This document shows, piece by piece, positions 1 to 64,000 of a stretch of DNA of 64,000 nucleotides (its first letter is position 1; each line of letters opens with the position of its first letter). Location: positions 8,164,001 to 8,228,000 of the forward strand of contig NZ_CP017174.1 of NCBI RefSeq assembly GCF_006402735.1, written 5' to 3'. The translations under genes and the position numbers were made by a program. The notes beneath the pieces were generated by a model. That model had not been told where the DNA came from. It did no database searches and was given only the letters and a program-made list of their open reading frames with translations. Source of the DNA: Myxococcus xanthus. GTDB taxonomy: Bacteria; Myxococcota; Myxococcia; Myxococcales; Myxococcaceae.

Positions 1-549
1 TTCCGACTGTCTGCGGCGATGGCAGGAGGCGTGCGCTCCATTTCCGTGGCTGAAGGGGTCATGACCGTGGGCCTTGCGCCTCACGCGGTCGCCATGACGG
101 CTCGCGGTCCTGGAAGCGGAGATGCCCCCCGAACTGACGGCACAGCGCCCGCGCAAGTACTCAGCAACCAGCTTCCAGAGCGCCTTCCGAGAGAGCTGGA
201 ACTCGCGCGGAAGCTTGGGGTCCGACCCGTCAGTGTAGATTCACCCCAGTTTGCACGCTATGCCAACGAGGAACGAGTGAAGTGGGTCATTACTGAAGAG
301 GGCCACCTGAGAATCGTTCCTCAAACATGGGACACACTCGAAATTGCGCATTCGGTCGCGAGTGGCGGGCGCCCTGTATTAGCTGCTGGTGAAGCGGAAC
401 TGGCCGTCCATGGAACCAGATACTTCGGTGTTCGAATCACGCCTCATAGTGGGCATTACATGAACGGCGCCGCCAAGGCCGTGAGCGACAGGGTACTGGA
501 GCTCGGACGGCAAGCATTCGCTCGCCATGGCATCACGTTCCCGCCCTGA
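1..549 (+). CDS. C-terminal part of a SitA-like polymorphic toxin (partial)
   Basis: The reading frame is open from base 1, so the gene probably starts outside the window; the first in-frame ATG is at 19. The stretch VRSISVAEG...GLAPHAVAM matches, from memory, the linker before the variable toxin domain in SitA-type lipoproteins of Myxococcus, which pass between kin cells by outer-membrane exchange. The last 80 or so residues (around IVPQTWDTLEIAHSVA and ITPHSGHYM, ending FARHGITFPP) would be the toxin tip. I cannot name its activity. The next gene starts 8 bases after the stop and suits an immunity partner. The lipobox-bearing front end is not visible here. It could instead be a short hypothetical gene starting at 19. 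Confidence 0.5.
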   Translation, partial: FRLSAAMAGGVRSISVAEGVMTVGLAPHAVAMTARGPGSGDAPRTDGTAPAQVLSNQLPERLPRELELARKLGVRPVSVDSPQFARYANEERVKWVITEEGHLRIVPQTWDTLEIAHSVASGGRPVLAAGEAELAVHGTRYFGVRITPHSGHYMNGAAKAVSDRVLELGRQAFARHGITFPP

Positions 550-557
550 CCAAGGCC

Positions 558-1106
558 ATGAAAACGACTCCATCCCTGGTTGAAACCGTCTTGAGGTGGC
601 CGCTACCGCGATTGAGGGCGTGGCTAGACGGACTCGTTATTGGGGAGCCTGTGGATGGCGAGCACTTCAACTGGGATGTCTTCGCCTTCACCATCGCCGC
701 GCAGGCCCGTGAAGAACGAAGCCTGGGATGGGCCCACATCGCGCTGCTGGTCTACGGAGCCCTCGCGCAACGTCATTCTGACGAGACCGAATTCTCCATC
801 AGGCTCTCGGAAATGAACCTGCGATCAGGGATGATTGCCGATTTTGGCGAGCGCGAAGGCGACTTCGTCCTCGACTCCGCCCCCATCGTCGCGTGGGTCC
901 AGCGCCTGACGACGATGCCTCTGGAAGAGGCCGCCCGATGGATGGCCCTTGAAGACCTCCGCGCCGTCCCCATCGAGAAGCTCCGCGCCATGCGCAGGCT
1001 CAAGCACGCCCTCAAAATCCTGGCCCATGCCCTGCCCAAAACACAGGTGGAGCAGAAGCACCCCGAACTCGTCCCCTGGCTCCAGTTCAGGACCCGACTG
1101 GTCTGA
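558..1106 (+). CDS. Candidate immunity protein of the upstream toxin
   Basis: A 182-residue soluble protein with no signal peptide and no membrane segment. I do not recognise a family. It contains acidic and Trp-rich helical stretches such as WDVFAFTIAAQARE and VAWVQRLTTM, and a basic segment near residues 140-160 (RAMRRLKHALK). It begins 8 bases after the toxin-like frame, on the same strand, which is the usual toxin-immunity order in myxobacterial sit loci. The role is therefore inferred from position only. There is no clear Shine-Dalgarno sequence, so translation may be coupled to the upstream gene. It ends just before the convergent NUDIX gene. Confidence 0.55.
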   Translation: MKTTPSLVETVLRWPLPRLRAWLDGLVIGEPVDGEHFNWDVFAFTIAAQAREERSLGWAHIALLVYGALAQRHSDETEFSIRLSEMNLRSGMIADFGEREGDFVLDSAPIVAWVQRLTTMPLEEAARWMALEDLRAVPIEKLRAMRRLKHALKILAHALPKTQVEQKHPELVPWLQFRTRLV

Positions 1107-1120
1107 CGCGGCGGTGCCCG

Positions 1121-1714
1121 CTACCCCACCCCGCCGGGCACCTGCGTCACGTGGTTCAGGAAGTCGCGCAGGATGCGCGCCGTCGCGCCCCAGATGACGT
1201 GCGTCCCATACGTGTAGAAGTACAGGTCCCGCTCCGCCCCCAGGATTTCCTTCTGCTCCACGCGGAGGATGGACGGGTCCAACAGGCCGGACAGCGGCAC
1301 CTCCAGGATGAAGGCCACCTCCTCAGCGCTCGGCTGGTACTTTCCGTCCCCGGGAATCACCCCCACGAAGGGCCGCACCCGGTACTGCGAAATCGTGGGC
1401 ACTTCATCCAGCATGCCCAGCACCCGCACGCCGCGCCGGTCGATGCCCAGCTCCTCTTCCGTCTCGCGCAGCGCCGTGTGCAGGGGCGTGGCGTCCTCCG
1501 GGTCTCTACCCCCGCCCGGGAAGCTGTACTGGTCCGCGTGCGTCCGCAGCGTCGCGGGCCTGCGCGTGAAGAGCACGTGAGGTACGCCGTCCCGCTCGAA
1601 CACCGGCACCAGCACCGAGGCCTCCCGCAAGGCCCACCCCGGCAGGTGCACCTCACGCGCCGGCCGCGAGGACAACCGTGACTCCAGTGCCTGGAACAGC
1701 GACTCCACACTCAC
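1121..1714 (-). CDS. NUDIX hydrolase, CoA diphosphatase (NudL type)
   Basis: A 197-residue protein with a full NUDIX box, beginning GGGRDPEDATPLHTALRE and continuing TEEELGI, about residues 66-90. In this family the box binds the metal that cleaves the diphosphate of CoA or acyl-CoA into 3',5'-ADP and 4'-phosphopantetheine derivatives. The segment before it (VLFTRRPATLRTHADQYSFPGG) is typical of the CoAse branch (LTxRs and the hydrophobic stretch before the box). The start is a GTG at 1714; a second GTG lies two codons on. It lies 18 bases downstream of uppP on the same strand and is probably cotranscribed. Family confidence is high; CoA as the exact substrate is inferred. Confidence 0.85.
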   Translation of the reverse strand: MSVESLFQALESRLSSRPAREVHLPGWALREASVLVPVFERDGVPHVLFTRRPATLRTHADQYSFPGGGRDPEDATPLHTALRETEEELGIDRRGVRVLGMLDEVPTISQYRVRPFVGVIPGDGKYQPSAEEVAFILEVPLSGLLDPSILRVEQKEILGAERDLYFYTYGTHVIWGATARILRDFLNHVTQVPGGVG

Positions 1715-1732
1715 GGCCCACGTCCTCTCACG

Positions 1733-2626
1733 CTAGTCGGTAATCTGCTTCTCCACCGGCGGCGTCCCCGGCTCCCCCGGAACCTCCACGTTCTCCGCGC
1801 CCGACATCGGGCTCAGCTTCCCCGTCTGGAGCAGCACCAGCAGCAGCACGCCCAGCGCCACGCGGTACACCACGAACACCAGCGTCGTCCGCGTGCGCAG
1901 GAACTTGAGCAGCCACGCGATGGCCGCCATGCCCGAGGCGAACGCCACCAGCGTCCCCACCCACAGCGCCATGGCCGACGGCCGAGTCTCCGCCTCCAGC
2001 AGGTGCTTGAGTTCGAAGACGCCCGCCAGCGTGGTGGCCGGAATGGACAGCAGGAACGAGTAGCGCGCCGCATCCTCGCGCTTGAGTCCCAGCGACAGGC
2101 CGCCCGTCAGCGTGGTGCCGGAACGGGACGCGCCCGGAATCAGTGCCAGCGCCTGCCACATGCCGATGAGGATGCCATCCTTCCACCGCATGTCCGCCAG
2201 CGTCCGCTGGTGCGAGGCCCGCTTCTCCACAAAGAGGAGGATGAGGGCCAGCACGATGAGGCTTCCCGAAATCACGTAGAGCGAGCGGAACTCGTTCTCG
2301 ATGAACTTCTTCAACGTCAGCCCGGCGATGCCGACAGGCAGCGTGCCCACCAGGACGAACCACGCCAGCCGCGCCTCCAGCGTGCCGAAGGGCTCGCGCC
2401 GCGCCAGCCCCCGGAAGAATGCCGCCACCAGAGAGACGATGTCCTTGCGGAAGTAGATGAGCACGGCCGCCACCGTGCCCAACTGGATGACCGCCGAGTA
2501 CGCCGCGCCCGGGTCCTTCCAGCCGAACAACTCCGGCGCGATGCGCAGGTGCGCCGTGGAGCTGATGGGAAGGAACTCCGTGAGACCCTGGACCAGACCC
2601 AGGACGATGGCTTCGAGGAGGCTCAT
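1733..2626 (-). CDS. uppP: Undecaprenyl-diphosphate phosphatase (BacA/UppP)
   Basis: A 297-residue integral membrane protein that removes a phosphate from undecaprenyl diphosphate and so recycles the lipid carrier for peptidoglycan and other envelope polymers. Both family motifs are present: GLTEFLPISSTAHL near residue 15 with the catalytic Glu, and PGASRSGTT near residue 170. Several hydrophobic helices follow. The start is the ATG at 2626, because MSLLEAIVLGLVQGLTEF is the family's standard N-terminus; the frame stays open far upstream, but that extension is antisense to the YchJ-like gene and is not coding. The C-terminal tail of about 25 residues (ENVEVPGEPGTPPVEKQ) is polar. It is followed at once by the NUDIX gene. 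Confidence 0.95.
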   Translation of the reverse strand: MSLLEAIVLGLVQGLTEFLPISSTAHLRIAPELFGWKDPGAAYSAVIQLGTVAAVLIYFRKDIVSLVAAFFRGLARREPFGTLEARLAWFVLVGTLPVGIAGLTLKKFIENEFRSLYVISGSLIVLALILLFVEKRASHQRTLADMRWKDGILIGMWQALALIPGASRSGTTLTGGLSLGLKREDAARYSFLLSIPATTLAGVFELKHLLEAETRPSAMALWVGTLVAFASGMAAIAWLLKFLRTRTTLVFVVYRVALGVLLLVLLQTGKLSPMSGAENVEVPGEPGTPPVEKQITD

Positions 2627-2740
2627 AGGGTGCGGCCCCCGGATGTATGCCTGCTCTCCCCGCCCAGCAAGGGTGTTCCGCCGCCTCTGTACGCACGAAC
2701 ACCCACGGCCCGCGCGGGACGGGTAGGCTCGGACCGCACC

Positions 2741-3211
2741 ATGCCCCCTGCCCCCCTCTGTCCCTGCTCCTCCGGCCTGCGCTACCGCGAGTGCTGCGCG
2801 CCCTTCCACCGAGGCGAGGCCGAGCCGCCCGACGCCGAGCGCCTCATGCGCAGCCGCTACAGCGCCTTCGCCCTGCGCGAGGTGGCCTGGCTGTGGAAGA
2901 CGCTGCACCCCAGCCACCCAGACCGCGCGCGGCCCCAGGACGAGGTGCTGCGCGAGCTGCGCGCCTTCGCCCAGGCGCACCAGTACCCGAAGCTGGTCGT
3001 CATGGACCGCCGGGCGCCGGACGCGGACGGGCTGGCGCAGGTGCTCTTCTTCGCCAAGGTGTTCGAGAAGGGAAAGGACCGCTCCTTCGTGGAGCGCTCC
3101 GACTTCCGCCATGACGGCACCGGCTGGCGCTATCTATCCGGCACTGCGCTGGCCCCCAAGGAGCTGTCCGTCCCACCAGAGTCCCTCACGCTCGCCACGT
3201 TCCCTCGCTAG
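2741..3211 (+). CDS. YchJ-like SEC-C motif protein (UPF0225)
   Basis: A 156-residue protein opening with a cysteine cluster, CPCSSGLRYRECCAPFH at residues 7-23. This is the SEC-C zinc-binding motif of the YchJ family. The rest (LMRSRYSAFALREVAWLWKTL, FFAKVFEKGKDRSFVERSDF) has the NTF2-like fold typical of YchJ proteins, whose role is not established. The start at ATG 2741 is fixed by the conserved N-terminus. It is divergent from uppP with a 114-base gap. It lies just upstream of the ahcY promoter; no clear terminator separates them, though a 6-bp hairpin (3244-3249 with 3258-3263) lies between. Confidence 0.88.
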   Translation: MPPAPLCPCSSGLRYRECCAPFHRGEAEPPDAERLMRSRYSAFALREVAWLWKTLHPSHPDRARPQDEVLRELRAFAQAHQYPKLVVMDRRAPDADGLAQVLFFAKVFEKGKDRSFVERSDFRHDGTGWRYLSGTALAPKELSVPPESLTLATFPR

Positions 3212-3273
3212 GTGGGCGTCTGGAAGTGGATGAAGCAGGCTGTCCGCCTGCCCTCGGAGGCGGCAGTCTCTCG

Positions 3274-3302
3274 TTGAAATGAAGGGGCCCTTTTCGTAGG
3301 TT
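3274..3302 (+). promoter_or_regulatory. Predicted housekeeping promoter of ahcY
   Basis: TTGAAA at 3274-3279, a 17-base spacer, then TAGGTT at 3297-3302. This would start transcription near 3309, a few bases before the first paired base of the SAH riboswitch at 3313. The close fit between the start point and the 5' edge of the aptamer supports both calls. Confidence 0.55.
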
Positions 3303-3311
3303 CCCCGCTGA

Positions 3312-3380
3312 CTTCGAGGAGCGCTGCGAGGCCGGACACGGCCCCAGGCTCGAAGCGGAATCACCCAACGGCGCTCACCT
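3312..3380 (+). promoter_or_regulatory. SAH (S-adenosylhomocysteine) riboswitch
   Basis: The leader of ahcY carries the conserved SAH aptamer core: GAGGAGCGCTGC, then a short hairpin, AGGCTCG, and CAACGGCGCTCACC. Pairings can be traced by eye. P1 is TTCGAG (3313-3318) with CTCGAA (3349-3354). P2 is GGCC (3330-3333) with GGCC (3340-3343). A pseudoknot joins GAGCGC (3319-3324) to GCGCTC (3371-3376). In the known class, SAH binding turns on downstream SAH-recycling genes, and the gene downstream here is SAH hydrolase. The remaining leader (3381-3474) holds the expression platform and the AGGAG ribosome site; its mechanism is not evident. Confidence 0.92.
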
Positions 3381-3474
3381 GTACGCGTCTCTTGCGAGGG
3401 TGAGTCGTCGCAGCATCCACACCGAACTTCCCCGAGCCCGGGACGCCGCGCCCGCTGGACCAGGAGCCATTGCC

Positions 3475-4905
3475 ATGACCGCTGCAACCAAGTCCCTGAA
3501 GCAGGATTACGCCATCGCCGACCTGTCGCTCGCCGACTGGGGCCGCAAGGAAATCCGCATCGCCGAGAGCGAAATGCCCGCGCTCATGGCCATCCGCGAG
3601 GAGTACGCCAAGACGCAGCCGCTCAAGGGCGCGCGCGTGACGGGCTCGCTGCACATGACCATCCAGACGGCCGTGCTGGTGGAGACGCTCCAGGCGCTGG
3701 GCGCCGAGGTCCGCTGGGCGTCGTGCAACATCTTCTCCACGCAGGACCACGCCGCCGCCGCGCTGGTGCAGGCCGGCACGCCGGTGTTCGCGCACAAGGG
3801 CGAGTCCCTCAAGGAGTACTGGGACTTCACCCACCGCATCTTCGACTTCGGCCCCGCGGGCAGCGACCACGAGGGTCCGAACATGATTCTGGACGACGGT
3901 GGTGACGCCACGCTGCTCATGCACCTGGGCAAGCGCGCGGAGAAGGACGCCAGCATCCTCGCCAACCCCCAGAGCGAGGAGGAGCGCGAGCTGTACGCCG
4001 CCATCAAGGCGAAGCTGGCCGAGGACGCGACCTGGTACACGCGCAAGAGCGCGAAGATTCTCGGCGTCACCGAGGAGACGACCACGGGCGTGCACCGCCT
4101 CCAGGAGATGTCCGCCAAGGGCACGCTCCTGTTCCGCGCCATCAACGTCAACGACAGCGTGACGAAGAGCAAGTTCGACAACCTGTACGGCTGCCGTGAG
4201 TCGCTGGTGGACGGCATCAAGCGCGCCACCGACGTGATGGTCGCCGGCAAGATTGCCGTCGTCGCGGGCTACGGCGACGTGGGCAAGGGCTCCGCGCAGG
4301 CGCTGCGCGCGCTGTCCGCCCAGGTGTGGGTGACGGAAATCGACCCCATCTGCGCGCTCCAGGCGGCCATGGAAGGCTACCGCGTCGTCACCATGGAGTA
4401 CGCCGCGGACAAGGCGGACATCTTCGTGACGGCCACCGGTAACAAGGGCGTCATCACGCACGACCACATGGCGAAGATGAAGGACCAGGCCATCGTCTGC
4501 AACATCGGCCACTTCGACAACGAGATTGAGGTCGCCTCCCTGGAGAAGTACCAGTGGGAGGAGATCAAGCCGCAGGTCGACCACGTCATCTTCCCGGACA
4601 ACAAGCGCATCATCCTGCTGGCCAAGGGCCGGCTGGTGAACCTGGGCTGCGGCACCGGCCACCCCAGCTACGTGATGTCCAGCTCGTTCGCGAACCAGAC
4701 CATCGCGCAGATTGAGCTGTACTCGCACAGCGCCAACTACGAGGTCGGCAAGGTGTACGTGCTTCCCAAGCACCTGGACGAGAAGGTCGCCCGCCTCCAG
4801 CTCAAGAAGCTCAACGCGCAGCTCACCGAGCTGAGCCAGGAGCAGGCCGACTACATCGGCGTGAAGACCTCCGGCCCGTACAAGCCGGACACCTACCGCT
4901 ACTAA
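3475..4905 (+). CDS. ahcY: Adenosylhomocysteinase (SAH hydrolase)
   Basis: A 476-residue cytoplasmic enzyme that splits S-adenosylhomocysteine into adenosine and homocysteine, removing the inhibitory product of methyl transfer. Family landmarks include [16 protein letters not shown] near residue 55, the NAD-binding loop [16 protein letters not shown] near residue 265, HFDNEIEV, and the hallmark C-terminus YKPDTYRY. Its length fits the family (about 430-480). The start at ATG 3475 is chosen because AGGAG lies 9 bases upstream and the conserved protein begins soon after; earlier in-frame codons fall inside the riboswitch leader. It is controlled by the SAH riboswitch and converges on metK, so two steps of the methyl cycle are neighbours. 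Confidence 0.97.
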
Positions 4906-4918
4906 GCGGTCCGCCGGC

Positions 4919-4948
4919 GCCCTCGCCCACCCGCACCGGGGCGAGGGC
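4919..4948 (+). terminator. Hairpin terminator of ahcY
   Basis: A perfect 10-bp stem, GCCCTCGCCC (4919-4928) with GGGCGAGGGC (4939-4948), and a 10-base loop, starting 14 bases after the ahcY stop. There is no U-tract, as is common in such GC-rich genomes. Confidence 0.6.
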
Positions 4949-5019
4949 CTCGCCGCGCCGAAGCCTCGAGCATCACGGGCTCTCGCGAGAAGGCGAGCCG
5001 CCTCCGCAGCTGAAACACA

Positions 5020-5052
5020 ACGGGCCGCCTCCCTCCCAGGGAAGCGGCCCGT
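5020..5052 (-). terminator. Hairpin terminator, distal to metK
   Basis: A perfect 9-bp stem, ACGGGCCGC (5020-5028) with GCGGCCCGT (5044-5052). Read on the minus strand it is followed by TTGTGTTTC, the most U-rich stretch in this gap, so it probably ends metK transcription. It may also act on ahcY read-through. Confidence 0.6.
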
Positions 5053-5061
5053 GTGCTTGCG

Positions 5062-5095
5062 GGCCCTCACGCGCCGGTGGGGCAGCGTGAGGGCC
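5062..5095 (-). terminator. Hairpin terminator, proximal to metK
   Basis: A perfect 11-bp stem, GGCCCTCACGC (5062-5072) with GCGTGAGGGCC (5085-5095), 18 bases past the metK stop. With the hairpin at 5020-5052 it forms a tandem pair. Confidence 0.55.
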
Positions 5096-5113
5096 GAATC
5101 GAAGCGCCCTGTC

Positions 5114-6304
5114 TCAGACGGCCTTCAGGCGGCGGCCACCTGACGGCGTGGCGCTCTTGGCAGCATCCCGCAGCGCGTCCTTCTTCTCCTCGACGCGCTC
5201 CCAGGTGAACTCCTTCTCCGTACGGCCGAAGTGACCGTAGGCGGCGGTCTTCTGGTAGATGGGCCGCAGCAGGTTCAGGTACTCGGTGATTTCGCGCGGA
5301 CGCAGGCCGAACGTCTTGCGGACGGCCAGGGCGATGCGCTCTTCCGGAACCGTGGCGGTGCCGAAGGTCTCCACCATGACGCTGACGGGCTCGGCCACGC
5401 CGATGGCGTAGGACACCTGCACCTCGCAGCGCCGGGCCAGGCCCGCGGCCACCACCGTCTTGGCGATGTGACGGCCCATGTACGCGGCCGAGCGGTCCAC
5501 CTTGGACGGGTCCTTGCCGCTGAACGCGCCGCCACCGTGACGGCCCATGCCGCCGTAGGTGTCCACGATGATCTTCCGGCCCGTCAGGCCGGAGTCACCC
5601 ATGGGGCCACCCACCACGAAGCGGCCGGTGGGGTTGATGAAGAACTTCGTCTTGTTGTCGATGAGCTTCTTGGGCAGCGCCTTCGCGATGACGTCCTCGC
5701 GGATGGCCTCCTGGATCTTCTTGTTGGAGACCTCTTCGGAGTGCTGCGTGGACACCACCACCGCGTCGATGCGGACGGGCCGGCCGTCGCGGTACTCCAC
5801 CGTCACCTGGCTCTTGCCGTCCGGGCGGATCCACGGGTGCTGCTTGCGACGCACATCCGCCAGGCGGCGGGTGATGGCGTGCGCGTAGTGGATGGGGGCC
5901 GGCATCAGCTCCGGCGTCTCGTCGCAGGCGAAGCCGAACATCATGCCCTGGTCGCCGGCGCCCTGGTCCTTCTTGTTGTCGACACCCCGGGCGATGTCCT
6001 GGCTCTGGCCTTCGATGGCCACCATGACACCGCAGGTGTTGCCGTCGTAGCCCATGGAGCTGTCGGTGTACCCGATGCGGCAGATGGTGCTGCGGACGAG
6101 CTTCGGGATGTCCACGTAACAGTTCGTCGTCACCTCACCCGCGACGATGGCGAGGCCCGTCTTGACGAGCGTCTCCACGGCGACGCGCGCCTGAGGGTCC
6201 TTGGCGATGATGGCATCCAGCACACCGTCGGAGATCTGGTCGGCGATCTTGTCCGGGTGGCCTTCAGTGACGGATTCAGACGTGAACAGGAAGTCGGTAG
6301 GCAT
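5114..6304 (-). CDS. metK: S-adenosylmethionine synthetase
   Basis: A 396-residue cytoplasmic enzyme that makes SAM from methionine and ATP. The signature hexapeptide region [12 protein letters not shown] (near residue 118) and the phosphate-binding loop [16 protein letters not shown] (near residue 258) are both intact. The N-terminus [15 protein letters not shown] contains the conserved ATP-site His. Length is normal. The ATG at 6304 sits about 35 bases inside a predicted transcript. It converges on ahcY. Its short leader does not fold into a SAM riboswitch that I can see, in contrast to ahcY. Confidence 0.97.
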
Positions 6305-6345
6305 GTCGTCTCAGAGGCTGCGCTGACAGTGCGCGAAGGCCGGAC

Positions 6346-6373
6346 ACTAAACGTGGCGTCCTAGAGGAGTCAA
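6346..6373 (-). promoter_or_regulatory. Predicted housekeeping promoter of metK
   Basis: On the minus strand, TTGACT (complement of 6368-6373), a 16-base spacer and TTTAGT (complement of 6346-6351). Transcription would begin near 6339 and give a leader of about 35 bases, too short for a typical riboswitch. Confidence 0.5.
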
Positions 6374-6542
6374 ACGCGCAAGAGGGCTGCATCATTCAAC
6401 TTTTCGGAATCCGCCAGGGCACAGCGACCAGGCTGCTACGGCCGGATGGCCGCCTCCCGCCCCAGCATGAATTTCGCGAGGCGCCGGACGTTCCCTTGGG
6501 CTAACAGACGTCCGCGCATCCGCTCTGGAGGAACAGCCCGAC

Positions 6543-7118
6543 ATGAACGCCCGCTTCCGTACCCTCGCCTTCCTGGCCACCTTCGCCTTCGCCCTCCCCG
6601 CGCTCGCCGCGAAGGAAGACCCCGTCGCCAAGCCGGTGAAGACCGTGGTGCAGTCCGTGCGCTACGAGCGCGACGCCCTGGCCCTCAAGCACTTCGGCAG
6701 CGCGGAGCAGGGCAAGTTCCTGCTCGGCGATAACTGGGACAAGGGCACCGAGGCGCAGCGCAAGGAGTTCGTCGCGCTGTTCCAGGACCTCTTCGCGAAC
6801 ATCGCCTTCCCCCGCGTGCGGGAGAACTTCAAGAACCTGGACACCATCACCTACGAGCCCTCGCAGGTGCAGGGCGCCGAGGCCACGGTGGCCTCCACCG
6901 TCTTCATCAAGCACCCGCTGAAGACGCAGGAGATGAAGCTCAAGTACCGGCTGGTGAAGGAGGCCGCCGCATGGAAGGTCGTGGACGTGACGGTGCTGGG
7001 CTCGTCCATGCTCCAGGACATCCGGGACACGCAGGTGAAGCCGCTGATGGAGAAGGGCGGCTGGGACCTCCTGCTGGAGCGCATGCGCACGGAGCTGGCG
7101 AAGGTGAAGAAGAAGTAG
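6543..7118 (+). CDS. MlaC/Ttg2D-like periplasmic phospholipid carrier
   Basis: A 191-residue exported protein. Residues 1-22 form a signal peptide ending ALPALAA. The mature part matches the MlaC family: repeated F-rich helices (KEFVALFQDLFANIAFPRV), a beta stretch (EATVASTVFIKH), and WKVVDVTVLGSSMLQDIR, the typical W-K-V-x-D-V segment near residue 145. MlaC proteins shuttle phospholipids between the inner-membrane MlaFEDB complex and the outer membrane. No mlaE, mlaF or mlaD is adjacent, so partners must be encoded elsewhere. The start is ATG 6543, with GGAGGA about 10 bases upstream. A hairpin terminator follows. Confidence 0.85.
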   Translation: MNARFRTLAFLATFAFALPALAAKEDPVAKPVKTVVQSVRYERDALALKHFGSAEQGKFLLGDNWDKGTEAQRKEFVALFQDLFANIAFPRVRENFKNLDTITYEPSQVQGAEATVASTVFIKHPLKTQEMKLKYRLVKEAAAWKVVDVTVLGSSMLQDIRDTQVKPLMEKGGWDLLLERMRTELAKVKKK

Positions 7119-7131
7119 CCCGCCCCCGCCC

Positions 7132-7162
7132 GGCGGCCGGGCCACCAGGCTCCCCGGCCGCC
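7132..7162 (+). terminator. Hairpin terminator of the mlaC-like gene
   Basis: A 10-bp perfect stem, GGCGGCCGGG (7132-7141) with CCCGGCCGCC (7153-7162), followed shortly by TGTTTTCG. It starts 13 bases after the mlaC-like stop. Confidence 0.6.
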
Positions 7163-7221
7163 CCACTGTTTTCGTGGGGTCCGCGCATCGCGTAGAGTCG
7201 CCCCTCCCCCATGCCTGGCCG

Positions 7222-9360
7222 ATGACCGACCCCGCCCCCGTGCAGTCCCCCGCCCCCAGGCAGCAGCCCTCCGCCCGCGAGGTGGACGCGTTCTGCATGC
7301 AGTACGCACCCCGGGCGCCGGGCCACTCCGCCGTGCGGGATTTGTACCGGCTGCTGTGCGACGTGCCCGAGGGCGGCCTGGAGGACCGGCTCCAGTGGGT
7401 GGAGCGCTGGATGCAGTGGCTGCGCGAGCGCATCCCCGCCCACGCGCTGGTGGACGCCTCCGAACCCGAGGTCTCCGCCGCCGACAGCCGGCTGGCCCTG
7501 ATGGTGCGCGTGCTCGAAGGCGAGCCCGCCATGCGCGCCACCCTCACGCGGCTGGTGGCCGCCGTGTTCGAGGGCAGCCGGGGCCTCAAGCTCTTCGCCC
7601 AGGTGGGTCTGCCCGCCGGACAGGGCTTCTTCGCGGAGGCGTCGGACCGGCTCGCCCGTTCGCTGCTGCCCGCCCCTCCGGAGCCCGGCAAGCTGTCGGA
7701 GCTGCTGCTGCGCCTGTGCCCGGACCCGGACGACGCGGACTGGCTGGCACGGCTGTCCCCCGCGCGGCTCGCGCAGCTCGCGGCGCTGGTCGGTGAACCC
7801 GCGTCGCCAGAGCCCATGCCCGGCGCCCGCGTGCGCGCGGATTTGATGGACGCGCTGCTGCTGCTGGCGGTGCAGGTGGCGGCCCTGGGCATGGCCGAGG
7901 ACGTGCGCGACCGCAGCCCGGAGACGTCCTTCCGCGCATCGCCCTTCCTGCGGATGCGGCTGGTCTGTGACGCGGTCCTGGCGCGCGACGCGGCGGCGGA
8001 CACGCTGCGGGACTTGTCGCAATGCGTGGCCGACTGCCGCCAGGTGGTGGGCAGCGTGTCACGCCACCTGGAGGACGCGGGCGTCAGCGTGGACCTGGTG
8101 TACCGGCTGGAGCGCATCCGCCGGGGCCTGGAGCGCATGGAGGCCATTGCCCGCGTGCTGGGGGCCCCTCGGGGCGAAGCGCGCTGGCGCGAGGCCATGA
8201 CGCTGGTGTCGGACCTGCTGCGGCGCGCGCACGCGGACCGCTCCGTGGTGGAGCTGGTGAAGCGCAACATGCGGATGCTGGCGCGCAAAATCATCGAGCG
8301 CGCGGGCCACTCCGGCGAGCACTACATCACCAGCACCCGCGAGGGCTTCCACGCCATGGTGCACTCCGCGGCGGGCGGCGGCCTGGTGACGGCGGCGGCG
8401 GTGGCCATCAAGGTGTTCCTGTCGGGCCTGGTGCTGGCGCCCTTCTTCTCCTTCATGGCCGTGGGCCTCAACTACGCCCTGTCCTTCCTCCTCATCCAGG
8501 CCCTGGGCTTCACCCTGGCCACCAAGCAGCCGTCCGTGACGGCGGCCACGCTGGCGGGCGCGGTGGGGGAAGGCGCCCGGGGCGAGCGGCTGGCAAATCT
8601 GGTGGAGCTCATCCCCCGCATCACCCGCTCCCAACTGGCGGCCTTCGCGGGCAACCTGGGCGTGGTGGCCCCGGTGGCCATCGTGTTCGCGCTGGGGTAC
8701 CAGTTCATCACCGGCCACGCCTTCATGAGCCAGGCCAAGGCCCAGGCCATGGTGGCCTCGCTGCACCCGTGGAAGAGCGGCACGCTGCTCTTCGCCGCCA
8801 TGACGGGCGTCCTGCTGTGGATGAGCAGCGTGGCGGGTGGGTGGTTGGAGAACTTCGTGGTGTACCGCAGGCTCCCCGAGGCGCTGGCCCACCACCGCCT
8901 GCCGCGGCGGCTCCTGGGCGAGGCGCGCGCCCGCCGGCTGGCGGCGGGCTTTCAGCACGCGGCCTCTGGCCTGGGGGCCAACGTGACGCTGGGCTTCATG
9001 CTGGCCCTGGCGCCGGTGGTGGGCCGCTTCTTCGGCCTGACGCTGGACGTGCGCCACGTCACCTTCGTGCTCGGCTCGCTCTCCCTGGCGGGCACGGCGT
9101 TGGGGCCCGGGGCGGTGCTCCAGCCGGAGTTCCTGGCGGCGCTGGCGGGCATGGCCCTCACCGGCCTCATCAACTTCTGGGTGTCCTTCTCGCTGGCGCT
9201 GGGGGTGGCCGTTCGCGCCCGTGACGTCCCGACCCGCGAAGCCCTGCCCTTCCTGCGCGCCGTGCTCGCGCACCTGGTGAAGCACCCGCGCTCGTTCCTT
9301 TTGCCTCCCAAGGAACCGGAAAACAACGTGCTGCGGGTCTCCGCGCCGCCCGCCCCCTGA
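7222..9360 (+). CDS. Gcr-type membrane protein, annotated as site-specific recombinase (PF10136)
   Basis: A 712-residue protein. The N-terminal 370 or so residues are soluble and helical (for example WVERWMQWLRERIPAHALVD). From about residue 385 there is a membrane region with several hydrophobic segments (AAVAIKVFLSGLVLAPFF, YALSFLLIQALGFTLA, VVAPVAIVFALGYQF and more). The segment RNMRMLARKIIERAGHSGEH just before the membrane part is the family hallmark. The family name comes from the gonococcal gcr locus, but no tyrosine or serine recombinase motif is visible, so the biochemical role is open. The start at ATG 7222 has no good ribosome site; a GTG at 7174 is in frame but overlaps the preceding terminator's tail. 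Confidence 0.8.
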   Translation: MTDPAPVQSPAPRQQPSAREVDAFCMQYAPRAPGHSAVRDLYRLLCDVPEGGLEDRLQWVERWMQWLRERIPAHALVDASEPEVSAADSRLALMVRVLEGEPAMRATLTRLVAAVFEGSRGLKLFAQVGLPAGQGFFAEASDRLARSLLPAPPEPGKLSELLLRLCPDPDDADWLARLSPARLAQLAALVGEPASPEPMPGARVRADLMDALLLLAVQVAALGMAEDVRDRSPETSFRASPFLRMRLVCDAVLARDAAADTLRDLSQCVADCRQVVGSVSRHLEDAGVSVDLVYRLERIRRGLERMEAIARVLGAPRGEARWREAMTLVSDLLRRAHADRSVVELVKRNMRMLARKIIERAGHSGEHYITSTREGFHAMVHSAAGGGLVTAAAVAIKVFLSGLVLAPFFSFMAVGLNYALSFLLIQALGFTLATKQPSVTAATLAGAVGEGARGERLANLVELIPRITRSQLAAFAGNLGVVAPVAIVFALGYQFITGHAFMSQAKAQAMVASLHPWKSGTLLFAAMTGVLLWMSSVAGGWLENFVVYRRLPEALAHHRLPRRLLGEARARRLAAGFQHAASGLGANVTLGFMLALAPVVGRFFGLTLDVRHVTFVLGSLSLAGTALGPGAVLQPEFLAALAGMALTGLINFWVSFSLALGVAVRARDVPTREALPFLRAVLAHLVKHPRSFLLPPKEPENNVLRVSAPPAP

Positions 9361-9472
9361 AAGTGGGCCCTGGGGCGCCCCGCCATGACGCGGGCGTCCG
9401 TGGCAGGGCAGCGGCCTGCCGGCCGGGCTTTGCCTTTCGGGCCAGGGCGTTTGCCGGTAGGGTCGCCGCCGT

Positions 9473-12157
9473 ATGAGCGGCGATAGAAATCCGAACTCCC
9501 ACTCCCGTTTCGCCCACGCCTTCGCCGGACTGCTCGTCCGCAGGCCTGGGGCCGTCCTCCTGGTGATGCTGGCCCTGCTGGCCGTGTCGCTGTGGGGGAC
9601 GTCGAAGCTCCACATCAACTCCAACCAGCTCGACCTCATCTCCCAGGACCTGGAAGAGGTGAAGGACGTCAAGCAGGTCATCGACATGGTGGGAGGCAGC
9701 GGCTTCCTCATGGTCGCCCTGCGCTCGTCAGACGAGGCCGCGCTCAAGCGCACCGCCGACGACCTCGCGAAAATCATGCAGGACGACAAGGAGAACGTCC
9801 GCAACGTCTCCTACAAGCTGCCCGTCGAGTTCATCCAGCAGAACATGGTCCTCTTCGTGAAGACGGAGGACCTGGTCGAGGGCAAGCGCCGCATCATGGC
9901 GTTCCTGCGCGACAAGCTGAAGCGCAGCAACCCGTTCTTCATCGACCTGGGCGGCTCCAAGCCTGTCGAACTCGACATGCAGGACCTGGTCGACAAGTAC
10001 TCCTCCATTGGCAAGAAGAGCATCCGCGACGACTACAACATCTCCAACGACAAGAAGATGTTGATGATGCTCGTCAAGCCGCTGTGGGACAACACGGAGA
10101 TCGGCAAGACGAAGGACTACCTCGAGCGGCTCAAGGGTCAGCTCGAGGCGTACTCCACCCAGCCCGGCAGCGTGAAGCTGGTGGAGGACTACAAGCTGAT
10201 GGGCGATGACAAGACCATCGCCTACGGCTTCACCGGCTCCTACAAGACGACGGTGGATGACTCCTACGCCATCGAGGAGTCGCTGGAGCCGGTGACGCTC
10301 ATCGCCCTGGGCTCCATCTTCATCATCACCATCATCTTCTTCCGCAAGCTGGCGCCCACCTTCCTCGTGGTGATTGGCACGGTGGTGGGCACGATCTATA
10401 CGCTCGGCTTCACCTACGCGACGGTGGGTGAGCTGAACATGATTACGTCCATCCTGGGCGGCATCCTGCTCGGCTTCGGCATCGACTACGGCATCCACTT
10501 CGTCTTCCGCACGCGGCTGGAGCTGGGCGCGGGCAAGCCGTACGACGTGGCCATCCGGGACGCGGTGATGAACGCGGGCCGTCCGGCCGCGGTGGCCGCG
10601 GTGGTGACGGCCGGCTCCTTCTTCGTGCTGATGGTCAGCGAGTTCCGCGGCTTCAGCCAGTTCGGCTTCCTGGCCGGCGCGGGCACGCTCATCCTGGGCC
10701 TGACGCTGTTCTGCTGGAGCGCCTCCATCCTGGCGCTGGCCGGCCGCATCAACCCGGAGCTGCCCCAGAAGCTCATCGGCGTGATGAAGCCGCCGCCCAC
10801 CAACTCCGCCACCACCGGCAAGGAGCTGCGCATCCCCAAGCCGAAGCTGGTGCTGGGCATCAGCACGGCCATCGTCGCGCTCATCTGCGCCGCCGCGGTG
10901 CCCTGGGCCGGTTCGGAGGAGCCGCCCAAGGGCGTGGAGCTGGGCTTCTTCGAGCGCCTCAAGTACGGCGTGAGCTTCAACTACAACACCCGCGCGCTCA
11001 TCCCCGACGGCATGTCGTCCGTGCTGCTCCAGGACGAAATCAACGAGCGCTTCAACATCTCCAGCGACCCGATGGCCATCTACACCAAGGACCTGGACGA
11101 GGCCGAAGGTGTGTACCGGGAGCTGACGCAGAACGCGCACAAGTACCCCTCCATCGACCAGGTGGTGAGCATCTTCACCTTCGTGCCCCCGGCGGAGACG
11201 GCCGCGGCAAACGCCAAGGTGCTGGAGGAGTGGAAGGCGGAGATGAAGCAGTTGGAGGACGAGGGCTTCTCCGTCGCCGCGCTGCCTCCGGAGATGCAGG
11301 CCAACGCGGGCTTCTTCCAGAAGGTGCTGGACGCCAAGCCCTTCGACGTCCACGGCGTCCCGCCCAACTACACCGCCCAGTTCCGCAACCTGCCTTCCGC
11401 CAAGCCGGAGAACCACGGCTACCTCACGTTCATCTACGCGAGCGTGGACCTGATGGACGGCCAGAAGATGCTGAAGTTCTCCGATGAGACGAAGGTCATC
11501 AAGGCCGCGTACACGCCGGGCAAGTTCGACCAGGACGCGTGGGACCCCAAGACCCCCACGGTGGAGAAGGAGTTCCGCGCCGCGGGTGCCACGCAGCTCT
11601 ACGCGCGGCTGGCGCGCATCGTCCTCTGGGACGGCAAGGTCACCGTGGTGCTCACCGCGCTTTGGATCCTGGCCATGCACTTCCTGGACTTCCGCAACGT
11701 GAAGCTGGCGCTGGCGTCCGTGATTCCGCTCGGCGTGGGCGTGGCGATGATGCTGGGCATCATGGCGCTGACGGGGCTGCGCCTGAACTTCATGAACATC
11801 ATCATCCTGCCCATCCTCCTGGGCTTCGGGGTGAGTCACGGCCTCTACCTGCTCCACCGCTTCCTGGAAGGCACCTCACCCCTGGTGGCCTTGCGCAGCG
11901 TGGGCGCGGCCGTCGCGTCCTCCACGCTCACGGCGGTGGTGGCCTTCGCGGCGCTGCTGGCCGCGGCCCACAACGGCCTGCGCTCCATGGGTCTGGTAGC
12001 GTGCATTGGTCTCATCACCACCCTGGTGGTGTCCTTCACGGTGCTGGCCGCGGTGATGCAGCTCATGTACGACCGGCGTCAGCGCGAGTCGGGCGCGTCC
12101 TCCGGTGAGGGCGGCTCGACTGGCGGTGGCAAGGACTCCGAGCCGAAGGCGGCCTGA
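9473..12157 (+). CDS. RND/MMPL-family exporter
   Basis: An 894-residue inner-membrane transporter with the RND layout: one N-terminal helix (about 22-42), a large periplasmic loop, a bundle of helices at about 275-420, a second large loop, and a second bundle from about 725 to the end. The first bundle has the motif GFGIDYGIHFVFR, whose Asp is the usual proton-relay residue. The matching place in the second half reads LGFGVSHGLYLLHR and lacks the Asp, so the halves are not equivalent. Relatives move hydrophobic molecules such as lipids or hopanoids; the substrate here is unknown. The C-terminal tail is Gly/Ser-rich. A small lipoprotein gene follows after a strong hairpin and may encode a partner. 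Confidence 0.85.
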   Translation: MSGDRNPNSHSRFAHAFAGLLVRRPGAVLLVMLALLAVSLWGTSKLHINSNQLDLISQDLEEVKDVKQVIDMVGGSGFLMVALRSSDEAALKRTADDLAKIMQDDKENVRNVSYKLPVEFIQQNMVLFVKTEDLVEGKRRIMAFLRDKLKRSNPFFIDLGGSKPVELDMQDLVDKYSSIGKKSIRDDYNISNDKKMLMMLVKPLWDNTEIGKTKDYLERLKGQLEAYSTQPGSVKLVEDYKLMGDDKTIAYGFTGSYKTTVDDSYAIEESLEPVTLIALGSIFIITIIFFRKLAPTFLVVIGTVVGTIYTLGFTYATVGELNMITSILGGILLGFGIDYGIHFVFRTRLELGAGKPYDVAIRDAVMNAGRPAAVAAVVTAGSFFVLMVSEFRGFSQFGFLAGAGTLILGLTLFCWSASILALAGRINPELPQKLIGVMKPPPTNSATTGKELRIPKPKLVLGISTAIVALICAAAVPWAGSEEPPKGVELGFFERLKYGVSFNYNTRALIPDGMSSVLLQDEINERFNISSDPMAIYTKDLDEAEGVYRELTQNAHKYPSIDQVVSIFTFVPPAETAAANAKVLEEWKAEMKQLEDEGFSVAALPPEMQANAGFFQKVLDAKPFDVHGVPPNYTAQFRNLPSAKPENHGYLTFIYASVDLMDGQKMLKFSDETKVIKAAYTPGKFDQDAWDPKTPTVEKEFRAAGATQLYARLARIVLWDGKVTVVLTALWILAMHFLDFRNVKLALASVIPLGVGVAMMLGIMALTGLRLNFMNIIILPILLGFGVSHGLYLLHRFLEGTSPLVALRSVGAAVASSTLTAVVAFAALLAAAHNGLRSMGLVACIGLITTLVVSFTVLAAVMQLMYDRRQRESGASSGEGGSTGGGKDSEPKAA

Positions 12158-12187
12158 GCCGTCTGGCTCGGGCGTGTACCTGAAGGA

Positions 12188-12212
12188 GGCCCCCTTCCCG
12201 CGGAAGGGGGCC
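12188..12212 (+). other. Strong intercistronic hairpin
   Basis: A perfect 11-bp stem, GGCCCCCTTCC (12188-12198) with GGAAGGGGGCC (12202-12212), with a 3-base loop. It lies between the exporter stop and the lipoprotein start, with no U-tract, and 14 bases before the ATG. It could be a terminator, an attenuator, or a stabiliser of the upstream message. Confidence 0.5.
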
Positions 12213-12226
12213 GGGAGAGGGACATC

Positions 12227-12823
12227 ATGATGAAGCGACTGTTGCCCGTGCTCGGGCTGGGCCTGCTGTCCGGATGCTCCGCGGTGAAGAATCAGCGGCT
12301 GCGCAGTGACTACGACACGGTGGACAAGCACCAGGTGAAGCGCCTGGTGGTGGTGACGCAGCCGCTGCCCGATGGCAAGGTCGCCGTGGGCGAGCTGTGG
12401 AGCCTCATCGCCCGCCAGTGGGTGAACCAGAACCGCGACTTCCTGGTGAAGGAGAGCGCGGCGCTGCCAGACGTGCCCACGGACGCAACGTTCAAGGCCC
12501 TGTGCGTGGAGGGGCTGGAGGGCGTGCTCTGGCTGTCCCCCCAGATTCAGCTCCGGGGCAGCGGCGCGGAGGCCGCGGTGCACGCGAAGCTGGTGCGCTG
12601 CCGCGACGGCGAAGAGGTCTGGTCCGCCGAAGCCGCCGGGAGCTGGAACTCCAAGGACGAGGACTACGAGCAGCGCGTGGGCCAGTACGTCCAGGAGCTG
12701 GGTGAAGAAGTGGCGCCCTACGTCGTGCCGTCCAGCAAGCTGCTGACGGCCACGCTGGACACCTTGCCCAATCCCGAACTGAGCGAAGCGGACAAGGACG
12801 AGAAAATCGAGCTGGGTGAGTAG
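12227..12823 (+). CDS. Small lipoprotein (possibly MXAN_6521/LA_1396 family)
   Basis: A 198-residue protein with a short signal sequence and lipobox LLSGC, so the mature protein starts at Cys17. The mature part has no known catalytic motif. It includes QVKRLVVVTQPLP, a WSLIARQWVNQNRDF helix, and a Trp-rich stretch (VLWLSPQ, EVWSAEAAGSWNSKDEDYEQRV), which suggests a small periplasmic alpha/beta domain. From memory it resembles a family named after M. xanthus MXAN_6521; I could not check this. It lies 69 bases downstream of the RND exporter and 11 bases before mgtC on the same strand, so a role as an accessory lipoprotein of the exporter is a reasonable guess. Confidence 0.75.
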   Translation: MMKRLLPVLGLGLLSGCSAVKNQRLRSDYDTVDKHQVKRLVVVTQPLPDGKVAVGELWSLIARQWVNQNRDFLVKESAALPDVPTDATFKALCVEGLEGVLWLSPQIQLRGSGAEAAVHAKLVRCRDGEEVWSAEAAGSWNSKDEDYEQRVGQYVQELGEEVAPYVVPSSKLLTATLDTLPNPELSEADKDEKIELGE

Positions 12824-12834
12824 GCTCCCTGCTC

Positions 12835-13329
12835 GTGGATGAGCAGACCGTCGCGCTGAGACTGGCCCTGGCCGCCCTGCTCGGGGGCGTGCTGGGCCTG
12901 GAACGTGAGGTGCGCGGCCAGGCGGCCGGGCTGCGCACCCACATCCTCGTCTCCCTGGGCGCGTGCTGCTTCACGCTGGCCAGCGTCTTCATCGAAGTGG
13001 CGTTGGGCCCTGACACCCCCGAGGGTACCCGGGGCGACATCAGCCGCATCGCCAGCCAGGTGGTGGTGGGCATCGGCTTCCTGGGCGCGGGCGTCATCCT
13101 GCGCCACAACGGACAGGTGAAGGGCCTGACGACGGCGGCCAACCTCTGGCTCACCGCGTCCGTGGGCCTGGCCGCCGGCCTGGGCTTCTACTTCGCCGCC
13201 GTCACCACCATGGCCATTGCCCTGCTGTGCCTGGCGGGCCTGCGTCCCCTGGAGCGCGCCATCAGGCGCTACCGCAAGCGGCACCGCGCGACGCGCACCC
13301 CGGACGTGGACGAAGACGCCGAGGCCTAG
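12835..13329 (+). CDS. MgtC/SapB family membrane protein
   Basis: A 164-residue membrane protein. The family's N-terminal region is complete: [29 protein letters not shown] (residues 8-36, quoted here only by position and ends), then [28 protein letters not shown] and [15 protein letters not shown]. These are the conserved transmembrane motifs of MgtC proteins, which in pathogens and soil bacteria relate to low magnesium and membrane potential. It lacks the C-terminal ACT-like domain of true MgtC and ends in a short basic/acidic tail, so it is the SapB-like short form. The start is a GTG at 12835, 11 bases after the lipoprotein stop, which implies cotranscription with it. Confidence 0.88.
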
Positions 13330-13360
13330 CGACGCCCGCGCCCCGGACGTCCGGCCCGCG

Positions 13361-13398
13361 CTGTTGCTTGTGCCACATTCGCAATCAAGTTACAACAG
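13361..13398 (+). promoter_or_regulatory. AT-rich dyad, candidate operator of the zinc-starvation set
   Basis: In a local low-GC patch, CTGTTG (13361-13366) is repeated inverted as CAACAG (13393-13398), and CTTG/CAAG extends the symmetry inward with a gap. A smaller dyad, TGTG-C-CACA, sits between them. This is the only plausible control region before the L33/CobW/S14 genes. It does not clearly match a known Zur box, so the role is inferred from position. Confidence 0.3.
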
Positions 13399-13434
13399 AA
13401 CCCAGGAAACCAAAAACACCGTCCCGACGTGACT

Positions 13435-13456
13435 CCGCGGCGGCGCATCGCCGCGG
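13435..13456 (+). other. Leader hairpin before the L33-like gene
   Basis: A perfect 8-bp stem, CCGCGGCG (13435-13442) with CGCCGCGG (13449-13456), and a 6-base loop, in the presumed 5' untranslated region about 35 bases before the first start codon. Confidence 0.4.
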
Positions 13457-13491
13457 CATGCCCTGTCATGTCCGCGCGGCCGGAGCCCACC

Positions 13492-13601
13492 ATGCCCGAG
13501 AGAAACCGCACCATCATCCAGCTCGTGTCGTCGGCGAAGCGCCAGCTGAAGAAGTACGACCCGCGCGTGCGCAAGCATGTGCTGTTCGTGGAGGGCAAGC
13601 C

Positions 13602-13605
<4 letters not shown>
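13492..13605 (+). CDS. rpmG: Shortened, cysteine-free ribosomal protein L33 paralogue
   Basis: Only 37 residues. The N-terminus [15 protein letters not shown] and the C-terminus [13 protein letters not shown] line up with bacterial L33, where the usual zinc-binding form reads about NRTIIxLxCxxC and KKYCPRCRKH. All cysteines are replaced (DPRV for CPRC). The central loop that usually carries a YTTTKNK-like stretch, roughly 15-20 residues, is absent. GGAG sits 7 bases upstream of the ATG at 13492. The stop overlaps the start of the CobW gene (ATGA). Zinc-free L33 paralogues next to COG0523 GTPases are classic Zur-regulon members in other bacteria, where they replace zinc-bearing copies under starvation. 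Whether so short a form enters the ribosome is unknown. Confidence 0.8.
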
Positions 13606-14848
<1,243 letters not shown>

Positions 14849-14849
<1 letters not shown>

Positions 14850-15163
14850 TGCAGCCCGCCCTCCGCCCCCTCGCGCCGCCCACTCATGCCTTCGTGTGGA
14901 CGCCCGAGGAGCTCGCGGACATCTACCGCGCGGCGCTGAAGGCGCGCATCCGCGACCTCACCCTGTCCCATGAAGAAAAGCGCGCGGCGCAGGACGCGGT
15001 GGCGTCACTGCCCCGCGACTCGAACCCCAACCGCGTGACGAACCGCTGCGCGCTGACGGGAAGGCCTCGGAGCAACCTGAGGCGCTTCGGCCTGTCGCGC
15101 ATCGCGTTCCGTGAGAAGGTGCTCCAGGGAGTGATTCCCGGCGTCATCAAGTCGAGCTGGTGA
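14849..15163 (+). CDS. rpsN: Zinc-independent 30S ribosomal protein S14 paralogue
   Basis: A 104-residue protein whose second half is plain S14: [14 protein letters not shown], then TGRPRSN, FGLSRI and the C-terminus GVIKSSW. It is the long, cysteine-poor (C-minus) type: the CxxC...CxxC zinc knuckle of the short form is absent and one Cys remains, as in E. coli S14. The first 45 residues (including [22 protein letters not shown]) are unusual compared with the basic N-terminus of housekeeping S14. The ATG at 14849 overlaps the CobW stop by one base. As the third gene of the set it would substitute for the housekeeping S14 when zinc is short. The housekeeping copy is not in this window. Confidence 0.9.
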
Positions 15164-15182
15164 GCAACGCCTCGGCGGCCGC

Positions 15183-15632
15183 TCAGTGGCGCGTGTACCG
15201 CCGCGCATCCGAGGGAGGCGCCTCGCGACGAGGCGCCGCATCGCCTTCCTCGCTGGCCCACTGCCGCGCCATGCCGGAGGACTCTCGGGCCGATGCCGGC
15301 ACCGGGGACTCCTCGTCGGTGTCGTCGTGCGCCCAGCCCAGTCCGCCCGTCAAATCGTGCTGGAGCGGCAGGCCCGCCGTGGTGGAGGTCCGCCGCGCGG
15401 GCGCCAGGGCCTCCGGCTTGAGGTCCGGCAGGTGCGACAACTCCTCACGCAGATAGACATCCTCCCCGTCGATGTCCGCCACATCCGAAAAGGCCATCCG
15501 GCAGTCGCGCGTGAAGAGGCGCCCCCTGCCAATGAAGAATCCCGCCGCGTCCGCGGCGATGATGGTGCCCACCTTCTCACCGTCCCGGTCTCTCGCGGTC
15601 ATGCCCATCTGGATGTTGGCGGGATTGAACAT
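15183..15632 (-). CDS. PRC-barrel-like (DUF2171-type) protein
   Basis: A 149-residue protein. Residues 1-70 form a small beta-rich unit (MGMTARDRDGEKVGTIIAAD, GFFIGRGRLFTRDCRMAFSD, DVYLREEL) like the PRC-barrel/DUF2171 group, which in other bacteria relates to stress or adaptor functions. The rest is polar and probably disordered, rich in Ala, Ser, Glu and Pro. The ATG at 15632 has AGGAG 8 bases upstream. It is convergent with the S14 gene and only 19 bases separate the stops. It is on the same strand as the PTS operon but lies beyond a hairpin, so it is probably separate. The exact role is unknown. Confidence 0.7.
   Translation of the reverse strand: MFNPANIQMGMTARDRDGEKVGTIIAADAAGFFIGRGRLFTRDCRMAFSDVADIDGEDVYLREELSHLPDLKPEALAPARRTSTTAGLPLQHDLTGGLGWAHDDTDEESPVPASARESSGMARQWASEEGDAAPRREAPPSDARRYTRH
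15217..15237 (+). terminator. Hairpin past the S14 gene, inside the 3' end of the convergent gene
   Basis: A perfect 9-bp stem, GGCGCCTCG (15217-15225) with CGAGGCGCC (15229-15237), with a 3-base loop, 54 bases after the S14 stop. It overlaps coding sequence of the opposite gene, so a terminator role is only possible. Confidence 0.3.
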
Positions 15633-15743
15633 GCTTGCTCCTGGGGCGACCCCCTGTGCTCGTCCCAGCAAGTTGCACACGACGGCTCGCGTCCGGAATC
15701 CCCTTCGGGTCCGGTAGCCATGTTGGCAAGCCACCGCCGTCCG

Positions 15744-15763
15744 CCCCGCCCTCACGGGCGGGG
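15744..15763 (-). terminator. Hairpin terminator of the PTS operon
   Basis: A perfect 8-bp stem, CCCCGCCC (15744-15751) with GGGCGGGG (15756-15763), and a 4-base loop, directly after the EI stop on the minus strand. There is no U-tract. Confidence 0.55.
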
Positions 15764-15765
15764 GG

Positions 15766-17619
15766 TCAGGCCGTGTTCCGTCCCGAGGGCGGAGTCCCAT
15801 GCTCGGAGGGCTCGTGGTCCGTGGGCTCCACGTTCCCTACACCCGGCGCGCCCGGCTCCATCGTCTCACTGAAGCGGCGGTCCATCTCCGTGCGCACATA
15901 GCGCTCGATTTCCTCCGCCGTGGTCAGCTCCATGGCGTTCTGCAACAGCTCCATGGCGGCCGCGCGGCTCACCCGGCGAAGGAAGCGCTTCACCACCGGA
16001 ATCTGCCCCGACGTCATGGACAGCTCGTCGAAGCCCAACGCCAGCAGCACCAGGGTGTAGAGCGGATCTCCCGCCATTTCCCCACACATGGACACGGGGA
16101 TGTTGGCCGCCCGGCCCGCGTCGATGATGCCGCGCAGCTGCCGGAGCACGGACAGGTGCAGGGGCCGGTAGAGGTAGGCGACCTCGCGATTCTGGCGGTC
16201 GATGGCCAGCGAATATTGGATGAGGTCGTTGGTCCCCACCGAGAAGAAGTCCGCCTCCTGGGCCAGCCGGTCGGCGATGGTGGCCGCGCTGGGCGTCTCC
16301 ACCATGATGCCCACGGGGAAGCGCTTGCCCACGGGGACACCCGCGCGGCCCAGCTCCGTGCGGCAGGCCTCCAGCTCGCTCCGGGCCTCGCGCAGCTCGC
16401 TCACCCCGCAGATGAGGGGGAACATCAGCCGCAGGTTGCCGTGCACGCTGGCGCGCAGCAGGGCGCGCAGCTGGGTGCGGAACAGCTCCCGGTTGGACAG
16501 ACAGTAGCGGATGGCCCGCAGGCCCATGGCTGGGTTGGGTTCCTTCTCGTGCTTCGTCTTGCCCGGCACCTTGTCGCCGCCCAGGTCCAACGTGCGGATG
16601 GTGACGGGGCGCCCGCCCATGGCCTCCAGCACCTGACGGTAGGCGCGGTAGTGCTCCTCCTCGGTGGGCGCCGTCTTCCGGTCCAGGAACATGAACTCGG
16701 TGCGGTACAGGCCAATGCCTTCCGCGCCGTGCGCCAGCAGTGAGGGGATTTCCTCCAGGAACTCGATGTTGCCGTTGAGGCGAATCTGGAAGCCGTCGGT
16801 GCTGACGGCGGGCAGGTCCTTGGTCGCCAGGGCCAGCCGCTCGCTCTCCTGGTAGCGGCGCTGCTCCTCGCGGAAGACGGCGAGCTGCTCGTCCGAGGGG
16901 TTCACCAGCACCACGCCCCGGATGCCATCCATGGCCACCAGGTCACCCGGCGAAATCTGTTCGCTGGCCCGGCCGGCGCCCACCACGGCGGGCGTCTCCC
17001 GCGCGCGGGCGACGATGGCGGTGTGGCTCGTCTGGCCGCCCAGGTCCGTCACGAAGCCCCCCACCCGGCCGCTGCGCGCCATCAGCGCCGCGTCCGCGGG
17101 GGACAAGTCATGTGCGACGACGATGGCCTCCGCGGGGACTTCCACTTCCTCATCCACCACCTGCCCCATCAGGTTGCGGATGATTCGGTCGGCGACGTAG
17201 TCCACGTCCGAGCGGCGCTCGCGGAAGTACTCGTCGGGGATGTTGTCGAACAGGTGCTTGATTTTGCGCGCCACGCGCCGGACGGCCCACTCGGCGTTGA
17301 TGCGGTCCTCGATGATGAGCCGGTTCACCTCGTCCACGAGCATGGGGTCGTGGAGCATCAAGCGGTGCGCCTCGAGGATGAGGGCGTGGTCGCTGCCCTC
17401 GGTGCGCGTAATCTGTTCCTTCAGCTCGGCGAGCTGGCGGTCGGACAGGTCAATGGCTGTCTTCATCCGCATCCGCTCGGGCTCGACCTCCGCCTCCGCC
17501 AGCCGCAGCTTGGGCGTGCGGATGCGTTTGCGGTCCAGGATGAAGGCGTGCCCCACCGCCACGCCGGGAGAGGCACCGATGCCCAACAACCTCAGAGTGG
17601 GGGTGGCCTGGCTGCTCAC
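15766..17619 (-). CDS. ptsI: PTS enzyme I (phosphoenolpyruvate-protein phosphotransferase)
   Basis: A 617-residue cytoplasmic enzyme that takes phosphate from PEP and passes it to HPr. The phosphohistidine site GGQTSHTAI lies at about 194-202 (His199). The C-terminal PEP-binding barrel shows LYRTEFMFLDR, the GIMVETPSA loop and FFSVGTNDLIQY. It is longer than the usual 570-575 residues, because of an N-terminal addition and a polar C-terminal tail of about 40 residues (METMEPGAPGVG region). The start is taken as the GTG at 17619, 46 bases after the HPr stop; an ATG at 17724 is in frame but would overlap the HPr gene by about 60 bases. It is the last gene of the PTS operon. Confidence 0.93.
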   Translation of the reverse strand: MSSQATPTLRLLGIGASPGVAVGHAFILDRKRIRTPKLRLAEAEVEPERMRMKTAIDLSDRQLAELKEQITRTEGSDHALILEAHRLMLHDPMLVDEVNRLIIEDRINAEWAVRRVARKIKHLFDNIPDEYFRERRSDVDYVADRIIRNLMGQVVDEEVEVPAEAIVVAHDLSPADAALMARSGRVGGFVTDLGGQTSHTAIVARARETPAVVGAGRASEQISPGDLVAMDGIRGVVLVNPSDEQLAVFREEQRRYQESERLALATKDLPAVSTDGFQIRLNGNIEFLEEIPSLLAHGAEGIGLYRTEFMFLDRKTAPTEEEHYRAYRQVLEAMGGRPVTIRTLDLGGDKVPGKTKHEKEPNPAMGLRAIRYCLSNRELFRTQLRALLRASVHGNLRLMFPLICGVSELREARSELEACRTELGRAGVPVGKRFPVGIMVETPSAATIADRLAQEADFFSVGTNDLIQYSLAIDRQNREVAYLYRPLHLSVLRQLRGIIDAGRAANIPVSMCGEMAGDPLYTLVLLALGFDELSMTSGQIPVVKRFLRRVSRAAAMELLQNAMELTTAEEIERYVRTEMDRRFSETMEPGAPGVGNVEPTDHEPSEHGTPPSGRNTA

Positions 17620-17665
17620 GGTTCCTTCCGTTCCTGTCCGTCTACCGCGTTTTCCGACCAACCCT

Positions 17666-17944
17666 TCACTGCGCCTCGCCGAAACGGTCACCAATGAGCT
17701 TCGCCAGTTCCTGGAGACAGGCATCCGCGTCGTCGCCCTTGCAGGTGAGCTTCACCTGGGTGCCCTGGGCGGCGGCGAGCATCAGCACGCCCATGATGGA
17801 TTTGGCATTGGCCCGCTGTCCCTGGGCTTCGATGGTGACCTCGCTCTTGAACCGGTTGGCCACCTTGACCATCTGCGCCGCGGCCCGGGCGTGCAGCCCC
17901 AGCGCGTTGATGATCTCGTACGTCCCTTCGACCACGCTTGCCAT
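17666..17944 (-). CDS. ptsH: HPr phosphocarrier protein
   Basis: A 92-residue protein relaying phosphate from EI to EIIA. The active site GLHAR is at 16-20 (His18). The regulatory serine of Gram-positive and many proteobacterial HPr proteins is present in the segment NAKSIMGVLML (Ser49). That serine is the substrate of HPr kinase/phosphorylase, and hprK lies in this same window at 55712-56677. The ATG at 17944 follows the EIID stop by 17 bases, with AAGGAG in between. It is fifth of six genes in the operon. Confidence 0.95.
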   Translation of the reverse strand: MASVVEGTYEIINALGLHARAAAQMVKVANRFKSEVTIEAQGQRANAKSIMGVLMLAAAQGTQVKLTCKGDDADACLQELAKLIGDRFGEAQ

Positions 17945-17961
17945 CGCGACTCCCACTCTCC

Positions 17962-18732
17962 TTAGAGGAATGCTCCCGCCACGCAGGCCAGACCCGCCGC
18001 GACATAGAGCACCACGTAGTTCGGCACCCGACGGCTGACCAGCACGTAGGACGCCACCCCCAGGGCCAGACATCCGGCCGCCAGCAGGGGCGCATACAGC
18101 CCACCCGCGTTGGCCCCGAATGACACCGCGAGCCAGGCGGCCACACCGCCCGCGCTCGCCGCCGCCACCGCCCGCAGCCGGGCCCCCCGCGCGGGGAGGT
18201 TGGCGCGAGCCACTGCTTCCACCAGCCTGTCGCCCAGCGTCAGGCCCAGCCGGTACAGGCGCACCCGCAGCAGCAGGTGCACCAGATTGTAGAGCACCAG
18301 GAACAGCGGCACCGCCCACACGCCCAGCAGCGGCACCAGCGCGGCGCTCACCGCCCCCGTCGCGGGCTTGAGGGACAGCCAGAAGAAGCCGTCCCCCAGC
18401 GCGGCCAGGGGCCCCATGAGCGCGGCCTTGAAGGCCACCACCTTGTCCGGCGTCTCCTCGCCCCGGGCAATGCGCTCTTCGTGGTTGATGACGCCGCCGA
18501 CAATCGCCGCCGCGACGTAGGGGTGCGTGTTGAAGAAGACGAGATGCCGGCGCACCGCCTCCTCGCGCGCGGGCCCCTGGGGGTACAGCGCCGCCAGCGC
18601 GGGATAGACGGCGTAGGCCAGCCCCAGGTTCTGCATGCCCTTGGGGTTCCACGACGCCTGGAGGAAGAGCGAGCGCAGGAAGACGCGCAGCAGCACGCCG
18701 AAGGGCAACGTGGCCTGAGGCGTGGTGCTCAT
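17962..18732 (-). CDS. PTS mannose-family EIID component
   Basis: A 256-residue inner-membrane protein of the mannose/sorbose PTS family. The N-terminal part reads VFLRSLFLQASWNPKGMQNLGLAYAV (26 residues, cited by its ends), followed by LVFFNTHPYVAAAIVGG and KAALMGPLAALGDGFFW, which are EIID hallmarks. Hydrophobic helices fill the C-terminal half. With EIIC it would form the sugar channel. It is slightly shorter than E. coli ManZ. It overlaps EIIC by four bases (ATGA), so the pair is coupled. Confidence 0.88.
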   Translation of the reverse strand: MSTTPQATLPFGVLLRVFLRSLFLQASWNPKGMQNLGLAYAVYPALAALYPQGPAREEAVRRHLVFFNTHPYVAAAIVGGVINHEERIARGEETPDKVVAFKAALMGPLAALGDGFFWLSLKPATGAVSAALVPLLGVWAVPLFLVLYNLVHLLLRVRLYRLGLTLGDRLVEAVARANLPARGARLRAVAAASAGGVAAWLAVSFGANAGGLYAPLLAAGCLALGVASYVLVSRRVPNYVVLYVAAGLACVAGAFL

Positions 18733-19445
18733 CGGTCCTCCAGGAGGAGGACGCATACGACGGACGCCGTCACCACCGCCGCACCCAGCCCCGCGTAGAG
18801 CGGCGCGCGCCGCGCGTGGCTGCCCTGCGCCGCGATGGCCGCCGCCACGGACGCCATGGCCGGCCAGGCCCACGCCAGCCCGCGCACCACCACGGGGGGC
18901 AGCGCCTGGAGCAGCGGCTCGATGAAGAAGCCCAGCAGCGCGCAGAGCGCGGTGAGCGTGCCGTACACGGCGAAGTGGGGCCACATGCCCCACAGGTTCT
19001 GCCGCATGGCGCGGGTGATGTTCCCGGCCTCCGCGGAGGCCAGCGCCACCCGGGCCAGCCGCGCGGTGTAGCCCTCCAGCAGCCGGTCACCCTTGCGGCC
19101 CACGCGTCCCAGGCCGATGAAGAGCAGCACGGCGAGCGACCAGATGGCCGGCGTGGAGCCCGCGCCCGTGGCCGCGGACAACGTGGCCGCGGCGGCGCTG
19201 GTGCCAGTGGCCGCCAGGGTGTCGTTCTCCGGCAGCGCGGCGCCCAGGTTGGCGGTGCCCAGGAAGAACAGCTCCAGCAGCATGCCGATGGCCAGACCCG
19301 ACGCCACGTCATCGAGCAGTGCGCCCATGACGGTGGCGGCGACCAGGGGCCGGGACATCATGGCCTGGAGGAACGCCTTGCGCTCCAGTGCCACCAGTCC
19401 GCCCCACAGTCCCGCAAGCGCCACCTGGGTCCAGACGACGCTCAC
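18729..19445 (-). CDS. PTS mannose-family EIIC component
   Basis: A 238-residue membrane protein with about seven hydrophobic segments. Family features are WGGLVALERKAFLQAMMSRPLV near the N-terminus and GMLLELFFLGTANLGAALPEND, close to the conserved EIIC loop of sorbose-type permeases. It is four bases downstream of EIIB. The sugar cannot be told from the sequence. Several myxobacterial and deltaproteobacterial PTS sets of this type are suspected to be mainly regulatory, but the presence of both EIIC and EIID here argues that transport is possible. Confidence 0.86.
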   Translation of the reverse strand: MSVVWTQVALAGLWGGLVALERKAFLQAMMSRPLVAATVMGALLDDVASGLAIGMLLELFFLGTANLGAALPENDTLAATGTSAAAATLSAATGAGSTPAIWSLAVLLFIGLGRVGRKGDRLLEGYTARLARVALASAEAGNITRAMRQNLWGMWPHFAVYGTLTALCALLGFFIEPLLQALPPVVVRGLAWAWPAMASVAAAIAAQGSHARRAPLYAGLGAAVVTASVVCVLLLEDR

Positions 19446-19449
19446 GCGC

Positions 19450-19935
19450 TCACCCGGCCTTCGCCCACCGCTCGCGGAGGTCCGGCAGGTCCACGGGCTT
19501 CTCGGCGGGCACCGCGCGGGCCGCCACCCGGACGCCCTGGTCGGCCAGTTGCTGGAGCGTCGTCAGCTCGGCCTCCGCCAGGAAGACGGACGGGGAGACC
19601 TGCCGGCGGCCAGTGCCGAAGTGCACGTTGCCCAGATTCAGCTCATCCATGGCCAGCCCGTGCGCATGCGCGAAGGGCACCGAGGCGACATCCCTCAGCA
19701 ACACCAGGGTGCGCACACCGTCCTTGGACAGGGCGGCGAAGTCCACCTGGGACAGGGGCAGAATCTGCACCTCGATGGCGCTCTGGACGGCCAGGGCCAT
19801 GGCGGCTCGGATGAGAGGACTGGAAGCCGCCTCGTCATCCGCCACGACCACCCGGGAGACTTTGAGGAACGGGAGCCAGGCCTCGACGACCTGACCATGG
19901 ATGAGGCGGTTGTCGACGCGGACCAGGGTGATCAC
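19450..19935 (-). CDS. PTS mannose-family EIIB component
   Basis: A 161-residue cytoplasmic domain that receives phosphate from EIIA and phosphorylates the incoming sugar. The active site is DNRLIHGQV at residues 8-16 (His13). Downstream segments VVVADDEAA and LGNVHFGTG are typical of the sorbose/mannose EIIB fold. It starts at ATG 19935, 33 bases after the EIIA stop. Confidence 0.92.
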   Translation of the reverse strand: MITLVRVDNRLIHGQVVEAWLPFLKVSRVVVADDEAASSPLIRAAMALAVQSAIEVQILPLSQVDFAALSKDGVRTLVLLRDVASVPFAHAHGLAMDELNLGNVHFGTGRRQVSPSVFLAEAELTTLQQLADQGVRVAARAVPAEKPVDLPDLRERWAKAG

Positions 19936-19968
19936 GGCAGTCTCGAATCGCCGACCCGCGCGGGTCCG

Positions 19969-20388
19969 TCAAGTTCGCGGCTGCTGTGCCTCGCGAAGCA
20001 GGGCGGATGCGCAGGTGATGTTGCGCTGGCCATGGGAAGCCAGCTGGTTGGCCATCTCCGGGAGCGACAACTCTTCCGAACGGAGCGAGTTCGCCTTCAG
20101 CAGCATGGGCAGGTTGACGCCAGCAAGGACCTCCACATTCATTCGCTGACACATCATCAGCGACTCCTTACAGGGCGTACCTCCGAAGAGGTCGGCCAGG
20201 ATGATGACACCCGCACCCTCATCCACGCGGGCAATCGCCTGCTTCATCTTCGCCCGGATATCCTCGACAGGAGTCCCAGGCTCGATGTTGCAGGTTGCCA
20301 CCGCGGGAAGCTCTCCCACGATCTGCTCCGCGGTGGAGACCAGCTCCTCCGCCAGACGTCCGTGCGCTGCGACGACGAGGCCGACCAT
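19969..20388 (-). CDS. PTS mannose/fructose-family EIIA component
   Basis: A 139-residue cytoplasmic protein, first gene of the PTS operon. MVGLVVAAHG places the phosphorylatable His at residue 9, and VIILADLFGGTPCKES is the conserved EIIA-Man loop near residue 62. It would take phosphate from HPr and hand it to EIIB. The upstream 429-base gap holds a perfect palindrome that might control the operon. Confidence 0.93.
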   Translation of the reverse strand: MVGLVVAAHGRLAEELVSTAEQIVGELPAVATCNIEPGTPVEDIRAKMKQAIARVDEGAGVIILADLFGGTPCKESLMMCQRMNVEVLAGVNLPMLLKANSLRSEELSLPEMANQLASHGQRNITCASALLREAQQPRT

Positions 20389-20817
20389 GTCCGCTCCTGA
20401 CCAACCCCCCGAAGCTGCGTCCTACGCCTGAACGGTGCGGCGCGCAACTCCGGCGAAAGTTTCCGCCCTGACCTCTGACCTAAGCTGCCTCTTCCTGCCT
20501 CGAAAGCTAAGACGAGCACAGCGGTGGTGCCCGAAATTTCGGGTCCGGCCGCGCACAGGGCTGTCGCCTGCCGGACGGGGGAGCGATACCGCTTCCCCCA
20601 CACTCTATGAGATGCGCTGGCGACTTCCAGGGTGCGTCGAGAAGGACGCCAATCATTAGGCGCCGTATCAACCGCTCGGGAGGCAAGCAGGCATCCAGAG
20701 GTCGTCTTTGACGCCCGTTTTCGGCACGGCGGATTACTTGTGGGGATGCGGCGGGCCGGATGGGATGTGCCCGGCGTTGAACGCACCGGCCTGACTCCGG
20801 GGCGACGCGAGGACGTC
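20389..20817. other. Divergent intergenic region between the PTS operon and prxQ
   Basis: 429 bases with no gene that I support. It must carry the promoters of the leftward PTS operon and of rightward prxQ. It holds a perfect 14-base palindrome (20530-20543) and a tandem 7-base repeat, CTGACCT twice (20468-20481). I could not pick convincing promoter hexamers. Open frames here have poor codon bias. Confidence 0.5.
20530..20543. promoter_or_regulatory. Perfect 14-base palindrome, candidate operator
   Basis: CCCGAAATTTCGGG is fully self-complementary. It lies 142 bases before the EIIA start and about 275 before prxQ. The AT-rich centre in a very GC-rich region and the perfect symmetry suit a dimeric regulator. 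Confidence 0.4.
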
Positions 20818-21321
20818 ATGGCCAAGACGAAGCTGCTGAAGCAAGGCGATGCGGTACCGGACATCACCCTCACCGGCGCGGGCGGGCAGTCGGTGCGGCT
20901 GCGAGACCTGGTGGGGCAGAAGGTATTGGTCGTCTACTTCTATCCGAAGGACGACTCGCCCGGCTGCACGGCGCAGGCCTGTGGACTGAGGGACCAGTAC
21001 GAGGACTTCGTCGCCGCGGGCGCGGAGGTGGTGGGCATCAGCGGTGACTCGGTGGGCTCGCATGAGGGCTTCGCGGCGAAGCACCGGCTGCCCTTCAAGC
21101 TGCTCAGCGACGCGCGCGGCGAGGCGCGCGAGGCCTTCGGCGTGTCCACGTCGTTCCTGGGCCTGCTGCCCGGGCGCGTCACCTTCGTGGTGGACCGCTC
21201 AGGCATCGTCCGCGACAGCTTCGAGTCGCAGGTTCGCGTCGGCGAGCACGTGCGGCGCGCGCTCGAACTGGTGCGCGCGCTGGCGCAGGAAGGTGGCGCG
21301 CCGGCCTCCGCCGCGAAGTAG
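20818..21321 (+). CDS. bcp: Thioredoxin-dependent peroxiredoxin, PrxQ/Bcp type
   Basis: A 167-residue thiol peroxidase that reduces hydrogen peroxide and organic peroxides. The active region FYPKDDSPGCTAQACGLRD (residues 41-59) has the peroxidatic Cys50 and the resolving Cys55, the CX4C spacing that defines PrxQ. VVYFYPKD and VTFVVDRSGIV are standard fold segments. The start is ATG 20818 (MAKTKLLKQGD); the frame extends further upstream without family similarity. The C-terminus has a short Ala-rich tail. It is transcribed away from the PTS operon. Confidence 0.93.
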   Translation: MAKTKLLKQGDAVPDITLTGAGGQSVRLRDLVGQKVLVVYFYPKDDSPGCTAQACGLRDQYEDFVAAGAEVVGISGDSVGSHEGFAAKHRLPFKLLSDARGEAREAFGVSTSFLGLLPGRVTFVVDRSGIVRDSFESQVRVGEHVRRALELVRALAQEGGAPASAAK

Positions 21322-21371
21322 CGGGCGGAGGGGCACGCGCGGTGGCTCCGGGCCCCAGCGCCCCGCTGCGG

Positions 21372-22331
21372 CTAGCGCCGCAGGACGGTTGGAATCTCCG
21401 CGAGCGGCGGGAAGCCCCAGCGCGCGCGCTCCTCGTCCGTGACGTTGGGGTCCACCGGGTGGAGCGTCATCTCCTTCGATTCCGGGTTGAAGCGGTACTG
21501 GGTGCCGAAGCGCTGCGGAAGGTTGGCGTTCATCAGCCAGCGGTCCCAGGCCGCCGCGGCCAGCCACAGGCCGCGCGGGTGGCCCCGCTTCGCGGCCTCC
21601 GCCCCCATCTGCCGGGCCATGGCGTAGTCCTCCGGCGTGTTGCCGTGCTGGAAGATGAACCCCGCGGACATGAAGTCCGCGCCTTCCTTCAACGCGCCTT
21701 CGGCCAGCAGGGCCTTCACGCGCTCGCGCCGCTGCGCATCCCGCTCGGCGACCCGCTTCCACGCGTCCGCCCCATCGAGCGGCCCCTGGCGGTCACTCTG
21801 GTCCTCCACGAAGAGCGTCTTCAGCTCTGAACTCGAGGTGGGATGGGGGTCCGGGAGCGTGGTGATGCGCTCCACCTGCGCGAGGTACACCGGCTCCTCG
21901 CGCAGCGGCTCCAGGTCCGCGTCCTGCAACAACCACCCCACGTCGCGGAAGCCCAGTTCCACGGACTGGGCCAACCTGCGCAGCGCGACGTCCTTCCGGC
22001 CGAGCCGGGCCGCCGAACACGCCGCGGAGTACGCGGCGTTCGGGTCCCGATTCCCCGCCTCCAGGGCCTCTTCATAGAGGGCCAGCGCTTCCGCGAACTT
22101 CTCTTCTCGCGACAACGCGTCCGCCTTGCGCACCTGCATCCAGCCGGGCATCGGCGCGGCGGGCGGCTCCATGTGGGGCAGTCCGGCGGCGTCCGTGGAG
22201 GTCGCGGAGGCTTCAACCGGCTGCGTGGCCACGGGAGCCTCGGCGGGCGGCGCGGATTCGGGAGCGGAGGCCGGCGCATGGGCACACGCTGACATCAGCA
22301 AGCAGACAAGGGAGGAGATGAGCGTTCGCAT
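21372..22331 (-). CDS. TPR-containing lipoprotein (DUF6624-like C-terminus)
   Basis: A 319-residue predicted lipoprotein: signal peptide with lipobox LMSAC, followed by an Ala/Pro/Ser-rich linker to about residue 70. Residues 80-150 look like TPR-type helices (EEKFAEALALYEEALEAG, AAYSAACSAARLGRKD). The C-terminal half (RDAQRRERVKALLAEGALK, DFMSAGFIFQHGNTPEDYA, AWDRWLMNANLPQRFGTQY) resembles the DUF6624 domain, whose function is unknown. The start at 22331 has AGGA 9 bases upstream; an ATG at 22340 is also possible. It converges on prxQ. Confidence 0.78.
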   Translation of the reverse strand: MRTLISSLVCLLMSACAHAPASAPESAPPAEAPVATQPVEASATSTDAAGLPHMEPPAAPMPGWMQVRKADALSREEKFAEALALYEEALEAGNRDPNAAYSAACSAARLGRKDVALRRLAQSVELGFRDVGWLLQDADLEPLREEPVYLAQVERITTLPDPHPTSSSELKTLFVEDQSDRQGPLDGADAWKRVAERDAQRRERVKALLAEGALKEGADFMSAGFIFQHGNTPEDYAMARQMGAEAAKRGHPRGLWLAAAAWDRWLMNANLPQRFGTQYRFNPESKEMTLHPVDPNVTDEERARWGFPPLAEIPTVLRR

Positions 22332-22567
22332 GGCCAGCATCCTAAAGGACCCGCACCGCGCTCCGGTACGCCTTGCACGTGTGCCAGCACCGCACGCGCG
22401 AATCCCATGCGCGGACGGACGGGGCTGATCGCGTGCGTCACCGCGCCATTTCACTTGGGCGAAAGCGCCGGCGTACCCAGAGGAATGGACACAGGACGCG
22501 CGTTGGCCCAGGCCTTGCTCAATGCCTTTCTGTCTCGCGATGCACGCGAGGCGGAAGGAGCGCCGTC

Positions 22568-22684
22568 ATGATGTTTCCCGATGAGAACTGGTTCGACGAA
22601 GTGGTGTTCAACCTGGGCCCGTTGATGGCTCTGAAGGTCGTAGGCGTGGTGATGCTGCTCGTCACCTATGCCCACCCATCGTGA
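22568..22684 (+). CDS. Small single-pass membrane peptide (38 residues)
   Basis: ATG at 22568 (or 22571) is preceded by a good ribosome site, AAGGAG, 6-7 bases away. The product MMFPDENWFDEVVFN ends in one hydrophobic stretch (LGPLMALKVVGVVMLLVTYA). No family is recognised. It stands alone between a leftward lipoprotein and a rightward one. The strong ribosome site and clean membrane segment support a real gene; the small size means chance cannot be excluded. Confidence 0.45.
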   Translation: MMFPDENWFDEVVFNLGPLMALKVVGVVMLLVTYAHPS

Positions 22685-22794
22685 CGTGGCGGCACACCGC
22701 TTCCGTGCGCAGGGATTGCGCCGCGGTGGACGGCCACGGCTTCATCACGCAGAACACCGGACTGCGCGCGTTCCAGGCGCGTTATCGTGGGCCC

Positions 22795-23367
22795 ATGTTC
22801 AACTCTTCCGGTAGGCGGTGGGGCGTCGCGGTGCTGTCCCTGGGAATGCTGGGCAGTGCGTGCGCGGCGCGGCAGGACGTGACTCCATCCGCTGAAGCGG
22901 CGCAGCTGACGCAGGAGACCCCGGCCATGGCAACGACCTTGACGTGCACGCTGAGCGGCCCGGCGCAGGTGCGCGCGGGCGAACCCGTGGAGCTGGTGTT
23001 CGAGCTCAGCAATCCCACGGCGCAATCCCTGCGCGTGCTCGGCTGGCACACGCCGCTGGAGGGCGTACGTAACAAAATCTTCGACGTGTCCCGTGACGGT
23101 GGCGCGCTCGAATACCAGGGGCCCATGGCGAAGCGCGGGCCGCCCACGGCCGGCAGCTACGTCACCCTCTCCCCCGGTACGTCGGTGGAAGGCAAGGTGG
23201 ACATCGCTCGCTTCTATGACTTGCAGGCGCCGGGAACGTACCGCATCGCGTTCCGAGGCCCGCTGATGGACGTCGCCCGGGAAGGCGAACCGGTGCCCGC
23301 TCCGAATGGCGGATTCCGCCCTGCGGAAGTGCCATGCCCCGTGGTGGAGGTCACCGTCACGCCCTGA
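22795..23367 (+). CDS. Lipoprotein resembling the N-terminal domain of M35 lysine endopeptidases, without the protease
   Basis: A 190-residue protein with a lipobox, LGSAC, placing the mature Cys at 23. The mature part is a beta-sandwich: LTCTLSGPAQVRAGEPVELV, FELSNPTAQSLRVLGWHTPL, EGVRNKIFDVSRDGG, YQGPMAKRG and FYDLQAPGTYRIAFRG. These match, from memory, the conserved N-terminal domain of deuterolysin/peptidyl-Lys endopeptidases (M35), where W-H/Y-T-P-x-(D/E)-G is diagnostic. The zinc HExxH catalytic domain is missing, and the next gene is on the other strand, so this is not a frameshifted protease. It may bind or inhibit a protease, but this is a guess. The start is ATG 22795. Confidence 0.7.
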   Translation: MFNSSGRRWGVAVLSLGMLGSACAARQDVTPSAEAAQLTQETPAMATTLTCTLSGPAQVRAGEPVELVFELSNPTAQSLRVLGWHTPLEGVRNKIFDVSRDGGALEYQGPMAKRGPPTAGSYVTLSPGTSVEGKVDIARFYDLQAPGTYRIAFRGPLMDVAREGEPVPAPNGGFRPAEVPCPVVEVTVTP

Positions 23368-23421
23368 CGGCAAGGACGCGAGCCTCGCGCGGACCGCTCT
23401 TCCGCGCGGGGTGGCGCGCCG

Positions 23422-24342
23422 TCAGCCCGCCACCAACATGGCACGCTGCCGCGCGGGGCGGATGCGAGCGGTGGCACCCGCGCCGAAGCGGAGGAAGTCC
23501 TCCTCCACGCCGTCGCTGAAGATGACGCCCTCCGACGCCATCCGCGACTCCAGCACCAGCTCGCGCTCCTCCGTCACGTCGCCCATCACCAGGCTGGCGC
23601 CCGAGTGACGGCTGGCGAAGGGCTCGCGCACCACGAAAATCAGCTGCGGGTCCTCCCAGCCCAGGCGCACGGGCGCGCACGGCACCCCACCCGCATGGGC
23701 CGTCACGCCTCGCGCCAGGTTGAAGATGGACGACAGCCACCCGGTGGCGCCCGCGCCCGTGGACACCACCACGCCGCTGGAGGACTGGGACTCCTCCTGG
23801 TCCCCGGTGCGCAGCCGGTAGCGCGCGGACACGTGGGAGCGCGCCCCGATGAACAAGTCATTGAAGGCCAGCAGCCGCTGCCCGTCATCCAAACGCGCCT
23901 CCGCCAACGTCACGCGCTTGAAGGCCGCCTTGCCCTCCAACACGCGCCGCACCGCCCCGCGCGCCCCCGAAACCGAATGGGGCAACAGCACGCCGTCGAA
24001 GCGCTCCGGGTCCGGATTCACGCCCACCAGCGGCTGCTCCCCCACGTACTTCGCCACGTTCGCCACCAGCCCGTCCTGCCCCGCGACGACCACCACCTCC
24101 TTGCCGGTGAAGAGGAAGGTGGGCACCAGGCTCCGGTCCACCTGCTGCACCGGCAGCCCGAAGGACAGCGACTCCCGCAGCGAGTCCACGTTGCACCGAT
24201 AGGTTTCGTCCTCGCGGGTGAACTCATCGAAGTCCTGCCCCGCTTGCTCCACGTAGAACTTCGCCTGCTTCTTGGTGTTGAAGCGCTCCACCAGGCCCGC
24301 CATGCGCGTGCGGCGGGTGACGAGCACGATTTTCTCGTACAT
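23422..24342 (-). CDS. NAD-kinase-like protein
   Basis: A 306-residue protein with the ATP-NAD kinase fold. The usual GGDGT loop appears as AGQDGLV (near residue 87), the NE/D-type loop as AFNDLFIG (near 165), and the third motif as SSGVVVSTGAGATGW (near 190). The central GGD is altered (G-Q-D), so true NAD kinase activity is uncertain. Relatives include sphingosine/diacylglycerol-kinase-like and uncharacterised sugar-kinase members. It starts 16 bases after the SPFH gene stop, so the two form an operon. Confidence 0.75.
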   Translation of the reverse strand: MYEKIVLVTRRTRMAGLVERFNTKKQAKFYVEQAGQDFDEFTREDETYRCNVDSLRESLSFGLPVQQVDRSLVPTFLFTGKEVVVVAGQDGLVANVAKYVGEQPLVGVNPDPERFDGVLLPHSVSGARGAVRRVLEGKAAFKRVTLAEARLDDGQRLLAFNDLFIGARSHVSARYRLRTGDQEESQSSSGVVVSTGAGATGWLSSIFNLARGVTAHAGGVPCAPVRLGWEDPQLIFVVREPFASRHSGASLVMGDVTEERELVLESRMASEGVIFSDGVEEDFLRFGAGATARIRPARQRAMLVAG

Positions 24343-24358
24343 AGTCCCCTCCCCGGCC

Positions 24359-25324
24359 TCAGCGCTCGCGGCCCGTCGCGCCCACCAGCGAGCGCAGGAG
24401 GTCCGGCGACACGTTCAGCTCGCCGATGCGCTGCGCGTTCTCCGCCATCTCCCGGAAGGCCAGGGCGATGTTGAGCGCCGGGTCCCCACCACCCGCGGAC
24501 GTGGCCATCAGCGTCTTCCAGTCCACCCCACGCACGGGCGCCAGCGTCTTCTCCAGCGCGTACGCGCGGGCATCCGCGGCCTGCCGCTCGTTGTCGCTCC
24601 AGCGCGTCATCAGCGCGGCGCGCTGCTCCTCCACCGCGATGTCCGCGGCCATCTTCGCCTCGCGAATCTGCCGCTGCCGCGCCTCCACCGCCAGCTCCGT
24701 GGCCAGCTCGCTCTCCTTGATGCGCCGCTCCTGCTCCACCGCGGCGTTGCGGCGCGCGTAGATGGCCTCATCCGCGTTGCGTTGCAGCGCCTCGCGCGCC
24801 TCGGCCTCCAGCGCCCGCGCCATCTCCGGCGCCGGCTTCACCGACAGCAGCGAGAAGGCCATGACCTCCACGCCCAGCGCCTTCACCGGCTCCGCCACGG
24901 CCAGGGCCGCGAGCACCTGCTGCTCAATGGCGTCCGAGCGCACCAGCACCTCGCGCAGCGTCAGCCCCTGCACCACCGAGCGCGCCCGCACCTGCGCCAC
25001 CTGCACCAGCCGCTCCTCGAGCTTCTCCGGGTCGTCCGAGTGGTAGCGCCCCGTGGGGCCCAATGAGTAGTCCAGCAACGATGCAAGCCGGCGCGGGTCC
25101 GTCACCCGCCACGTGAGCTGCCCTTGCAGCGTCACCGCCTGGAAGTCCCGCGTCACCTCGTTGAACACGAAGGGCACGTCCGCGCTGGACAGCGGCACCG
25201 ACACCAACGTCGCCGACGGCTTCCAGTAGAAGAACGAGAGCCCCGCCCCCTCCCGGACCACCTTTCCCGCCTCGAACCGCATCACGTACGTCGTCGGTGC
25301 CGCCTTCATGTAGCCGATGACCAT
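24359..25324 (-). CDS. SPFH/band-7 domain protein
   Basis: A 321-residue protein with an SPFH domain at about residues 5-190 (VVREGAGLSFFYWKPSATLV, VTLQGQLTWRVTDPRRLAS, LREVLVRSDAIEQQVLAAL). A long, charged, Ala/Glu-rich coiled-coil region follows from about 190 to 275 (EAREALQRNADEAIYARRNA). It lacks an obvious N-terminal membrane helix, unlike stomatins and flotillins, so membrane attachment may be through other means or partners. SPFH proteins form ring or cage assemblies on membranes. The ATG at 25324 has GGAGG just upstream. A NAD-kinase-like gene follows in the same operon. Confidence 0.82.
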   Translation of the reverse strand: MVIGYMKAAPTTYVMRFEAGKVVREGAGLSFFYWKPSATLVSVPLSSADVPFVFNEVTRDFQAVTLQGQLTWRVTDPRRLASLLDYSLGPTGRYHSDDPEKLEERLVQVAQVRARSVVQGLTLREVLVRSDAIEQQVLAALAVAEPVKALGVEVMAFSLLSVKPAPEMARALEAEAREALQRNADEAIYARRNAAVEQERRIKESELATELAVEARQRQIREAKMAADIAVEEQRAALMTRWSDNERQAADARAYALEKTLAPVRGVDWKTLMATSAGGGDPALNIALAFREMAENAQRIGELNVSPDLLRSLVGATGRER

Positions 25325-25668
25325 GGGCCCTCCGTCCCGCTTCGTGTCTTTAGAACACCTAGTTAGTGTCAAATGGACACGATTTCAAGTCAATGTGCGG
25401 AAGCGCGAGGTGCGGGCCCACGGATGTCCGGTGCCGAAACGCGGTTCATCCGCGTTGCGACACAAAGCACACAGGTCTCATGGACGAATGCGCCGGTCGT
25501 GCGCAGGGTGGCGAGAGCCCCGGATCTGGCTTCATTGATGCCGGGCCAAGAGGAAAGGTGCATCGTGGCGACACACGAATGGCATCCGGTTGCAGCGAGA
25601 TTTTCGCGCACCGACCATTCCGCTGCCGCACGCAGCCCCTACCTTTCCAGGGCACTTTGGGAGAGCGC
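25325..25668. other. Divergent intergenic region
   Basis: 344 bases between the SPFH gene (left) and the phosphoesterase gene (right). It holds the inverted repeats near the SPFH start and a perfect 7-bp hairpin, AACGCGG (25438-25444) with CCGCGTT (25450-25456). I see no convincing gene. Confidence 0.45.
25344..25380 (-). promoter_or_regulatory. Tandem inverted repeats over a predicted SPFH promoter
   Basis: GTGTC (25366-25370) with GACAC (25376-25380), and GTGT (25344-25347) with ACAC (25355-25358). A perfect minus-strand TTGACA (complement of 25367-25372) overlaps the first. No convincing -10 element follows at the right distance. The layout suits a repressor site at the promoter of the SPFH/NAD-kinase-like operon. 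Confidence 0.35.
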
Positions 25669-26376
25669 ATGCGGATCGCGGTGATTTCGGACCTACATCT
25701 CGGGCGGCGTGATGCCGCCGACCACTTCGGGCACGACGACTCCGGCTTCCTGCGGTTCCTCCGTTTCTTGGAAGGCAACTTCGAGCACATCGTGCTGTTG
25801 GGGGACATCTTCGAAACGCTCACCCCGCGCACGCCGGGACGGAAGGTGGCCGAGCTGCTGGCGGCCCGCGCGGCGCATCCGGAAATCGTCCGGCGCTTCG
25901 AGCTGCCGCGCTACCACTACATCCACGGCAACCACGACCTGGTGGCGGGCACCGTGCTGGGGGCGCCCGACCAGATGATTCTGGAGGCGGACGGCGTGCG
26001 GATGCTGTTCACCCACGGACACCATCACGACTGGATGATTCGCAAGGCGCGCCTGCTGTCGGAGGCGGCGGTGTGGGCCGGGGCGTGGCTGCGGCGGATG
26101 CGGATGCGGGCGATGTTCCGCTGGTTCCAGGCGCTGGACTTGAAAATCACCAACGCGCTGCCGGACCCGGCGCGGTGCACCTTCCAGCGCTGGGCCATGG
26201 CGCGGGCCAACGCGCATCACGCGGACGTCGTCGTCACCGGCCACACCCACCTGGGCCTGCGGGTGGAGCACGGCAGCAAGCTGTTCCTCAACAGCGGCAC
26301 GTGCTCGGAGGGGCAGTTCTCCTTCCTCAGCCTGGACACCCGCGCCGCGAGCTACTCGCTGCACACCACCTGGTAG
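25669..26376 (+). CDS. Metallophosphoesterase (calcineurin-like)
   Basis: A 235-residue enzyme with the full set of dinuclear-metal motifs: ISDLHLG (residues 6-12), GDIFE (near 46), GNHD (near 85), a THGHHHD segment (near 115) and GHTH (near 190). This layout is closest to the LpxH/YfcE-like group; the substrate (lipid A precursor, nucleotide or other phosphodiester) cannot be told. The middle is Arg/Trp/Met-rich (WLRRMRMRAMFRWFQALD), which may be a membrane-touching cap like that of LpxH. The ATG at 25669 has GGGAG upstream; the frame extends further left but without similarity. Confidence 0.85.
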   Translation: MRIAVISDLHLGRRDAADHFGHDDSGFLRFLRFLEGNFEHIVLLGDIFETLTPRTPGRKVAELLAARAAHPEIVRRFELPRYHYIHGNHDLVAGTVLGAPDQMILEADGVRMLFTHGHHHDWMIRKARLLSEAAVWAGAWLRRMRMRAMFRWFQALDLKITNALPDPARCTFQRWAMARANAHHADVVVTGHTHLGLRVEHGSKLFLNSGTCSEGQFSFLSLDTRAASYSLHTTW

Positions 26377-26470
26377 CCGCCGGGCCGCGGGCGGGCAGGA
26401 AGGCGGCAGGGAGCCCGGTCCACCGCTTCTTCCTCCCCCATACCGCGGGCGGGGGAAGTAACATTGGCGA

Positions 26471-27283
26471 ATGTTCAGGCGGCTCACCGAGGCGCTCCGC
26501 GTCCTGACGCGACGCTCCCCGACAAGAGGCCCCGGCCCCACGCCGGGTGCCCCCCGGCAGATGCTCCTTTCAGACGTGCCCGCTGACGGCCGGCCCCGGA
26601 CGAAGAAGCCGGCCGCGCGCCGGTCACCATCACGCACCACCCGGCTGGCGCGCTACTTCGACCTCCACGACGACTTCCGCATCCCCGGCCGGCCCGAGCT
26701 GAGCGACCCGGTGGCGGTGGATGTCCGCCGGAAGCTGGACTCCGTCTGGCTCTTCACCTCCGGCACCCGGGTGCGGAGCATGGGCAAGCTGCGCGTGGCG
26801 GTGACGCCGCCCGGACTGCCGCTGGACTTCTCGCTCGCGGGCGCGGGGCTCACCCCCGTCGTCTCCGCGCGGGTGGCCTCCGTCTTCCGGGAGCTGGCCC
26901 CCGATGACGTGCAACTGCTGCCAGTGGAGGTGGAGGACCGCGACGAGCCCCACTTCATCCTCGTCGCCACCCGGCTGGTGCGCTGCATCGACGACCGGGC
27001 CTGCGAGGAGGTCATCCACTACACCGCCGAGGACGGACTCCCCGAGCGCGTGGGGCACTACCGCAACGTCCGTGGACTCCGGGTCGATGCCACGAAGACG
27101 AACGGCGCCCGGGTGTTCCGCACCTGGGGCTGGCCGGTGAGCCTCATCGTGTCCGAGGGCATCAAGGAGGCCCTGGAGCATGCCGGCATCGCCGGCGCGC
27201 GCTTCGCAGAGGTGACGAAGCCGCCGCGCAAGCCCCGCCGGAAGAAGACAGCCTCCAAGAAGTCCCGGCCCAAGCGCCGCTGA
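26471..27283 (+). CDS. Imm11 (MXAN_0049-type, PF07791) immunity protein, orphan
   Basis: A 270-residue protein. Residues 60-235 follow the Imm11/DUF1629 pattern closely: RYFDLHDDFRIPGRPELSD, LPLDFSLAGAGLTPVVSARV, PDDVQLLPVEVEDRDEPHFI, RLVRCIDDRACEEV, GHYRNVRGLRVDATK and ARVFRTWGWPVSLIVSE. In myxobacteria such proteins neutralise polymorphic toxins. No toxin gene lies next to it. It differs from typical members by an N-terminal extension of about 60 residues and a very basic tail (PPRKPRRKKTASKKSRPKRR), which could bind nucleic acid or the membrane. It lies 94 bases after the phosphoesterase gene. Confidence 0.85.
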   Translation: MFRRLTEALRVLTRRSPTRGPGPTPGAPRQMLLSDVPADGRPRTKKPAARRSPSRTTRLARYFDLHDDFRIPGRPELSDPVAVDVRRKLDSVWLFTSGTRVRSMGKLRVAVTPPGLPLDFSLAGAGLTPVVSARVASVFRELAPDDVQLLPVEVEDRDEPHFILVATRLVRCIDDRACEEVIHYTAEDGLPERVGHYRNVRGLRVDATKTNGARVFRTWGWPVSLIVSEGIKEALEHAGIAGARFAEVTKPPRKPRRKKTASKKSRPKRR

Positions 27284-27339
27284 GCCCACGCCGCCTCCAG
27301 CCCTTGCGGTTGCAACAGAGTTGCCACCTGGCTGGAAAC

Positions 27340-27368
27340 TTGTGAGGTAGGAGCACTAACAATATCTT
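27340..27368 (+). promoter_or_regulatory. Predicted promoter of the kinase operon
   Basis: TTGTGA at 27340-27345, a 17-base spacer, and TATCTT at 27363-27368, in a local AT-rich patch. The start would be near 27375, about 25 bases before the TTG start codon. Confidence 0.45.
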
Positions 27369-27400
27369 CCTCGTTTTCCAGCAAATACCTGGGGACGGCG

Positions 27401-28579
27401 TTGGATAACGAGGACAGCTCTTTCGGCAAGTACCGGCTTGTCCAGCAGCTGGCGACCGGCGGGATGGCCCAGCTCTATCTGGCCTCCATCGACGGACCCG
27501 ACGGGTTCTCCAAGTCCTGCGTCATCAAGCGCGTCCTGCCGGAGTACGCCAGCCTGGAGTCGTTCAGCCGCATGTTCGCGGACGAGGCGAAGGTCGCCGC
27601 GCTGCTGACGCACCCGAACATCGTGCAGGTCTTCGACTTCGGGCGGGTGGACGGCCAGTACTACCTGGCCATGGAGTGGATTCAGGGACACTCGTTGGAC
27701 CGGTTGCTGCGGCAGGCGATCCGAAGCGGCCGGGTGGTGGGGACTCGGGTGGCGGTGGACGTGGGGCTCGCGGTGGCGGACGCGCTCGCGTACGCGCACG
27801 CGAAGACGCTGCCGGACGGAACGCCCCTCAAGCTGGTGCACCGCGACGTCACGCCGGGCAACGTGCTGGTGTCACGCGACGGCATCATCAAGCTGGCGGA
27901 CTTCGGCATCGTGAAGAGCGCCGTCAACGCGGAGCGCACCGTCGCCGGGGTGGTGAAGGGCAAGTACCCGTACATGTCCCCGGAGCAGATCACCAGCAAG
28001 GAGCTGGACCACCGCTCCGACCTGTATTCGCTGGGCATCGTCCTCTACGAGGCCGCCACCGGGCGCCGCCTGTTCAAGCGCGACACGCTGGAGGCCACCA
28101 TCATGGCCGCGTCCCAGGCAAACGTGCCGCCGCCGTCGGAGGGGACGCCCGACTTCCCCTCGGAGCTGGAGCGCGTCCTCCTCCGGCTGCTGCAGAAGGA
28201 CCCCGCCGCGCGCTACCAGAGCGCCCGGGAGCTGCGCGATGACCTGGAGCGCTTCCGCGCTGCCCAGCAGTGGGCGTCGGGAACGCATGAGATGGCGGCG
28301 CTCGTCGCCGAGCTGTTTCCCCCCGGCATCACGGGCCAGCCGCCCACCGCGCTGCCCGCCTCCAGCACCTCCCATGGCAGCAACTCCGCCACGGGCCGGA
28401 CGCCCGCCCCCAGCGCCGAGCCCAAGCGAGAGCTGAGCAGCACCTCCGCCGCCACGCGGGCGCATGGCGCCGTGGAGGCGCCGCTCGACACGGGCACCCA
28501 AGGCTTTCCGTGGGGAATCGCCCTGGCCGCGGGCTGCGCGGCCGTGGGCACAGCGCTGTTCTGGTTACTGGCCCCCTGA
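27401..28579 (+). CDS. Membrane-anchored Ser/Thr protein kinase (Pkn type)
   Basis: A 392-residue Hanks-type kinase. The catalytic domain spans about 10-285: glycine loop region ATGGMAQLYLA, Lys43 in VIKRVL, the catalytic loop HRDVTPGNVL (147-156), DFG (167-169) and the activation segment ending YPYMSPEQI. A Ser/Thr/Pro-rich linker (about 310-365) leads to one C-terminal membrane helix (about 370-390), so the kinase domain faces the cytoplasm with almost nothing outside. There is no RD-type change at the catalytic Asp. The start is a TTG at 27401, the only fitting codon before the kinase fold. The downstream TPR/PEGA protein is a likely partner or substrate. Confidence 0.92.
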   Translation: MDNEDSSFGKYRLVQQLATGGMAQLYLASIDGPDGFSKSCVIKRVLPEYASLESFSRMFADEAKVAALLTHPNIVQVFDFGRVDGQYYLAMEWIQGHSLDRLLRQAIRSGRVVGTRVAVDVGLAVADALAYAHAKTLPDGTPLKLVHRDVTPGNVLVSRDGIIKLADFGIVKSAVNAERTVAGVVKGKYPYMSPEQITSKELDHRSDLYSLGIVLYEAATGRRLFKRDTLEATIMAASQANVPPPSEGTPDFPSELERVLLRLLQKDPAARYQSARELRDDLERFRAAQQWASGTHEMAALVAELFPPGITGQPPTALPASSTSHGSNSATGRTPAPSAEPKRELSSTSAATRAHGAVEAPLDTGTQGFPWGIALAAGCAAVGTALFWLLAP

Positions 28580-28621
28580 GCGGTTGCCGCCCGGCGCTGA
28601 CGGCGCGGCAACGAGACCCTG

Positions 28622-29698
28622 ATGAAACAGAAGACGTGGATTGCCGTCATCATCCTAGGCACGCTCGCCGCCAACGCGGTGGCCTACCGCGTGGTGCGCA
28701 GCCGGCGCGACAGCGCCCCCGAGGCCACGCCGGACGCCATCACCCGCACGCCCACCACCCCGCCGCTCACCACCCCGCCGCCCACCGCGCCCGCGGAACC
28801 ACCGGGAGAGGACCCGAACGAGGGCCTGGCCCGGGCCCGCCGCGCCGCGGGCCTGGCCGCGCTGGAGGACCGCGACTACGACGCGGCCGTCTCCGACTTC
28901 ACGGAGGCGCTGCGGCTGCGCAAGGGCGACCAGGGCGACCTCGTGGAGCTGCTGCGCATCGCGGCCGAATTGCGAACGCGAGAGCAGGCGCGTCAGCAAG
29001 GCGAGCAGGCCCGTGCCCAACGCGAGCCCACGCCGGCGCCCACCCGCTCCGTCCAGCGCACGCGTCCAGCGCGCGGTACGGCCCGGGCTCAGCCTCGCCA
29101 GGAGTCCACTTCCGCGGACGAGACACGCGGCGGATTGCTGCTGGTGACGTCCACGCCCCCCGGGCTGATGGTGCGGGTGGACGGCAAGCCCATGGACCTC
29201 ACGCCGGCGCGGCTGCCGCTGCGCGCGGGGACGTACCGCGTGGCGCTCGCGCAGGGTGAGCGCACGCTGGCCGAGGAGACGGTGGAGTTGGGCGAGGATG
29301 ACGTGCGCTCCCTCAACCGCGACCTCACCGCCGAGCTCGCTCTCGCGCCAAGGCCCTCGGCGACCGTACCGGCTCCCGTGGAGTCGCCGCCTCCCGCAGC
29401 GCCCGCGGCCACCAGCCCCGCTGCCACCGCGGCGCGCGCCGAATCGCCTCCCACCGCCGAGCCGTCCGTGGCCACCGCCGCCCCCACGGCGACGGGCAAG
29501 GGCCGCCTGGATGTGACGTCTCCCGGCCTCTACGGCGAGGTGTGGATCAACAACCGGCCGTATGGCTTCCCGCCGCTCGTCGCCCAGGGACTTCCCGCGG
29601 GGCCCGCGCGCCTGGAGGTCCGCGTCAATGGCGTGGTGAAGCGGAAGCTCACCGTCGACGTCGTGGCGGACCAGAGCACCGCCGTCCGCATCCGCTGA
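28622..29698 (+). CDS. TPR/PEGA-type protein with an N-terminal membrane anchor
   Basis: A 358-residue protein. Residues 5-22 are hydrophobic (WIAVIILGTLAANAVA), probably an uncleaved anchor. A Thr/Pro-rich stretch follows, then a TPR-like unit (GLAALEDRDYDAAVSDFTEA). Two PEGA-like beta units occur: one at about 172-235 (LLLVTSTPPGLMVRVDGKPM) and one at the C-terminus (GRLDVTSPGLYGEVWINNRP, LPAGPARLEVRV), separated by an Ala/Pro-rich linker. PEGA domains are common on the outer side of myxobacterial kinases; here they sit on a separate protein 42 bases downstream of a kinase that lacks an outer domain. A split sensor is possible. Confidence 0.75.
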   Translation: MKQKTWIAVIILGTLAANAVAYRVVRSRRDSAPEATPDAITRTPTTPPLTTPPPTAPAEPPGEDPNEGLARARRAAGLAALEDRDYDAAVSDFTEALRLRKGDQGDLVELLRIAAELRTREQARQQGEQARAQREPTPAPTRSVQRTRPARGTARAQPRQESTSADETRGGLLLVTSTPPGLMVRVDGKPMDLTPARLPLRAGTYRVALAQGERTLAEETVELGEDDVRSLNRDLTAELALAPRPSATVPAPVESPPPAAPAATSPAATAARAESPPTAEPSVATAAPTATGKGRLDVTSPGLYGEVWINNRPYGFPPLVAQGLPAGPARLEVRVNGVVKRKLTVDVVADQSTAVRIR

Positions 29699-29751
29699 CC
29701 TGAAGGCCGTTCGCGCGGCGAGCCGCGCTCCCTTTCCGCATCGAGGTCGAT

Positions 29752-31761
29752 ATGCGCCGCTGCCGTAGGTGGTCCGAACCTTCAATCAGAGCCCTGCTCC
29801 TCCTGTGCGCCAGTCCCGCGCTCGCCCAGGACACCGACGCGGGGAACCTGGGTGACGAGGAGCCGGAGGTTCACAGCCAGGTGGCCTCCTTCGCCGTCAC
29901 CCGGCTCCAGGAGTCCCCCGCCGTCGTCACGGCGATGAACGCGGAGGAGATTCGCAACTCCGGCGCCCGCGACTTGATGGACCTGCTGCTGCAGATTCCG
30001 GGCTTCTTCTTCGGCGTGGACACCCAGGGCGCGGTCGGCCCCGGCTTCCGCGGCCTGTGGGGCTACGAGGGCAAGGTGCTGCTCGTCGTGGACGGCAAGG
30101 AGATGAACGAGCAGCTCTACTCCACGATGCAGTTGGGCAACGAGTTCCCCATCGAGCTCATCGAACGCATCGAAGTGGTGCGCGGCCCCGGCTCCGTCAT
30201 CTACGGCGGCAACGCGGAGCTCGCCGTCATCAACGTCGTCACGCGCGGCGTCCAGGGCAGCACTGACCTGATGGTGTCCGGCATGTACGGGCAGATGGGC
30301 AGCGTGCACGGCCGGCGGGGGCTCACCGTCTCCGGCCGCAAGGTGTTCGAGTCCGCGCCGGGCCTGAGCATCTTCGCGTCCGCCGGACTGTCGCAGGCCC
30401 AGCGCAGCAGCGGCGTCTTCCAGGACTTCTTCGGCAACTCCGCGCAGCTGGGTGGCAACTCGCGGCTGGACCCGACGATGGTGCAGGCGGGCGTGGGCTA
30501 CAAGGACCTGCAGCTCAGCGTGCTGTACCAGCGCTATGGCACCTCCGCCATCGTCGCCTTCGACGAGGTGTTGGAAGCGCCCGCGCCCACCCACTTCGAG
30601 TCCCTGCACGCGGAGCTGAGCGACAGGTTCCGCCCGGACGAGCGGGTGGAAATCATCCCCCGCCTCAACCTCACCTTCTCCAAGCCCTTCAGTGACTCGG
30701 ACCAGGGGTCGCCCTTCTTCTACGACAAGCAGGTGCTGCGCCTGCGAGGGCGGACGCTGGCGCGCTGGGCGGCGCTGGACTGGCTGCAGCTCACCGGCGG
30801 TGTGGACGTGACGTCCGACCAGGGGCGGGTCAACGGCCCGGTGGGCGTGGGCCTCCAGACGGGCTTCGGCCCCGAGGAGGCCGACAGCGTCTCCTACGTG
30901 AATCTGGCGGGCTTCGTGGAGGCCTTCTCCGTCAATCCGTTCGTCAACGTGGTGGCGGGCGCGCGCGTGGAGAACCACAGCGCCTTCGGTGAGTCCTTCG
31001 TGCCTCGGCTGGTGCTGCTGCGCAGCTTCGGTCCCTTCAGCGGCAAGGCCCTGTTCAGCCGCGCCTTCCGCGCGCCGAGCATCGAGAACATCAGCCTGGG
31101 CGCCGACGTCCGGCCCGAGCGCACCACCGTGCTCGAGCTGGAGGGCACGCTGCGCATGGGAGAAGGCCACGCGCTGAGCGCCAACGCCTTCGACATGGGC
31201 GTGGCGGACCCCATCATCTATTCATACGACGCGGTGACGAACACGGAGGCCTACCGGAACCTCGGGCGCCTGGGCAGCCGCGGCGTCGAGCTGGACTACC
31301 ACGTGCGTGGAAGCTGGGGCCGCGCCGCCCTCAACTATTCATTCTACACGCCGTCAGGCCGCAATGACGTGGAGGACTACCAGGTCCCCGGACAGCCCAA
31401 CGCCTTCACGGGCATGCCCACGCACAAGGCCGCGCTCACCGGCAGCATCAAGGTGCTGCCCTGGCTCACCGTCAGCCCCACCGCCGTCCTCGTGGGCAAG
31501 CGCTACGCCGTGGACGCGCCGGATGACGAGGGCAACGCGGCGGTGGAGGAGTTGCCCACGCAGCTGCTGCTCAACCTCTTCGTGCGCGCGCAGGACGTAG
31601 GCACGCGCGGGCTGGAGATTGGCGCGGGCGTCTACAACCTGACCGGCACGAACTTTCGCATCGCCCAGCCCTACAACGGCGGCCACGCGCCCATGCCTGT
31701 CTTCTCTCGCGAGTTCATGGTGCGCGTCAGCTACCTGCTGGACCCTGTCAGCGACGAATAG
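29752..31761 (+). CDS. TonB-dependent outer-membrane receptor
   Basis: A 669-residue protein with a signal peptide ending SPALAQ. The plug domain lies at about 40-165 (VVTAMNAEEIRNSGARDLMD, GFRGLWGYEGKVLLVVDGKE, IERIEVVRGPGSVIYGGNAE), followed by a 22-strand type barrel with typical segments (LFSRAFRAPSIENISLGADV). The last residues are SYLLDPVSDE, so the usual terminal aromatic is not at the very end. No TonB box is obvious between the signal peptide and the plug. Ligand unknown; the RIEVVRGPGS and FRAPS motifs are common to colicin I/vitamin B12-type receptors. It is 53 bases downstream of the PEGA gene and may share its transcript. A strong terminator follows. Confidence 0.88.
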   Translation: MRRCRRWSEPSIRALLLLCASPALAQDTDAGNLGDEEPEVHSQVASFAVTRLQESPAVVTAMNAEEIRNSGARDLMDLLLQIPGFFFGVDTQGAVGPGFRGLWGYEGKVLLVVDGKEMNEQLYSTMQLGNEFPIELIERIEVVRGPGSVIYGGNAELAVINVVTRGVQGSTDLMVSGMYGQMGSVHGRRGLTVSGRKVFESAPGLSIFASAGLSQAQRSSGVFQDFFGNSAQLGGNSRLDPTMVQAGVGYKDLQLSVLYQRYGTSAIVAFDEVLEAPAPTHFESLHAELSDRFRPDERVEIIPRLNLTFSKPFSDSDQGSPFFYDKQVLRLRGRTLARWAALDWLQLTGGVDVTSDQGRVNGPVGVGLQTGFGPEEADSVSYVNLAGFVEAFSVNPFVNVVAGARVENHSAFGESFVPRLVLLRSFGPFSGKALFSRAFRAPSIENISLGADVRPERTTVLELEGTLRMGEGHALSANAFDMGVADPIIYSYDAVTNTEAYRNLGRLGSRGVELDYHVRGSWGRAALNYSFYTPSGRNDVEDYQVPGQPNAFTGMPTHKAALTGSIKVLPWLTVSPTAVLVGKRYAVDAPDDEGNAAVEELPTQLLLNLFVRAQDVGTRGLEIGAGVYNLTGTNFRIAQPYNGGHAPMPVFSREFMVRVSYLLDPVSDE

Positions 31762-31787
31762 CAGCACGTCCAAACCTGACGTCCGGC

Positions 31788-31819
31788 ACGGCCCACCTTC
31801 CCTCCGGAGGGTGGGCCGT
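31788..31819 (+). terminator. Hairpin terminator of the receptor gene
   Basis: ACGGCCCACC (31788-31797) pairs perfectly with GGTGGGCCGT (31810-31819), and the loop can pair further. It is followed by CTGGCTTTG. It lies 27 bases after the receptor stop. Confidence 0.7.
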
Positions 31820-32033
31820 CTGGCTTTGAAGCAATGCGTCACGGGGAATGGACTGTCACAGACTTGCAATCACCGGATTCTCGCTGGTACTTTCTTCGCC
31901 ACTCGAAAGAACTCGCGTTCGTTCGCGGCTGCTCCACGCATTTCCGACGCGCCGCAACAGTGAACGGCGACTCCCGAAGCACCCTGGTTTCTTCGCAGTG
32001 AGAACGAAGTCTTCCAGCCGTGGAGGGCAGCGC

Positions 32034-32789
32034 ATGCATCCGAACAAGCGTTTCGCGTGGGCGTGGGTGGCGGCGGGCGTTTTCGCGGTGTCTGGTCTGG
32101 TGGCGGGATGTGACCCTGAAGAGGACCCCACGCCAACGCCTGACGCAGGACAGCAAACCCCGGATTCAGGTACGCAGCCTGACTCAGGCACCCCGCCGGA
32201 CTCTGGTACGCCGCCGGACTCGGGCACGCAGACTGACGCCGGCACGGAGCCGGACGCGGGCACCGAGCCCGACGCCGGTACCGAGGAAGACGCCGGTACC
32301 GTCCCCACGCTGCCGCTGGCCGTGGACGGCACCTGGATTCCCAGCGGCTACATGGGCGACGGCGCGCGGGGCGGCGTCACCTACGACGGCACCGAGTGTC
32401 TGCCTGGGCGGGCGGGTTCGCAGCGGGGAGCCTGCCACAAGTTCACCTGGACGCCTGGTTTAGACGGCTGGGCGGGCGTGTACTGGCAGTATCCGGAAGG
32501 CAACTGGGGAACCCAGCCCGGCTTCAGCGTCCCGGACGGCGCCAACACCGTGTCCTTCTACGCCTGGGGCACGGAGGGCGGCGAAGTCGTCTCCTTCATG
32601 GTGGGGATGAACTCCGCTGACGGTTTCGAGGCGAAAGTCGAGAACGTGGCGCTCACCACCACCCCGACCCAGTACACAATCGACATCAGCCGCGTCCGGT
32701 ATGGACAGGTGGTGGGTGGCTTCGGATGGACCGCTGCTGGGAGGACGACTCCGCTCGTCTTCTTCATCGACGACATCCACTGGCACTGA
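32034..32789 (+). CDS. Lipoprotein with Asp-rich repeats and a carbohydrate-binding-like domain
   Basis: A 251-residue lipoprotein: signal peptide, lipobox LVAGC, then about 60 residues of six-residue repeats (D-S/A-G-T-x-x, acidic and probably extended). The C-terminal 155 residues form a Trp-rich beta domain (TWIPSGYMGDGARGGVTYDG, CHKFTWTPGLDGWAGVYW, YPEGNWGTQPGF, VVFF-like strand and terminal FIDDIHWH). The closing FIDDIxW pattern resembles the end of glycan-binding jelly-roll modules and the C-terminus of the lipoprotein at 45525. GGAGG precedes the ATG at 32034. It is the first gene of the beta-glucan locus, so surface glucan binding is inferred. Confidence 0.75.
   Translation: MHPNKRFAWAWVAAGVFAVSGLVAGCDPEEDPTPTPDAGQQTPDSGTQPDSGTPPDSGTPPDSGTQTDAGTEPDAGTEPDAGTEEDAGTVPTLPLAVDGTWIPSGYMGDGARGGVTYDGTECLPGRAGSQRGACHKFTWTPGLDGWAGVYWQYPEGNWGTQPGFSVPDGANTVSFYAWGTEGGEVVSFMVGMNSADGFEAKVENVALTTTPTQYTIDISRVRYGQVVGGFGWTAAGRTTPLVFFIDDIHWH
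32140..32302 (+). repeat. Tandem short repeats encoding the Asp-Ser/Ala-Gly-Thr linker
   Basis: Degenerate 18-base units encoding D-(S/A)-G-T plus two variable residues, about nine copies, within the lipoprotein gene starting at 32034. Copies near 32185-32225 are almost identical (PPDSGT twice), showing recent unit duplication. Confidence 0.7.
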
Positions 32790-32829
32790 CACCCACCCCA
32801 TCCTCGCGGCGGAACGGAGCGAGAGGACG

Positions 32830-34056
32830 ATGCGAGTGGGAACGGCGGTGACGACGGTCGATGCGGCGGGCATGCGCGCGCAGAACAGCAGCCTGCTGCT
32901 CAACATGATCTGGCGCGAGCGCCAGATTTCCCGGGCGGAAATCGCCCGGCGGACGGAGCTGAGTCCGTCGACCGTCTCCGCCATCGTGGCGGACCTGGAG
33001 CGCTCCGGCCTGGTGCGCAGCATTGGCGCCGGCGTGTCCCGGGGCGGCCGTCGCCCCACCCTCATCGGCTTCTGCGATGACGCGTTCAGCCTCATCGGCG
33101 TGGAGATGGGCGCCACCCACGTGACGGCCGCGCTCACCGACCTCCGAGGACGGGTGCGCGCGTACCGGCACGCCAGCCATGCCGTCCGTGAGGACCCCAA
33201 GGGCACGCTCCAGAAGGTGCGCGAGCTGGTCCAGGAGGTCCTGGACGCCGAACGCGTACCGCGCCGCTCTGTGGCAGGCATGGGCATCGCCGTGCCCAGT
33301 CCCGTCCACCCGGCCGCGCCCGGAAAGCTGTCCCCGCTGCTGGTGCCGGCCTGGCGCGACTACGACGTGCAGGAGTCCCTGCGGAGCGCGTTCGGCCTGC
33401 CGGTGTTCGTGGACAACGACGCGAACCTGGGCGCGCTGTCGGAGTGCTACTGGGGCGCGGGCGTCAACGGCGAGGACCTGGCGTACATCAAGCTGGCCAC
33501 GGGCATCGGCTCCGGCCACATCATCCACGGCGACGTCTACCGTGGCGCTGGCGGCACCGCGGGCGAAATCAGCCACATGGCGGTGGACTCCTCCGGCCCG
33601 CAGTGCGTGTGCGGCCTGCGCGGCTGCCTCGTCACGCTCATCGGGTCCGCGGCCCTGCTGGAACGGGCGCGGGAGCTGATGGGCCGCAAGGACAAGCGCG
33701 CCCTCACGGTGCGCGAGCTGGTGGAAGGCGCGCGGGCGGGTGAGCCGGCCGCGCGTCAGGTCATCGACGGGCTCGGGCACTACCTGGGCATCGCCGTGGC
33801 CGGTCTGCTGAACCTGCTCAACCCCGCCATCGTCGTGCTCGGCGGTGAAATCTCGTCGGTGGGAGACCTGCTGCTGGACCCGCTTCGCGCGTCGGTGCGC
33901 AAGCGGGCGCTGTCCACCTCCATGGCGGAGACGCGCATCGTCACCTCCGCGCTGGGAGACCGCGCCATTGCCGTGGGCGCGGCCACCCTGGTGCTCCAGG
34001 CGGCGCTGCGTGACCGAACCCTCTTCCCCCTCCAACACATAGGCAAACCTGCATGA
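32830..34056 (+). CDS. ROK-family transcriptional regulator (NagC/XylR type)
   Basis: A 408-residue regulator. A winged helix-turn-helix lies at about residues 20-80 (SRAEIARRTELSPSTVSAIV). The ROK sugar-kinase-like domain follows, with VFVDNDANLGALSE, LATGIGSGHIIHGDVYRGAG, and the zinc motif starting at the GxxxGEISHM segment and continuing CVCGLRGC. The N-terminal DNA-binding domain marks it as a regulator rather than a glucokinase. It begins the coupled part of the glucan locus: its stop overlaps the GH16 start by 4 bases. By analogy it would repress the locus and be released by a glucan-derived sugar. A GAGAGGA ribosome site precedes ATG 32830. Confidence 0.9.
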   Translation: MRVGTAVTTVDAAGMRAQNSSLLLNMIWRERQISRAEIARRTELSPSTVSAIVADLERSGLVRSIGAGVSRGGRRPTLIGFCDDAFSLIGVEMGATHVTAALTDLRGRVRAYRHASHAVREDPKGTLQKVRELVQEVLDAERVPRRSVAGMGIAVPSPVHPAAPGKLSPLLVPAWRDYDVQESLRSAFGLPVFVDNDANLGALSECYWGAGVNGEDLAYIKLATGIGSGHIIHGDVYRGAGGTAGEISHMAVDSSGPQCVCGLRGCLVTLIGSAALLERARELMGRKDKRALTVRELVEGARAGEPAARQVIDGLGHYLGIAVAGLLNLLNPAIVVLGGEISSVGDLLLDPLRASVRKRALSTSMAETRIVTSALGDRAIAVGAATLVLQAALRDRTLFPLQHIGKPA

Positions 34057-34907
34057 CGCTCCAGCGCCTCCTCCCCGTGGCCCTGGCCCTGACGGGCCTC
34101 GCCTGTGACCCGGCCGCCAACCGGGTGAACCGCCCTGGCACCCCGCCGCCCCTCACCAACCCGCAGCCCAGCACGGACTGGGAGTTGGTGTGGCAGGACG
34201 AGTTCGATGGACCGGAGGGGACGCCGCCCTCACCCGAACGGTGGGTGCACGACGTAGGGGGACACGGCTGGGGGAACGAGCAGCAGGAGTTCAACACCGA
34301 CCGGACCGAGAACACCGCGCATGACGGCGCCGGCAACCTGGTCATCACCGCGCGCCGCGAGCGCTACAACGGCCGGGACTACACCTCCGGGCGCATCCGG
34401 ACGCAGGGCCGCTACGAAACCACGTATGGCCGCATCGAGGCGCGCATCCAGCTGCCCGTGGGCCGCGGCATCTGGCCCGCCTTCTGGATGCTCGGCGCGA
34501 ACATCAACAGCGTCGATTGGCCGGAGTGCGGCGAAATCGACATCATGGAGTACCGGGGCCAGCTGCCGTCCATCCTCCGGGGCTCGCTGCACGGGCCGGG
34601 GTACTCCGCCGGCAACAACCTCGGCCAGGACTACGTCGTCAGCGGCGTCCGGCTGAACGAGGACTTCCACGTCTACGCGGTGGAGTGGGAGCCGAACCGC
34701 ATCCGCTGGTTCCTGGACGGCACCACCTTCTTCGAGGCGACGCCCGCCCAGCTCCCCGAGGGCGCCCGCTGGGTGTTCGACCAGCCCCAATTCATCATCC
34801 TCAACGTCGCGGTGGGTGGAAACTTCGTGGGCCCGGTGGGCCGGGACACGGTGTTCCCGCAGCAGATGAAGGTGGACTACGTCCGCGTCTACGCGAGGCC
34901 CACGTGA
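34053..34907 (+). CDS. GH16 beta-glucanase lipoprotein (laminarinase-like)
   Basis: A 284-residue lipoprotein with lipobox LTGLAC (Cys18). The catalytic motif ECGEIDIMEY has Glu161, Asp163 and Glu166, the E-x-D-x-x-E signature of GH16, with the extra Met seen in beta-1,3- and 1,3(4)-glucanases. WELVWQDEFDGP near the start and IRWFLDGTTFFE plus PQFIILNVAVGGNF near the end complete the jelly-roll. It would cut beta-1,3-glucans at the cell surface into oligosaccharides. The start overlaps the ROK gene stop, and its own stop overlaps the start of the ABC binding protein. Confidence 0.95.
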   Translation: MTLQRLLPVALALTGLACDPAANRVNRPGTPPPLTNPQPSTDWELVWQDEFDGPEGTPPSPERWVHDVGGHGWGNEQQEFNTDRTENTAHDGAGNLVITARRERYNGRDYTSGRIRTQGRYETTYGRIEARIQLPVGRGIWPAFWMLGANINSVDWPECGEIDIMEYRGQLPSILRGSLHGPGYSAGNNLGQDYVVSGVRLNEDFHVYAVEWEPNRIRWFLDGTTFFEATPAQLPEGARWVFDQPQFIILNVAVGGNFVGPVGRDTVFPQQMKVDYVRVYARPT

Positions 34908-36544
34908 GGGTCGCGCTCTGGGCGCTGACACTCCTGCTGGTGGCCTGCAAGGTGGAACCCCGCCCGCGGCCGCCCGGAGTGCTGTTCGTCTCCGTGGAGC
35001 AACAGAGCGCCTGGGTGCGCAACTTCAACCCGCTGTTCGCGGGCGCGGGCTCTCGTTGGCCCACGCGTGCGGGCGTCTACGAGTGCCTTGAAATCTTCAG
35101 CCCCGCGGTGGGCCAGTGGACGCCCTGGCTGGCCACCGGCCACGCGTGGTCCGAGGACCGCCGCACGCTGCGCTTCGCCCTCCGCCCCGGCGTGCGCTGG
35201 TCCGACGGAAGGCCCTTCACCGCGGACGACGTGGCCTTCACCTTCCAGTTGCTCAAACAGCACGCGGCGCTGGACGCGGGCGGCGTGTGGCGCTTCGTGG
35301 AGGACGTGCGCGCGGAGGACGCGCACACGGTGGCCTTCCAATTCTCCCGCATCTACATCCCCGGCTTCGCGGAGCTGGCGCAGCAGCCCATCGTCCCCCG
35401 GCACGTCTGGGAGAAGGTGGCGGACCCGGTGACGTTCACCAACCCGCGGCCGGTGGCCACCGGGCCCTTCACCGAGGTCACCGTCTTCCGCAACCAGGTC
35501 TACGAGCTGGGCCGCAATCCGCACTACTGGCAGCCCGGCAAGCCCGCCGTCTCCGCGCTGCGCTTCCTGGCCTTCCCCACCAATGACCAGGCCAACCTGG
35601 CGCTGGTGGAGGGGGAAGTGGACTGGGCGGGCAACTTTGTCCCCGCCGTGGACCGCACCTTCGTCGCCAGGGACCCGGCGCACCATGGCCGCTGGTTCCC
35701 ACTCTACGGCAGCACCGTCTTCCTCTACCCCAACACCACCCTGCCGCCGCTGGACGACGTGCGCGTGCGCAAGGCGCTGAGCATGGCGCTGGACCGCGAG
35801 CGGCTGGTGGAGATCGCCATGTACGGCTACACGCGGCCGGCGGACGCCACCGCGCTCAACGACGCGTACGCCGCGTGGCGCGACGCGGACGCGGCCCAGG
35901 GTGCTTGGGTGAAGCACGACCTGGAGGCGGCGAAGCGGCTGCTGGACGAGGCGGGCTTGAAGGAAGGTCCAGACGGGCTGAGGCGCAAGGCGGATGGCCA
36001 GCCGCTCGCGCTGGACATCGAGGTGGTGGGCGGCTGGTCCGACTGGGTGCGCGCCGGGCAGGTGGTCGCGAGGGACTTGCGGAAGCTGGGCGTGCAGGCG
36101 CAATTGCGCACCTACGAGTTCGGCGCGTGGTACGCGCGGCTCCAGAAGGGCGAGTTCCAGCTGGCCATCTCCTGGTCCCTGGACGGCCCCACGCCGTACA
36201 CCTTCTACAAGTGGCAGCTGTCCCCGCGCACCGTGCGCCCGGTGGGCGAGGTGGCCGCGTCCAACTGGCACCGCTTCGGCGATGAGGAAGCAGACGAGCT
36301 GCTGACGCGCTTCGAGCGCACAGACGCCGAGGACGAGCAGCGCGCGCTGATGGCGGCGGTGCAGCGGCGCTACTCCGAGCTGGCGCCGTCCATCCCCCTC
36401 TTCCCCAACCCGTCCTGGGGCGAGTCCAACTCGCGGCGCTTCACCGGCTTTCCCACCGAGCAGAACCCCTACGCGCGCCTGTCCCCCCATGCCGAGCCCG
36501 ACAGCCTGCTGGTGCTGACGTCGCTCGCCCCGCGGGAGCCCTGA
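34904..36544 (+). CDS. ABC importer solute-binding lipoprotein, family 5
   Basis: A 546-residue lipoprotein. The start is the GTG at 34904, overlapping the GH16 stop; it gives a short signal peptide with lipobox LLVAC. The mature part is the oligopeptide-type fold: LATGHAWSEDRRTLRFALRP, DGRPFTADDVAFTFQLLKQH, VRKALSMALDRERLVEIAMY and the C-terminal NPSWGESNSRRFTGFP. Some members of this family (CbtA/BglE types in thermophiles) bind cello- or beta-gluco-oligosaccharides rather than peptides. The neighbours, GH16, GH1 and a GH-A enzyme, favour beta-gluco-oligosaccharides here. Confidence 0.9.
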   Translation: MRVALWALTLLLVACKVEPRPRPPGVLFVSVEQQSAWVRNFNPLFAGAGSRWPTRAGVYECLEIFSPAVGQWTPWLATGHAWSEDRRTLRFALRPGVRWSDGRPFTADDVAFTFQLLKQHAALDAGGVWRFVEDVRAEDAHTVAFQFSRIYIPGFAELAQQPIVPRHVWEKVADPVTFTNPRPVATGPFTEVTVFRNQVYELGRNPHYWQPGKPAVSALRFLAFPTNDQANLALVEGEVDWAGNFVPAVDRTFVARDPAHHGRWFPLYGSTVFLYPNTTLPPLDDVRVRKALSMALDRERLVEIAMYGYTRPADATALNDAYAAWRDADAAQGAWVKHDLEAAKRLLDEAGLKEGPDGLRRKADGQPLALDIEVVGGWSDWVRAGQVVARDLRKLGVQAQLRTYEFGAWYARLQKGEFQLAISWSLDGPTPYTFYKWQLSPRTVRPVGEVAASNWHRFGDEEADELLTRFERTDAEDEQRALMAAVQRRYSELAPSIPLFPNPSWGESNSRRFTGFPTEQNPYARLSPHAEPDSLLVLTSLAPREP

Positions 36545-36549
36545 GAGCC

Positions 36550-37530
36550 ATGGCCTACGTCCTGCGGAGGTTGGGCTTCTACCTGCTGGCGGCCTGGGCG
36601 TCGCTGACGCTCAACTTCGTCATCCCCCGGCTGGCGCCCGGCGACCCGGCGTCCGCCATGTTCGCGCGCTTCGAGGGCCGCGTGCAGCCCGAGGCCATGG
36701 TGGCGCTGCGTGCCGCCTTCGGCTTCACGGAGGCCCCCTGGTACGTGCAGTACGCCACGTACCTGAAGCACCTGCTGCGCGGCGATTTGGGCCTGTCCTA
36801 CGCGTACTACCCCGCGCGCGTGTCCGAGGTGATTGGCACCGGCCTGCTGTGGACGCTGGGGCTGGCCGGGTGCGCGGTCATCATCAGCTTCACGCTGGGC
36901 TCCATGCTGGGCGTGCTGGCCGCGTGGAACCGCGGCGGGTGGCTGGACGCGACGGTGGCCCCGGCGCTCGCCTTCCTGGGGGCCTTCCCCTACTTCTGGC
37001 TGGCCATGCTGGCCCTGTACCTCTTCGGGTTCGGGCTCGGCTGGTTCCCGCTGCGGCACGCGTACTCGCACGACCTGGAGCCGGCGCTGTCCTTCACCTT
37101 CGCGGCGGACGTGGCGCGGCACGCCTTCCTGCCCGCGGCCTCCATCGTCGTGGCCACGCTGGGCGGGTGGATGCTGAGCATGCGCAACACCATGGTGGCC
37201 ACGCTGGGCACGGACACACTCCGGCTGGCGCACGCGAAGGGACTGCCGCCCCGGCAGGTGATGCTGCGCTACGCCGCGCGCAACGCGCTTTTGCCCAATG
37301 TCACTGGCTTCGGCATGGCGCTGGGCTTCGTGCTGAGCGGCTCGCTGCTGACGGAGATTGTCTTCTCGTACCCGGGCACCGGCTACCTGCTCATCCTGGC
37401 CGTGCGCAACCAGGACTACCCCCTGATGCAGGGGCTCTTCCTGACCATCACCTTCGCCGTGCTCGCCGCGAACTTCGCCGTGGACCTGCTGTGTCTGTGG
37501 CTGGACCCGAGGACCCGCGCCCATGCGTGA
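36550..37530 (+). CDS. ABC importer permease (DppB/OppB type)
   Basis: A 326-residue inner-membrane permease with about six helices. The N-terminus RRLGFYLLAAWASLTLNFVI is typical of the first permease of oligopeptide-type importers. The EAA-type loop DTLRLAHAKGLPPRQVMLRY lies near residue 220, and GSLLTEIVFSYPGTGYLL follows. It begins 5 bases after the binding-protein stop and overlaps the next gene by 8 bases. Confidence 0.92.
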   Translation: MAYVLRRLGFYLLAAWASLTLNFVIPRLAPGDPASAMFARFEGRVQPEAMVALRAAFGFTEAPWYVQYATYLKHLLRGDLGLSYAYYPARVSEVIGTGLLWTLGLAGCAVIISFTLGSMLGVLAAWNRGGWLDATVAPALAFLGAFPYFWLAMLALYLFGFGLGWFPLRHAYSHDLEPALSFTFAADVARHAFLPAASIVVATLGGWMLSMRNTMVATLGTDTLRLAHAKGLPPRQVMLRYAARNALLPNVTGFGMALGFVLSGSLLTEIVFSYPGTGYLLILAVRNQDYPLMQGLFLTITFAVLAANFAVDLLCLWLDPRTRAHA

Positions 37531-39283
37531 CCTTCTTCGACGGCTGCTGCGCCAACGCAAGGCGGCGGTGGGCGTGAGCATTCTGCTGGGCTTCATCGTG
37601 CTCGCGCTCCTCGGGCCCTGGCTGGTGATGGACCCCACGGAGCTGGTGGGCCGTCCCCACCAGCCACCCTCCTCCGCGCACTGGTTCGGCACCACGGGCC
37701 AGGGGCAGGACGTGCTGGCGCAGACGGTGGTGGGCGCGCGTGAGACGCTGGCCATCGGCTTCGCGGTGGGCGCGCTCGTCACGCTCATGGGCGCGCTCAT
37801 CGGCGTGACGTCCGGGTACCTGGGCCGCCGCGTGGATGACGTGCTGACGCTCACCACCAACGTCTTCCTCGTCATCCCCGGCCTGCCGCTGGCCATCGTC
37901 CTGGGCGCCTACCTGCCCTCCGGCCCCTTCCGCATGGTGGTGGTGCTGTCGCTGGCCGGCTGGGCCTGGAACGCGCGCGTCTTCCGCGCCGAGGCCATGG
38001 CCCTGCGCAACCGGGACTTCGTCTCCGCCGCGTTCGTCGCGGGGGAGAGCCGCTCGCGCATCGTCGTCCGGGAGCTGCTGCCCAACATGGCGTCGCTGCT
38101 GGGCTCGTCGTTCATCGGCAACACGCTCTACGCGGTGGGCGCGCAGGTGGGCCTGGAGTTCCTCGGCCTGGGCGACGTGGGCGCGGTGACGTGGGGCACC
38201 AACCTCTACTGGGCCGGCAACGACGCGGCGCTGCTGACGCGCTCCTGGTGGGTCTTCGTGCCCACCGGTCTGTGCATCGCGCTGGTCGGCTTCTCGCTGA
38301 CGCTGCTCAGCTCCGCCATCGACGAGGTGACCAACCCGGCACTGAAGGCGCCTCCGGTGGCGACCACCGCCGTGCGCACGACGCGGTCCTCCTCGGCGGA
38401 CGCGGCGCCGCCGTCCGGCGCCCTGCTGAGCATCCGGGACGTGTGCATCGAGTACGCCACGGAGCGTGGGCCCGCGCGGGTGGTGGACTCGGTGTCCTTC
38501 GACATCGCGCCCGGTGAGGTGTTCGGACTTGCGGGTGAGTCCGGCAGCGGCAAGTCGACGCTGGGCTACGCGCTGCTGCGCCTGCTGCCTCCGGCCGCCA
38601 GCATCACGCAGGGCCGCATCATCCTGGATGGCACGGACGTCACCGCGCTGGATGAAACCGCGCTGCGCGCGTACCGCTGGAGCCAGGTGTCCATGGTCTT
38701 CCAGAGCGCGATGAGCGCGCTCAACCCGGTGCTCACGCTGGGGGACCAGTTCCACGACACCCTCGCCGCCCATGGGCGGACCACCCGCGCCGCGGCCCAT
38801 GCGCGCGCGCGGGAGCTGCTGGCCATGGTGGGGCTGGCGCCTCAGTTGGTGGACGCGTGGCCGCACCAGCTCTCCGGTGGCATGCGGCAGCGCGTGGGCA
38901 TCGCCCTGGCGCTGGCCCTGGAGCCGAAGCTGGTGGTGATGGACGAGCCCACCACGGCGCTGGACGTCGTGGTGCAGAAGGAGCTGCTCCAGCGTGTGCT
39001 GGAGCTGAAGCAGCGGCTGGGCTTCGCGGTGCTCTTCATCACCCATGACCTGCCACTGCTGCTCGCGCTGTCGGACCGCGTCGGCGTCCTCCAGGGTGGC
39101 AAGCTGGTGGAGGTGGACACCGCCGAGCGCCTGCGCACGGAGGCACGCCACCCGTACACGCGCCTGCTGCTGTCCTCCTTCCCTCACCTGAGCGCGGCGG
39201 ACGCGCTGGTGCCGGCGGACGTGACGCTGGCGGGCTCGGAGCGCACGGTGGCCCAGGCCGCGGCGCAGGGGGGTGGACGATGA
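37523..39283 (+). CDS. ABC importer permease-ATPase fusion (DppC-DppD)
   Basis: A 586-residue fusion. Residues 1-275 are the second permease (LLGFIVLALLGPWLVMDP; SAHWFGTTGQGQDVLAQTV; the coupling loop RDFVSAAFVAGESRSRIVVR). A polar linker at about 276-300 (PPVATTAVRTTRSSSADAAP) leads to a full ATPase at about 300-560: Walker A GESGSGKST, Q-loop, signature LSGGMRQR, Walker B LVVMDEPTTALD and switch His in ITHDLPL. The two parts are normally separate genes. The fusion fixes one permease to one ATPase; the second ATPase is separate at 39405. The stop overlaps a 42-codon frame that bridges to it. A frameshift artefact is unlikely, as the linker is in frame and the codon bias is even. Confidence 0.9.
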   Translation: MRDLLRRLLRQRKAAVGVSILLGFIVLALLGPWLVMDPTELVGRPHQPPSSAHWFGTTGQGQDVLAQTVVGARETLAIGFAVGALVTLMGALIGVTSGYLGRRVDDVLTLTTNVFLVIPGLPLAIVLGAYLPSGPFRMVVVLSLAGWAWNARVFRAEAMALRNRDFVSAAFVAGESRSRIVVRELLPNMASLLGSSFIGNTLYAVGAQVGLEFLGLGDVGAVTWGTNLYWAGNDAALLTRSWWVFVPTGLCIALVGFSLTLLSSAIDEVTNPALKAPPVATTAVRTTRSSSADAAPPSGALLSIRDVCIEYATERGPARVVDSVSFDIAPGEVFGLAGESGSGKSTLGYALLRLLPPAASITQGRIILDGTDVTALDETALRAYRWSQVSMVFQSAMSALNPVLTLGDQFHDTLAAHGRTTRAAAHARARELLAMVGLAPQLVDAWPHQLSGGMRQRVGIALALALEPKLVVMDEPTTALDVVVQKELLQRVLELKQRLGFAVLFITHDLPLLLALSDRVGVLQGGKLVEVDTAERLRTEARHPYTRLLLSSFPHLSAADALVPADVTLAGSERTVAQAAAQGGGR

Positions 39284-39408
39284 AACGGCTCGCCATGCCA
39301 GCCAACCTGCCGCTGAGCGCGACCGGTGCCCAACGGGCAACGCGCCTGACGCTGGCGCCCACCCTGCGCGCCTCGGCGACCGACGCTCACCTGGAAGGTG
39401 GCCGATGA
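39280..39408 (+). CDS. Possible 42-residue bridging ORF between the ABC ATPase genes
   Basis: ATG at 39280 overlaps the upstream fusion stop by four bases (ATGA), and its own TGA at 39406-39408 overlaps the start of the next ATPase gene, again as ATGA. The product begins MKRLAMPANLPLSATGAQ and has no recognised domain or membrane helix. About three quarters of its codons end in G or C, somewhat less biased than its neighbours. It may be a real small protein, or a translated spacer that couples the two ATPase genes. Confidence 0.4.
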   Translation: MKRLAMPANLPLSATGAQRATRLTLAPTLRASATDAHLEGGR

Positions 39409-40380
39409 GCGCCCCGCTGCTGGAGGCCACGGAGCTGCTGCGCACGGTGCCCGTGGGCGGCTTCCTCTCCCGTTCGCGCCGCACCTTGCTCAACCGCGTG
39501 TCCTTCACCTTGGAGCGCGGAGAAATCGTCGCGCTGGTGGGCGAGTCCGGCAGCGGCAAGTCCACCCTGGCCCGGGTGCTGGCGCGGCTGGACACGCCGG
39601 ATGCCGGCAGCCTGCGGCTGGGCGGCGAGGACGTGCTCACCCTGGAGCGCGGCGGCGCATCGCTCGCGTACCGGGGCCGCGTGCAGATGGTCTTCCAAGA
39701 CCCCTTCGCCTCACTCAACCCCGTCCACACCGTGGCCCATCACCTGGAGCGCCCGCTGCTGCGCCATGGCCGGGCTACACGCGCCGGACTCAAGGACCGC
39801 GTCCACGCCCTGCTGGAGTCCGTGGGCCTGACGCCCGCGGAGCAGTTGGCGCGGCGCTACCCGCATGAGCTGTCCGGCGGCCAGCGGCAACGCGTGGCCG
39901 TGGCGCGCGCGCTGGCCGTGGAGCCGGACGTCATCATCGCGGACGAGCCCACCTCCATGCTGGACGTGTCCACGCGCCGGGGCGTGCTCCAACTGCTACG
40001 CGGTCTGACGCGCGAGCGCGGCATCGGCATCCTCTTCATCACCCACGACCTGGCCAGCGCGCGCCACCTGGCCGACCGCGTCCTGGTGCTGTACGCGGGC
40101 AGCGTCGTGGAGTCCGGCAGGACAGCGGACGTACTCGCCGCGCCCCGGCACCCATACACCCGGCTGCTCCTGTCCGCCGTGCCGGATGGCGCGGACTTCC
40201 TCAACACCCCGCTGCCGGTGCGGCCCGCCACGGGCCCCATGCCGGTGTTCGGCTGTCCCTTCGCGCCCCGCTGTCCCCATGCGGACGCGCGCTGCCACGA
40301 CACCCTCCCCCCCTCTCACGTCCACGGCGCGGCCCACACGGTCCGCTGCCATCTCGAATCCTCGAAAGGAGCCTCCGACA

Positions 40381-40400
<20 letters not shown>
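39405..40400 (+). CDS. ABC importer ATPase (DppF/OppF type)
   Basis: A 331-residue ATPase: Walker A GESGSGKST near 48, Q-loop VFQDPFASLNP near 103, signature LSGGQRQRV near 152, Walker B VIIADEPTSMLDVS near 173 and switch His in ITHDLASA near 208. The C-terminal oligopeptide/dipeptide module is present with its cysteine set (FGCPFAPRCPHADARCHDT), which in relatives can bind an iron-sulphur cluster. The start ATG 39405 has AAGG upstream. It overlaps the GH1 gene by 20 bases. Confidence 0.92.
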
Positions 40401-41747
<1,347 letters not shown>

Positions 41748-41751
<4 letters not shown>

Positions 41752-44700
41752 ACGCCCTCGTCCTCGTCACCAGCCTCGCGCTCACACTGGGTCAGGTGCC
41801 GCCGCCCAGCGGGCCGGAGACGCCCCCGCCTCCGTCGGACGCGCCGGTGGTGCGGGTGTCCCCCGTCACCGTCAACGCGGCGGCGCAGGCGGTCCGCGTC
41901 CACCAGGACGAGCGCGGCTTCAAACTCCAGGTCAACGGCCGGGACTTCCCCATCCTCGGCATGAACTGGGGCTACACGCCCATTGGAGAGAACTACCGGT
42001 ACTCGCTGTGGACGCAGAAGGAGGACTTCATCCGCGCGGTGCTGCACCGCGAGATGACGCTGCTGCGCGACATGGGCGTCAACGCCATCCGGCAGTTCGA
42101 CGACATCCCGCCGCAGTGGGTGACGTACATCCACAAGAACTACGGCATCTACACCGTGGTGAACCCGCTGATGGGCCGCTACGGCACGAACGTGGACGGC
42201 GTCATGGTGCCGAACACGGACTACTCCAACCCGAACCACCGCCGCGCGCTGCTCAACGACCTGGCGCAGAAGGTGGAGAAGTACCGGGACGTGCCCGGCG
42301 TGCTGATGTGGATGCTGGGCAACGAGAACAACTACGGCCTGCACTGGACCAGCTTCGAAATCGAGGCGCTGCCCGGTCAGGAGGACACCGCCCGCGCGGA
42401 GCACCTCTACTCGCTGATGGGCGAGGCGGTCCGGACCATCAAGAAGCGCGACACGCTGCACCCCGTCTCCATCGCCAACGGTGACCTCCAGTACATCGAC
42501 CTCATCGCGCGGCTGATGCCCGAATTGGACATCCTGGGCTCCAACGTCTACCGCGGCCCCTCCGCCCGTGACTTGTTCGACGAGGTGCTGCGCAAGCTGA
42601 ACAAGCCCGTCATGTTCACCGAGTTCGGCGCGGACGCCTACGACGCCAAGGCCGGCCGCGAGGACCACCTGGCGCAGGCCGAATACCTGCGCAAGCAGTG
42701 GGAGGAAATCTACTCCCAGGCCTACGGACAGGGCCGCGCGCAGAACGCCCTGGGCGGCTTCGTGTTCCAGTGGGTGGACGGCTGGTGGAAGTACAACCAG
42801 GAGGCCAACCTCTCCATCCACGACACCACCGCGTCCTGGCCCAACGGCGGATACGAATCCGACTTCGTGCCGGGCCAGAACAACATGAACGAGGAGTGGT
42901 TCGGCATCTGCGCGCTGGGCCCCGAGGACGAGGCCGGCATCGCGCGCATCCAACCGCGCACCGCGTACTACGTCCTCCAGGCGGCCTTCCGCATGGACCC
43001 GTACGCCCCCACCACCACCCCCGACACCATCCGCGAGCACTTCGCGTCCATCCGCCCCACGGAGATGTCACGCGGCTATGAGTCGTCCATCGCGCTGGCC
43101 CGGGCGGATGACCTCAGCGCGGTGCGCGTCTCCAACCTGCGCCTGATGATGGACAGCTCGCTGTCGCGCGGGAGCATCGCCACGGTGCGGCCCAACCAGG
43201 TGGCCGCGGACCACACGGAGTCTGTCTTCTTCGACCTTGCGCTCCAGCCGACCTCGGGCGTGTACGGGCGCGCCTCGTTCAACGTCGTGGGCAACGTGGC
43301 GCAGAACCGCCTCAACAACATCTTCTATGAGAACCGCGGCACGCCCCCCGCGCCCGCCACGGCCAACGGCGGCGCGGGCCAGGCCCCCGTACCCGGCGTG
43401 GGCAACCCGGCGGGACAGCAACCGCTCGGCCTGGACCGGCTCGCGCTGTACCAGGCCGAGTTCAAGCTGGACCGCGCGGACTTCCAACTCGAGGGCTTCT
43501 ACCGCACCGCCCACTACCACTGGGGCGAGGAGGGCGACTTCTTCGGCCTGTACCGTGAGGCGAACTACGGCCCCGCGCTGGACATCTACAAGGGCAACGC
43601 CCCCTTCGGCGTCGTCTTCACCGGGAAGAACAACCTGGAGGGCCTCAAGGTGGCGGTGGGCCCGGAGCTCTACTGGGGTGCCAACCCGTCCATCGTCGCC
43701 AAGTACCGGCGGAACGTGGGGCCGGTGACGCTGACGCTGATGCACCAGGAGGACATCGCCCGGGGCTCCACCCAGCTCACCGCCTCGGTCATCCGTGAGC
43801 GCGTGGCGCGCAGGTCGACGCTGTCGCTCGGCTGGACGAAGGGGCCCATGGCGCTGGAGGTGGGCGGCATCCTCGCGGCCCCGCAGCGCGTGGGCGAGGA
43901 GTTCACCTGGTCTCGCCCCACGGACGGCCCCAGCTATCTCAACAGCGGCTACGAAGTGATGCGGGATGAAATCCGGATGCTCGACACCCTGGGTGCCAAG
44001 GCACGCCTCACCTATGACCTGGGCGCGGTGCGCACGTTCATCCAGGGTTCCTACCGCGGTCTGGTGGCGGACGGCGGTCCGGAGCAGGGCATCCTGCTGA
44101 CGGGCTGGAGCCTGCGCGAGAGCGGCCGTGGCAACCACTTCGGCGGACAGGCCGGCGCGGTGGTGCAGGTCGGCAGCGCGTTCCAGGTGTCGCCCAACCT
44201 GCTGTACCAGAAGCCCCTCATCGGGCCCAACCCACGCATCGAGGACGCGTTCGACCCGGAGTCGGGGCGGTACTTCGCCGGCGTGCGTCCGCGCAACGTG
44301 CTGGTGGATGCCTTCACCGTCCTGGACAACCGCGAGACGCTGGGCGCCGAGCTGCTCCTCACCTTCGACCCCACGCCCGGCACCTGGTTCTGGCAGTGGG
44401 ACCGCGACATGCGCGAGGACGCGCCCTTCGCCGCGGGTCTGGACCTGGTGTACCGGCGACAACCAACATCTCGCGACGCGGGCATCGCCATCCTCGCGGA
44501 CGGCAGCATGGTGGCCTTCGGCAACGCGCCGTCCGCCCGGGACGAATGGGAGGCCACGCTGCGAGTGGTGACCAACCCGATGCAGCGGCTGAAAATCTTC
44601 GGCGCCGCCTTCGCCGGCAGCAACCAGTCCTCCGGCGAGGACAACCGGCAGGTGAGGCGCTTCGGCGTGGATGCCTCCGTGTTGTGGGACACGCTGATGC

Positions 44701-44963
44701 TGACCACCCAGCTCCACTTCAACAACTGGGGCCCGTACGACTACCACCGCGTCTTCAACCTCACCTACCCCATCCAGCTCGGCGGAGACCTGTCCTACGG
44801 CCTCAAGCGTCCGGTGATGGGAACGGTGACGACGCGCTTCGGCCTGCGCGGCCTGGTGCGCATGCTGGACCAGTACTCGGAAGGACTCAGTGCGACGGCG
44901 CTCGACCAGGGACTCGAAGGCCGCGAATTCGAGGTGGGCGCGTATGCCATCCTGTCTCTCTAA
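41748..44963 (+). CDS. Clan GH-A glycosidase fused to a beta-barrel-like C-terminal region
   Basis: A 1071-residue exported protein. The GTG at 41748 (overlapping the GH1 stop) gives a signal peptide of about 16 residues. Residues 55-460 look like a TIM-barrel glycosidase close to GH2/GH5-type enzymes: VNGRDFPILGMNWGYTPI, an acid/base Glu193 in MLGNENNYG, and a nucleophile Glu292 in VMFTEFGADAY. Residues about 480-1071 are different: alternating polar and hydrophobic strands with many aromatics and turns (LYQAEFKLDRADFQLEGFYR, LTLMHQEDIARGSTQL, TLRVVTNPMQRLKIFGAAF, FNLTYPIQLGGDLSYGL), like an outer-membrane barrel, ending GAYAILSL. A barrel would fix the enzyme to the outer membrane and might pass products inward. 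The glycan is unproven; the context says beta-glucan. Confidence 0.75.
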
Positions 44964-44973
44964 CGGAGGACGT

Positions 44974-45528
44974 ATGAAGACGTGGCTTCTGCTGGCCTGC
45001 GCCGGAGTCGTCACCGGCTGCTACGACCCCGCCAGCTTCGTGTATGGCGAATCCCTGGACGGGCTCACGCTCCAGTTCCACAGCCCGGACGTCGGCATCT
45101 ACCCGGACCAGTCCGTGCTGGACGACCCGAACAATCCGTTCCGAAGCAGCACGCCCGGCACGGAGACGAAGTGGGACATCGAATCCCGCGCCGGCAACGT
45201 GGCCGCGTTCTATTCGTGGGCCACGTTGCTGGCCCGCGAGCCGGGCGGCGAGGCCCAGTTCTACGTGGGCAACAACCTGCTCGCCATCTACCAGAACGGT
45301 GAGGCGCGTCAGGAGGACCTGCCGCAGGTGCGGCTCCAGGCCATCCGCGCGTACCAGACGATGCTCGATTCCTTCCCGGACGCGGTGACGTACGACGCCA
45401 CGGGCACCTACGCCTACGACCTGGCGACGCCCGCGTACAAGGGCATCGTGGAGATGGGGGGCGCGGTGCAAGGCGGTTGGGTGCTGATGAGCACGGCTGG
45501 CGGCGGAGACCGGGCGGTGCGGCCATGA
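44974..45528 (+). CDS. Lipoprotein of the glucan locus
   Basis: A 184-residue lipoprotein with lipobox VVTGC (Cys16) and no recognised domain. The mature part contains LQFHSPDVGIYPDQSVLDDP, YSWATLLAREPGGEAQFYVG and helical RLQAIRAYQTMLDSFPDAVT. GGAGG lies 4 bases before ATG 44974, and the gene follows the large glycosidase by 10 bases. It overlaps the next lipoprotein by 4 bases. Its fixed position suggests an accessory role, perhaps with the barrel-bearing glycosidase. Confidence 0.75.
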   Translation: MKTWLLLACAGVVTGCYDPASFVYGESLDGLTLQFHSPDVGIYPDQSVLDDPNNPFRSSTPGTETKWDIESRAGNVAAFYSWATLLAREPGGEAQFYVGNNLLAIYQNGEARQEDLPQVRLQAIRAYQTMLDSFPDAVTYDATGTYAYDLATPAYKGIVEMGGAVQGGWVLMSTAGGGDRAVRP

Positions 45529-46169
45529 GGCGCGCGGGCTTCGCGGTGCTCCTGCTCGTGGCGAGCTGCCGTCCCGACCCGGGCGTGCCGGACTACACGG
45601 ACCAGGGCTACAACCGGCCCGACGCGGGCGGGGGACCCAACGACGAGGCGCTCCCGGGCCCCTACCCCTATGTGGAGGGCCAGCGGCGCCTGGGCGTGGG
45701 CTTCTACGAGGGGGGCCGCTCCCAGGACATCCCGGTGGACAACACCACCGTGCACATCTACCTCTACGAGGGCACCCTCTCCCTGGAGCCGTCCACCACG
45801 CGCATCGAGGGCCGACAGGCCGACCTGGTGGTGCACGCGGGCAAGACGTGGCTGGGCTTCGGCGTGCACTGGAGCACGCCGCGCAACCTGGATGGATGGA
45901 CGACGCTGCACGTGAGCCTCAACTCGGCCGACCCGGGCTTCGCCAACGTGTCCATTGGCATGAACGACGACCAGAGCGTCCAACTCCCCGCGTCACGATA
46001 CGGTTACGCGAATGACGGGCAGTGGCACCACCTGGCCATTCCGCTGGCGGACTTCGTCGCGGGCGGGTTGCAGCTCAACGCGGTGCAGGCGCCGTTTGTC
46101 TTCATCGCCGGCGCGGGTCCGGCCGCGGACACGCTCCTGCTCGACAACGTGTATTTCACCGCGGACTGA
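45525..46169 (+). CDS. Lipoprotein with a carbohydrate-binding-like beta domain
   Basis: A 214-residue lipoprotein, lipobox LVASC (Cys15). A Pro/Gly/Asp-rich linker is followed by a beta-sandwich-like domain from about residue 50: TVHIYLYEGTLSLEP, KTWLGFGVHWSTPRNLDGWT, LHVSLNSADPGFANVSIGMN, YANDGQWHHLAIPLADF and the terminal TLLLDNVYFTAD. The DGQWHHLxIPLxDF and LDNVYF patterns are typical of glycan-binding jelly-roll modules. It is the last gene of the glucan locus and is followed by a terminator. Surface capture of glucan is inferred. Confidence 0.78.
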   Translation: MRRAGFAVLLLVASCRPDPGVPDYTDQGYNRPDAGGGPNDEALPGPYPYVEGQRRLGVGFYEGGRSQDIPVDNTTVHIYLYEGTLSLEPSTTRIEGRQADLVVHAGKTWLGFGVHWSTPRNLDGWTTLHVSLNSADPGFANVSIGMNDDQSVQLPASRYGYANDGQWHHLAIPLADFVAGGLQLNAVQAPFVFIAGAGPAADTLLLDNVYFTAD

Positions 46170-46187
46170 GCCCATCCCTCCGTGGAG

Positions 46188-46213
46188 CCCGGCCCTCTTC
46201 GGGGGCCGGGTTT
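46188..46213 (+). terminator. Terminator of the glucan locus
   Basis: CCCGGCCC (46188-46195) pairs with GGGCCGGG (46203-46210), followed by TTT. It lies 19 bases past the last lipoprotein stop. Confidence 0.75.
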
Positions 46214-46268
46214 CACGGAGATGTCATGTTGGGGTGGTATCCACGGGTTTTCAATCTGGAGGATACTC

Positions 46269-47633
46269 ATGCAGCTCCGCAGTCTTGCTCTCGCTTGTCT
46301 TGCCGCATTCACGTCGCCCGGCTGTTCCGACACGGTCCCCGAGCCGGTGGTCGAAACAGGCGTCGTCACCGCCGAGGCAACGGCACCCACCCGCATCTAC
46401 GCGTCCGAAGGCGCGCTCGAGCTGAGCTTCGAGACGCTCGGCACCTTCGAGGAGCGGGATGGGGAGCGCGCGCTCGTCCTGCGCGCCACCGCGAACCGAT
46501 ACCTGCAGCACGTGTTCAGCTTCGTCCCGGACGACGCCTTCGGCACGGCGGCCATCATCAGCGAGCGCCGCTTCGAGGTCGTCCTGAAGGAGGGGCACGA
46601 GCTGAACACCGTGCTCTCTGGCCTGCCGCTCTTCATCACCGTCAATACCTTCACGGGCACGCCGAACCAGTACACCGCGCGCATCGTGGTGGCGCCGCGC
46701 TTCTATGACTTCCGCGGCGCCAGCGGCATCTACGTGGAGACGGAGGTCAACCCCGTCTACGTGCGCAATGGGGACGACGTCCTCGTCTACCGTGGGCACG
46801 TCAGCGCGGCGGCGAACTCGCTCCTGGTGACAGCGCCCGACGGGACCCCGACGGTCACCCGAGTGAGCGCGGACCAGTTCCTGCTCGACTGGCGGTACCC
46901 GGCCGTCTACCAGGCCATCGACCCGCATACCGTGCCGCTCACCTTCAACGCCGCGCTCACCGGCGGCGGTACGGCGCAGAAGACAGCCCGGCTGGTCGCG
47001 CGCGTCACCGAGCTGGCGCTCACGTCTGGCGACGCCTACGAGGTCTGGCCCAGCCAGCCCTGCCTGCCTTCGGTGCACGCGTGCGTTTCGTCGCGCCCGC
47101 AGGGCACGCAGGACTTCTCCGAGTGTGGCACCTACCGGCAGGTGTCCCGCTGCATGTACGCGGGCGTCTGTGAGGGTGGAGCGACCTCGCCCCTGGCGCT
47201 CACGGCCATTGACGCCTCGGTCCTGGAGCCGGAGCGCCTCCAGTGGAACTCCACGTCCACGGGCATGAGCTGGCACCACCTGGAGCCCGTGGACGCGTAC
47301 AGCATCCCGGAGTGCCCCACCGAGCCCAAGACGATTCAGTCCGTCATGGCGAAGCTCACCGCGCTGAACCCCCAGCTGCCGTACCCGGACACGGGCAGCT
47401 TCGTCGATCGCAGCGAATTGTGGCAGGTGCTGTTCTTCAATCCCTGGCGGGACGGAGACCAGCTGCTGGCCGCTGTGGATGCCTTTGCCGGCGGCGGCGA
47501 AGTGCAGGCATGGATTTCGACGTACGAAGTGCCCTGCCACAACTGCCACGACAACGAGGCCTGGGCAGTGCTGTTCTATCCAGACAGCGGCAAGGTGCTC
47601 GTCTTCAAGGGCAACCACGGCTACGACTCCTGA
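46269..47633 (+). CDS. Exported protein of unknown function with a C-terminal CxxCH motif
   Basis: A 454-residue protein. GGAGG precedes ATG 46269. The signal sequence ends TSPGCSD; the Cys may be lipidated but the lipobox is atypical. The first 260 residues are beta-rich (APTRIYASEGALELSFETLG; FITVNTFTGTPNQYTARIVV). A Cys-rich segment follows at about 285-330 (QPCLPSVHACVSS, FSECGTYRQVSRCMYAGVC). Near residue 430 there is PCHNCHDNEAW, a CxxCH that could bind haem c, although the rest does not look like a cytochrome. No family recognised. A 50-base inverted repeat follows directly. Confidence 0.65.
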   Translation: MQLRSLALACLAAFTSPGCSDTVPEPVVETGVVTAEATAPTRIYASEGALELSFETLGTFEERDGERALVLRATANRYLQHVFSFVPDDAFGTAAIISERRFEVVLKEGHELNTVLSGLPLFITVNTFTGTPNQYTARIVVAPRFYDFRGASGIYVETEVNPVYVRNGDDVLVYRGHVSAAANSLLVTAPDGTPTVTRVSADQFLLDWRYPAVYQAIDPHTVPLTFNAALTGGGTAQKTARLVARVTELALTSGDAYEVWPSQPCLPSVHACVSSRPQGTQDFSECGTYRQVSRCMYAGVCEGGATSPLALTAIDASVLEPERLQWNSTSTGMSWHHLEPVDAYSIPECPTEPKTIQSVMAKLTALNPQLPYPDTGSFVDRSELWQVLFFNPWRDGDQLLAAVDAFAGGGEVQAWISTYEVPCHNCHDNEAWAVLFYPDSGKVLVFKGNHGYDS

Positions 47634-47640
47634 GGAGCAC

Positions 47641-47690
47641 GTCCACTTTCCGCCAGGACTTCAATTTGAACTCCTGGCGGAAAGATGGAC
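47641..47690. repeat. Long near-perfect inverted repeat
   Basis: A 50-base dyad starting 8 bases after the preceding stop. The arms are GTCCA, then TTTCCGCCAGGA (47647-47658), then TTCAA (47660-47664), mirrored as TTGAA, TCCTGGCGGAAA (47672-47683) and TGGAC (47686-47690). Only one or two bases are unpaired. It is followed by TCTCCTTGCG, with no U-tract. It may be a terminator with an exceptional stem, or an attenuator before the next gene. Confidence 0.8.
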
Positions 47691-47777
47691 TCTCCTTGCG
47701 TTGAGTTGCAGACATCACCTGACTTCCCCGAAACTCCCGCGCCAGCTGTCTCTCATCACCTTCCAGCGTGGGAACTC

Positions 47778-49397
47778 ATGCGCATGAATCGCCTTGGACT
47801 GGCGTGTGTCTCGATGTGCCTTGTCTTGTCGGGCTGTGCCGACGGCGGGCCTGATGTCATCAACGAACCCAAAGACAATCCAGCGCCACTGGGGCCCAAC
47901 GGTACCCCAGGCGAAGGTGGAGGCTGGACTGGGCAACCCACTGGCGAAGACGAGACACCCCGCGAAGTTGACGATACCGACTCGGACGACGTGGTCATCA
48001 CCCACACCGAGCGCTTCTACACGTCCGTGGGCATCGCGGTCCGGAGCAAGGACCTGTCCGCCAATCCTCCCGAGCTCCTCGTCCGCACCCGGACCGGCTT
48101 CACGCGCTATACCGGCGCGCCCTCCTCGGAGGGCTACCGCTTTTCCGGTGTGCCCCAGGGGGAGTACTACCTGAAGACGGGCCACTTCTACGTCGTCTCC
48201 GACGAGCGGCGCATGGAGATTGGCCGGAACTTCCTGGGACGTCAGGACGCCGTCCCAACCCCTCACTTCACCACGCCCCTGTACCTGAACCTCACGAACC
48301 TCGCCCCCTGGCAGCATGGAGACGGGCTCGCCAATGGCAGCCGGCTGCAGCTCGTCTCCGGTCAGGTCGACCTCACGGCGGACGTGGCCATCTACGACTT
48401 TGTCACCGAGGGCCAGACGCAGCTGAATGCGTATGATGTGTCTGCCTACGGCATCTCGGGCAACTTCCCCGTATTCGAGGCGGCGAAGGGGGACCGGCTG
48501 TACGTGAATCAACTCACGAACGTCTTCGGAGACCTTCTTCCGACGGGTGAACGCCTGGCCGCATCCGCCGTCATCCGCAGCACGCAGCTGCCTGCCTTCA
48601 ACTTCACCGCGGATGGAGTGACGCCGCTCGTCCTCATCGGTGCCCTGCAGGACGTCCCCATGTCGGATGTCTCCTTCGAGTGGCGCCTGGGCAACTACGC
48701 CTCACTCACCACGGAAGTCCACCCCGCCGCCACGCCGCGCTTGCCGTCATTCTCCATCGAGCCTTCGGCCCACGGCCCTCAGGCGGGCTGGGTCGGCTAC
48801 TCGGGAGAGCTTTTCAACTTCATGCTCCCCGCGGGCGCCTCGTACACGCTCGCGGACCGATTGCCGTATGGAAACCCCTACCCGTCGTCGTGGCGCCCGG
48901 TGGGCACAGTGACTTATTCGTACCGCATCCTGGAGACCCTGCCGGGCACCACCAGCACCACGCGCTCCGTCGGTGGCTCGGTCCTGACGTCGGACTACCT
49001 GGAAAACCTGGTGGCGAGCCCCATCGTGCCCGCGCTGACGCCGCCGCGCGGCCTGGCCATCGACGGCATTCCCGCGACGTCCCAGCGCGTGGTGGGCAGC
49101 ACCAGCCCCATCATCACCTGGCAGCCGCCCGCGAATGGCGCGCCCACCGCCTATCGGGTGAACCTCCAGCGCTACACCACTACCAGCACAGTGACCCAAA
49201 CCCTCTTCTACCTGCCGGGCACCGCCACCGAGGTACGGCTCCCCGTGGGAACGCTGGCGCCCGACGCCATCTACACGGTGCGAGTCACGGCCATGGACGG
49301 CCCCCAGCAGGAGGTGACGCGAGAGCCCTTCACCATCTTCGAGAAGCTCCCCCTCCACATGGCGGACACGGTCAGCTCTTTCTTCACCACGCCGTGA
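47778..49397 (+). CDS. Large lipoprotein of unknown function with a C-terminal FN3-like domain
   Basis: A 539-residue lipoprotein; ATG 47778 (or 47784), lipobox LVLSGC. An acidic, Gly/Pro-rich linker (about 25-65) leads to beta-rich sequence throughout: TSVGIAVRSKDLSANPPELL, RFSGVPQGEYYLKTGHFYVV, LRLGNY-type strands and many Tyr/Phe. The last 110 residues resemble a fibronectin type III unit (TSPIITWQPPANGAPTAYRV; LAPDAIYTVRVTAMDG). The GVPxGxYYLK pattern resembles carboxypeptidase-regulatory-like domains. No catalytic motif seen. It lies 87 bases downstream of the long inverted repeat. Confidence 0.65.
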   Translation: MRMNRLGLACVSMCLVLSGCADGGPDVINEPKDNPAPLGPNGTPGEGGGWTGQPTGEDETPREVDDTDSDDVVITHTERFYTSVGIAVRSKDLSANPPELLVRTRTGFTRYTGAPSSEGYRFSGVPQGEYYLKTGHFYVVSDERRMEIGRNFLGRQDAVPTPHFTTPLYLNLTNLAPWQHGDGLANGSRLQLVSGQVDLTADVAIYDFVTEGQTQLNAYDVSAYGISGNFPVFEAAKGDRLYVNQLTNVFGDLLPTGERLAASAVIRSTQLPAFNFTADGVTPLVLIGALQDVPMSDVSFEWRLGNYASLTTEVHPAATPRLPSFSIEPSAHGPQAGWVGYSGELFNFMLPAGASYTLADRLPYGNPYPSSWRPVGTVTYSYRILETLPGTTSTTRSVGGSVLTSDYLENLVASPIVPALTPPRGLAIDGIPATSQRVVGSTSPIITWQPPANGAPTAYRVNLQRYTTTSTVTQTLFYLPGTATEVRLPVGTLAPDAIYTVRVTAMDGPQQEVTREPFTIFEKLPLHMADTVSSFFTTP

Positions 49398-49413
49398 GCC
49401 ACAGCCCCCGTCC

Positions 49414-52203
49414 CTAGCGGCGCCTCCGCTGCTGGGGACGGGCGGGCTTCGTCTTCGCCTCCGGAGGCAGCGCCTCCAACCAGGCCCGCACCGCTTCGGC
49501 CTGGAGCGTCCGGCCCGAGGCCGTGAAGCGCTCACGCGCCTTCGCCGCCTCGGTCCGCGCTTCCGCGCCCTGCCCTTCCTTCCACAGCGCCCGCGCGAGC
49601 GCGAAGCCCGACTCCCCCAGCGAGTCCTCCTGCGCATCCGTGAAGGCCACCGCCTTGCGCAGTGGCACCAGGGCTTCGCGCGTGCGCCCCAGTCCCAGCA
49701 GGGCCTGCCCCACGCCGTCGTAGGAGTACTGGAGGTCCTCGTCGTCGGGCTCCAACTGGGCGCGCTTCACCGCCAGCGCCGCCTCGTAGACCTTCAGCGC
49801 CTCTTCATTACGCCCCAGCGCGAGCAGGCTCATGCCCTCCTCGTCGAGCGCCTCAGCCAGCTTCAGGTGACTGTCGCCCAGCAACTCACGGTGCAGCGCC
49901 ACGGAGGCCCGGGCATGCGCCAAGGCCCGCGCGAACTCCCGCTGCTCACGCAGCGCCATGGACAAGCCCTGGTGACGCCGGGCCACGTCCAGGTGCCGAG
50001 GCCCCACCGCCGCCTCCGTCTGGCGCAGCGCCTCCTCCATCACCCGCGCGGCCTCCGGGAAGGCCCCCACCTCCAGCAGCACCCGCCCCAGTGAGAACGT
50101 CACCCGCGCACGCTTCGGATGACCCGGCACCAGCGCGTCCGCCAGCACGGCGTTGGCCTCCTCCAGCAACGCCCGGGCGTCTGCTGTCTGTCCGCGCATC
50201 AACGCGAGGTTGGCTTCGTTCACCAACAGGTCGCCTTGCAGCACCGCGTCCCCGCCCAGCCGCTGGAGGGTCGCCTTGCCCAGACGTGCCCATTGCGAGG
50301 CGTGCTCGAAGCGCTCGCGCTCCCCCTCCACATAGAGCAACTTGTTGAGAATGGAGACCTCCAGCCGGTCCGTCCGTCCCGACGTGGCGTCATAGACGGC
50401 CTGCTCCAGCAGCCCCGCGCCCTTCTCCTTCTCCCCCAGCACGGCCTGGAGCCACCCCTGGTGGAAGCGCAGCTCCGCCGTCAGCGGCGCGTACCGCGCG
50501 GCCAGCACCCGCGACTCCACCGCGTTCGCCGCCGCCAGCGCCTGGGGATAGCGGCTGGTGTCCACCAGCGCCTTCACCTCCGACAACGCGCCTTCCAATG
50601 ACTCCAGCTCCGCGCGCATGGCCGGATCCGCGGGCCGGGGCTGCTGGCTCGCCAGGGCCTCCACGTCCGCGCAGTCCTCGGGCGAGGGCAGCGCATACGC
50701 CGCGTCCAGCGCCTTCTCCACGCCCGCCTTGTCCACCTGGGCCAGAGCGCCCACCAGCGCGCGCAAGTCCTTGTGCCGCCGCTCCAGACACACCACGCGC
50801 TGGGTGAACAGCGCCTCCGGCTGCACCTCGTGCAGGCGCGTGGCCTCGCACGCGTCGGTGCGCTGCCGCGCCCAACGGCTGGCATAGGCATCCAACACCT
50901 GCCCTACCCGGCCCGCCATATCCCCCGCCAGCGGGCTGCCCGTGGCCGCGAAGGCCGAGGACAGCCGCTGCCTCGCCGCGGGCCCCCAGCTGTCCGCCAA
51001 TAACCCCTCCGCGCCCGCGCAGACGTTGGACTGAAACCACAGCCCGCCTCCCACCGCGCCCACCAGCGCCGCCGTGGCCACGGCCATGCCTCCCGCCTTG
51101 CGGGCCCGTGCGCGCTGCTGCTCTTGCGACAGCGCCTCCAGCAGCGCCCCCATGGAGGCGAAGCGCGCCTCCGGCGCCAGCGACAACCCTCGCATCACCG
51201 CGCGCCGTACCCAGGCGGGGACACGGGCGTCGCTCGGCGGCTCGTGGATGGGCGAGGGCTCCCGCCCGGCTCGCTCCAGCGGCGCCGTCACCTTCGCGGG
51301 TGCGGACCGCAGCGCCTTCGCGGCCCGCGAGAGCTCGTCAGGGTCAAAGGGACGCTGGTTGTAGAGCGCCCGGTACAGCGCCGCGCAGAAGCTGAACTGG
51401 TCCGAGCGCGCGTCCAGGGACTCGCCGCGAAACTGTTCGGGGGACATGAACGGCGGCGTGCCCAGGACGACGCCCGTTTCGGTGAGCGGGTCATGCAGCG
51501 GGCGCGACGCCTCCGAGGCGGCGCGCACGCGCGCCAGCGTGGGCTGTTCGTCCAGGGGCAGGTTGTCCACGGGGCGCGCCAGGCCGAAGTCGGTGACGCA
51601 GACGCGGCCGTCACGCCCCACCAGCACGTTGGCGGGCTTGAAGTCGCGGTGCACCAGCCCGGCCGCGTGCGCGGCCTCCAACCCTCGTCCCGCTTGCAGG
51701 TACTTCTCCAGCACCTCGCGCCAGGAACGGGGCTTCTCCCGTCGCCAGTCCGCCAGCGTGCCACCGGCCACCAACTCCATGGTGAAGAAGACCTGCGCGT
51801 CCCAGGTGCCCACCTCGTAGATGGGAATGACATTGGGATGGGAGACACGCGCCATGGCCTGCGCCTCGCGCAGCAGCCGGGCACGCCCGCCCTCCTCGTC
51901 CGCGGAGCGGGCCTCCACGCTCAACAACTTGAGCGCCACCTTGCGGTCCAGGTCCGGGTCATAGGCCGCGAACACCGCGCCCATGCCGCCCTGCCCCAGC
52001 AGCTTCAACGGAATGAAGCGCCCCACCCGCTGGCCCAGCGGGCTCCGCGAGCGCCAATCCCCAGCCGCGTCGCGCGCGGAGGGAGGCTCCGCCGTATGCG
52101 GCGCGCTGCGCGGCACCGCCCCCTGCACATCCGCTGACACGACCTGCGTGGACAGCTCTGGCGAATCATCAGCACCCGAGCCCCGGTCATCGGTGTTGGC
52201 CAT
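49414..52203 (-). CDS. Ser/Thr protein kinase with TPR sensor region
   Basis: A 929-residue kinase. An acidic/polar N-terminal tail (1-55) precedes the kinase domain (about 60-360): GQGGMG (70-75), Lys92 in VALKLL, HRDFKPANVL (185-194), DFG (205-207) and PPFMSPEQF. One membrane helix lies at about 371-391 (GGMAVATAALVGAVGGGLWF). The outer part (about 400-910) has Cys-containing helices and then TPR-like repeats (HLDVARRHQGLSMALREQRE; KLAEALDEEGMSLLALGRNE; DLQYSYDGVGQALLGLGRTR). The tail is basic (KTKPARPQQRRRR). This is a common myxobacterial design in which the TPR part would sense or recruit ligands. It is divergent from the C39-like gene. Confidence 0.92.
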   Translation of the reverse strand: MANTDDRGSGADDSPELSTQVVSADVQGAVPRSAPHTAEPPSARDAAGDWRSRSPLGQRVGRFIPLKLLGQGGMGAVFAAYDPDLDRKVALKLLSVEARSADEEGGRARLLREAQAMARVSHPNVIPIYEVGTWDAQVFFTMELVAGGTLADWRREKPRSWREVLEKYLQAGRGLEAAHAAGLVHRDFKPANVLVGRDGRVCVTDFGLARPVDNLPLDEQPTLARVRAASEASRPLHDPLTETGVVLGTPPFMSPEQFRGESLDARSDQFSFCAALYRALYNQRPFDPDELSRAAKALRSAPAKVTAPLERAGREPSPIHEPPSDARVPAWVRRAVMRGLSLAPEARFASMGALLEALSQEQQRARARKAGGMAVATAALVGAVGGGLWFQSNVCAGAEGLLADSWGPAARQRLSSAFAATGSPLAGDMAGRVGQVLDAYASRWARQRTDACEATRLHEVQPEALFTQRVVCLERRHKDLRALVGALAQVDKAGVEKALDAAYALPSPEDCADVEALASQQPRPADPAMRAELESLEGALSEVKALVDTSRYPQALAAANAVESRVLAARYAPLTAELRFHQGWLQAVLGEKEKGAGLLEQAVYDATSGRTDRLEVSILNKLLYVEGERERFEHASQWARLGKATLQRLGGDAVLQGDLLVNEANLALMRGQTADARALLEEANAVLADALVPGHPKRARVTFSLGRVLLEVGAFPEAARVMEEALRQTEAAVGPRHLDVARRHQGLSMALREQREFARALAHARASVALHRELLGDSHLKLAEALDEEGMSLLALGRNEEALKVYEAALAVKRAQLEPDDEDLQYSYDGVGQALLGLGRTREALVPLRKAVAFTDAQEDSLGESGFALARALWKEGQGAEARTEAAKARERFTASGRTLQAEAVRAWLEALPPEAKTKPARPQQRRRR

Positions 52204-52319
52204 GGCGCAAGTGTACCGGGAAGCGAGCGACCTCCTGCGCCCATGAAGGATTCACACGCAACAACACACACATGCCGCCGATAATGCGAACAGGCGAAGG
52301 AAGTCCGGGAGGGTCCGCC

Positions 52320-53321
52320 ATGACCAAGACTGTCACCATCGTGTTCAACTCAGCGCGTCAGGCCCTGTCCACCCCCTTCCAGCCGGCTGTGTTGAAGGAC
52401 GTCCGGCCGCCCATGGAGGCCCCGCTCGCCAAGCCAGTGAGCAGCCCGACCCCCGCGGCGCCCCGCCCGGAGCGGGACTCCTTCCAGGACACGAAGCCCG
52501 CGCCCAAGGGCGTGCCGCGGCTGTCGGTGCCGGACAGCACGGGGACCAGCGAACTCCCCTACCTGCGGGACCTGGCACCCGAGAATGAAGCGGCGCAGGC
52601 CCAGGCCGACAAGGGCTGGGCGCCCACCGCATCCGTCATCGCGCAGCGCTCCGACACGGGCTGCGGCGAGGCGACGCTGGCCTTCCTGAGCCGGGCGAGC
52701 CGCAGCGTGACGAAGGGCAACCTGTGCGAGAAGCAGGAGCGGGAGTCCGTCCGCGAGCGCGCGTCGCAGGTCAGCGGCGCCCGGTCCGTCCACGCCCCGG
52801 TGGACGTCAACCTGGATGATGGCGCCACGCCCACGGAGATGGCGACCGCGCTAGGGGGCCTGGGCATCGAAGTCACCGACGGCTTCGCCGACTTCGACGC
52901 GGCGGCGACGAGCAAGGTGATGAAGGCCGGTCAGTTCGGCCTGGCGCTGGTGGACTCCAATGCCATCCTCAATGGCGCGCTCGCGCCCGAGCAGCGGCGC
53001 AACGGGCCGGGCCAGCTCCACTGGGTCACCCTCGACGGCGTCAACAGCAACGGGACGGCCGACACGTCGGACGACTTGTTCCGCGTGAAGGACCCCGTCA
53101 ATGGCGAGTACTGGGTGGCCGCCAGGGACTTGGAGCGCGCCGTCCAGGCCGGCAAGGAGCACCACGGCAGCGGCGGCATCTTCGCGTTGGAGAACCGCAC
53201 GGACGTGGGCGAACAGAGGGAGCGTGACACCCTGGCCCAGCTCAACCGTGAGCGCACCGCGTCCTTCGCGGACAAGAACGGCGTGGGCAGCAAGCGCCTC
53301 AGCCTGGGCGAGTCGAGCTGA
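52320..53321 (+). CDS. C39/papain-fold-like protein, candidate cysteine peptidase
   Basis: A 333-residue protein. The first 100 residues are Pro/Ala/Ser-rich and look disordered (PPMEAPLAKPVSSPTPAAPR). The second part has a papain-fold pattern: Cys115 in SDTGCGEATLAFLSRASR, His234 in GQLHWVTLDGVN and Asp259 in FRVKDPVNGEYWV, matching the Cys, His-W-V and Asp/Asn-P order of C39-like peptidases. It has no signal peptide; such layouts are often effectors or toxins released by special systems, which is a guess here. GGGAGG lies 7 bases before ATG 52320, favoured over ATGs at 52272 and 52284. No immunity-like gene is adjacent on the same strand. Confidence 0.65.
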   Translation: MTKTVTIVFNSARQALSTPFQPAVLKDVRPPMEAPLAKPVSSPTPAAPRPERDSFQDTKPAPKGVPRLSVPDSTGTSELPYLRDLAPENEAAQAQADKGWAPTASVIAQRSDTGCGEATLAFLSRASRSVTKGNLCEKQERESVRERASQVSGARSVHAPVDVNLDDGATPTEMATALGGLGIEVTDGFADFDAAATSKVMKAGQFGLALVDSNAILNGALAPEQRRNGPGQLHWVTLDGVNSNGTADTSDDLFRVKDPVNGEYWVAARDLERAVQAGKEHHGSGGIFALENRTDVGEQRERDTLAQLNRERTASFADKNGVGSKRLSLGESS

Positions 53322-53342
53322 GGCGCGCGCCCGGAACCTGTC

Positions 53343-53945
53343 TCAGTAGGTGTAATAGACAGGCGGCGTGGTGCTGGTGAAGAAGTTGTAATACGTGGCC
53401 ACGTAGTTGGGGCGGTTGCCTACCTCACCCGGCAGCGGGCCACCCTTCGTCCCGTAGGCCACCAGCGTCGCGCCGCCGTCCGTCTGGTCCAGCGCGCAGG
53501 AGCTCACATGGTTCGTTCCGTACATGACGACGATGTCATGCGAGCGGACCATGCCGAGCGTCGCCGGGTCGATGTGGTTCACCTGACAGCGATTCATCGA
53601 GCTGCCACTGGGCGTGGGCTTGTACGAGAAGGCCGTGGCCACGCCGTAGCTGTTGGCCAGGAGCGCGAGGTACGGAGTGTTGTAGGACCTTCCCAGCGTC
53701 ACGCTGCCCGCGCCATGGGCGCACGTGCTGGACGCCGCCCGCGTCACGACGATGTCCAGGCTCGGAGGCATGGAGCCGGGCACCGGCACGGAGGAGATGG
53801 TGTACGTGCAGCCCTGCGTGGTGCCGGTGACCAGCGCGGCCTCCTGCTGCGCCAGCGCCTCCTGCTCGGGGGCCTCCTCGGGGGCGCCACAAGCGGCCAG
53901 GGACACGGCGGCACAACACCAGACGGTGGACTTGAAGACTTGCAT
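53343..53945 (-). CDS. Small lipoprotein, copy A of a tandem pair
   Basis: A 200-residue lipoprotein with lipobox SLAAC (about residue 19). The N-terminal part (GAPEEAPEQEALAQQEAALV) is acidic. The mature domain has six or so cysteines (TQGCTYTISS; STCAHGAGSV; NRCQVNHIDP; SSCALDQTDGG) likely in disulphides, and ends NYVATYYNFFTSTTPPVYYT(Y). It is clearly paralogous to the gene at 54122. No family recognised. GGAG lies 7 bases before the ATG at 53945. The last nine residues are aromatic-rich, which is unusual. Confidence 0.8.
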   Translation of the reverse strand: MQVFKSTVWCCAAVSLAACGAPEEAPEQEALAQQEAALVTGTTQGCTYTISSVPVPGSMPPSLDIVVTRAASSTCAHGAGSVTLGRSYNTPYLALLANSYGVATAFSYKPTPSGSSMNRCQVNHIDPATLGMVRSHDIVVMYGTNHVSSCALDQTDGGATLVAYGTKGGPLPGEVGNRPNYVATYYNFFTSTTPPVYYTY

Positions 53946-53962
53946 GTCGGGACTCCGGTACG

Positions 53963-53991
53963 GAGAGGATGGGGACTCATCCCCACCTCTC
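53963..53991 (-). promoter_or_regulatory. Leader hairpin of lipoprotein copy A
   Basis: GAGAGGATGGGG (53963-53974) pairs with CCCCACCTCTC (53981-53991) with one bulged base. It sits just before the ribosome site on the minus strand, at the same place as the hairpin of copy B. Confidence 0.5.
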
Positions 53992-54121
53992 CAAAAGCTG
54001 ACAGAGTCCTTGTCCAGCATTCAACTGGAGCAAACTGCAACACAACTGCATTGCAATTTGGCAACATCAATCCCTGGCGCCATCACGACCCTGGGTCCCG
54101 CGCTACCGAGCGCGCAATGAC

Positions 54122-54727
54122 TCAGTAAGCGTAGAAGACAGGCGCCGTGGTGGTGGTGAAGAAGTCGTAGTAGGTGGCGACGTAGTTGCTGCCGCTGCCC
54201 GTCTCACCGTAGATGCGGCCATTCTTCGTGCCGAAGACGACCAGCGTCGCGCCGCCATCCGTCTGGTCCAGGTTGCAGCTGTAGATGTTGCCCGACCCCA
54301 GCCACACCGCGACGCCCGAGCTGCGCACCACCGCCAGGGTCTCCGGGTCAATCTGCCGCACGCTGCAGGAGGTGGGCGAGCTGCCGCTGGGCGAGTACTT
54401 GCCCGTGTACGTCACGGCCAGGCCGTAGCCGTTCGCCAGGAGCGCGCGGGCGGGAAAGGCATAGGAGCCCGAATCCAACGTCACGCTCGCCGCCGGCCAG
54501 GGGCACGTGCTGGAGGCCGCGCGCGACAGCGACACGCTGTACCGCGGCGGAACGGTGCCGGGGACCGAATCGGCGGTGATGGAGTACGTACAGCCCTGCG
54601 TGGTGCCAGTGGTCAGCGCGGCTTCCTGCTGCGCCAGCCCGGTCTGCTCCGGAGACTCCTCGGGGGCGCTACAGGCGGCGAATGACGCAGCGGCACAAAG
54701 CCAGACAGCGGACTTGATGAATCGCAT
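54122..54727 (-). CDS. Small lipoprotein, copy B of a tandem pair
   Basis: A 201-residue lipoprotein, lipobox SFAAC. It shares with copy A the acidic segment (SAPEESPEQTGLAQQEAAL), the first Cys motif (TTGTTQGCTYSI), the AASSTC block, the Asp-Gln-Thr-Asp-Gly-Gly-Ala-Thr-Leu-Val stretch and the end NYVATYYDFFTTTTAPVFYA(Y). The middle differs (YPSGSSPTSCSVRQ; GSGNIYSCNLDQ). It lies directly downstream of rapZ (124-base gap) on the same strand but has its own conserved upstream block, so it is probably expressed separately. Function unknown. Confidence 0.8.
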   Translation of the reverse strand: MRFIKSAVWLCAAASFAACSAPEESPEQTGLAQQEAALTTGTTQGCTYSITADSVPGTVPPRYSVSLSRAASSTCPWPAASVTLDSGSYAFPARALLANGYGLAVTYTGKYSPSGSSPTSCSVRQIDPETLAVVRSSGVAVWLGSGNIYSCNLDQTDGGATLVVFGTKNGRIYGETGSGSNYVATYYDFFTTTTAPVFYAY

Positions 54728-54750
54728 GCGGGGACTCCCTTGTTGAAAGA

Positions 54751-54774
54751 GGGATGGGGATTCAACCCCATCCC
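54751..54774 (-). promoter_or_regulatory. Leader hairpin of lipoprotein copy B
   Basis: GGGATGGGG (54751-54759) pairs perfectly with CCCCATCCC (54766-54774) with a 6-base loop, just before the ribosome site. Its conservation between the two copies suggests a role in translation or stability. Confidence 0.5.
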
Positions 54775-54784
54775 TCCAAAACCC

Positions 54785-54799
54785 GACAGAAATTCTGTC
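54785..54799. promoter_or_regulatory. Palindrome in the upstream block of copy B
   Basis: GACAGAA-A-TTCTGTC is a 7+1+7 perfect dyad. The equivalent site of copy A has GACAGAG and has lost the symmetry. It may be an operator or part of the promoter. Confidence 0.4.
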
Positions 54800-54851
54800 T
54801 GTCATTCAACGGGAGCAAATCGCAACGCAGCCGCATTGCAATTTGGCGGCG

Positions 54852-55715
54852 CTATTCCTTCTCGATGTCCCGGTCCCAGAGCTGGACGCGGGTGTCTTCG
54901 TCCGTCAGGCGCCGGGTGAGCTCCGCGGCGATGGCGACGGAGCGGTGCTTGCCCCCGGTGCAGCCCAGGGCCACGGTGAGGTACGCCTTCCCCTCCTTCT
55001 GGTAGCGGGGGAAGAGGAAGCGGCAGAGGTCCACGACCTTCTCGAGGAACTGCTGCGTCTCCTCACGCTCCAGCACGTAGGCCGCCACCTTCGACACCTT
55101 GCCCGTGAGCCCCTTCAGCTCCGGGACGAAGTACGGATTGGGCAGGAAGCGCACGTCCAGGACGAGGTCCGCCTGGGGCGGCACGCCGTAGCGGTAACCA
55201 AACGACATGATGGACAGGCTGGGGCCCGCGGCGGGCTCCGGGCTGAAGCGCGCCTGCACCATGCGCTTCAAGTCATGCACGTTCAGCGTGGACGAGTCGA
55301 TGACCTGGTCGGCCAGCTCGCGCAAGTCACGCAGCGCCTGGCGCTCCGCCTTGATGCCCTCGGCGACGGTGCCGTTGGGCGCCAGCGGGTGGCGGCGGCG
55401 CGTCTCGCTGAAGCGGCGGATGAGGCTGTCGTCGCTGGAGTCCAGGAAGAGCACTTCCACCTGGTGCCCGGCGCGGCGGACCTCGGCGAGGATGCGGGGC
55501 GCGTCCTTGAGGAAGACGCCTTCGCGGACGTCCACCACCAGCGCCATGCGCTCGAAGTGGCCGCCCCCCGCCAGCTCCGTGAGCTTGGGCAAGAGCAGCA
55601 CCGGCAGGTTGTCGATGCAGAAGAAGCCCGAATCCTCCAACGCGCGGATGGCGGTGGACTTACCGGACCCGGACATGCCGGTGATGATGACGATTTGTTT
55701 CGCGGGGGCGGTCAC
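54852..55715 (-). CDS. rapZ: RapZ/YvcJ family nucleotide-binding protein
   Basis: A 287-residue cytoplasmic protein. P-loop GMSGSGKST (13-21), ALEDSGFFCIDNLPVLLLP, FLDSSDDSLIRRFSETRRRH and the C-terminal FGYRYGVPPQADLVLDVRFLPN plus CTGGKHRSV are the hallmarks of the family. In enterobacteria RapZ controls glucosamine-6-phosphate synthase through small RNAs; in many other bacteria it is found with hprK and PTS genes and its role is less clear. It overlaps hprK by 4 bases, so the two are coupled. Confidence 0.94.
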   Translation of the reverse strand: MTAPAKQIVIITGMSGSGKSTAIRALEDSGFFCIDNLPVLLLPKLTELAGGGHFERMALVVDVREGVFLKDAPRILAEVRRAGHQVEVLFLDSSDDSLIRRFSETRRRHPLAPNGTVAEGIKAERQALRDLRELADQVIDSSTLNVHDLKRMVQARFSPEPAAGPSLSIMSFGYRYGVPPQADLVLDVRFLPNPYFVPELKGLTGKVSKVAAYVLEREETQQFLEKVVDLCRFLFPRYQKEGKAYLTVALGCTGGKHRSVAIAAELTRRLTDEDTRVQLWDRDIEKE

Positions 55716-56677
55716 TCGACCTCTTCTCCCAGGGTGCGGCGCATCGCCCCTTCGGCGATGGCCCGATTGAGTCGCTCGGCGAACTCTCTCGCCGAGTGGT
55801 GGCCCTGTAGCTTTAGCAACTGATTACGCGCGGCGACCTCGATGATGGTCGCCATGTTGCGGCCCGGACGAACAGGCACCACCGACAGGGGGATGTCCAC
55901 CCCCACAATCTGGAGATGCCGGTCCTCCACGCCCAGCCGGTCGTACTCCTGGTGGGGGTCCCACTCCTGGAGCTCGATGACCAGCTCGATTTTCTTCTGT
56001 TCGCGGATGGCGGCCACACCGAACAGGTCCTTGATGTTGATGATGCCCAGGCCGCGAATCTCCATGTGGTGCTTGATGACCGGGTTGCCAGCGCCGTAGA
56101 CGGCCCCCTTGCGGCGGGTGACGTCCACGATGTCGTCCGCCACCAGGCGGTGGGCCCGCATCACCAGGTCCAGGGCAATCTCGCTCTTGCCGATGCCGCT
56201 CTTGCCCAGCAGCAAGATGCCCACGCCGAACACGTCCATCAACACCCCGTGCAGGCTGCTGGACTCGGTGAGGGCCTCTTCCAGGAAGGTCTGCACTCGC
56301 ATGATGAACTCGCTGGAGAGCAGCGGCGTCGTCATCAGCGCCAGGCCCGCGCCTTCACACGCGGAGATGAGGGCCTGGGGAATGTCCAGGTCCTTGGTCA
56401 CCACCACGCACGCCAGTTCCTCCTCGCCGAAGAGCTGCGCCAGCGACTCGCGCTGCCGCTCTTCCGGCAGCGTGGCCAAGTACGAAATCTCCGTGTTGCC
56501 GAACACCTGGACGCGGTGCGGATGCAGGTGCTCGGTGAAGCCCGCAAGCGCCAGCCCCGGCTTCTGGATGCGCGAGGACACCACGATGCGCGACAGCCCG
56601 CCGCCGCCGGCAACGAGATTGAGCCGCAAGTCGTAGTCGCGGTCCTCGAGGAGCTGGGAGATGCGGATGGATTTCAT
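55712..56677 (-). CDS. hprK: HPr kinase/phosphorylase
   Basis: A 321-residue bifunctional enzyme that phosphorylates and dephosphorylates a serine of HPr. P-loop GKSGIGKSE (158-166), LHGVLMDVFGVGILLLG just before it, EIRGLGIINIKDLFGVAAI (the K3-loop signature near 205) and the Arg-rich end segment VVPVRPGRNMATIIEVAARN are all present. The start is ATG 56677 (MKSIRISQLLEDRDYDLRLN); the frame remains open further but that part lies antisense to the HIT gene. Its target, HPr with Ser49, is at 17666-17944. It sits upstream of rapZ in one operon. Confidence 0.95.
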   Translation of the reverse strand: MKSIRISQLLEDRDYDLRLNLVAGGGGLSRIVVSSRIQKPGLALAGFTEHLHPHRVQVFGNTEISYLATLPEERQRESLAQLFGEEELACVVVTKDLDIPQALISACEGAGLALMTTPLLSSEFIMRVQTFLEEALTESSSLHGVLMDVFGVGILLLGKSGIGKSEIALDLVMRAHRLVADDIVDVTRRKGAVYGAGNPVIKHHMEIRGLGIINIKDLFGVAAIREQKKIELVIELQEWDPHQEYDRLGVEDRHLQIVGVDIPLSVVPVRPGRNMATIIEVAARNQLLKLQGHHSAREFAERLNRAIAEGAMRRTLGEEVE

Positions 56678-56821
56678 CGTCAGGGCGTGGATATCACCGG
56701 TGGGGCCCTTTGAGGGGGACAGCGTTCCTTGGGCCCTCAACGAGAGGGGCCCAGGTAGGAGACCCGGGGCCCGGCCGCCCCACCGGGAGGCAAAATGCGG
56801 CTTCCGACAGGCAACGGAAGG

Positions 56822-56841
56822 CCACGGAAGCCATTCCGTGG
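56822..56841. promoter_or_regulatory. Perfect inverted repeat in the hprK-HIT intergenic region
   Basis: CCACGGAA (56822-56829), a 4-base loop, and TTCCGTGG (56834-56841), 28 bases before the HIT gene start. It could be an operator or a leader hairpin. Confidence 0.4.
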
Positions 56842-56869
56842 GGCTCCGGCCGCTGGTAAGCCGGAAATC

Positions 56870-57220
56870 ATGTCCGACTGTCTCTTCTGCAAGATTCGCG
56901 ACGGGCTCATCCCCGCCAAGGTGGTCTACCGCGACGACGTGTGCGTGGCCTTCGAGGACATCAATCCCCAGGCCCCCACCCACGTGCTCTTCATCCCCCA
57001 CAAGCACATCCCCACCGTGAACGACATCACGGCGGAGGACCGCGAGCTGGTGGGCCACCTCTTCACCGCGGCCGCCAAGGTGGCCCAGGAGCGCGGGCAC
57101 GCGGACCCGAGCGACGGCTACCGGGTGGTGATGAACACCCACGTGCACGCCGGCCAGACGGTCTTCCACATCCACCTGCACCTGCTGGCCGGGCGCCCGC
57201 TGGGCTGGCCGCCGGGCTAG
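56870..57220 (+). CDS. HIT-family nucleotide hydrolase (HINT type)
   Basis: A 116-residue protein with the catalytic histidine triad HIHLHLL (His100, 102, 104) and an N-terminal CLFCKI pair, typical of zinc-binding bacterial HINT proteins. These hydrolyse nucleoside phosphoramidates and acyl-adenylates. DDVCVAFEDINPQAPTHVL and HVLFIPHKHIPTVND are standard. The start is ATG 56870 (MSDCLFC). Divergent from hprK. Confidence 0.94.
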   Translation: MSDCLFCKIRDGLIPAKVVYRDDVCVAFEDINPQAPTHVLFIPHKHIPTVNDITAEDRELVGHLFTAAAKVAQERGHADPSDGYRVVMNTHVHAGQTVFHIHLHLLAGRPLGWPPG

Positions 57221-57266
57221 TTCCGCGCGCCCCTGCCCGAGGCCGGTGTTAGCCTCGGGCACCGCG

Positions 57267-58037
57267 ATGCCCTTCTCATCGGAATCGTCTCCCGGGAACC
57301 GGCGAGCCTACACACTGCTGTCACTGCTGCTCGCGGGCGTGGCGGGCCTGGTGAATACCACGGGCTTCGTGGCGCTGGGCCTGCACACGTCGCACATGTC
57401 CGGAAGCATGGCCACGCTGGGAGAGTCCCTTGCCTCGGGCAACGTGGCCCTGGCCTGGCTGGCCGCGCAGCTCCTGCTGTCCTTCGTGGTGGGCGCCGTG
57501 TCCGCGTCGGTGCTGCTGGAGGCCTCGCGCGAGCGCCCCCGGGGCCGCCACTCCTCCGCGCTGCTGCTGGAGGCGCTCACGCTGGGCGGCATCGGCGTCT
57601 GGCTGTCGTACCACCCCAGTCCACACGAGCCGACGCTCATGTGGGGCCTGGCCTATGCCATGGGGCTCCAGAACGCGCTCGTCACCCGCGTCTCCGGCGC
57701 CGTGGTGCGCACCACGCACGTCACCGGCATCCTCACCGACATCGGCATCCAGGTGGTGCGGCTGGGTTCCTGGCTGCGCGAGGGAACGCGGGGCCAGGGC
57801 TTGCCGGGCCTGCGACGCCGCCTATGGGCGCTGCCCACCGCTGTTGAATTCGAGCGGACGCGGCTGCACCTGGGGCTCGGTTCCGCCTTCCTGGGCGGCT
57901 GCACGCTGGGGCCGCTGCTCTTCGCCCGGCTCGGCGCGGCCACCCTGGCGATTCCCTGCGGGGTGCTGGTGGTGCTGGTGGCGCTCGACCTGAGCGCCGT
58001 CGCCGACTCCGGCCCCCAGGCGATGCCGCGCGCCTGA
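57267..58037 (+). CDS. DUF1275 (YoaK-type) membrane protein
   Basis: A 256-residue membrane protein with about six helices. The family motifs are TLLSLLLAGVAGLVNTTGF, HTSHMSGSMATLGESLASGN and GLQNALVTRVSGAVVRTTHV followed by TGILTDIG. Function is unknown; the TGxxTDxG loop is conserved. The start is ATG 57267; a GTG at 57246 is in frame. It lies 46 bases after the HIT gene on the same strand and is convergent with the next gene, one base apart. Confidence 0.88.
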   Translation: MPFSSESSPGNRRAYTLLSLLLAGVAGLVNTTGFVALGLHTSHMSGSMATLGESLASGNVALAWLAAQLLLSFVVGAVSASVLLEASRERPRGRHSSALLLEALTLGGIGVWLSYHPSPHEPTLMWGLAYAMGLQNALVTRVSGAVVRTTHVTGILTDIGIQVVRLGSWLREGTRGQGLPGLRRRLWALPTAVEFERTRLHLGLGSAFLGGCTLGPLLFARLGAATLAIPCGVLVVLVALDLSAVADSGPQAMPRA

Positions 58038-58038
58038 G

Positions 58039-60276
58039 TCACTCCGTCCCGGGCTGGGCGGACGCGGGGCCGGGCGGGCCGGAGGACGCCTCCACGTCCT
58101 TGACGCTCGCCGAGGGCCTGCCGCGGCGGAGCACGTGCAGCACGCTGCTCTTCTCGTCCGTCCACGTGAAGTCGGGGTCCTCCCGCAGGCCCAGCCGGCG
58201 CACGCGCGCGGAGGCCCGGGTGAAGGTGGGGCCCCAGGAGAACTCGCGGTCCGGGCTCAGCACCATCCAGTTGCTGCGCAGCGCGTCCCCTTGCGTCTCG
58301 TTGACCACCAGCGCCGCGTGCAACCCCAGGGCCCGCGCGTGAGCCAGCGTCAGCGGCACCAGGTCCAGGTGGACGTTGCTGATGTGCAGCGCCAGCACGC
58401 CATGGGGCGCCAGGTGCGCGCGGTAGAGCGCCACCGCCTCCTGGGTGAGCAGGTGCACCGGCACCGCGTCCGAGGAGAAGGTGTCCAGCGCGAGCACGTC
58501 GAAGCCCTGCGCGCCGCCCGCCTCCAGCTCCCGCTCCAGGGAGATGCGCGCGTCCCCCTCCACGAGCTCCACCTTCGCCGGCGTGTCTCCCAGATAAGAG
58601 AAGTAGCCGCCCTCGCCTTGCGCCAGCGCGATGACCGCGGGGTCGATTTCGTAGAAGCGCCCGGTGTCCTCCGCTTCGAGCAACGCGGCGCTGGTGCCCA
58701 CGCCCAGTCCCAGCACGCCCACGCGCAGTCCCGCGGGCAGCCCCACGGCTTCGCGCAGCCGGCGCTGCTCGGCGATGGCCAGCCCCAGGCCCGCCTCCGG
58801 CGTGTAATACGTCGTGGGCACACTCCTGCGCTCGGGCGTCACGTACTGGAGCCCGTGGGTGATGGCGCCATGCAGGAGCGTGAAGCGGTGGTCCTCCGGC
58901 GAGCCCACGCCCTGCTCCATCACCCGCACCACGCCGAAGAAGTTGCGTGAGGCGAAGCGCGCGCGGCCCTGCTCGCGGGCCATGGTGTACGTCAGGTGTC
59001 CGGCCACCAGGAGCAGCATGGCGCCGCGCAGGACGCGCTGCAGCCGCTGCGTCCGCGTCGTTTCGCCCTCCTGTTTCGCCATGCCCACCAGCGCGACGAC
59101 GCAGCACGCGCCCAGCGACAGGGGATACTCCCAGTAGGCGCTGAAGACGGCGGGGGCCAGCACGCTGATGAGCAGCCCGCCCAGCACGCCGCCCGCGGAC
59201 ACCCACAGGTAGAAGGCGCTGAGGTGGCGCGGCGGAGGACGCAGCCGGTACAGCTCGCCGTGGCACACCATGCCGCCCGCGAAGAGGGCCACTGAGTACG
59301 CGGCCAGTTGGAGCGCGAGCGACGACTGCGGCCCCTGCGTCTGCGCGTGCGCCACCCCTGCGCCCGAGGCGATGAGCAGCACCGCGTAGACGGTGCGCGA
59401 ATAGAAGGACTCGCGGGAGAAGGCGAGGATGAAGGTCAGCAGGTAGACGGCCAGGGGCAGCACCCAGAGGAAGGGGCCGGCCGCCACGTCCTGGGAGAGC
59501 TGGTTCGTCGTCGCCAGCAGCAGCACCGACGCGCAGGTGCTCAGGCCGAGCCACGTCATCGTGGCGCGCACGGTGGGGCGTGCCACCTCGGCGCCGGCCT
59601 CCGCCCCGGGGCCTTCCGTCAGCGGCGTGGCCGTCACGGGCGCGGCCGTGGCGACGGGCGCCGTGTCCGGCTGCTTCATCACGTCCAGCGCGCACACCGC
59701 GCAGGCCACGGCGAAGAAGATGAAGCCCACGCCCCAGCCCCACGCCTGGGCGCCGCGCCCCACCCACGGCTCCACCAGGAAGGGATAGCCGAGCAGCGCC
59801 AGCAGCGAGCCCGCGTTGGACAGCGCATACAGCGGATAGGGCGAGCGGCCCGGCCGCGCGCGGGCGAACCACGACTGGAGCAGCGGGCCGGTGGTGCTCA
59901 GCACGAAGAAAGGCAGGCCGATGGTGACCGCCAGCATCGCCAACAGCCGGGGCACGGCCAGCGCGGTGCCCTCCGGACGCCACTCAGGCCCGGGCGCCAC
60001 CGGCGAGCCCGCCAGCAACGCGCGAGCGCCCAGCAGCAGCACCGCCACCACCAGAAGGCCCAGGTGGACGCGGGCCTGCGTGCGAGGTGCCAGCCGCGAG
60101 GCGAGCCCGTGCGCGTACGCGTAGCCCCCCAGCAACACCGCCTGGAAGAACAACATGCACGCCGTCCACACGCCGGGCGTTCCGCCGTACCACGGCAATG
60201 AATAGCGCCCCACCAGGGGTTGCACGCCGAACAGGAGGAACGCACTAGCGAAGATGGCGATGGCGTAGCGGGACAT
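58039..60276 (-). CDS. Fused membrane / spermidine-synthase-like protein
   Basis: A 745-residue fusion. Residues 1-490 hold two blocks of hydrophobic helices (RYAIAIFASAFLLFGVQPLV; FVLSTTGPLLQSWFARARPG; PLAVYLLTFILAFSRESFYS), separated by a polar linker near 215-240. The C-terminal 230 residues have the SAM-binding fold of spermidine synthases: VGVLGLGVGTSAALLEAEDT, YEIDPAVIALAQGEGGYFSY, VELVEGDARISLERELE and FDVLALDTFSSDAVPVHLLT. Such fusions are widespread but uncharacterised; the methyltransferase-like part may not make polyamines. The start is ATG 60276; a GTG at 60306 is in frame. Confidence 0.85.
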   Translation of the reverse strand: MSRYAIAIFASAFLLFGVQPLVGRYSLPWYGGTPGVWTACMLFFQAVLLGGYAYAHGLASRLAPRTQARVHLGLLVVAVLLLGARALLAGSPVAPGPEWRPEGTALAVPRLLAMLAVTIGLPFFVLSTTGPLLQSWFARARPGRSPYPLYALSNAGSLLALLGYPFLVEPWVGRGAQAWGWGVGFIFFAVACAVCALDVMKQPDTAPVATAAPVTATPLTEGPGAEAGAEVARPTVRATMTWLGLSTCASVLLLATTNQLSQDVAAGPFLWVLPLAVYLLTFILAFSRESFYSRTVYAVLLIASGAGVAHAQTQGPQSSLALQLAAYSVALFAGGMVCHGELYRLRPPPRHLSAFYLWVSAGGVLGGLLISVLAPAVFSAYWEYPLSLGACCVVALVGMAKQEGETTRTQRLQRVLRGAMLLLVAGHLTYTMAREQGRARFASRNFFGVVRVMEQGVGSPEDHRFTLLHGAITHGLQYVTPERRSVPTTYYTPEAGLGLAIAEQRRLREAVGLPAGLRVGVLGLGVGTSAALLEAEDTGRFYEIDPAVIALAQGEGGYFSYLGDTPAKVELVEGDARISLERELEAGGAQGFDVLALDTFSSDAVPVHLLTQEAVALYRAHLAPHGVLALHISNVHLDLVPLTLAHARALGLHAALVVNETQGDALRSNWMVLSPDREFSWGPTFTRASARVRRLGLREDPDFTWTDEKSSVLHVLRRGRPSASVKDVEASSGPPGPASAQPGTE

Positions 60277-60345
60277 GTTGGCGGTCCAGGCTTTCCCGCC
60301 CGGCACGTCCGGTCAACTGCCCGGCGTCCGGGGGGCGAAGAAGGT

Positions 60346-61128
60346 TCAGCGCGAGGGGGCTCGGGGCGCGAAGAGCCGGGCGCCAGACGGAGCCAGCGCG
60401 GTTTCCATGGGCAGCCCGTAGAGCGTTTCCAGGGAGGAACGCTCCAGCACCGCGTTCGCCGGCCCCTGCGCGAGCACCTGGCCGTCCCGGAGGAGCAGCA
60501 CATGAGTGGCGAAGGCGGCGGCGAGGTTCACGTCGTGCAGCACCGCCACCGCGCCCAGCCCCGCGTCCACACGCGCGCGCACGCGGTCGAGCGAGCCCAC
60601 TTGATGGGCCACGTCCAGGAAGGCGGTGGGCTCATCCAGCAGCAACAACTCGGGCTGCTGCACCAGTCCTCGCGCCAGCATCAACATCCGGCGCTCGCCT
60701 CCAGAGAGTGCCTCCGCGGGCCGCTCGGCCAGGTGCGCGATGCCGAGCTCCGTCATCACCTCCCGCGCGAGCGCCACGTCGCCCGCGGACGGCAGGCCCC
60801 AGAGGCCCAGGTGCGGACTGCGGCCCATCAACACCAGCTCCAGGCCGCTGAAGCCCTCCGTGGATTCGAAGGTCTGCGGCACCCACGCCACCTTGCGGGC
60901 GAGCGCTCGGGGCGCCCAGGCGGCGCGCTCGCGGCCTAGCAGGCGCACCTCTCCGCGCGTCCAGGGCCCCATGCCCAGCACCGCGCGCAGCAGCGTGCTC
61001 TTGCCCGTCCCGTTGGGGCCGAGCACCGCCCACAGCTCACCGGGCCGGACCTCGCACGCCACACCATGCAAGATGGGACGAGGACCGTAGCCCGCGACCA
61101 GCGCCCGGGTGACGAGCAAGGGCTCCAC
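60346..61128 (-). CDS. ABC transporter ATPase, iron-siderophore/B12 (FecE/BtuD) type
   Basis: A 260-residue ATPase: Walker A GPNGTGKST (37-45), Q-loop VAWVPQTFE, signature LSGGERRML, Walker B LLLLDEPTAFLD and switch His in VLHDVN. The pattern LGMGPWTRGEVRLLGRERAAW fits the FecE/BtuD group. No permease or binding protein is adjacent, so it may serve a transporter encoded elsewhere. It starts only 4 bases after the stop of the upstream repeat-rich gene, so they share a transcript. Confidence 0.88.
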   Translation of the reverse strand: MEPLLVTRALVAGYGPRPILHGVACEVRPGELWAVLGPNGTGKSTLLRAVLGMGPWTRGEVRLLGRERAAWAPRALARKVAWVPQTFESTEGFSGLELVLMGRSPHLGLWGLPSAGDVALAREVMTELGIAHLAERPAEALSGGERRMLMLARGLVQQPELLLLDEPTAFLDVAHQVGSLDRVRARVDAGLGAVAVLHDVNLAAAFATHVLLLRDGQVLAQGPANAVLERSSLETLYGLPMETALAPSGARLFAPRAPSR

Positions 61129-61132
61129 GGGA

Positions 61133-64000
61133 CTAGTACAGCTCCTTCTGCTTCTGCAGCAGGTAGCGCTTCATCGCCCGGACCTTGCGCAGCGCTTCCG
61201 GGTTGTCGCTGCTGCCCGCGGCATCCACCTCGCTCTTCACCTCGGCGTACCGCGTGCACCAGAGGCCGAGCACCACGCACGAGTGCTCCGCGTTGAGCTG
61301 GTTGAAGAGCGCGTTCGTCTCGCGCCACTCCCTCTCCAGCACGGTGAGCTGACGGGCGCGAGCGGAGCGAATCTTGCGGACCGGCGCCGCGCGCTTCGTG
61401 GGAGCCTCGGTGTCCTTCTGCTGCGTGTCCAGCGGCGCGAGGAAGGAGTCATCGAGCGCGTCTCTGCCTTCCGTGGCACCAGTGGGCGGAGCGGGGGTTC
61501 CCGGCGTGGCACCGGCGGGCGGCGCGGCGTTGGGCGTGGGGATTCCCGGCGTGGCACCGGCGGGCGTGGAGGCTCCCGGAGCCTGCGCTGCGTTCCCCTC
61601 GGGAGGCGGGCCGTTCTCGTTGGCAGCCTTGCCCGCCTGCGCTTCGTCGGGAGCGGAGGGACGCAGGGGCTGCGCGGGCGGCGGCCCCTCGGGCTCCTTC
61701 GGCATGAACTGGCGCAGCACCTGGGCGCGGAGCTCCGGGGGGCCCAGGAAGAAGGCTCCGACCACGGCCAGACTGACGAACAGCAACACCAGCACGAGCA
61801 CCAGCGGGCCCTTGCGACGACGCTCGGGGCGCTCGGGCATCGTCGTGCGGCGGGTGTCCTCCTTCGCGATGCGCTCGGCCGAGCGCGTCTCCGGGCGGAC
61901 GGGCATCGTCGTGCGCCGCGTCTCCTCGTTGGGCGTGAGGGAGACGCGGACATCGTCGTCGCTCTCGTCCTCTTCTTCCTCCGTCACGACGGGGGCAGGC
62001 GCGGTGGGGCGCACAGCGGAGACGGAACCTGTCCTGCGCGCGGTGCTGGCCGGTGCCATCCCCGGCGAAGACGGCCGGGCCCGCCGAGACCTGGGCCGGG
62101 AGACGCCGGACCGCTCCTCGTCCTCGGAGCCATTCACGTCATTGAAGAGGCCCGCGTCCAGCACCACGCGCGGATGCGTGTCGTCATGACGGGTGACGCG
62201 AGGGTCCGTGTCGGCGTGATGCGCGACGCGGGGCTGGGTGTCGTCGTGGCGCTCGGTTCGCGACGGGCGGTGGATGCGCGGATGCGTGTCGACGTCGGCG
62301 ATGCTCGCCGCGGATTCCTCGTGCCCCACATCCTCGGTGGAGAGCACGGGCAGCTCCGACGAAGCGCCTTCATGTGACTGCGCGTCAGTCGAAGAAAGGC
62401 CGGCCTCGGCTTCGTCCTCGGGGGAGAGGGCCCGCCCGCCGTGAGCGGGGGTGGTGTCCACGGCGGGCTCATCCACCACGGGCGCGGAGCGGGAAGCCGT
62501 CGCTCCCGATGCAGGCGCGGCGGGAATGGCTCGCGAGGGCGTTGCCCCCCTCGGAGGTTGAGGTGCCCCCAGCGAAGACATGCCCCGCGAGGGCGTCATG
62601 CCAGCCTGGGCGGGAGACACCGCAGCCATCACCGCCGAAGCCGTCCGAGCAGGTGCGGAACCCGATGATGTCGAGGCGGGTACGCTCGCCGAGGACAGGG
62701 GCCGCGCTGGCGTTCCGGTCTGAGAACCCACAGCGGGCATGCCCGCCGACGACATCGAGCGCGGCGGCGCAACGTGCTCCGCCCCCACGGCCGGCATCCC
62801 CGCCGAGGACATCGTGCGCGGTGGCGTCCCGTCCTCCGAGGACATGTCCACGGAAGACGCCGAGTCTGAAGCGTCCTCGTCCTGCGCATCCAACGCAGCC
62901 ACTTCCACGGAGGAAATGGCGCGAGACGAAGTCCCCGCCTGCGCGCCCACAGCGGGCATGCCCGCCGACGACAGGGAGCGTGAAGCCGCGGCCTCATCCG
63001 GCGAGCCCACCGCGGACGTCGCGCGAGCCGGCGTCGAGCCCGGCGGAGGCGGCTGGACGGCCGCCATCACCACCGAAGCCGTTCGAGGCATCGGGCCAGA
63101 AGGATGCGGCTCGCTGAATGCCGCCTCGTCCTCCCGCGACGACAGCTCCTCGACCGGCGCCGCACTCCCAAACGCGCCCTCCCGCGCCGAGGCGGAGTCC
63201 TCGTCGTCGGACAGCGAGGGTTCATCGTCCTCGTATCCGGCAGCCCCCTCCGAGACCTCAACGGCAGGCATTGACTCCAGCGCCGACGTGCGAGGCAACG
63301 GCGCGGGAGCAGGCACGTTGACCGCGGGCATCACCACCACGCCGGTGCGAGGCAGCACCGCTGCGGACGCGTGAGGCTCGGCCCCTGGCGGCGGAGGTCG
63401 CGAGTTCACCGTGCCCTGCGACCCACGCGGCGGCACCGCGGGCGTGGGCGCGCCCACCAAGGCAATCACGCTCGGGCTCGCCTCGGACGCCCTGCCCCGG
63501 AGCGACTCGGCCTTCGCATCCGTCGACTCCACCTGGACGGACGCGTCCTCGGGAGAAGACGGCCCGCCCAGGCTCGGCATCGCCAGCTCGGTCGGCCGCA
63601 TGTGCGACGGAAGCAGCGCACGCGCGGCGGCCACACCCGGCGGCACCGCCTCGGGCGGCATCGACGTCATCTGGACCTCGCGCGTCATCGCGGGCGCGCG
63701 AGGAATCGGAGCAGACGAAGGACTCACCCCGCCGCCGCGAACGAAGGCCTCGGGCCCCACCTCCACCGAGGGCGCCGTGTCCTGGCGCACGCCCCGCGCC
63801 CGAGCCTCTTCCTCCAGCGCCTCGATGGGGAACGCGGGCCGGGTGGACTCGTCCATCGGAACACCCGGGCGCGTCTCACCGTCCGTCACCGGACCACCGC
63901 CCTCGCGGCTGCGGGGCGTGGGGAAGAACGACAGCGGCTCCACCGGGCCATCCAGGCGGATGGTCTTCGCCGGCAGCATCGCGTGCGTCATCTTCGGCGC
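61133..64000 (-). CDS. Repeat-rich single-pass membrane protein (possibly partial)
   Basis: At least 952 residues (ATG at 63991), but the frame is open to the window edge, so the start may lie outside. Nearly all of the first 720 residues are low-complexity, rich in Ser, Ala, Pro, Glu and Asp. They carry degenerate repeats such as MSSAGMPAVGA (several copies near 62700-63000) and HDDTxPRV (near 62170-62290), and two TRRTTMPxRPE units before the membrane helix (PLVLVLVLLFVSLAVVGAFF). The C-terminal 230 residues have a Pro/Gly/Ala linker and a charged helical end (LTVLEREWRETNALFNQLNA; LRKVRAMKRYLLQKQKELY). The threonines in the RRTTMP units look like kinase targets. No enzyme domain seen. Confidence 0.7.
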   Translation of the reverse strand, partial: APKMTHAMLPAKTIRLDGPVEPLSFFPTPRSREGGGPVTDGETRPGVPMDESTRPAFPIEALEEEARARGVRQDTAPSVEVGPEAFVRGGGVSPSSAPIPRAPAMTREVQMTSMPPEAVPPGVAAARALLPSHMRPTELAMPSLGGPSSPEDASVQVESTDAKAESLRGRASEASPSVIALVGAPTPAVPPRGSQGTVNSRPPPPGAEPHASAAVLPRTGVVVMPAVNVPAPAPLPRTSALESMPAVEVSEGAAGYEDDEPSLSDDEDSASAREGAFGSAAPVEELSSREDEAAFSEPHPSGPMPRTASVVMAAVQPPPPGSTPARATSAVGSPDEAAASRSLSSAGMPAVGAQAGTSSRAISSVEVAALDAQDEDASDSASSVDMSSEDGTPPRTMSSAGMPAVGAEHVAPPRSMSSAGMPAVGSQTGTPARPLSSASVPASTSSGSAPARTASAVMAAVSPAQAGMTPSRGMSSLGAPQPPRGATPSRAIPAAPASGATASRSAPVVDEPAVDTTPAHGGRALSPEDEAEAGLSSTDAQSHEGASSELPVLSTEDVGHEESAASIADVDTHPRIHRPSRTERHDDTQPRVAHHADTDPRVTRHDDTHPRVVLDAGLFNDVNGSEDEERSGVSRPRSRRARPSSPGMAPASTARRTGSVSAVRPTAPAPVVTEEEEDESDDDVRVSLTPNEETRRTTMPVRPETRSAERIAKEDTRRTTMPERPERRRKGPLVLVLVLLFVSLAVVGAFFLGPPELRAQVLRQFMPKEPEGPPPAQPLRPSAPDEAQAGKAANENGPPPEGNAAQAPGASTPAGATPGIPTPNAAPPAGATPGTPAPPTGATEGRDALDDSFLAPLDTQQKDTEAPTKRAAPVRKIRSARARQLTVLEREWRETNALFNQLNAEHSCVVLGLWCTRYAEVKSEVDAAGSSDNPEALRKVRAMKRYLLQKQKELY

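Follow-up and report, generated by a model that had tools for sequence, protein, structure and literature searches.

Gene content of the locus

The window, a 64,000-nucleotide stretch of Myxococcus xanthus DNA, holds a run of genes that all lie on the plus strand. It opens with a ROK regulator (32830..34056), followed by a GH16 glucanase with a leader that is lipoprotein-like by eye (34053..34907), a family 5 solute-binding protein (SBP5, 34907..36544), with a chitooligosaccharide-binding protein among its closest relatives of solved structure, an ABC permease (36550..37530), an ABC permease fused to an ATPase (37523..39283), an ABC ATPase (39405..40400) and a GH1 glycosidase (40381..41751), presumably cytoplasmic and devoid of a leader by eye. 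The gene under study comes next (41748..44963). Two lipoprotein-like genes close the run: the product of the first (44974..45528) is small and has no Pfam family, while that of the second (45522..46169) exhibits a weak match to Exop_C (galactose-binding-like) below the Pfam cut-off; their clusters are found in 25 and 21, respectively, of 80 sources, the window counting as one besides the 79 loci. The part of the run from the ROK gene to the GH1 gene precedes the gene under study in 17 of the 17 Myxococcaceae stretches examined, drawn from 37 other genomes with full-length matches of at least 74%. To note, a lipoprotein-like gene at 31848-32789, between the ROK gene and a TonB-dependent receptor gene (29752-31761, plus strand), has a relative in 15 of these 17 stretches and may encode a glycan-binding protein. 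On the minus strand, a gene at 49414-52203 reads as serine/threonine kinase-like from its sequence.

The gene under study is one intact open reading frame encoding 1071 residues (118.8 kDa), with a GTG start and a TAA stop. Its start overlaps the TGA stop of the GH1 gene within the motif GTGA, a sign of translational coupling. Since the frame is open without interruption from 41748 to 44963, a pair of distinct genes is ruled out for the window, as is a frame error. From its N- to its C-terminus, the product is composed of a leader that by eye is likely a Sec signal peptide, with a proline-rich stretch (41748..41879, pLDDT below 50); a glycosidase domain (residues 45-413, 41880..42986); a linker that is helical in the structure models (residues 414-458, 42987..43121); and a predicted outer-membrane β-barrel (residues 459-1071, 43122..44960). 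Pfam detects a weak GH2-type domain but leaves the other ~650 residues without a match, and the family is thus easily overlooked.

The whole fusion is conserved, with 42-97% identity across 63 homologues. These were aligned with the window to give 64 rows and represent 63 of 79 loci, the other 16 having been set aside as nearly identical copies, as truncated at a contig end or, in the case of L051, as interrupted by a stop codon inside the fusion range. Such full-length conservation excludes chance as the source of the architecture. The divergence of the two halves is also correlated, with an r of 0.92 across 2016 pairs that are not independent. The AlphaFold model of the full-length protein has a pLDDT of 80.0 and a pTM of only 0.59, and hence does not predict the position of the enzyme relative to the barrel. 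The earlier note had proposed a glycosidase fused to a barrel of its own; full-length conservation, the enzyme and barrel models and the VIA structure matches bear this out, and a clan GH-A glycosidase and an outer-membrane β-barrel are almost certainly combined in one protein, as modelled.

Across the 79 loci, tblastn (1e-5) detects GH16 near the fusion in 70, GH149 in 38, GH17 in 33 and GH30 in 20, the GH149 assignment being secure (1512 bits to PDB 6hq6). GH1 or GH3 enzymes and a sugar importer are also among the neighbours; the importer is of the SBP5-type ABC kind in Myxococcota and of the MFS kind in some others. In Corallococcus loci, a gene downstream of the fusion (L045:12505-16998) encodes a large GH3 protein that contains F5/8 type C domains. 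The degrading enzymes and importer surrounding the fusion mark a β-1,3-glucan catabolic locus, resembling the GH149-containing β-1,3-glucan loci described in PMC5827456, and a role of the fusion gene in β-1,3-glucan use is very probable.

The glycosidase domain

The assignment of residues 45-413 to a clan GH-A TIM-barrel glycosidase draws on Pfam, a profile match and the structure model, in which stretches 200-209 and 348-351 have low confidence. The Pfam match is to Glyco_hydro_2_C (PF02836) at residues 98-302 (25.9 bits, cut-off 21), and it recurs in the fusions of L066 and L065. GH2 enzymes typically carry N-terminal sugar-binding and Ig-like domains. Membership of GH2 beyond the TIM domain was rejected, as neither of these domains is matched by Pfam and the TIM barrel starts at about residue 45-69. 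With the 64-row alignment as profile, the nearest solved sequences belong to GH158, at the distance of a remote tie (6pal, 2.6e-8; 9oro, 1.8e-6).

Eight TIM strands are modelled between residues 69 and 339, by our own strand assignment from the model. E193 (codon 42324..42326) is located just past the fourth strand and E292 (codon 42621..42623) on the seventh, the positions expected of clan GH-A. E193, the putative acid/base, aligns with the GNE motif of BuGH158, and E292 is the putative nucleophile. N192, E193 and E292 are identical in 64 of 64 rows, so that the catalytic glutamates of clan GH-A proposed in the earlier note are found throughout the alignment. Their partners in 6pal are 83 residues apart, the same spacing as between E137 and E220 of BuGH158, catalytic residues whose mutation abolished activity (PMC7157763). 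The positions of the catalytic Asn-Glu pair and of the second Glu are thus shared with BuGH158.

Structure comparison of the enzyme domain gives GH157 (Z 27.6, 316 residues aligned, rmsd 3.2) and GH158 (Z 27.4, 283 residues aligned, rmsd 3.1). These two families top both fold lists, and some of their structures contain bound laminari-oligosaccharides. Human β-glucuronidase follows less than one Z unit below the best match, and the fold alone therefore does not set the substrate. By profile, the enzyme half is closest to the endo-β-1,3-glucanase family GH158, and this activity is predicted for it.

The barrel domain

The β-barrel is predicted from models, fold matches and residue alternation. 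Folded alone, residues 415-1071 yield a pLDDT of 84.6, a pTM of 0.80 and ~26 strands; a few modelled strands are only seven residues long, and the number is hence given as 24-26. No Pfam family matches this region at E 0.1, and no Plug domain is matched by Pfam in the fusion, unlike in TonB-dependent receptors or SusC. The hydrophobic alternation of the strands reaches 2.55, versus 1.38 ± 0.20 in shuffled sequences, and 0 of 2000 shuffles attain this value. L, F, V, A, Y and I abound at the positions facing the lipid, while pore-side positions are polar. The latter are also more conserved (0.681 versus 0.594; Mann-Whitney p 2e-4, indicative only, as the sides were assigned by hydrophobicity and the rows are related).

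In the VIA comparison, all 50 of the 50 matches listed are membrane barrels, among them FimD/PapC usher pores, Occ porins, AlgE, LptD and PelB. The best is an usher pore (Z 14.4, 356 residues aligned, at a loose rmsd of 6.6), whose alignment runs from the first to the last strand of the barrel; 405 residues align with LptD. A family's absence from the VIA and Foldseek lists excludes nothing. Together, the barrel models and fold matches rule out a C-terminal half made of soluble modules: the structure prediction that the earlier note had put forward as a check gives a membrane barrel rather than soluble β-sandwich modules only. The classical outer-membrane assembly signal is a C-terminal aromatic residue, and barrels without an aromatic end exist. 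Among the rows shown, the last residue of the fusion is L for the window and the majority of myxobacterial rows, whereas most flavobacterial rows terminate with IGK.

Orientation and loops

Outer-membrane barrels usually pair long outer loops with short inner turns. If strand 1 rises from the periplasm, the outer loops of the fusion have a mean of 20.2 residues and the inner turns of 5.5; the strand number is even. The N-terminal domain of ushers is periplasmic. The loop-length pattern and the even strand number would place both ends of the barrel, and hence the enzyme, in the periplasm, unless the enzyme is threaded through the pore. In the models, the enzyme domain is thus likely periplasmic, its passage through the pore to the outside being conceivable. 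The earlier note had the protein tied to the cell surface; this finds no support, as both the loop lengths and the usher pore alignment put the barrel ends in the periplasm.

The outer loops of such barrels are usually variable. Here, they are nearly as conserved as the enzyme (0.69 versus 0.72). Conservation reaches 0.84 in loop 586-619 (43503..43604), 0.92 in loop 995-1005 (44730..44762) and 0.94 in loop 641-647, against the 0.72 of the enzyme domain, while loops 476-485 (0.48) and 1041-1057 (0.49) are poorly conserved. The conserved loops may line the path of the substrate.

Distribution and stability of the fusion

At E 0.001, 58 of the order's 145 genomes have matches to the fusion protein, some of which cover the GH domain only, at 31-36% identity. 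Of 195 genomes in the window's phylum, 51 contain the barrel profile (E 1e-5), as do 42 of 199 genomes of the family of a Flavobacterium aquatile genome (G195; E 1e-20). A contig scan uncovered 189 coding stretches; 80 of them, representing 79 loci, were retained for analysis. By record title, they belong to Myxococcota, Flavobacteriia and other Bacteroidota, Gemmatimonadetes, Latescibacterota, Eisenbacteria and Zixibacteriota, with several MAGs. Two titles are questionable: the fusion of L049, from a record titled Comamonas sp. KCTC 72670, is 90-94% identical to that of the window and the name is probably wrong, and L100, from a MAG titled Bifidobacterium breve, harbors a flavobacterium-like locus and is probably misbinned.

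A frame of at least 1033 residues surrounds the barrel in 49 of the 51 genomes of the phylum and in 38 of the 42 of the flavobacterial family. Among the exceptions, contig ends cut G184, G356 and both pieces of G272, which end at the edge, and the pieces of G068, which start at positions 1 and 3. The others are G313, where the copy is broken, and G271, whose frame is interrupted near residue 280; in these, the enzyme and barrel parts share a contig. The G271 locus (L151, ~4683-7828, minus strand), where GH16 and the cluster 2 gene adjoin the fusion, may reflect recent decay or an assembly error. No barrel without enzyme was seen in these 51 and 42 genomes where the contig was long enough. The GH domain also occurs alone, without the barrel. 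Judged from the sequences, the fusion is old and stable.

TonB and SusC receptors near the fusion

The TonB-dependent receptor gene of the window is located 10 kb upstream of the fusion and probably does not belong to its operon. Of the 79 loci, 2 have a TonB plug nearby, and the window contains one; in 51 of these loci, each flank spans 7 kb or more. Among 34 unlabelled neighbour ORFs of at least 550 residues, 10 were scanned with Pfam, revealing two TonB receptors, and the rest with a home-made plug profile only; this profile recovered those two and the receptor of the window, the only known positives tried. In Myxococcaceae, a TonB receptor is present within ~16 kb in 6 of 17 stretches, with matches starting 11.9-16.1 kb upstream, and this low count and varying distance rule it out as a part of the operon. 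In 20 further Flavobacteriaceae stretches, of which L152 repeats the L066 locus, a SusC-type receptor is encoded upstream in 7, while GH16 and the cluster 2 surface protein are each found in 20 and GH149 in 17. As SusC lies beside the fusion in some loci and is absent from others, replacement of SusC can hold for a part of the family only, and, given the receptors near some loci, the fusion need not be the sole entry route.

Comparison with known systems

No description of the fusion architecture was found in the open-licence literature, where absence proves little. The earlier note's author knew of no characterised enzyme of this form, and the search agrees, the nearest cases being an MFS-GH17 fusion and GluM. 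The former, FbGH17b of Formosa, likewise joins a transporter to a glucanase within a single protein of laminarin loci, but its transporter is a helical MFS of the inner membrane and its enzyme belongs to GH17 and follows the last helix, as described in PMC6246565. GluM, a β-1,6-glucanase of Corallococcus described as an outer-membrane β-barrel (PMC10800785, PMC10971235), is likened to the fusion by description only; if it belonged to the same family, the novelty would fall. GH158 (BuGH158, GH158(Pro)) and GH157 (LaGH157) have the TIM barrel and the β-1,3-glucan locus in common with the fusion, while their solved chains of 404-537 residues lack a membrane barrel. The pairs PgaA/PgaB and PelA/PelB also associate a hydrolase with an outer-membrane sugar porin, but as separate proteins and for export, according to the sources cited for export below. 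SusC/SusD ensure outer-membrane glycan uptake, sometimes in the same locus, but SusC possesses a TonB plug that the fusion lacks.

Members of the family may already be present, under other names, in published laminarin loci. Those of Muricauda are reported to comprise LuxR, a 'GH2 β-glycosidase', GH16, GH149, GH17, GH30_1 and MFS (PMC13188888). The loci of highly expressed MAGs include the order GH149-GH0-GH17-GH16_3-GH30_1; in one of these MAGs, GH0 ranks among the top 10% by expression, and a laminarin locus of an NS4 MAG is presented as lacking susCD (PMC10108472). GH0 designates unclassified enzymes (PMC11573768). Gene order and the GH2_C match suggest that these 'GH0' and 'GH2 β-glycosidase' proteins may be the fusion family.

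Proposed mechanism and alternatives

Taken together, the data are best explained by an outer-membrane enzyme-pore for β-1,3-glucans, with a periplasmic glucanase at the exit of the channel, a joint reading for which our confidence is evenly balanced. We infer for it the periplasmic side, the inward flow, the substrate, the activity and the coupling. A GH16 enzyme would first shorten the polysaccharide outside the cell. The 24-26-strand barrel would serve as a large channel, the glucan being recognised by its outer loops and by its lining, and the N-terminal GH158-like endo-glucanase, held at its periplasmic mouth, would cut the chains as they emerge, preventing them from slipping back. The fragments would then pass to the inner-membrane importer (SBP5-type ABC or MFS) and be finished by GH1, GH3, GH30, GH17 or a GH149 phosphorylase. 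The leader of the window's fusion, without a basic residue, and the non-aromatic C-terminus of the barrel in the window and most homologues shown count against this explanation. That the modelled barrel is a conduit for sugar is fairly probable: the earlier note had it that sugars might be fed through it, and the locus content, the conserved pore-side residues and the outer loops make this plausible. A more tentative extension, which we hold to be rather doubtful, is TonB-independent import driven by hydrolysis, in which cutting at the inner mouth would make uptake one-way without inner-membrane energy.

The barrel might instead be an anchor or a local funnel for a surface glucanase, the GH domain being passed outside in an autotransporter-like manner or lying above the barrel. 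In autotransporters, a helix is found just before the first strand, and the type Va translocator is formed by the 12 C-terminal strands. The model of the fusion indeed has a helix (437-456) directly before the first barrel strand, but ~26 strands are predicted instead of 12, and the loop lengths put the N-terminal end of the barrel in the periplasm. The GH16 and GH158 enzymes of a Bacteroides locus are called predicted cell-surface enzymes in PMC7157763, and the SusC found in 7 of 20 Flavobacteriaceae loci would be compatible with a surface enzyme; a mere anchor, however, would not require conserved outer loops and pore-side residues. We consider this surface arrangement unlikely. The reverse direction of transport, in which a PgaA/PgaB- or PelA/PelB-like porin and hydrolase would trim an outgoing polymer, has precedents in periplasmic hydrolases acting with an outer-membrane porin (PMC9384988, PMC5933820, PMC12022489), and the structures closest in fold to the barrel include AlgE and PelB. 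The neighbouring genes, however, encode importers and degrading enzymes, and no glycosyltransferase 2 (PF00535), the synthase family searched for, was found in the window, all 22 of its places in the genome lying elsewhere, which makes export or editing very improbable.

A different question is whether the enzyme acts on β-1,6 branches or as a transglycosylase within the same kind of locus, which would be compatible with either location. In a locus of this type, GH30_1 and one GH17 enzyme are reported to have these activities (PMC13188888). The GH-A fold permits many activities, as the rank of human β-glucuronidase illustrates, and the tie to GH158 is distant. Against this, the best sequence matches are to GH158 and both fold lists are led by GH158 or GH157, in part with ligands bound; we view a branch-cutting or transglycosylating enzyme as possible, if on the unlikely side.

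Possible implications for glucan uptake

β-1,3-Glucan is a main component of fungal walls. Laminarin-type β-1,3-glucans represent a very large marine carbon flow (PMC6246565). A part of the Bacteroidetes GH149 clusters is described as lacking a SusCD importer (PMC5827456), which leaves open the outer-membrane uptake step of these degrading clusters, and the fusion family is a candidate for this step. If hydrolysis-driven import were true, SusCD would be joined by a further principle of outer-membrane uptake, found in laminarin-degrading loci over several phyla, as judged by record titles. The fusion, which predatory myxobacteria have in common with many flavobacteria, is encoded among genes for β-1,3-glucan consumption, and this setting suggests that the cutting and the uptake of glucan are combined in a single machine.
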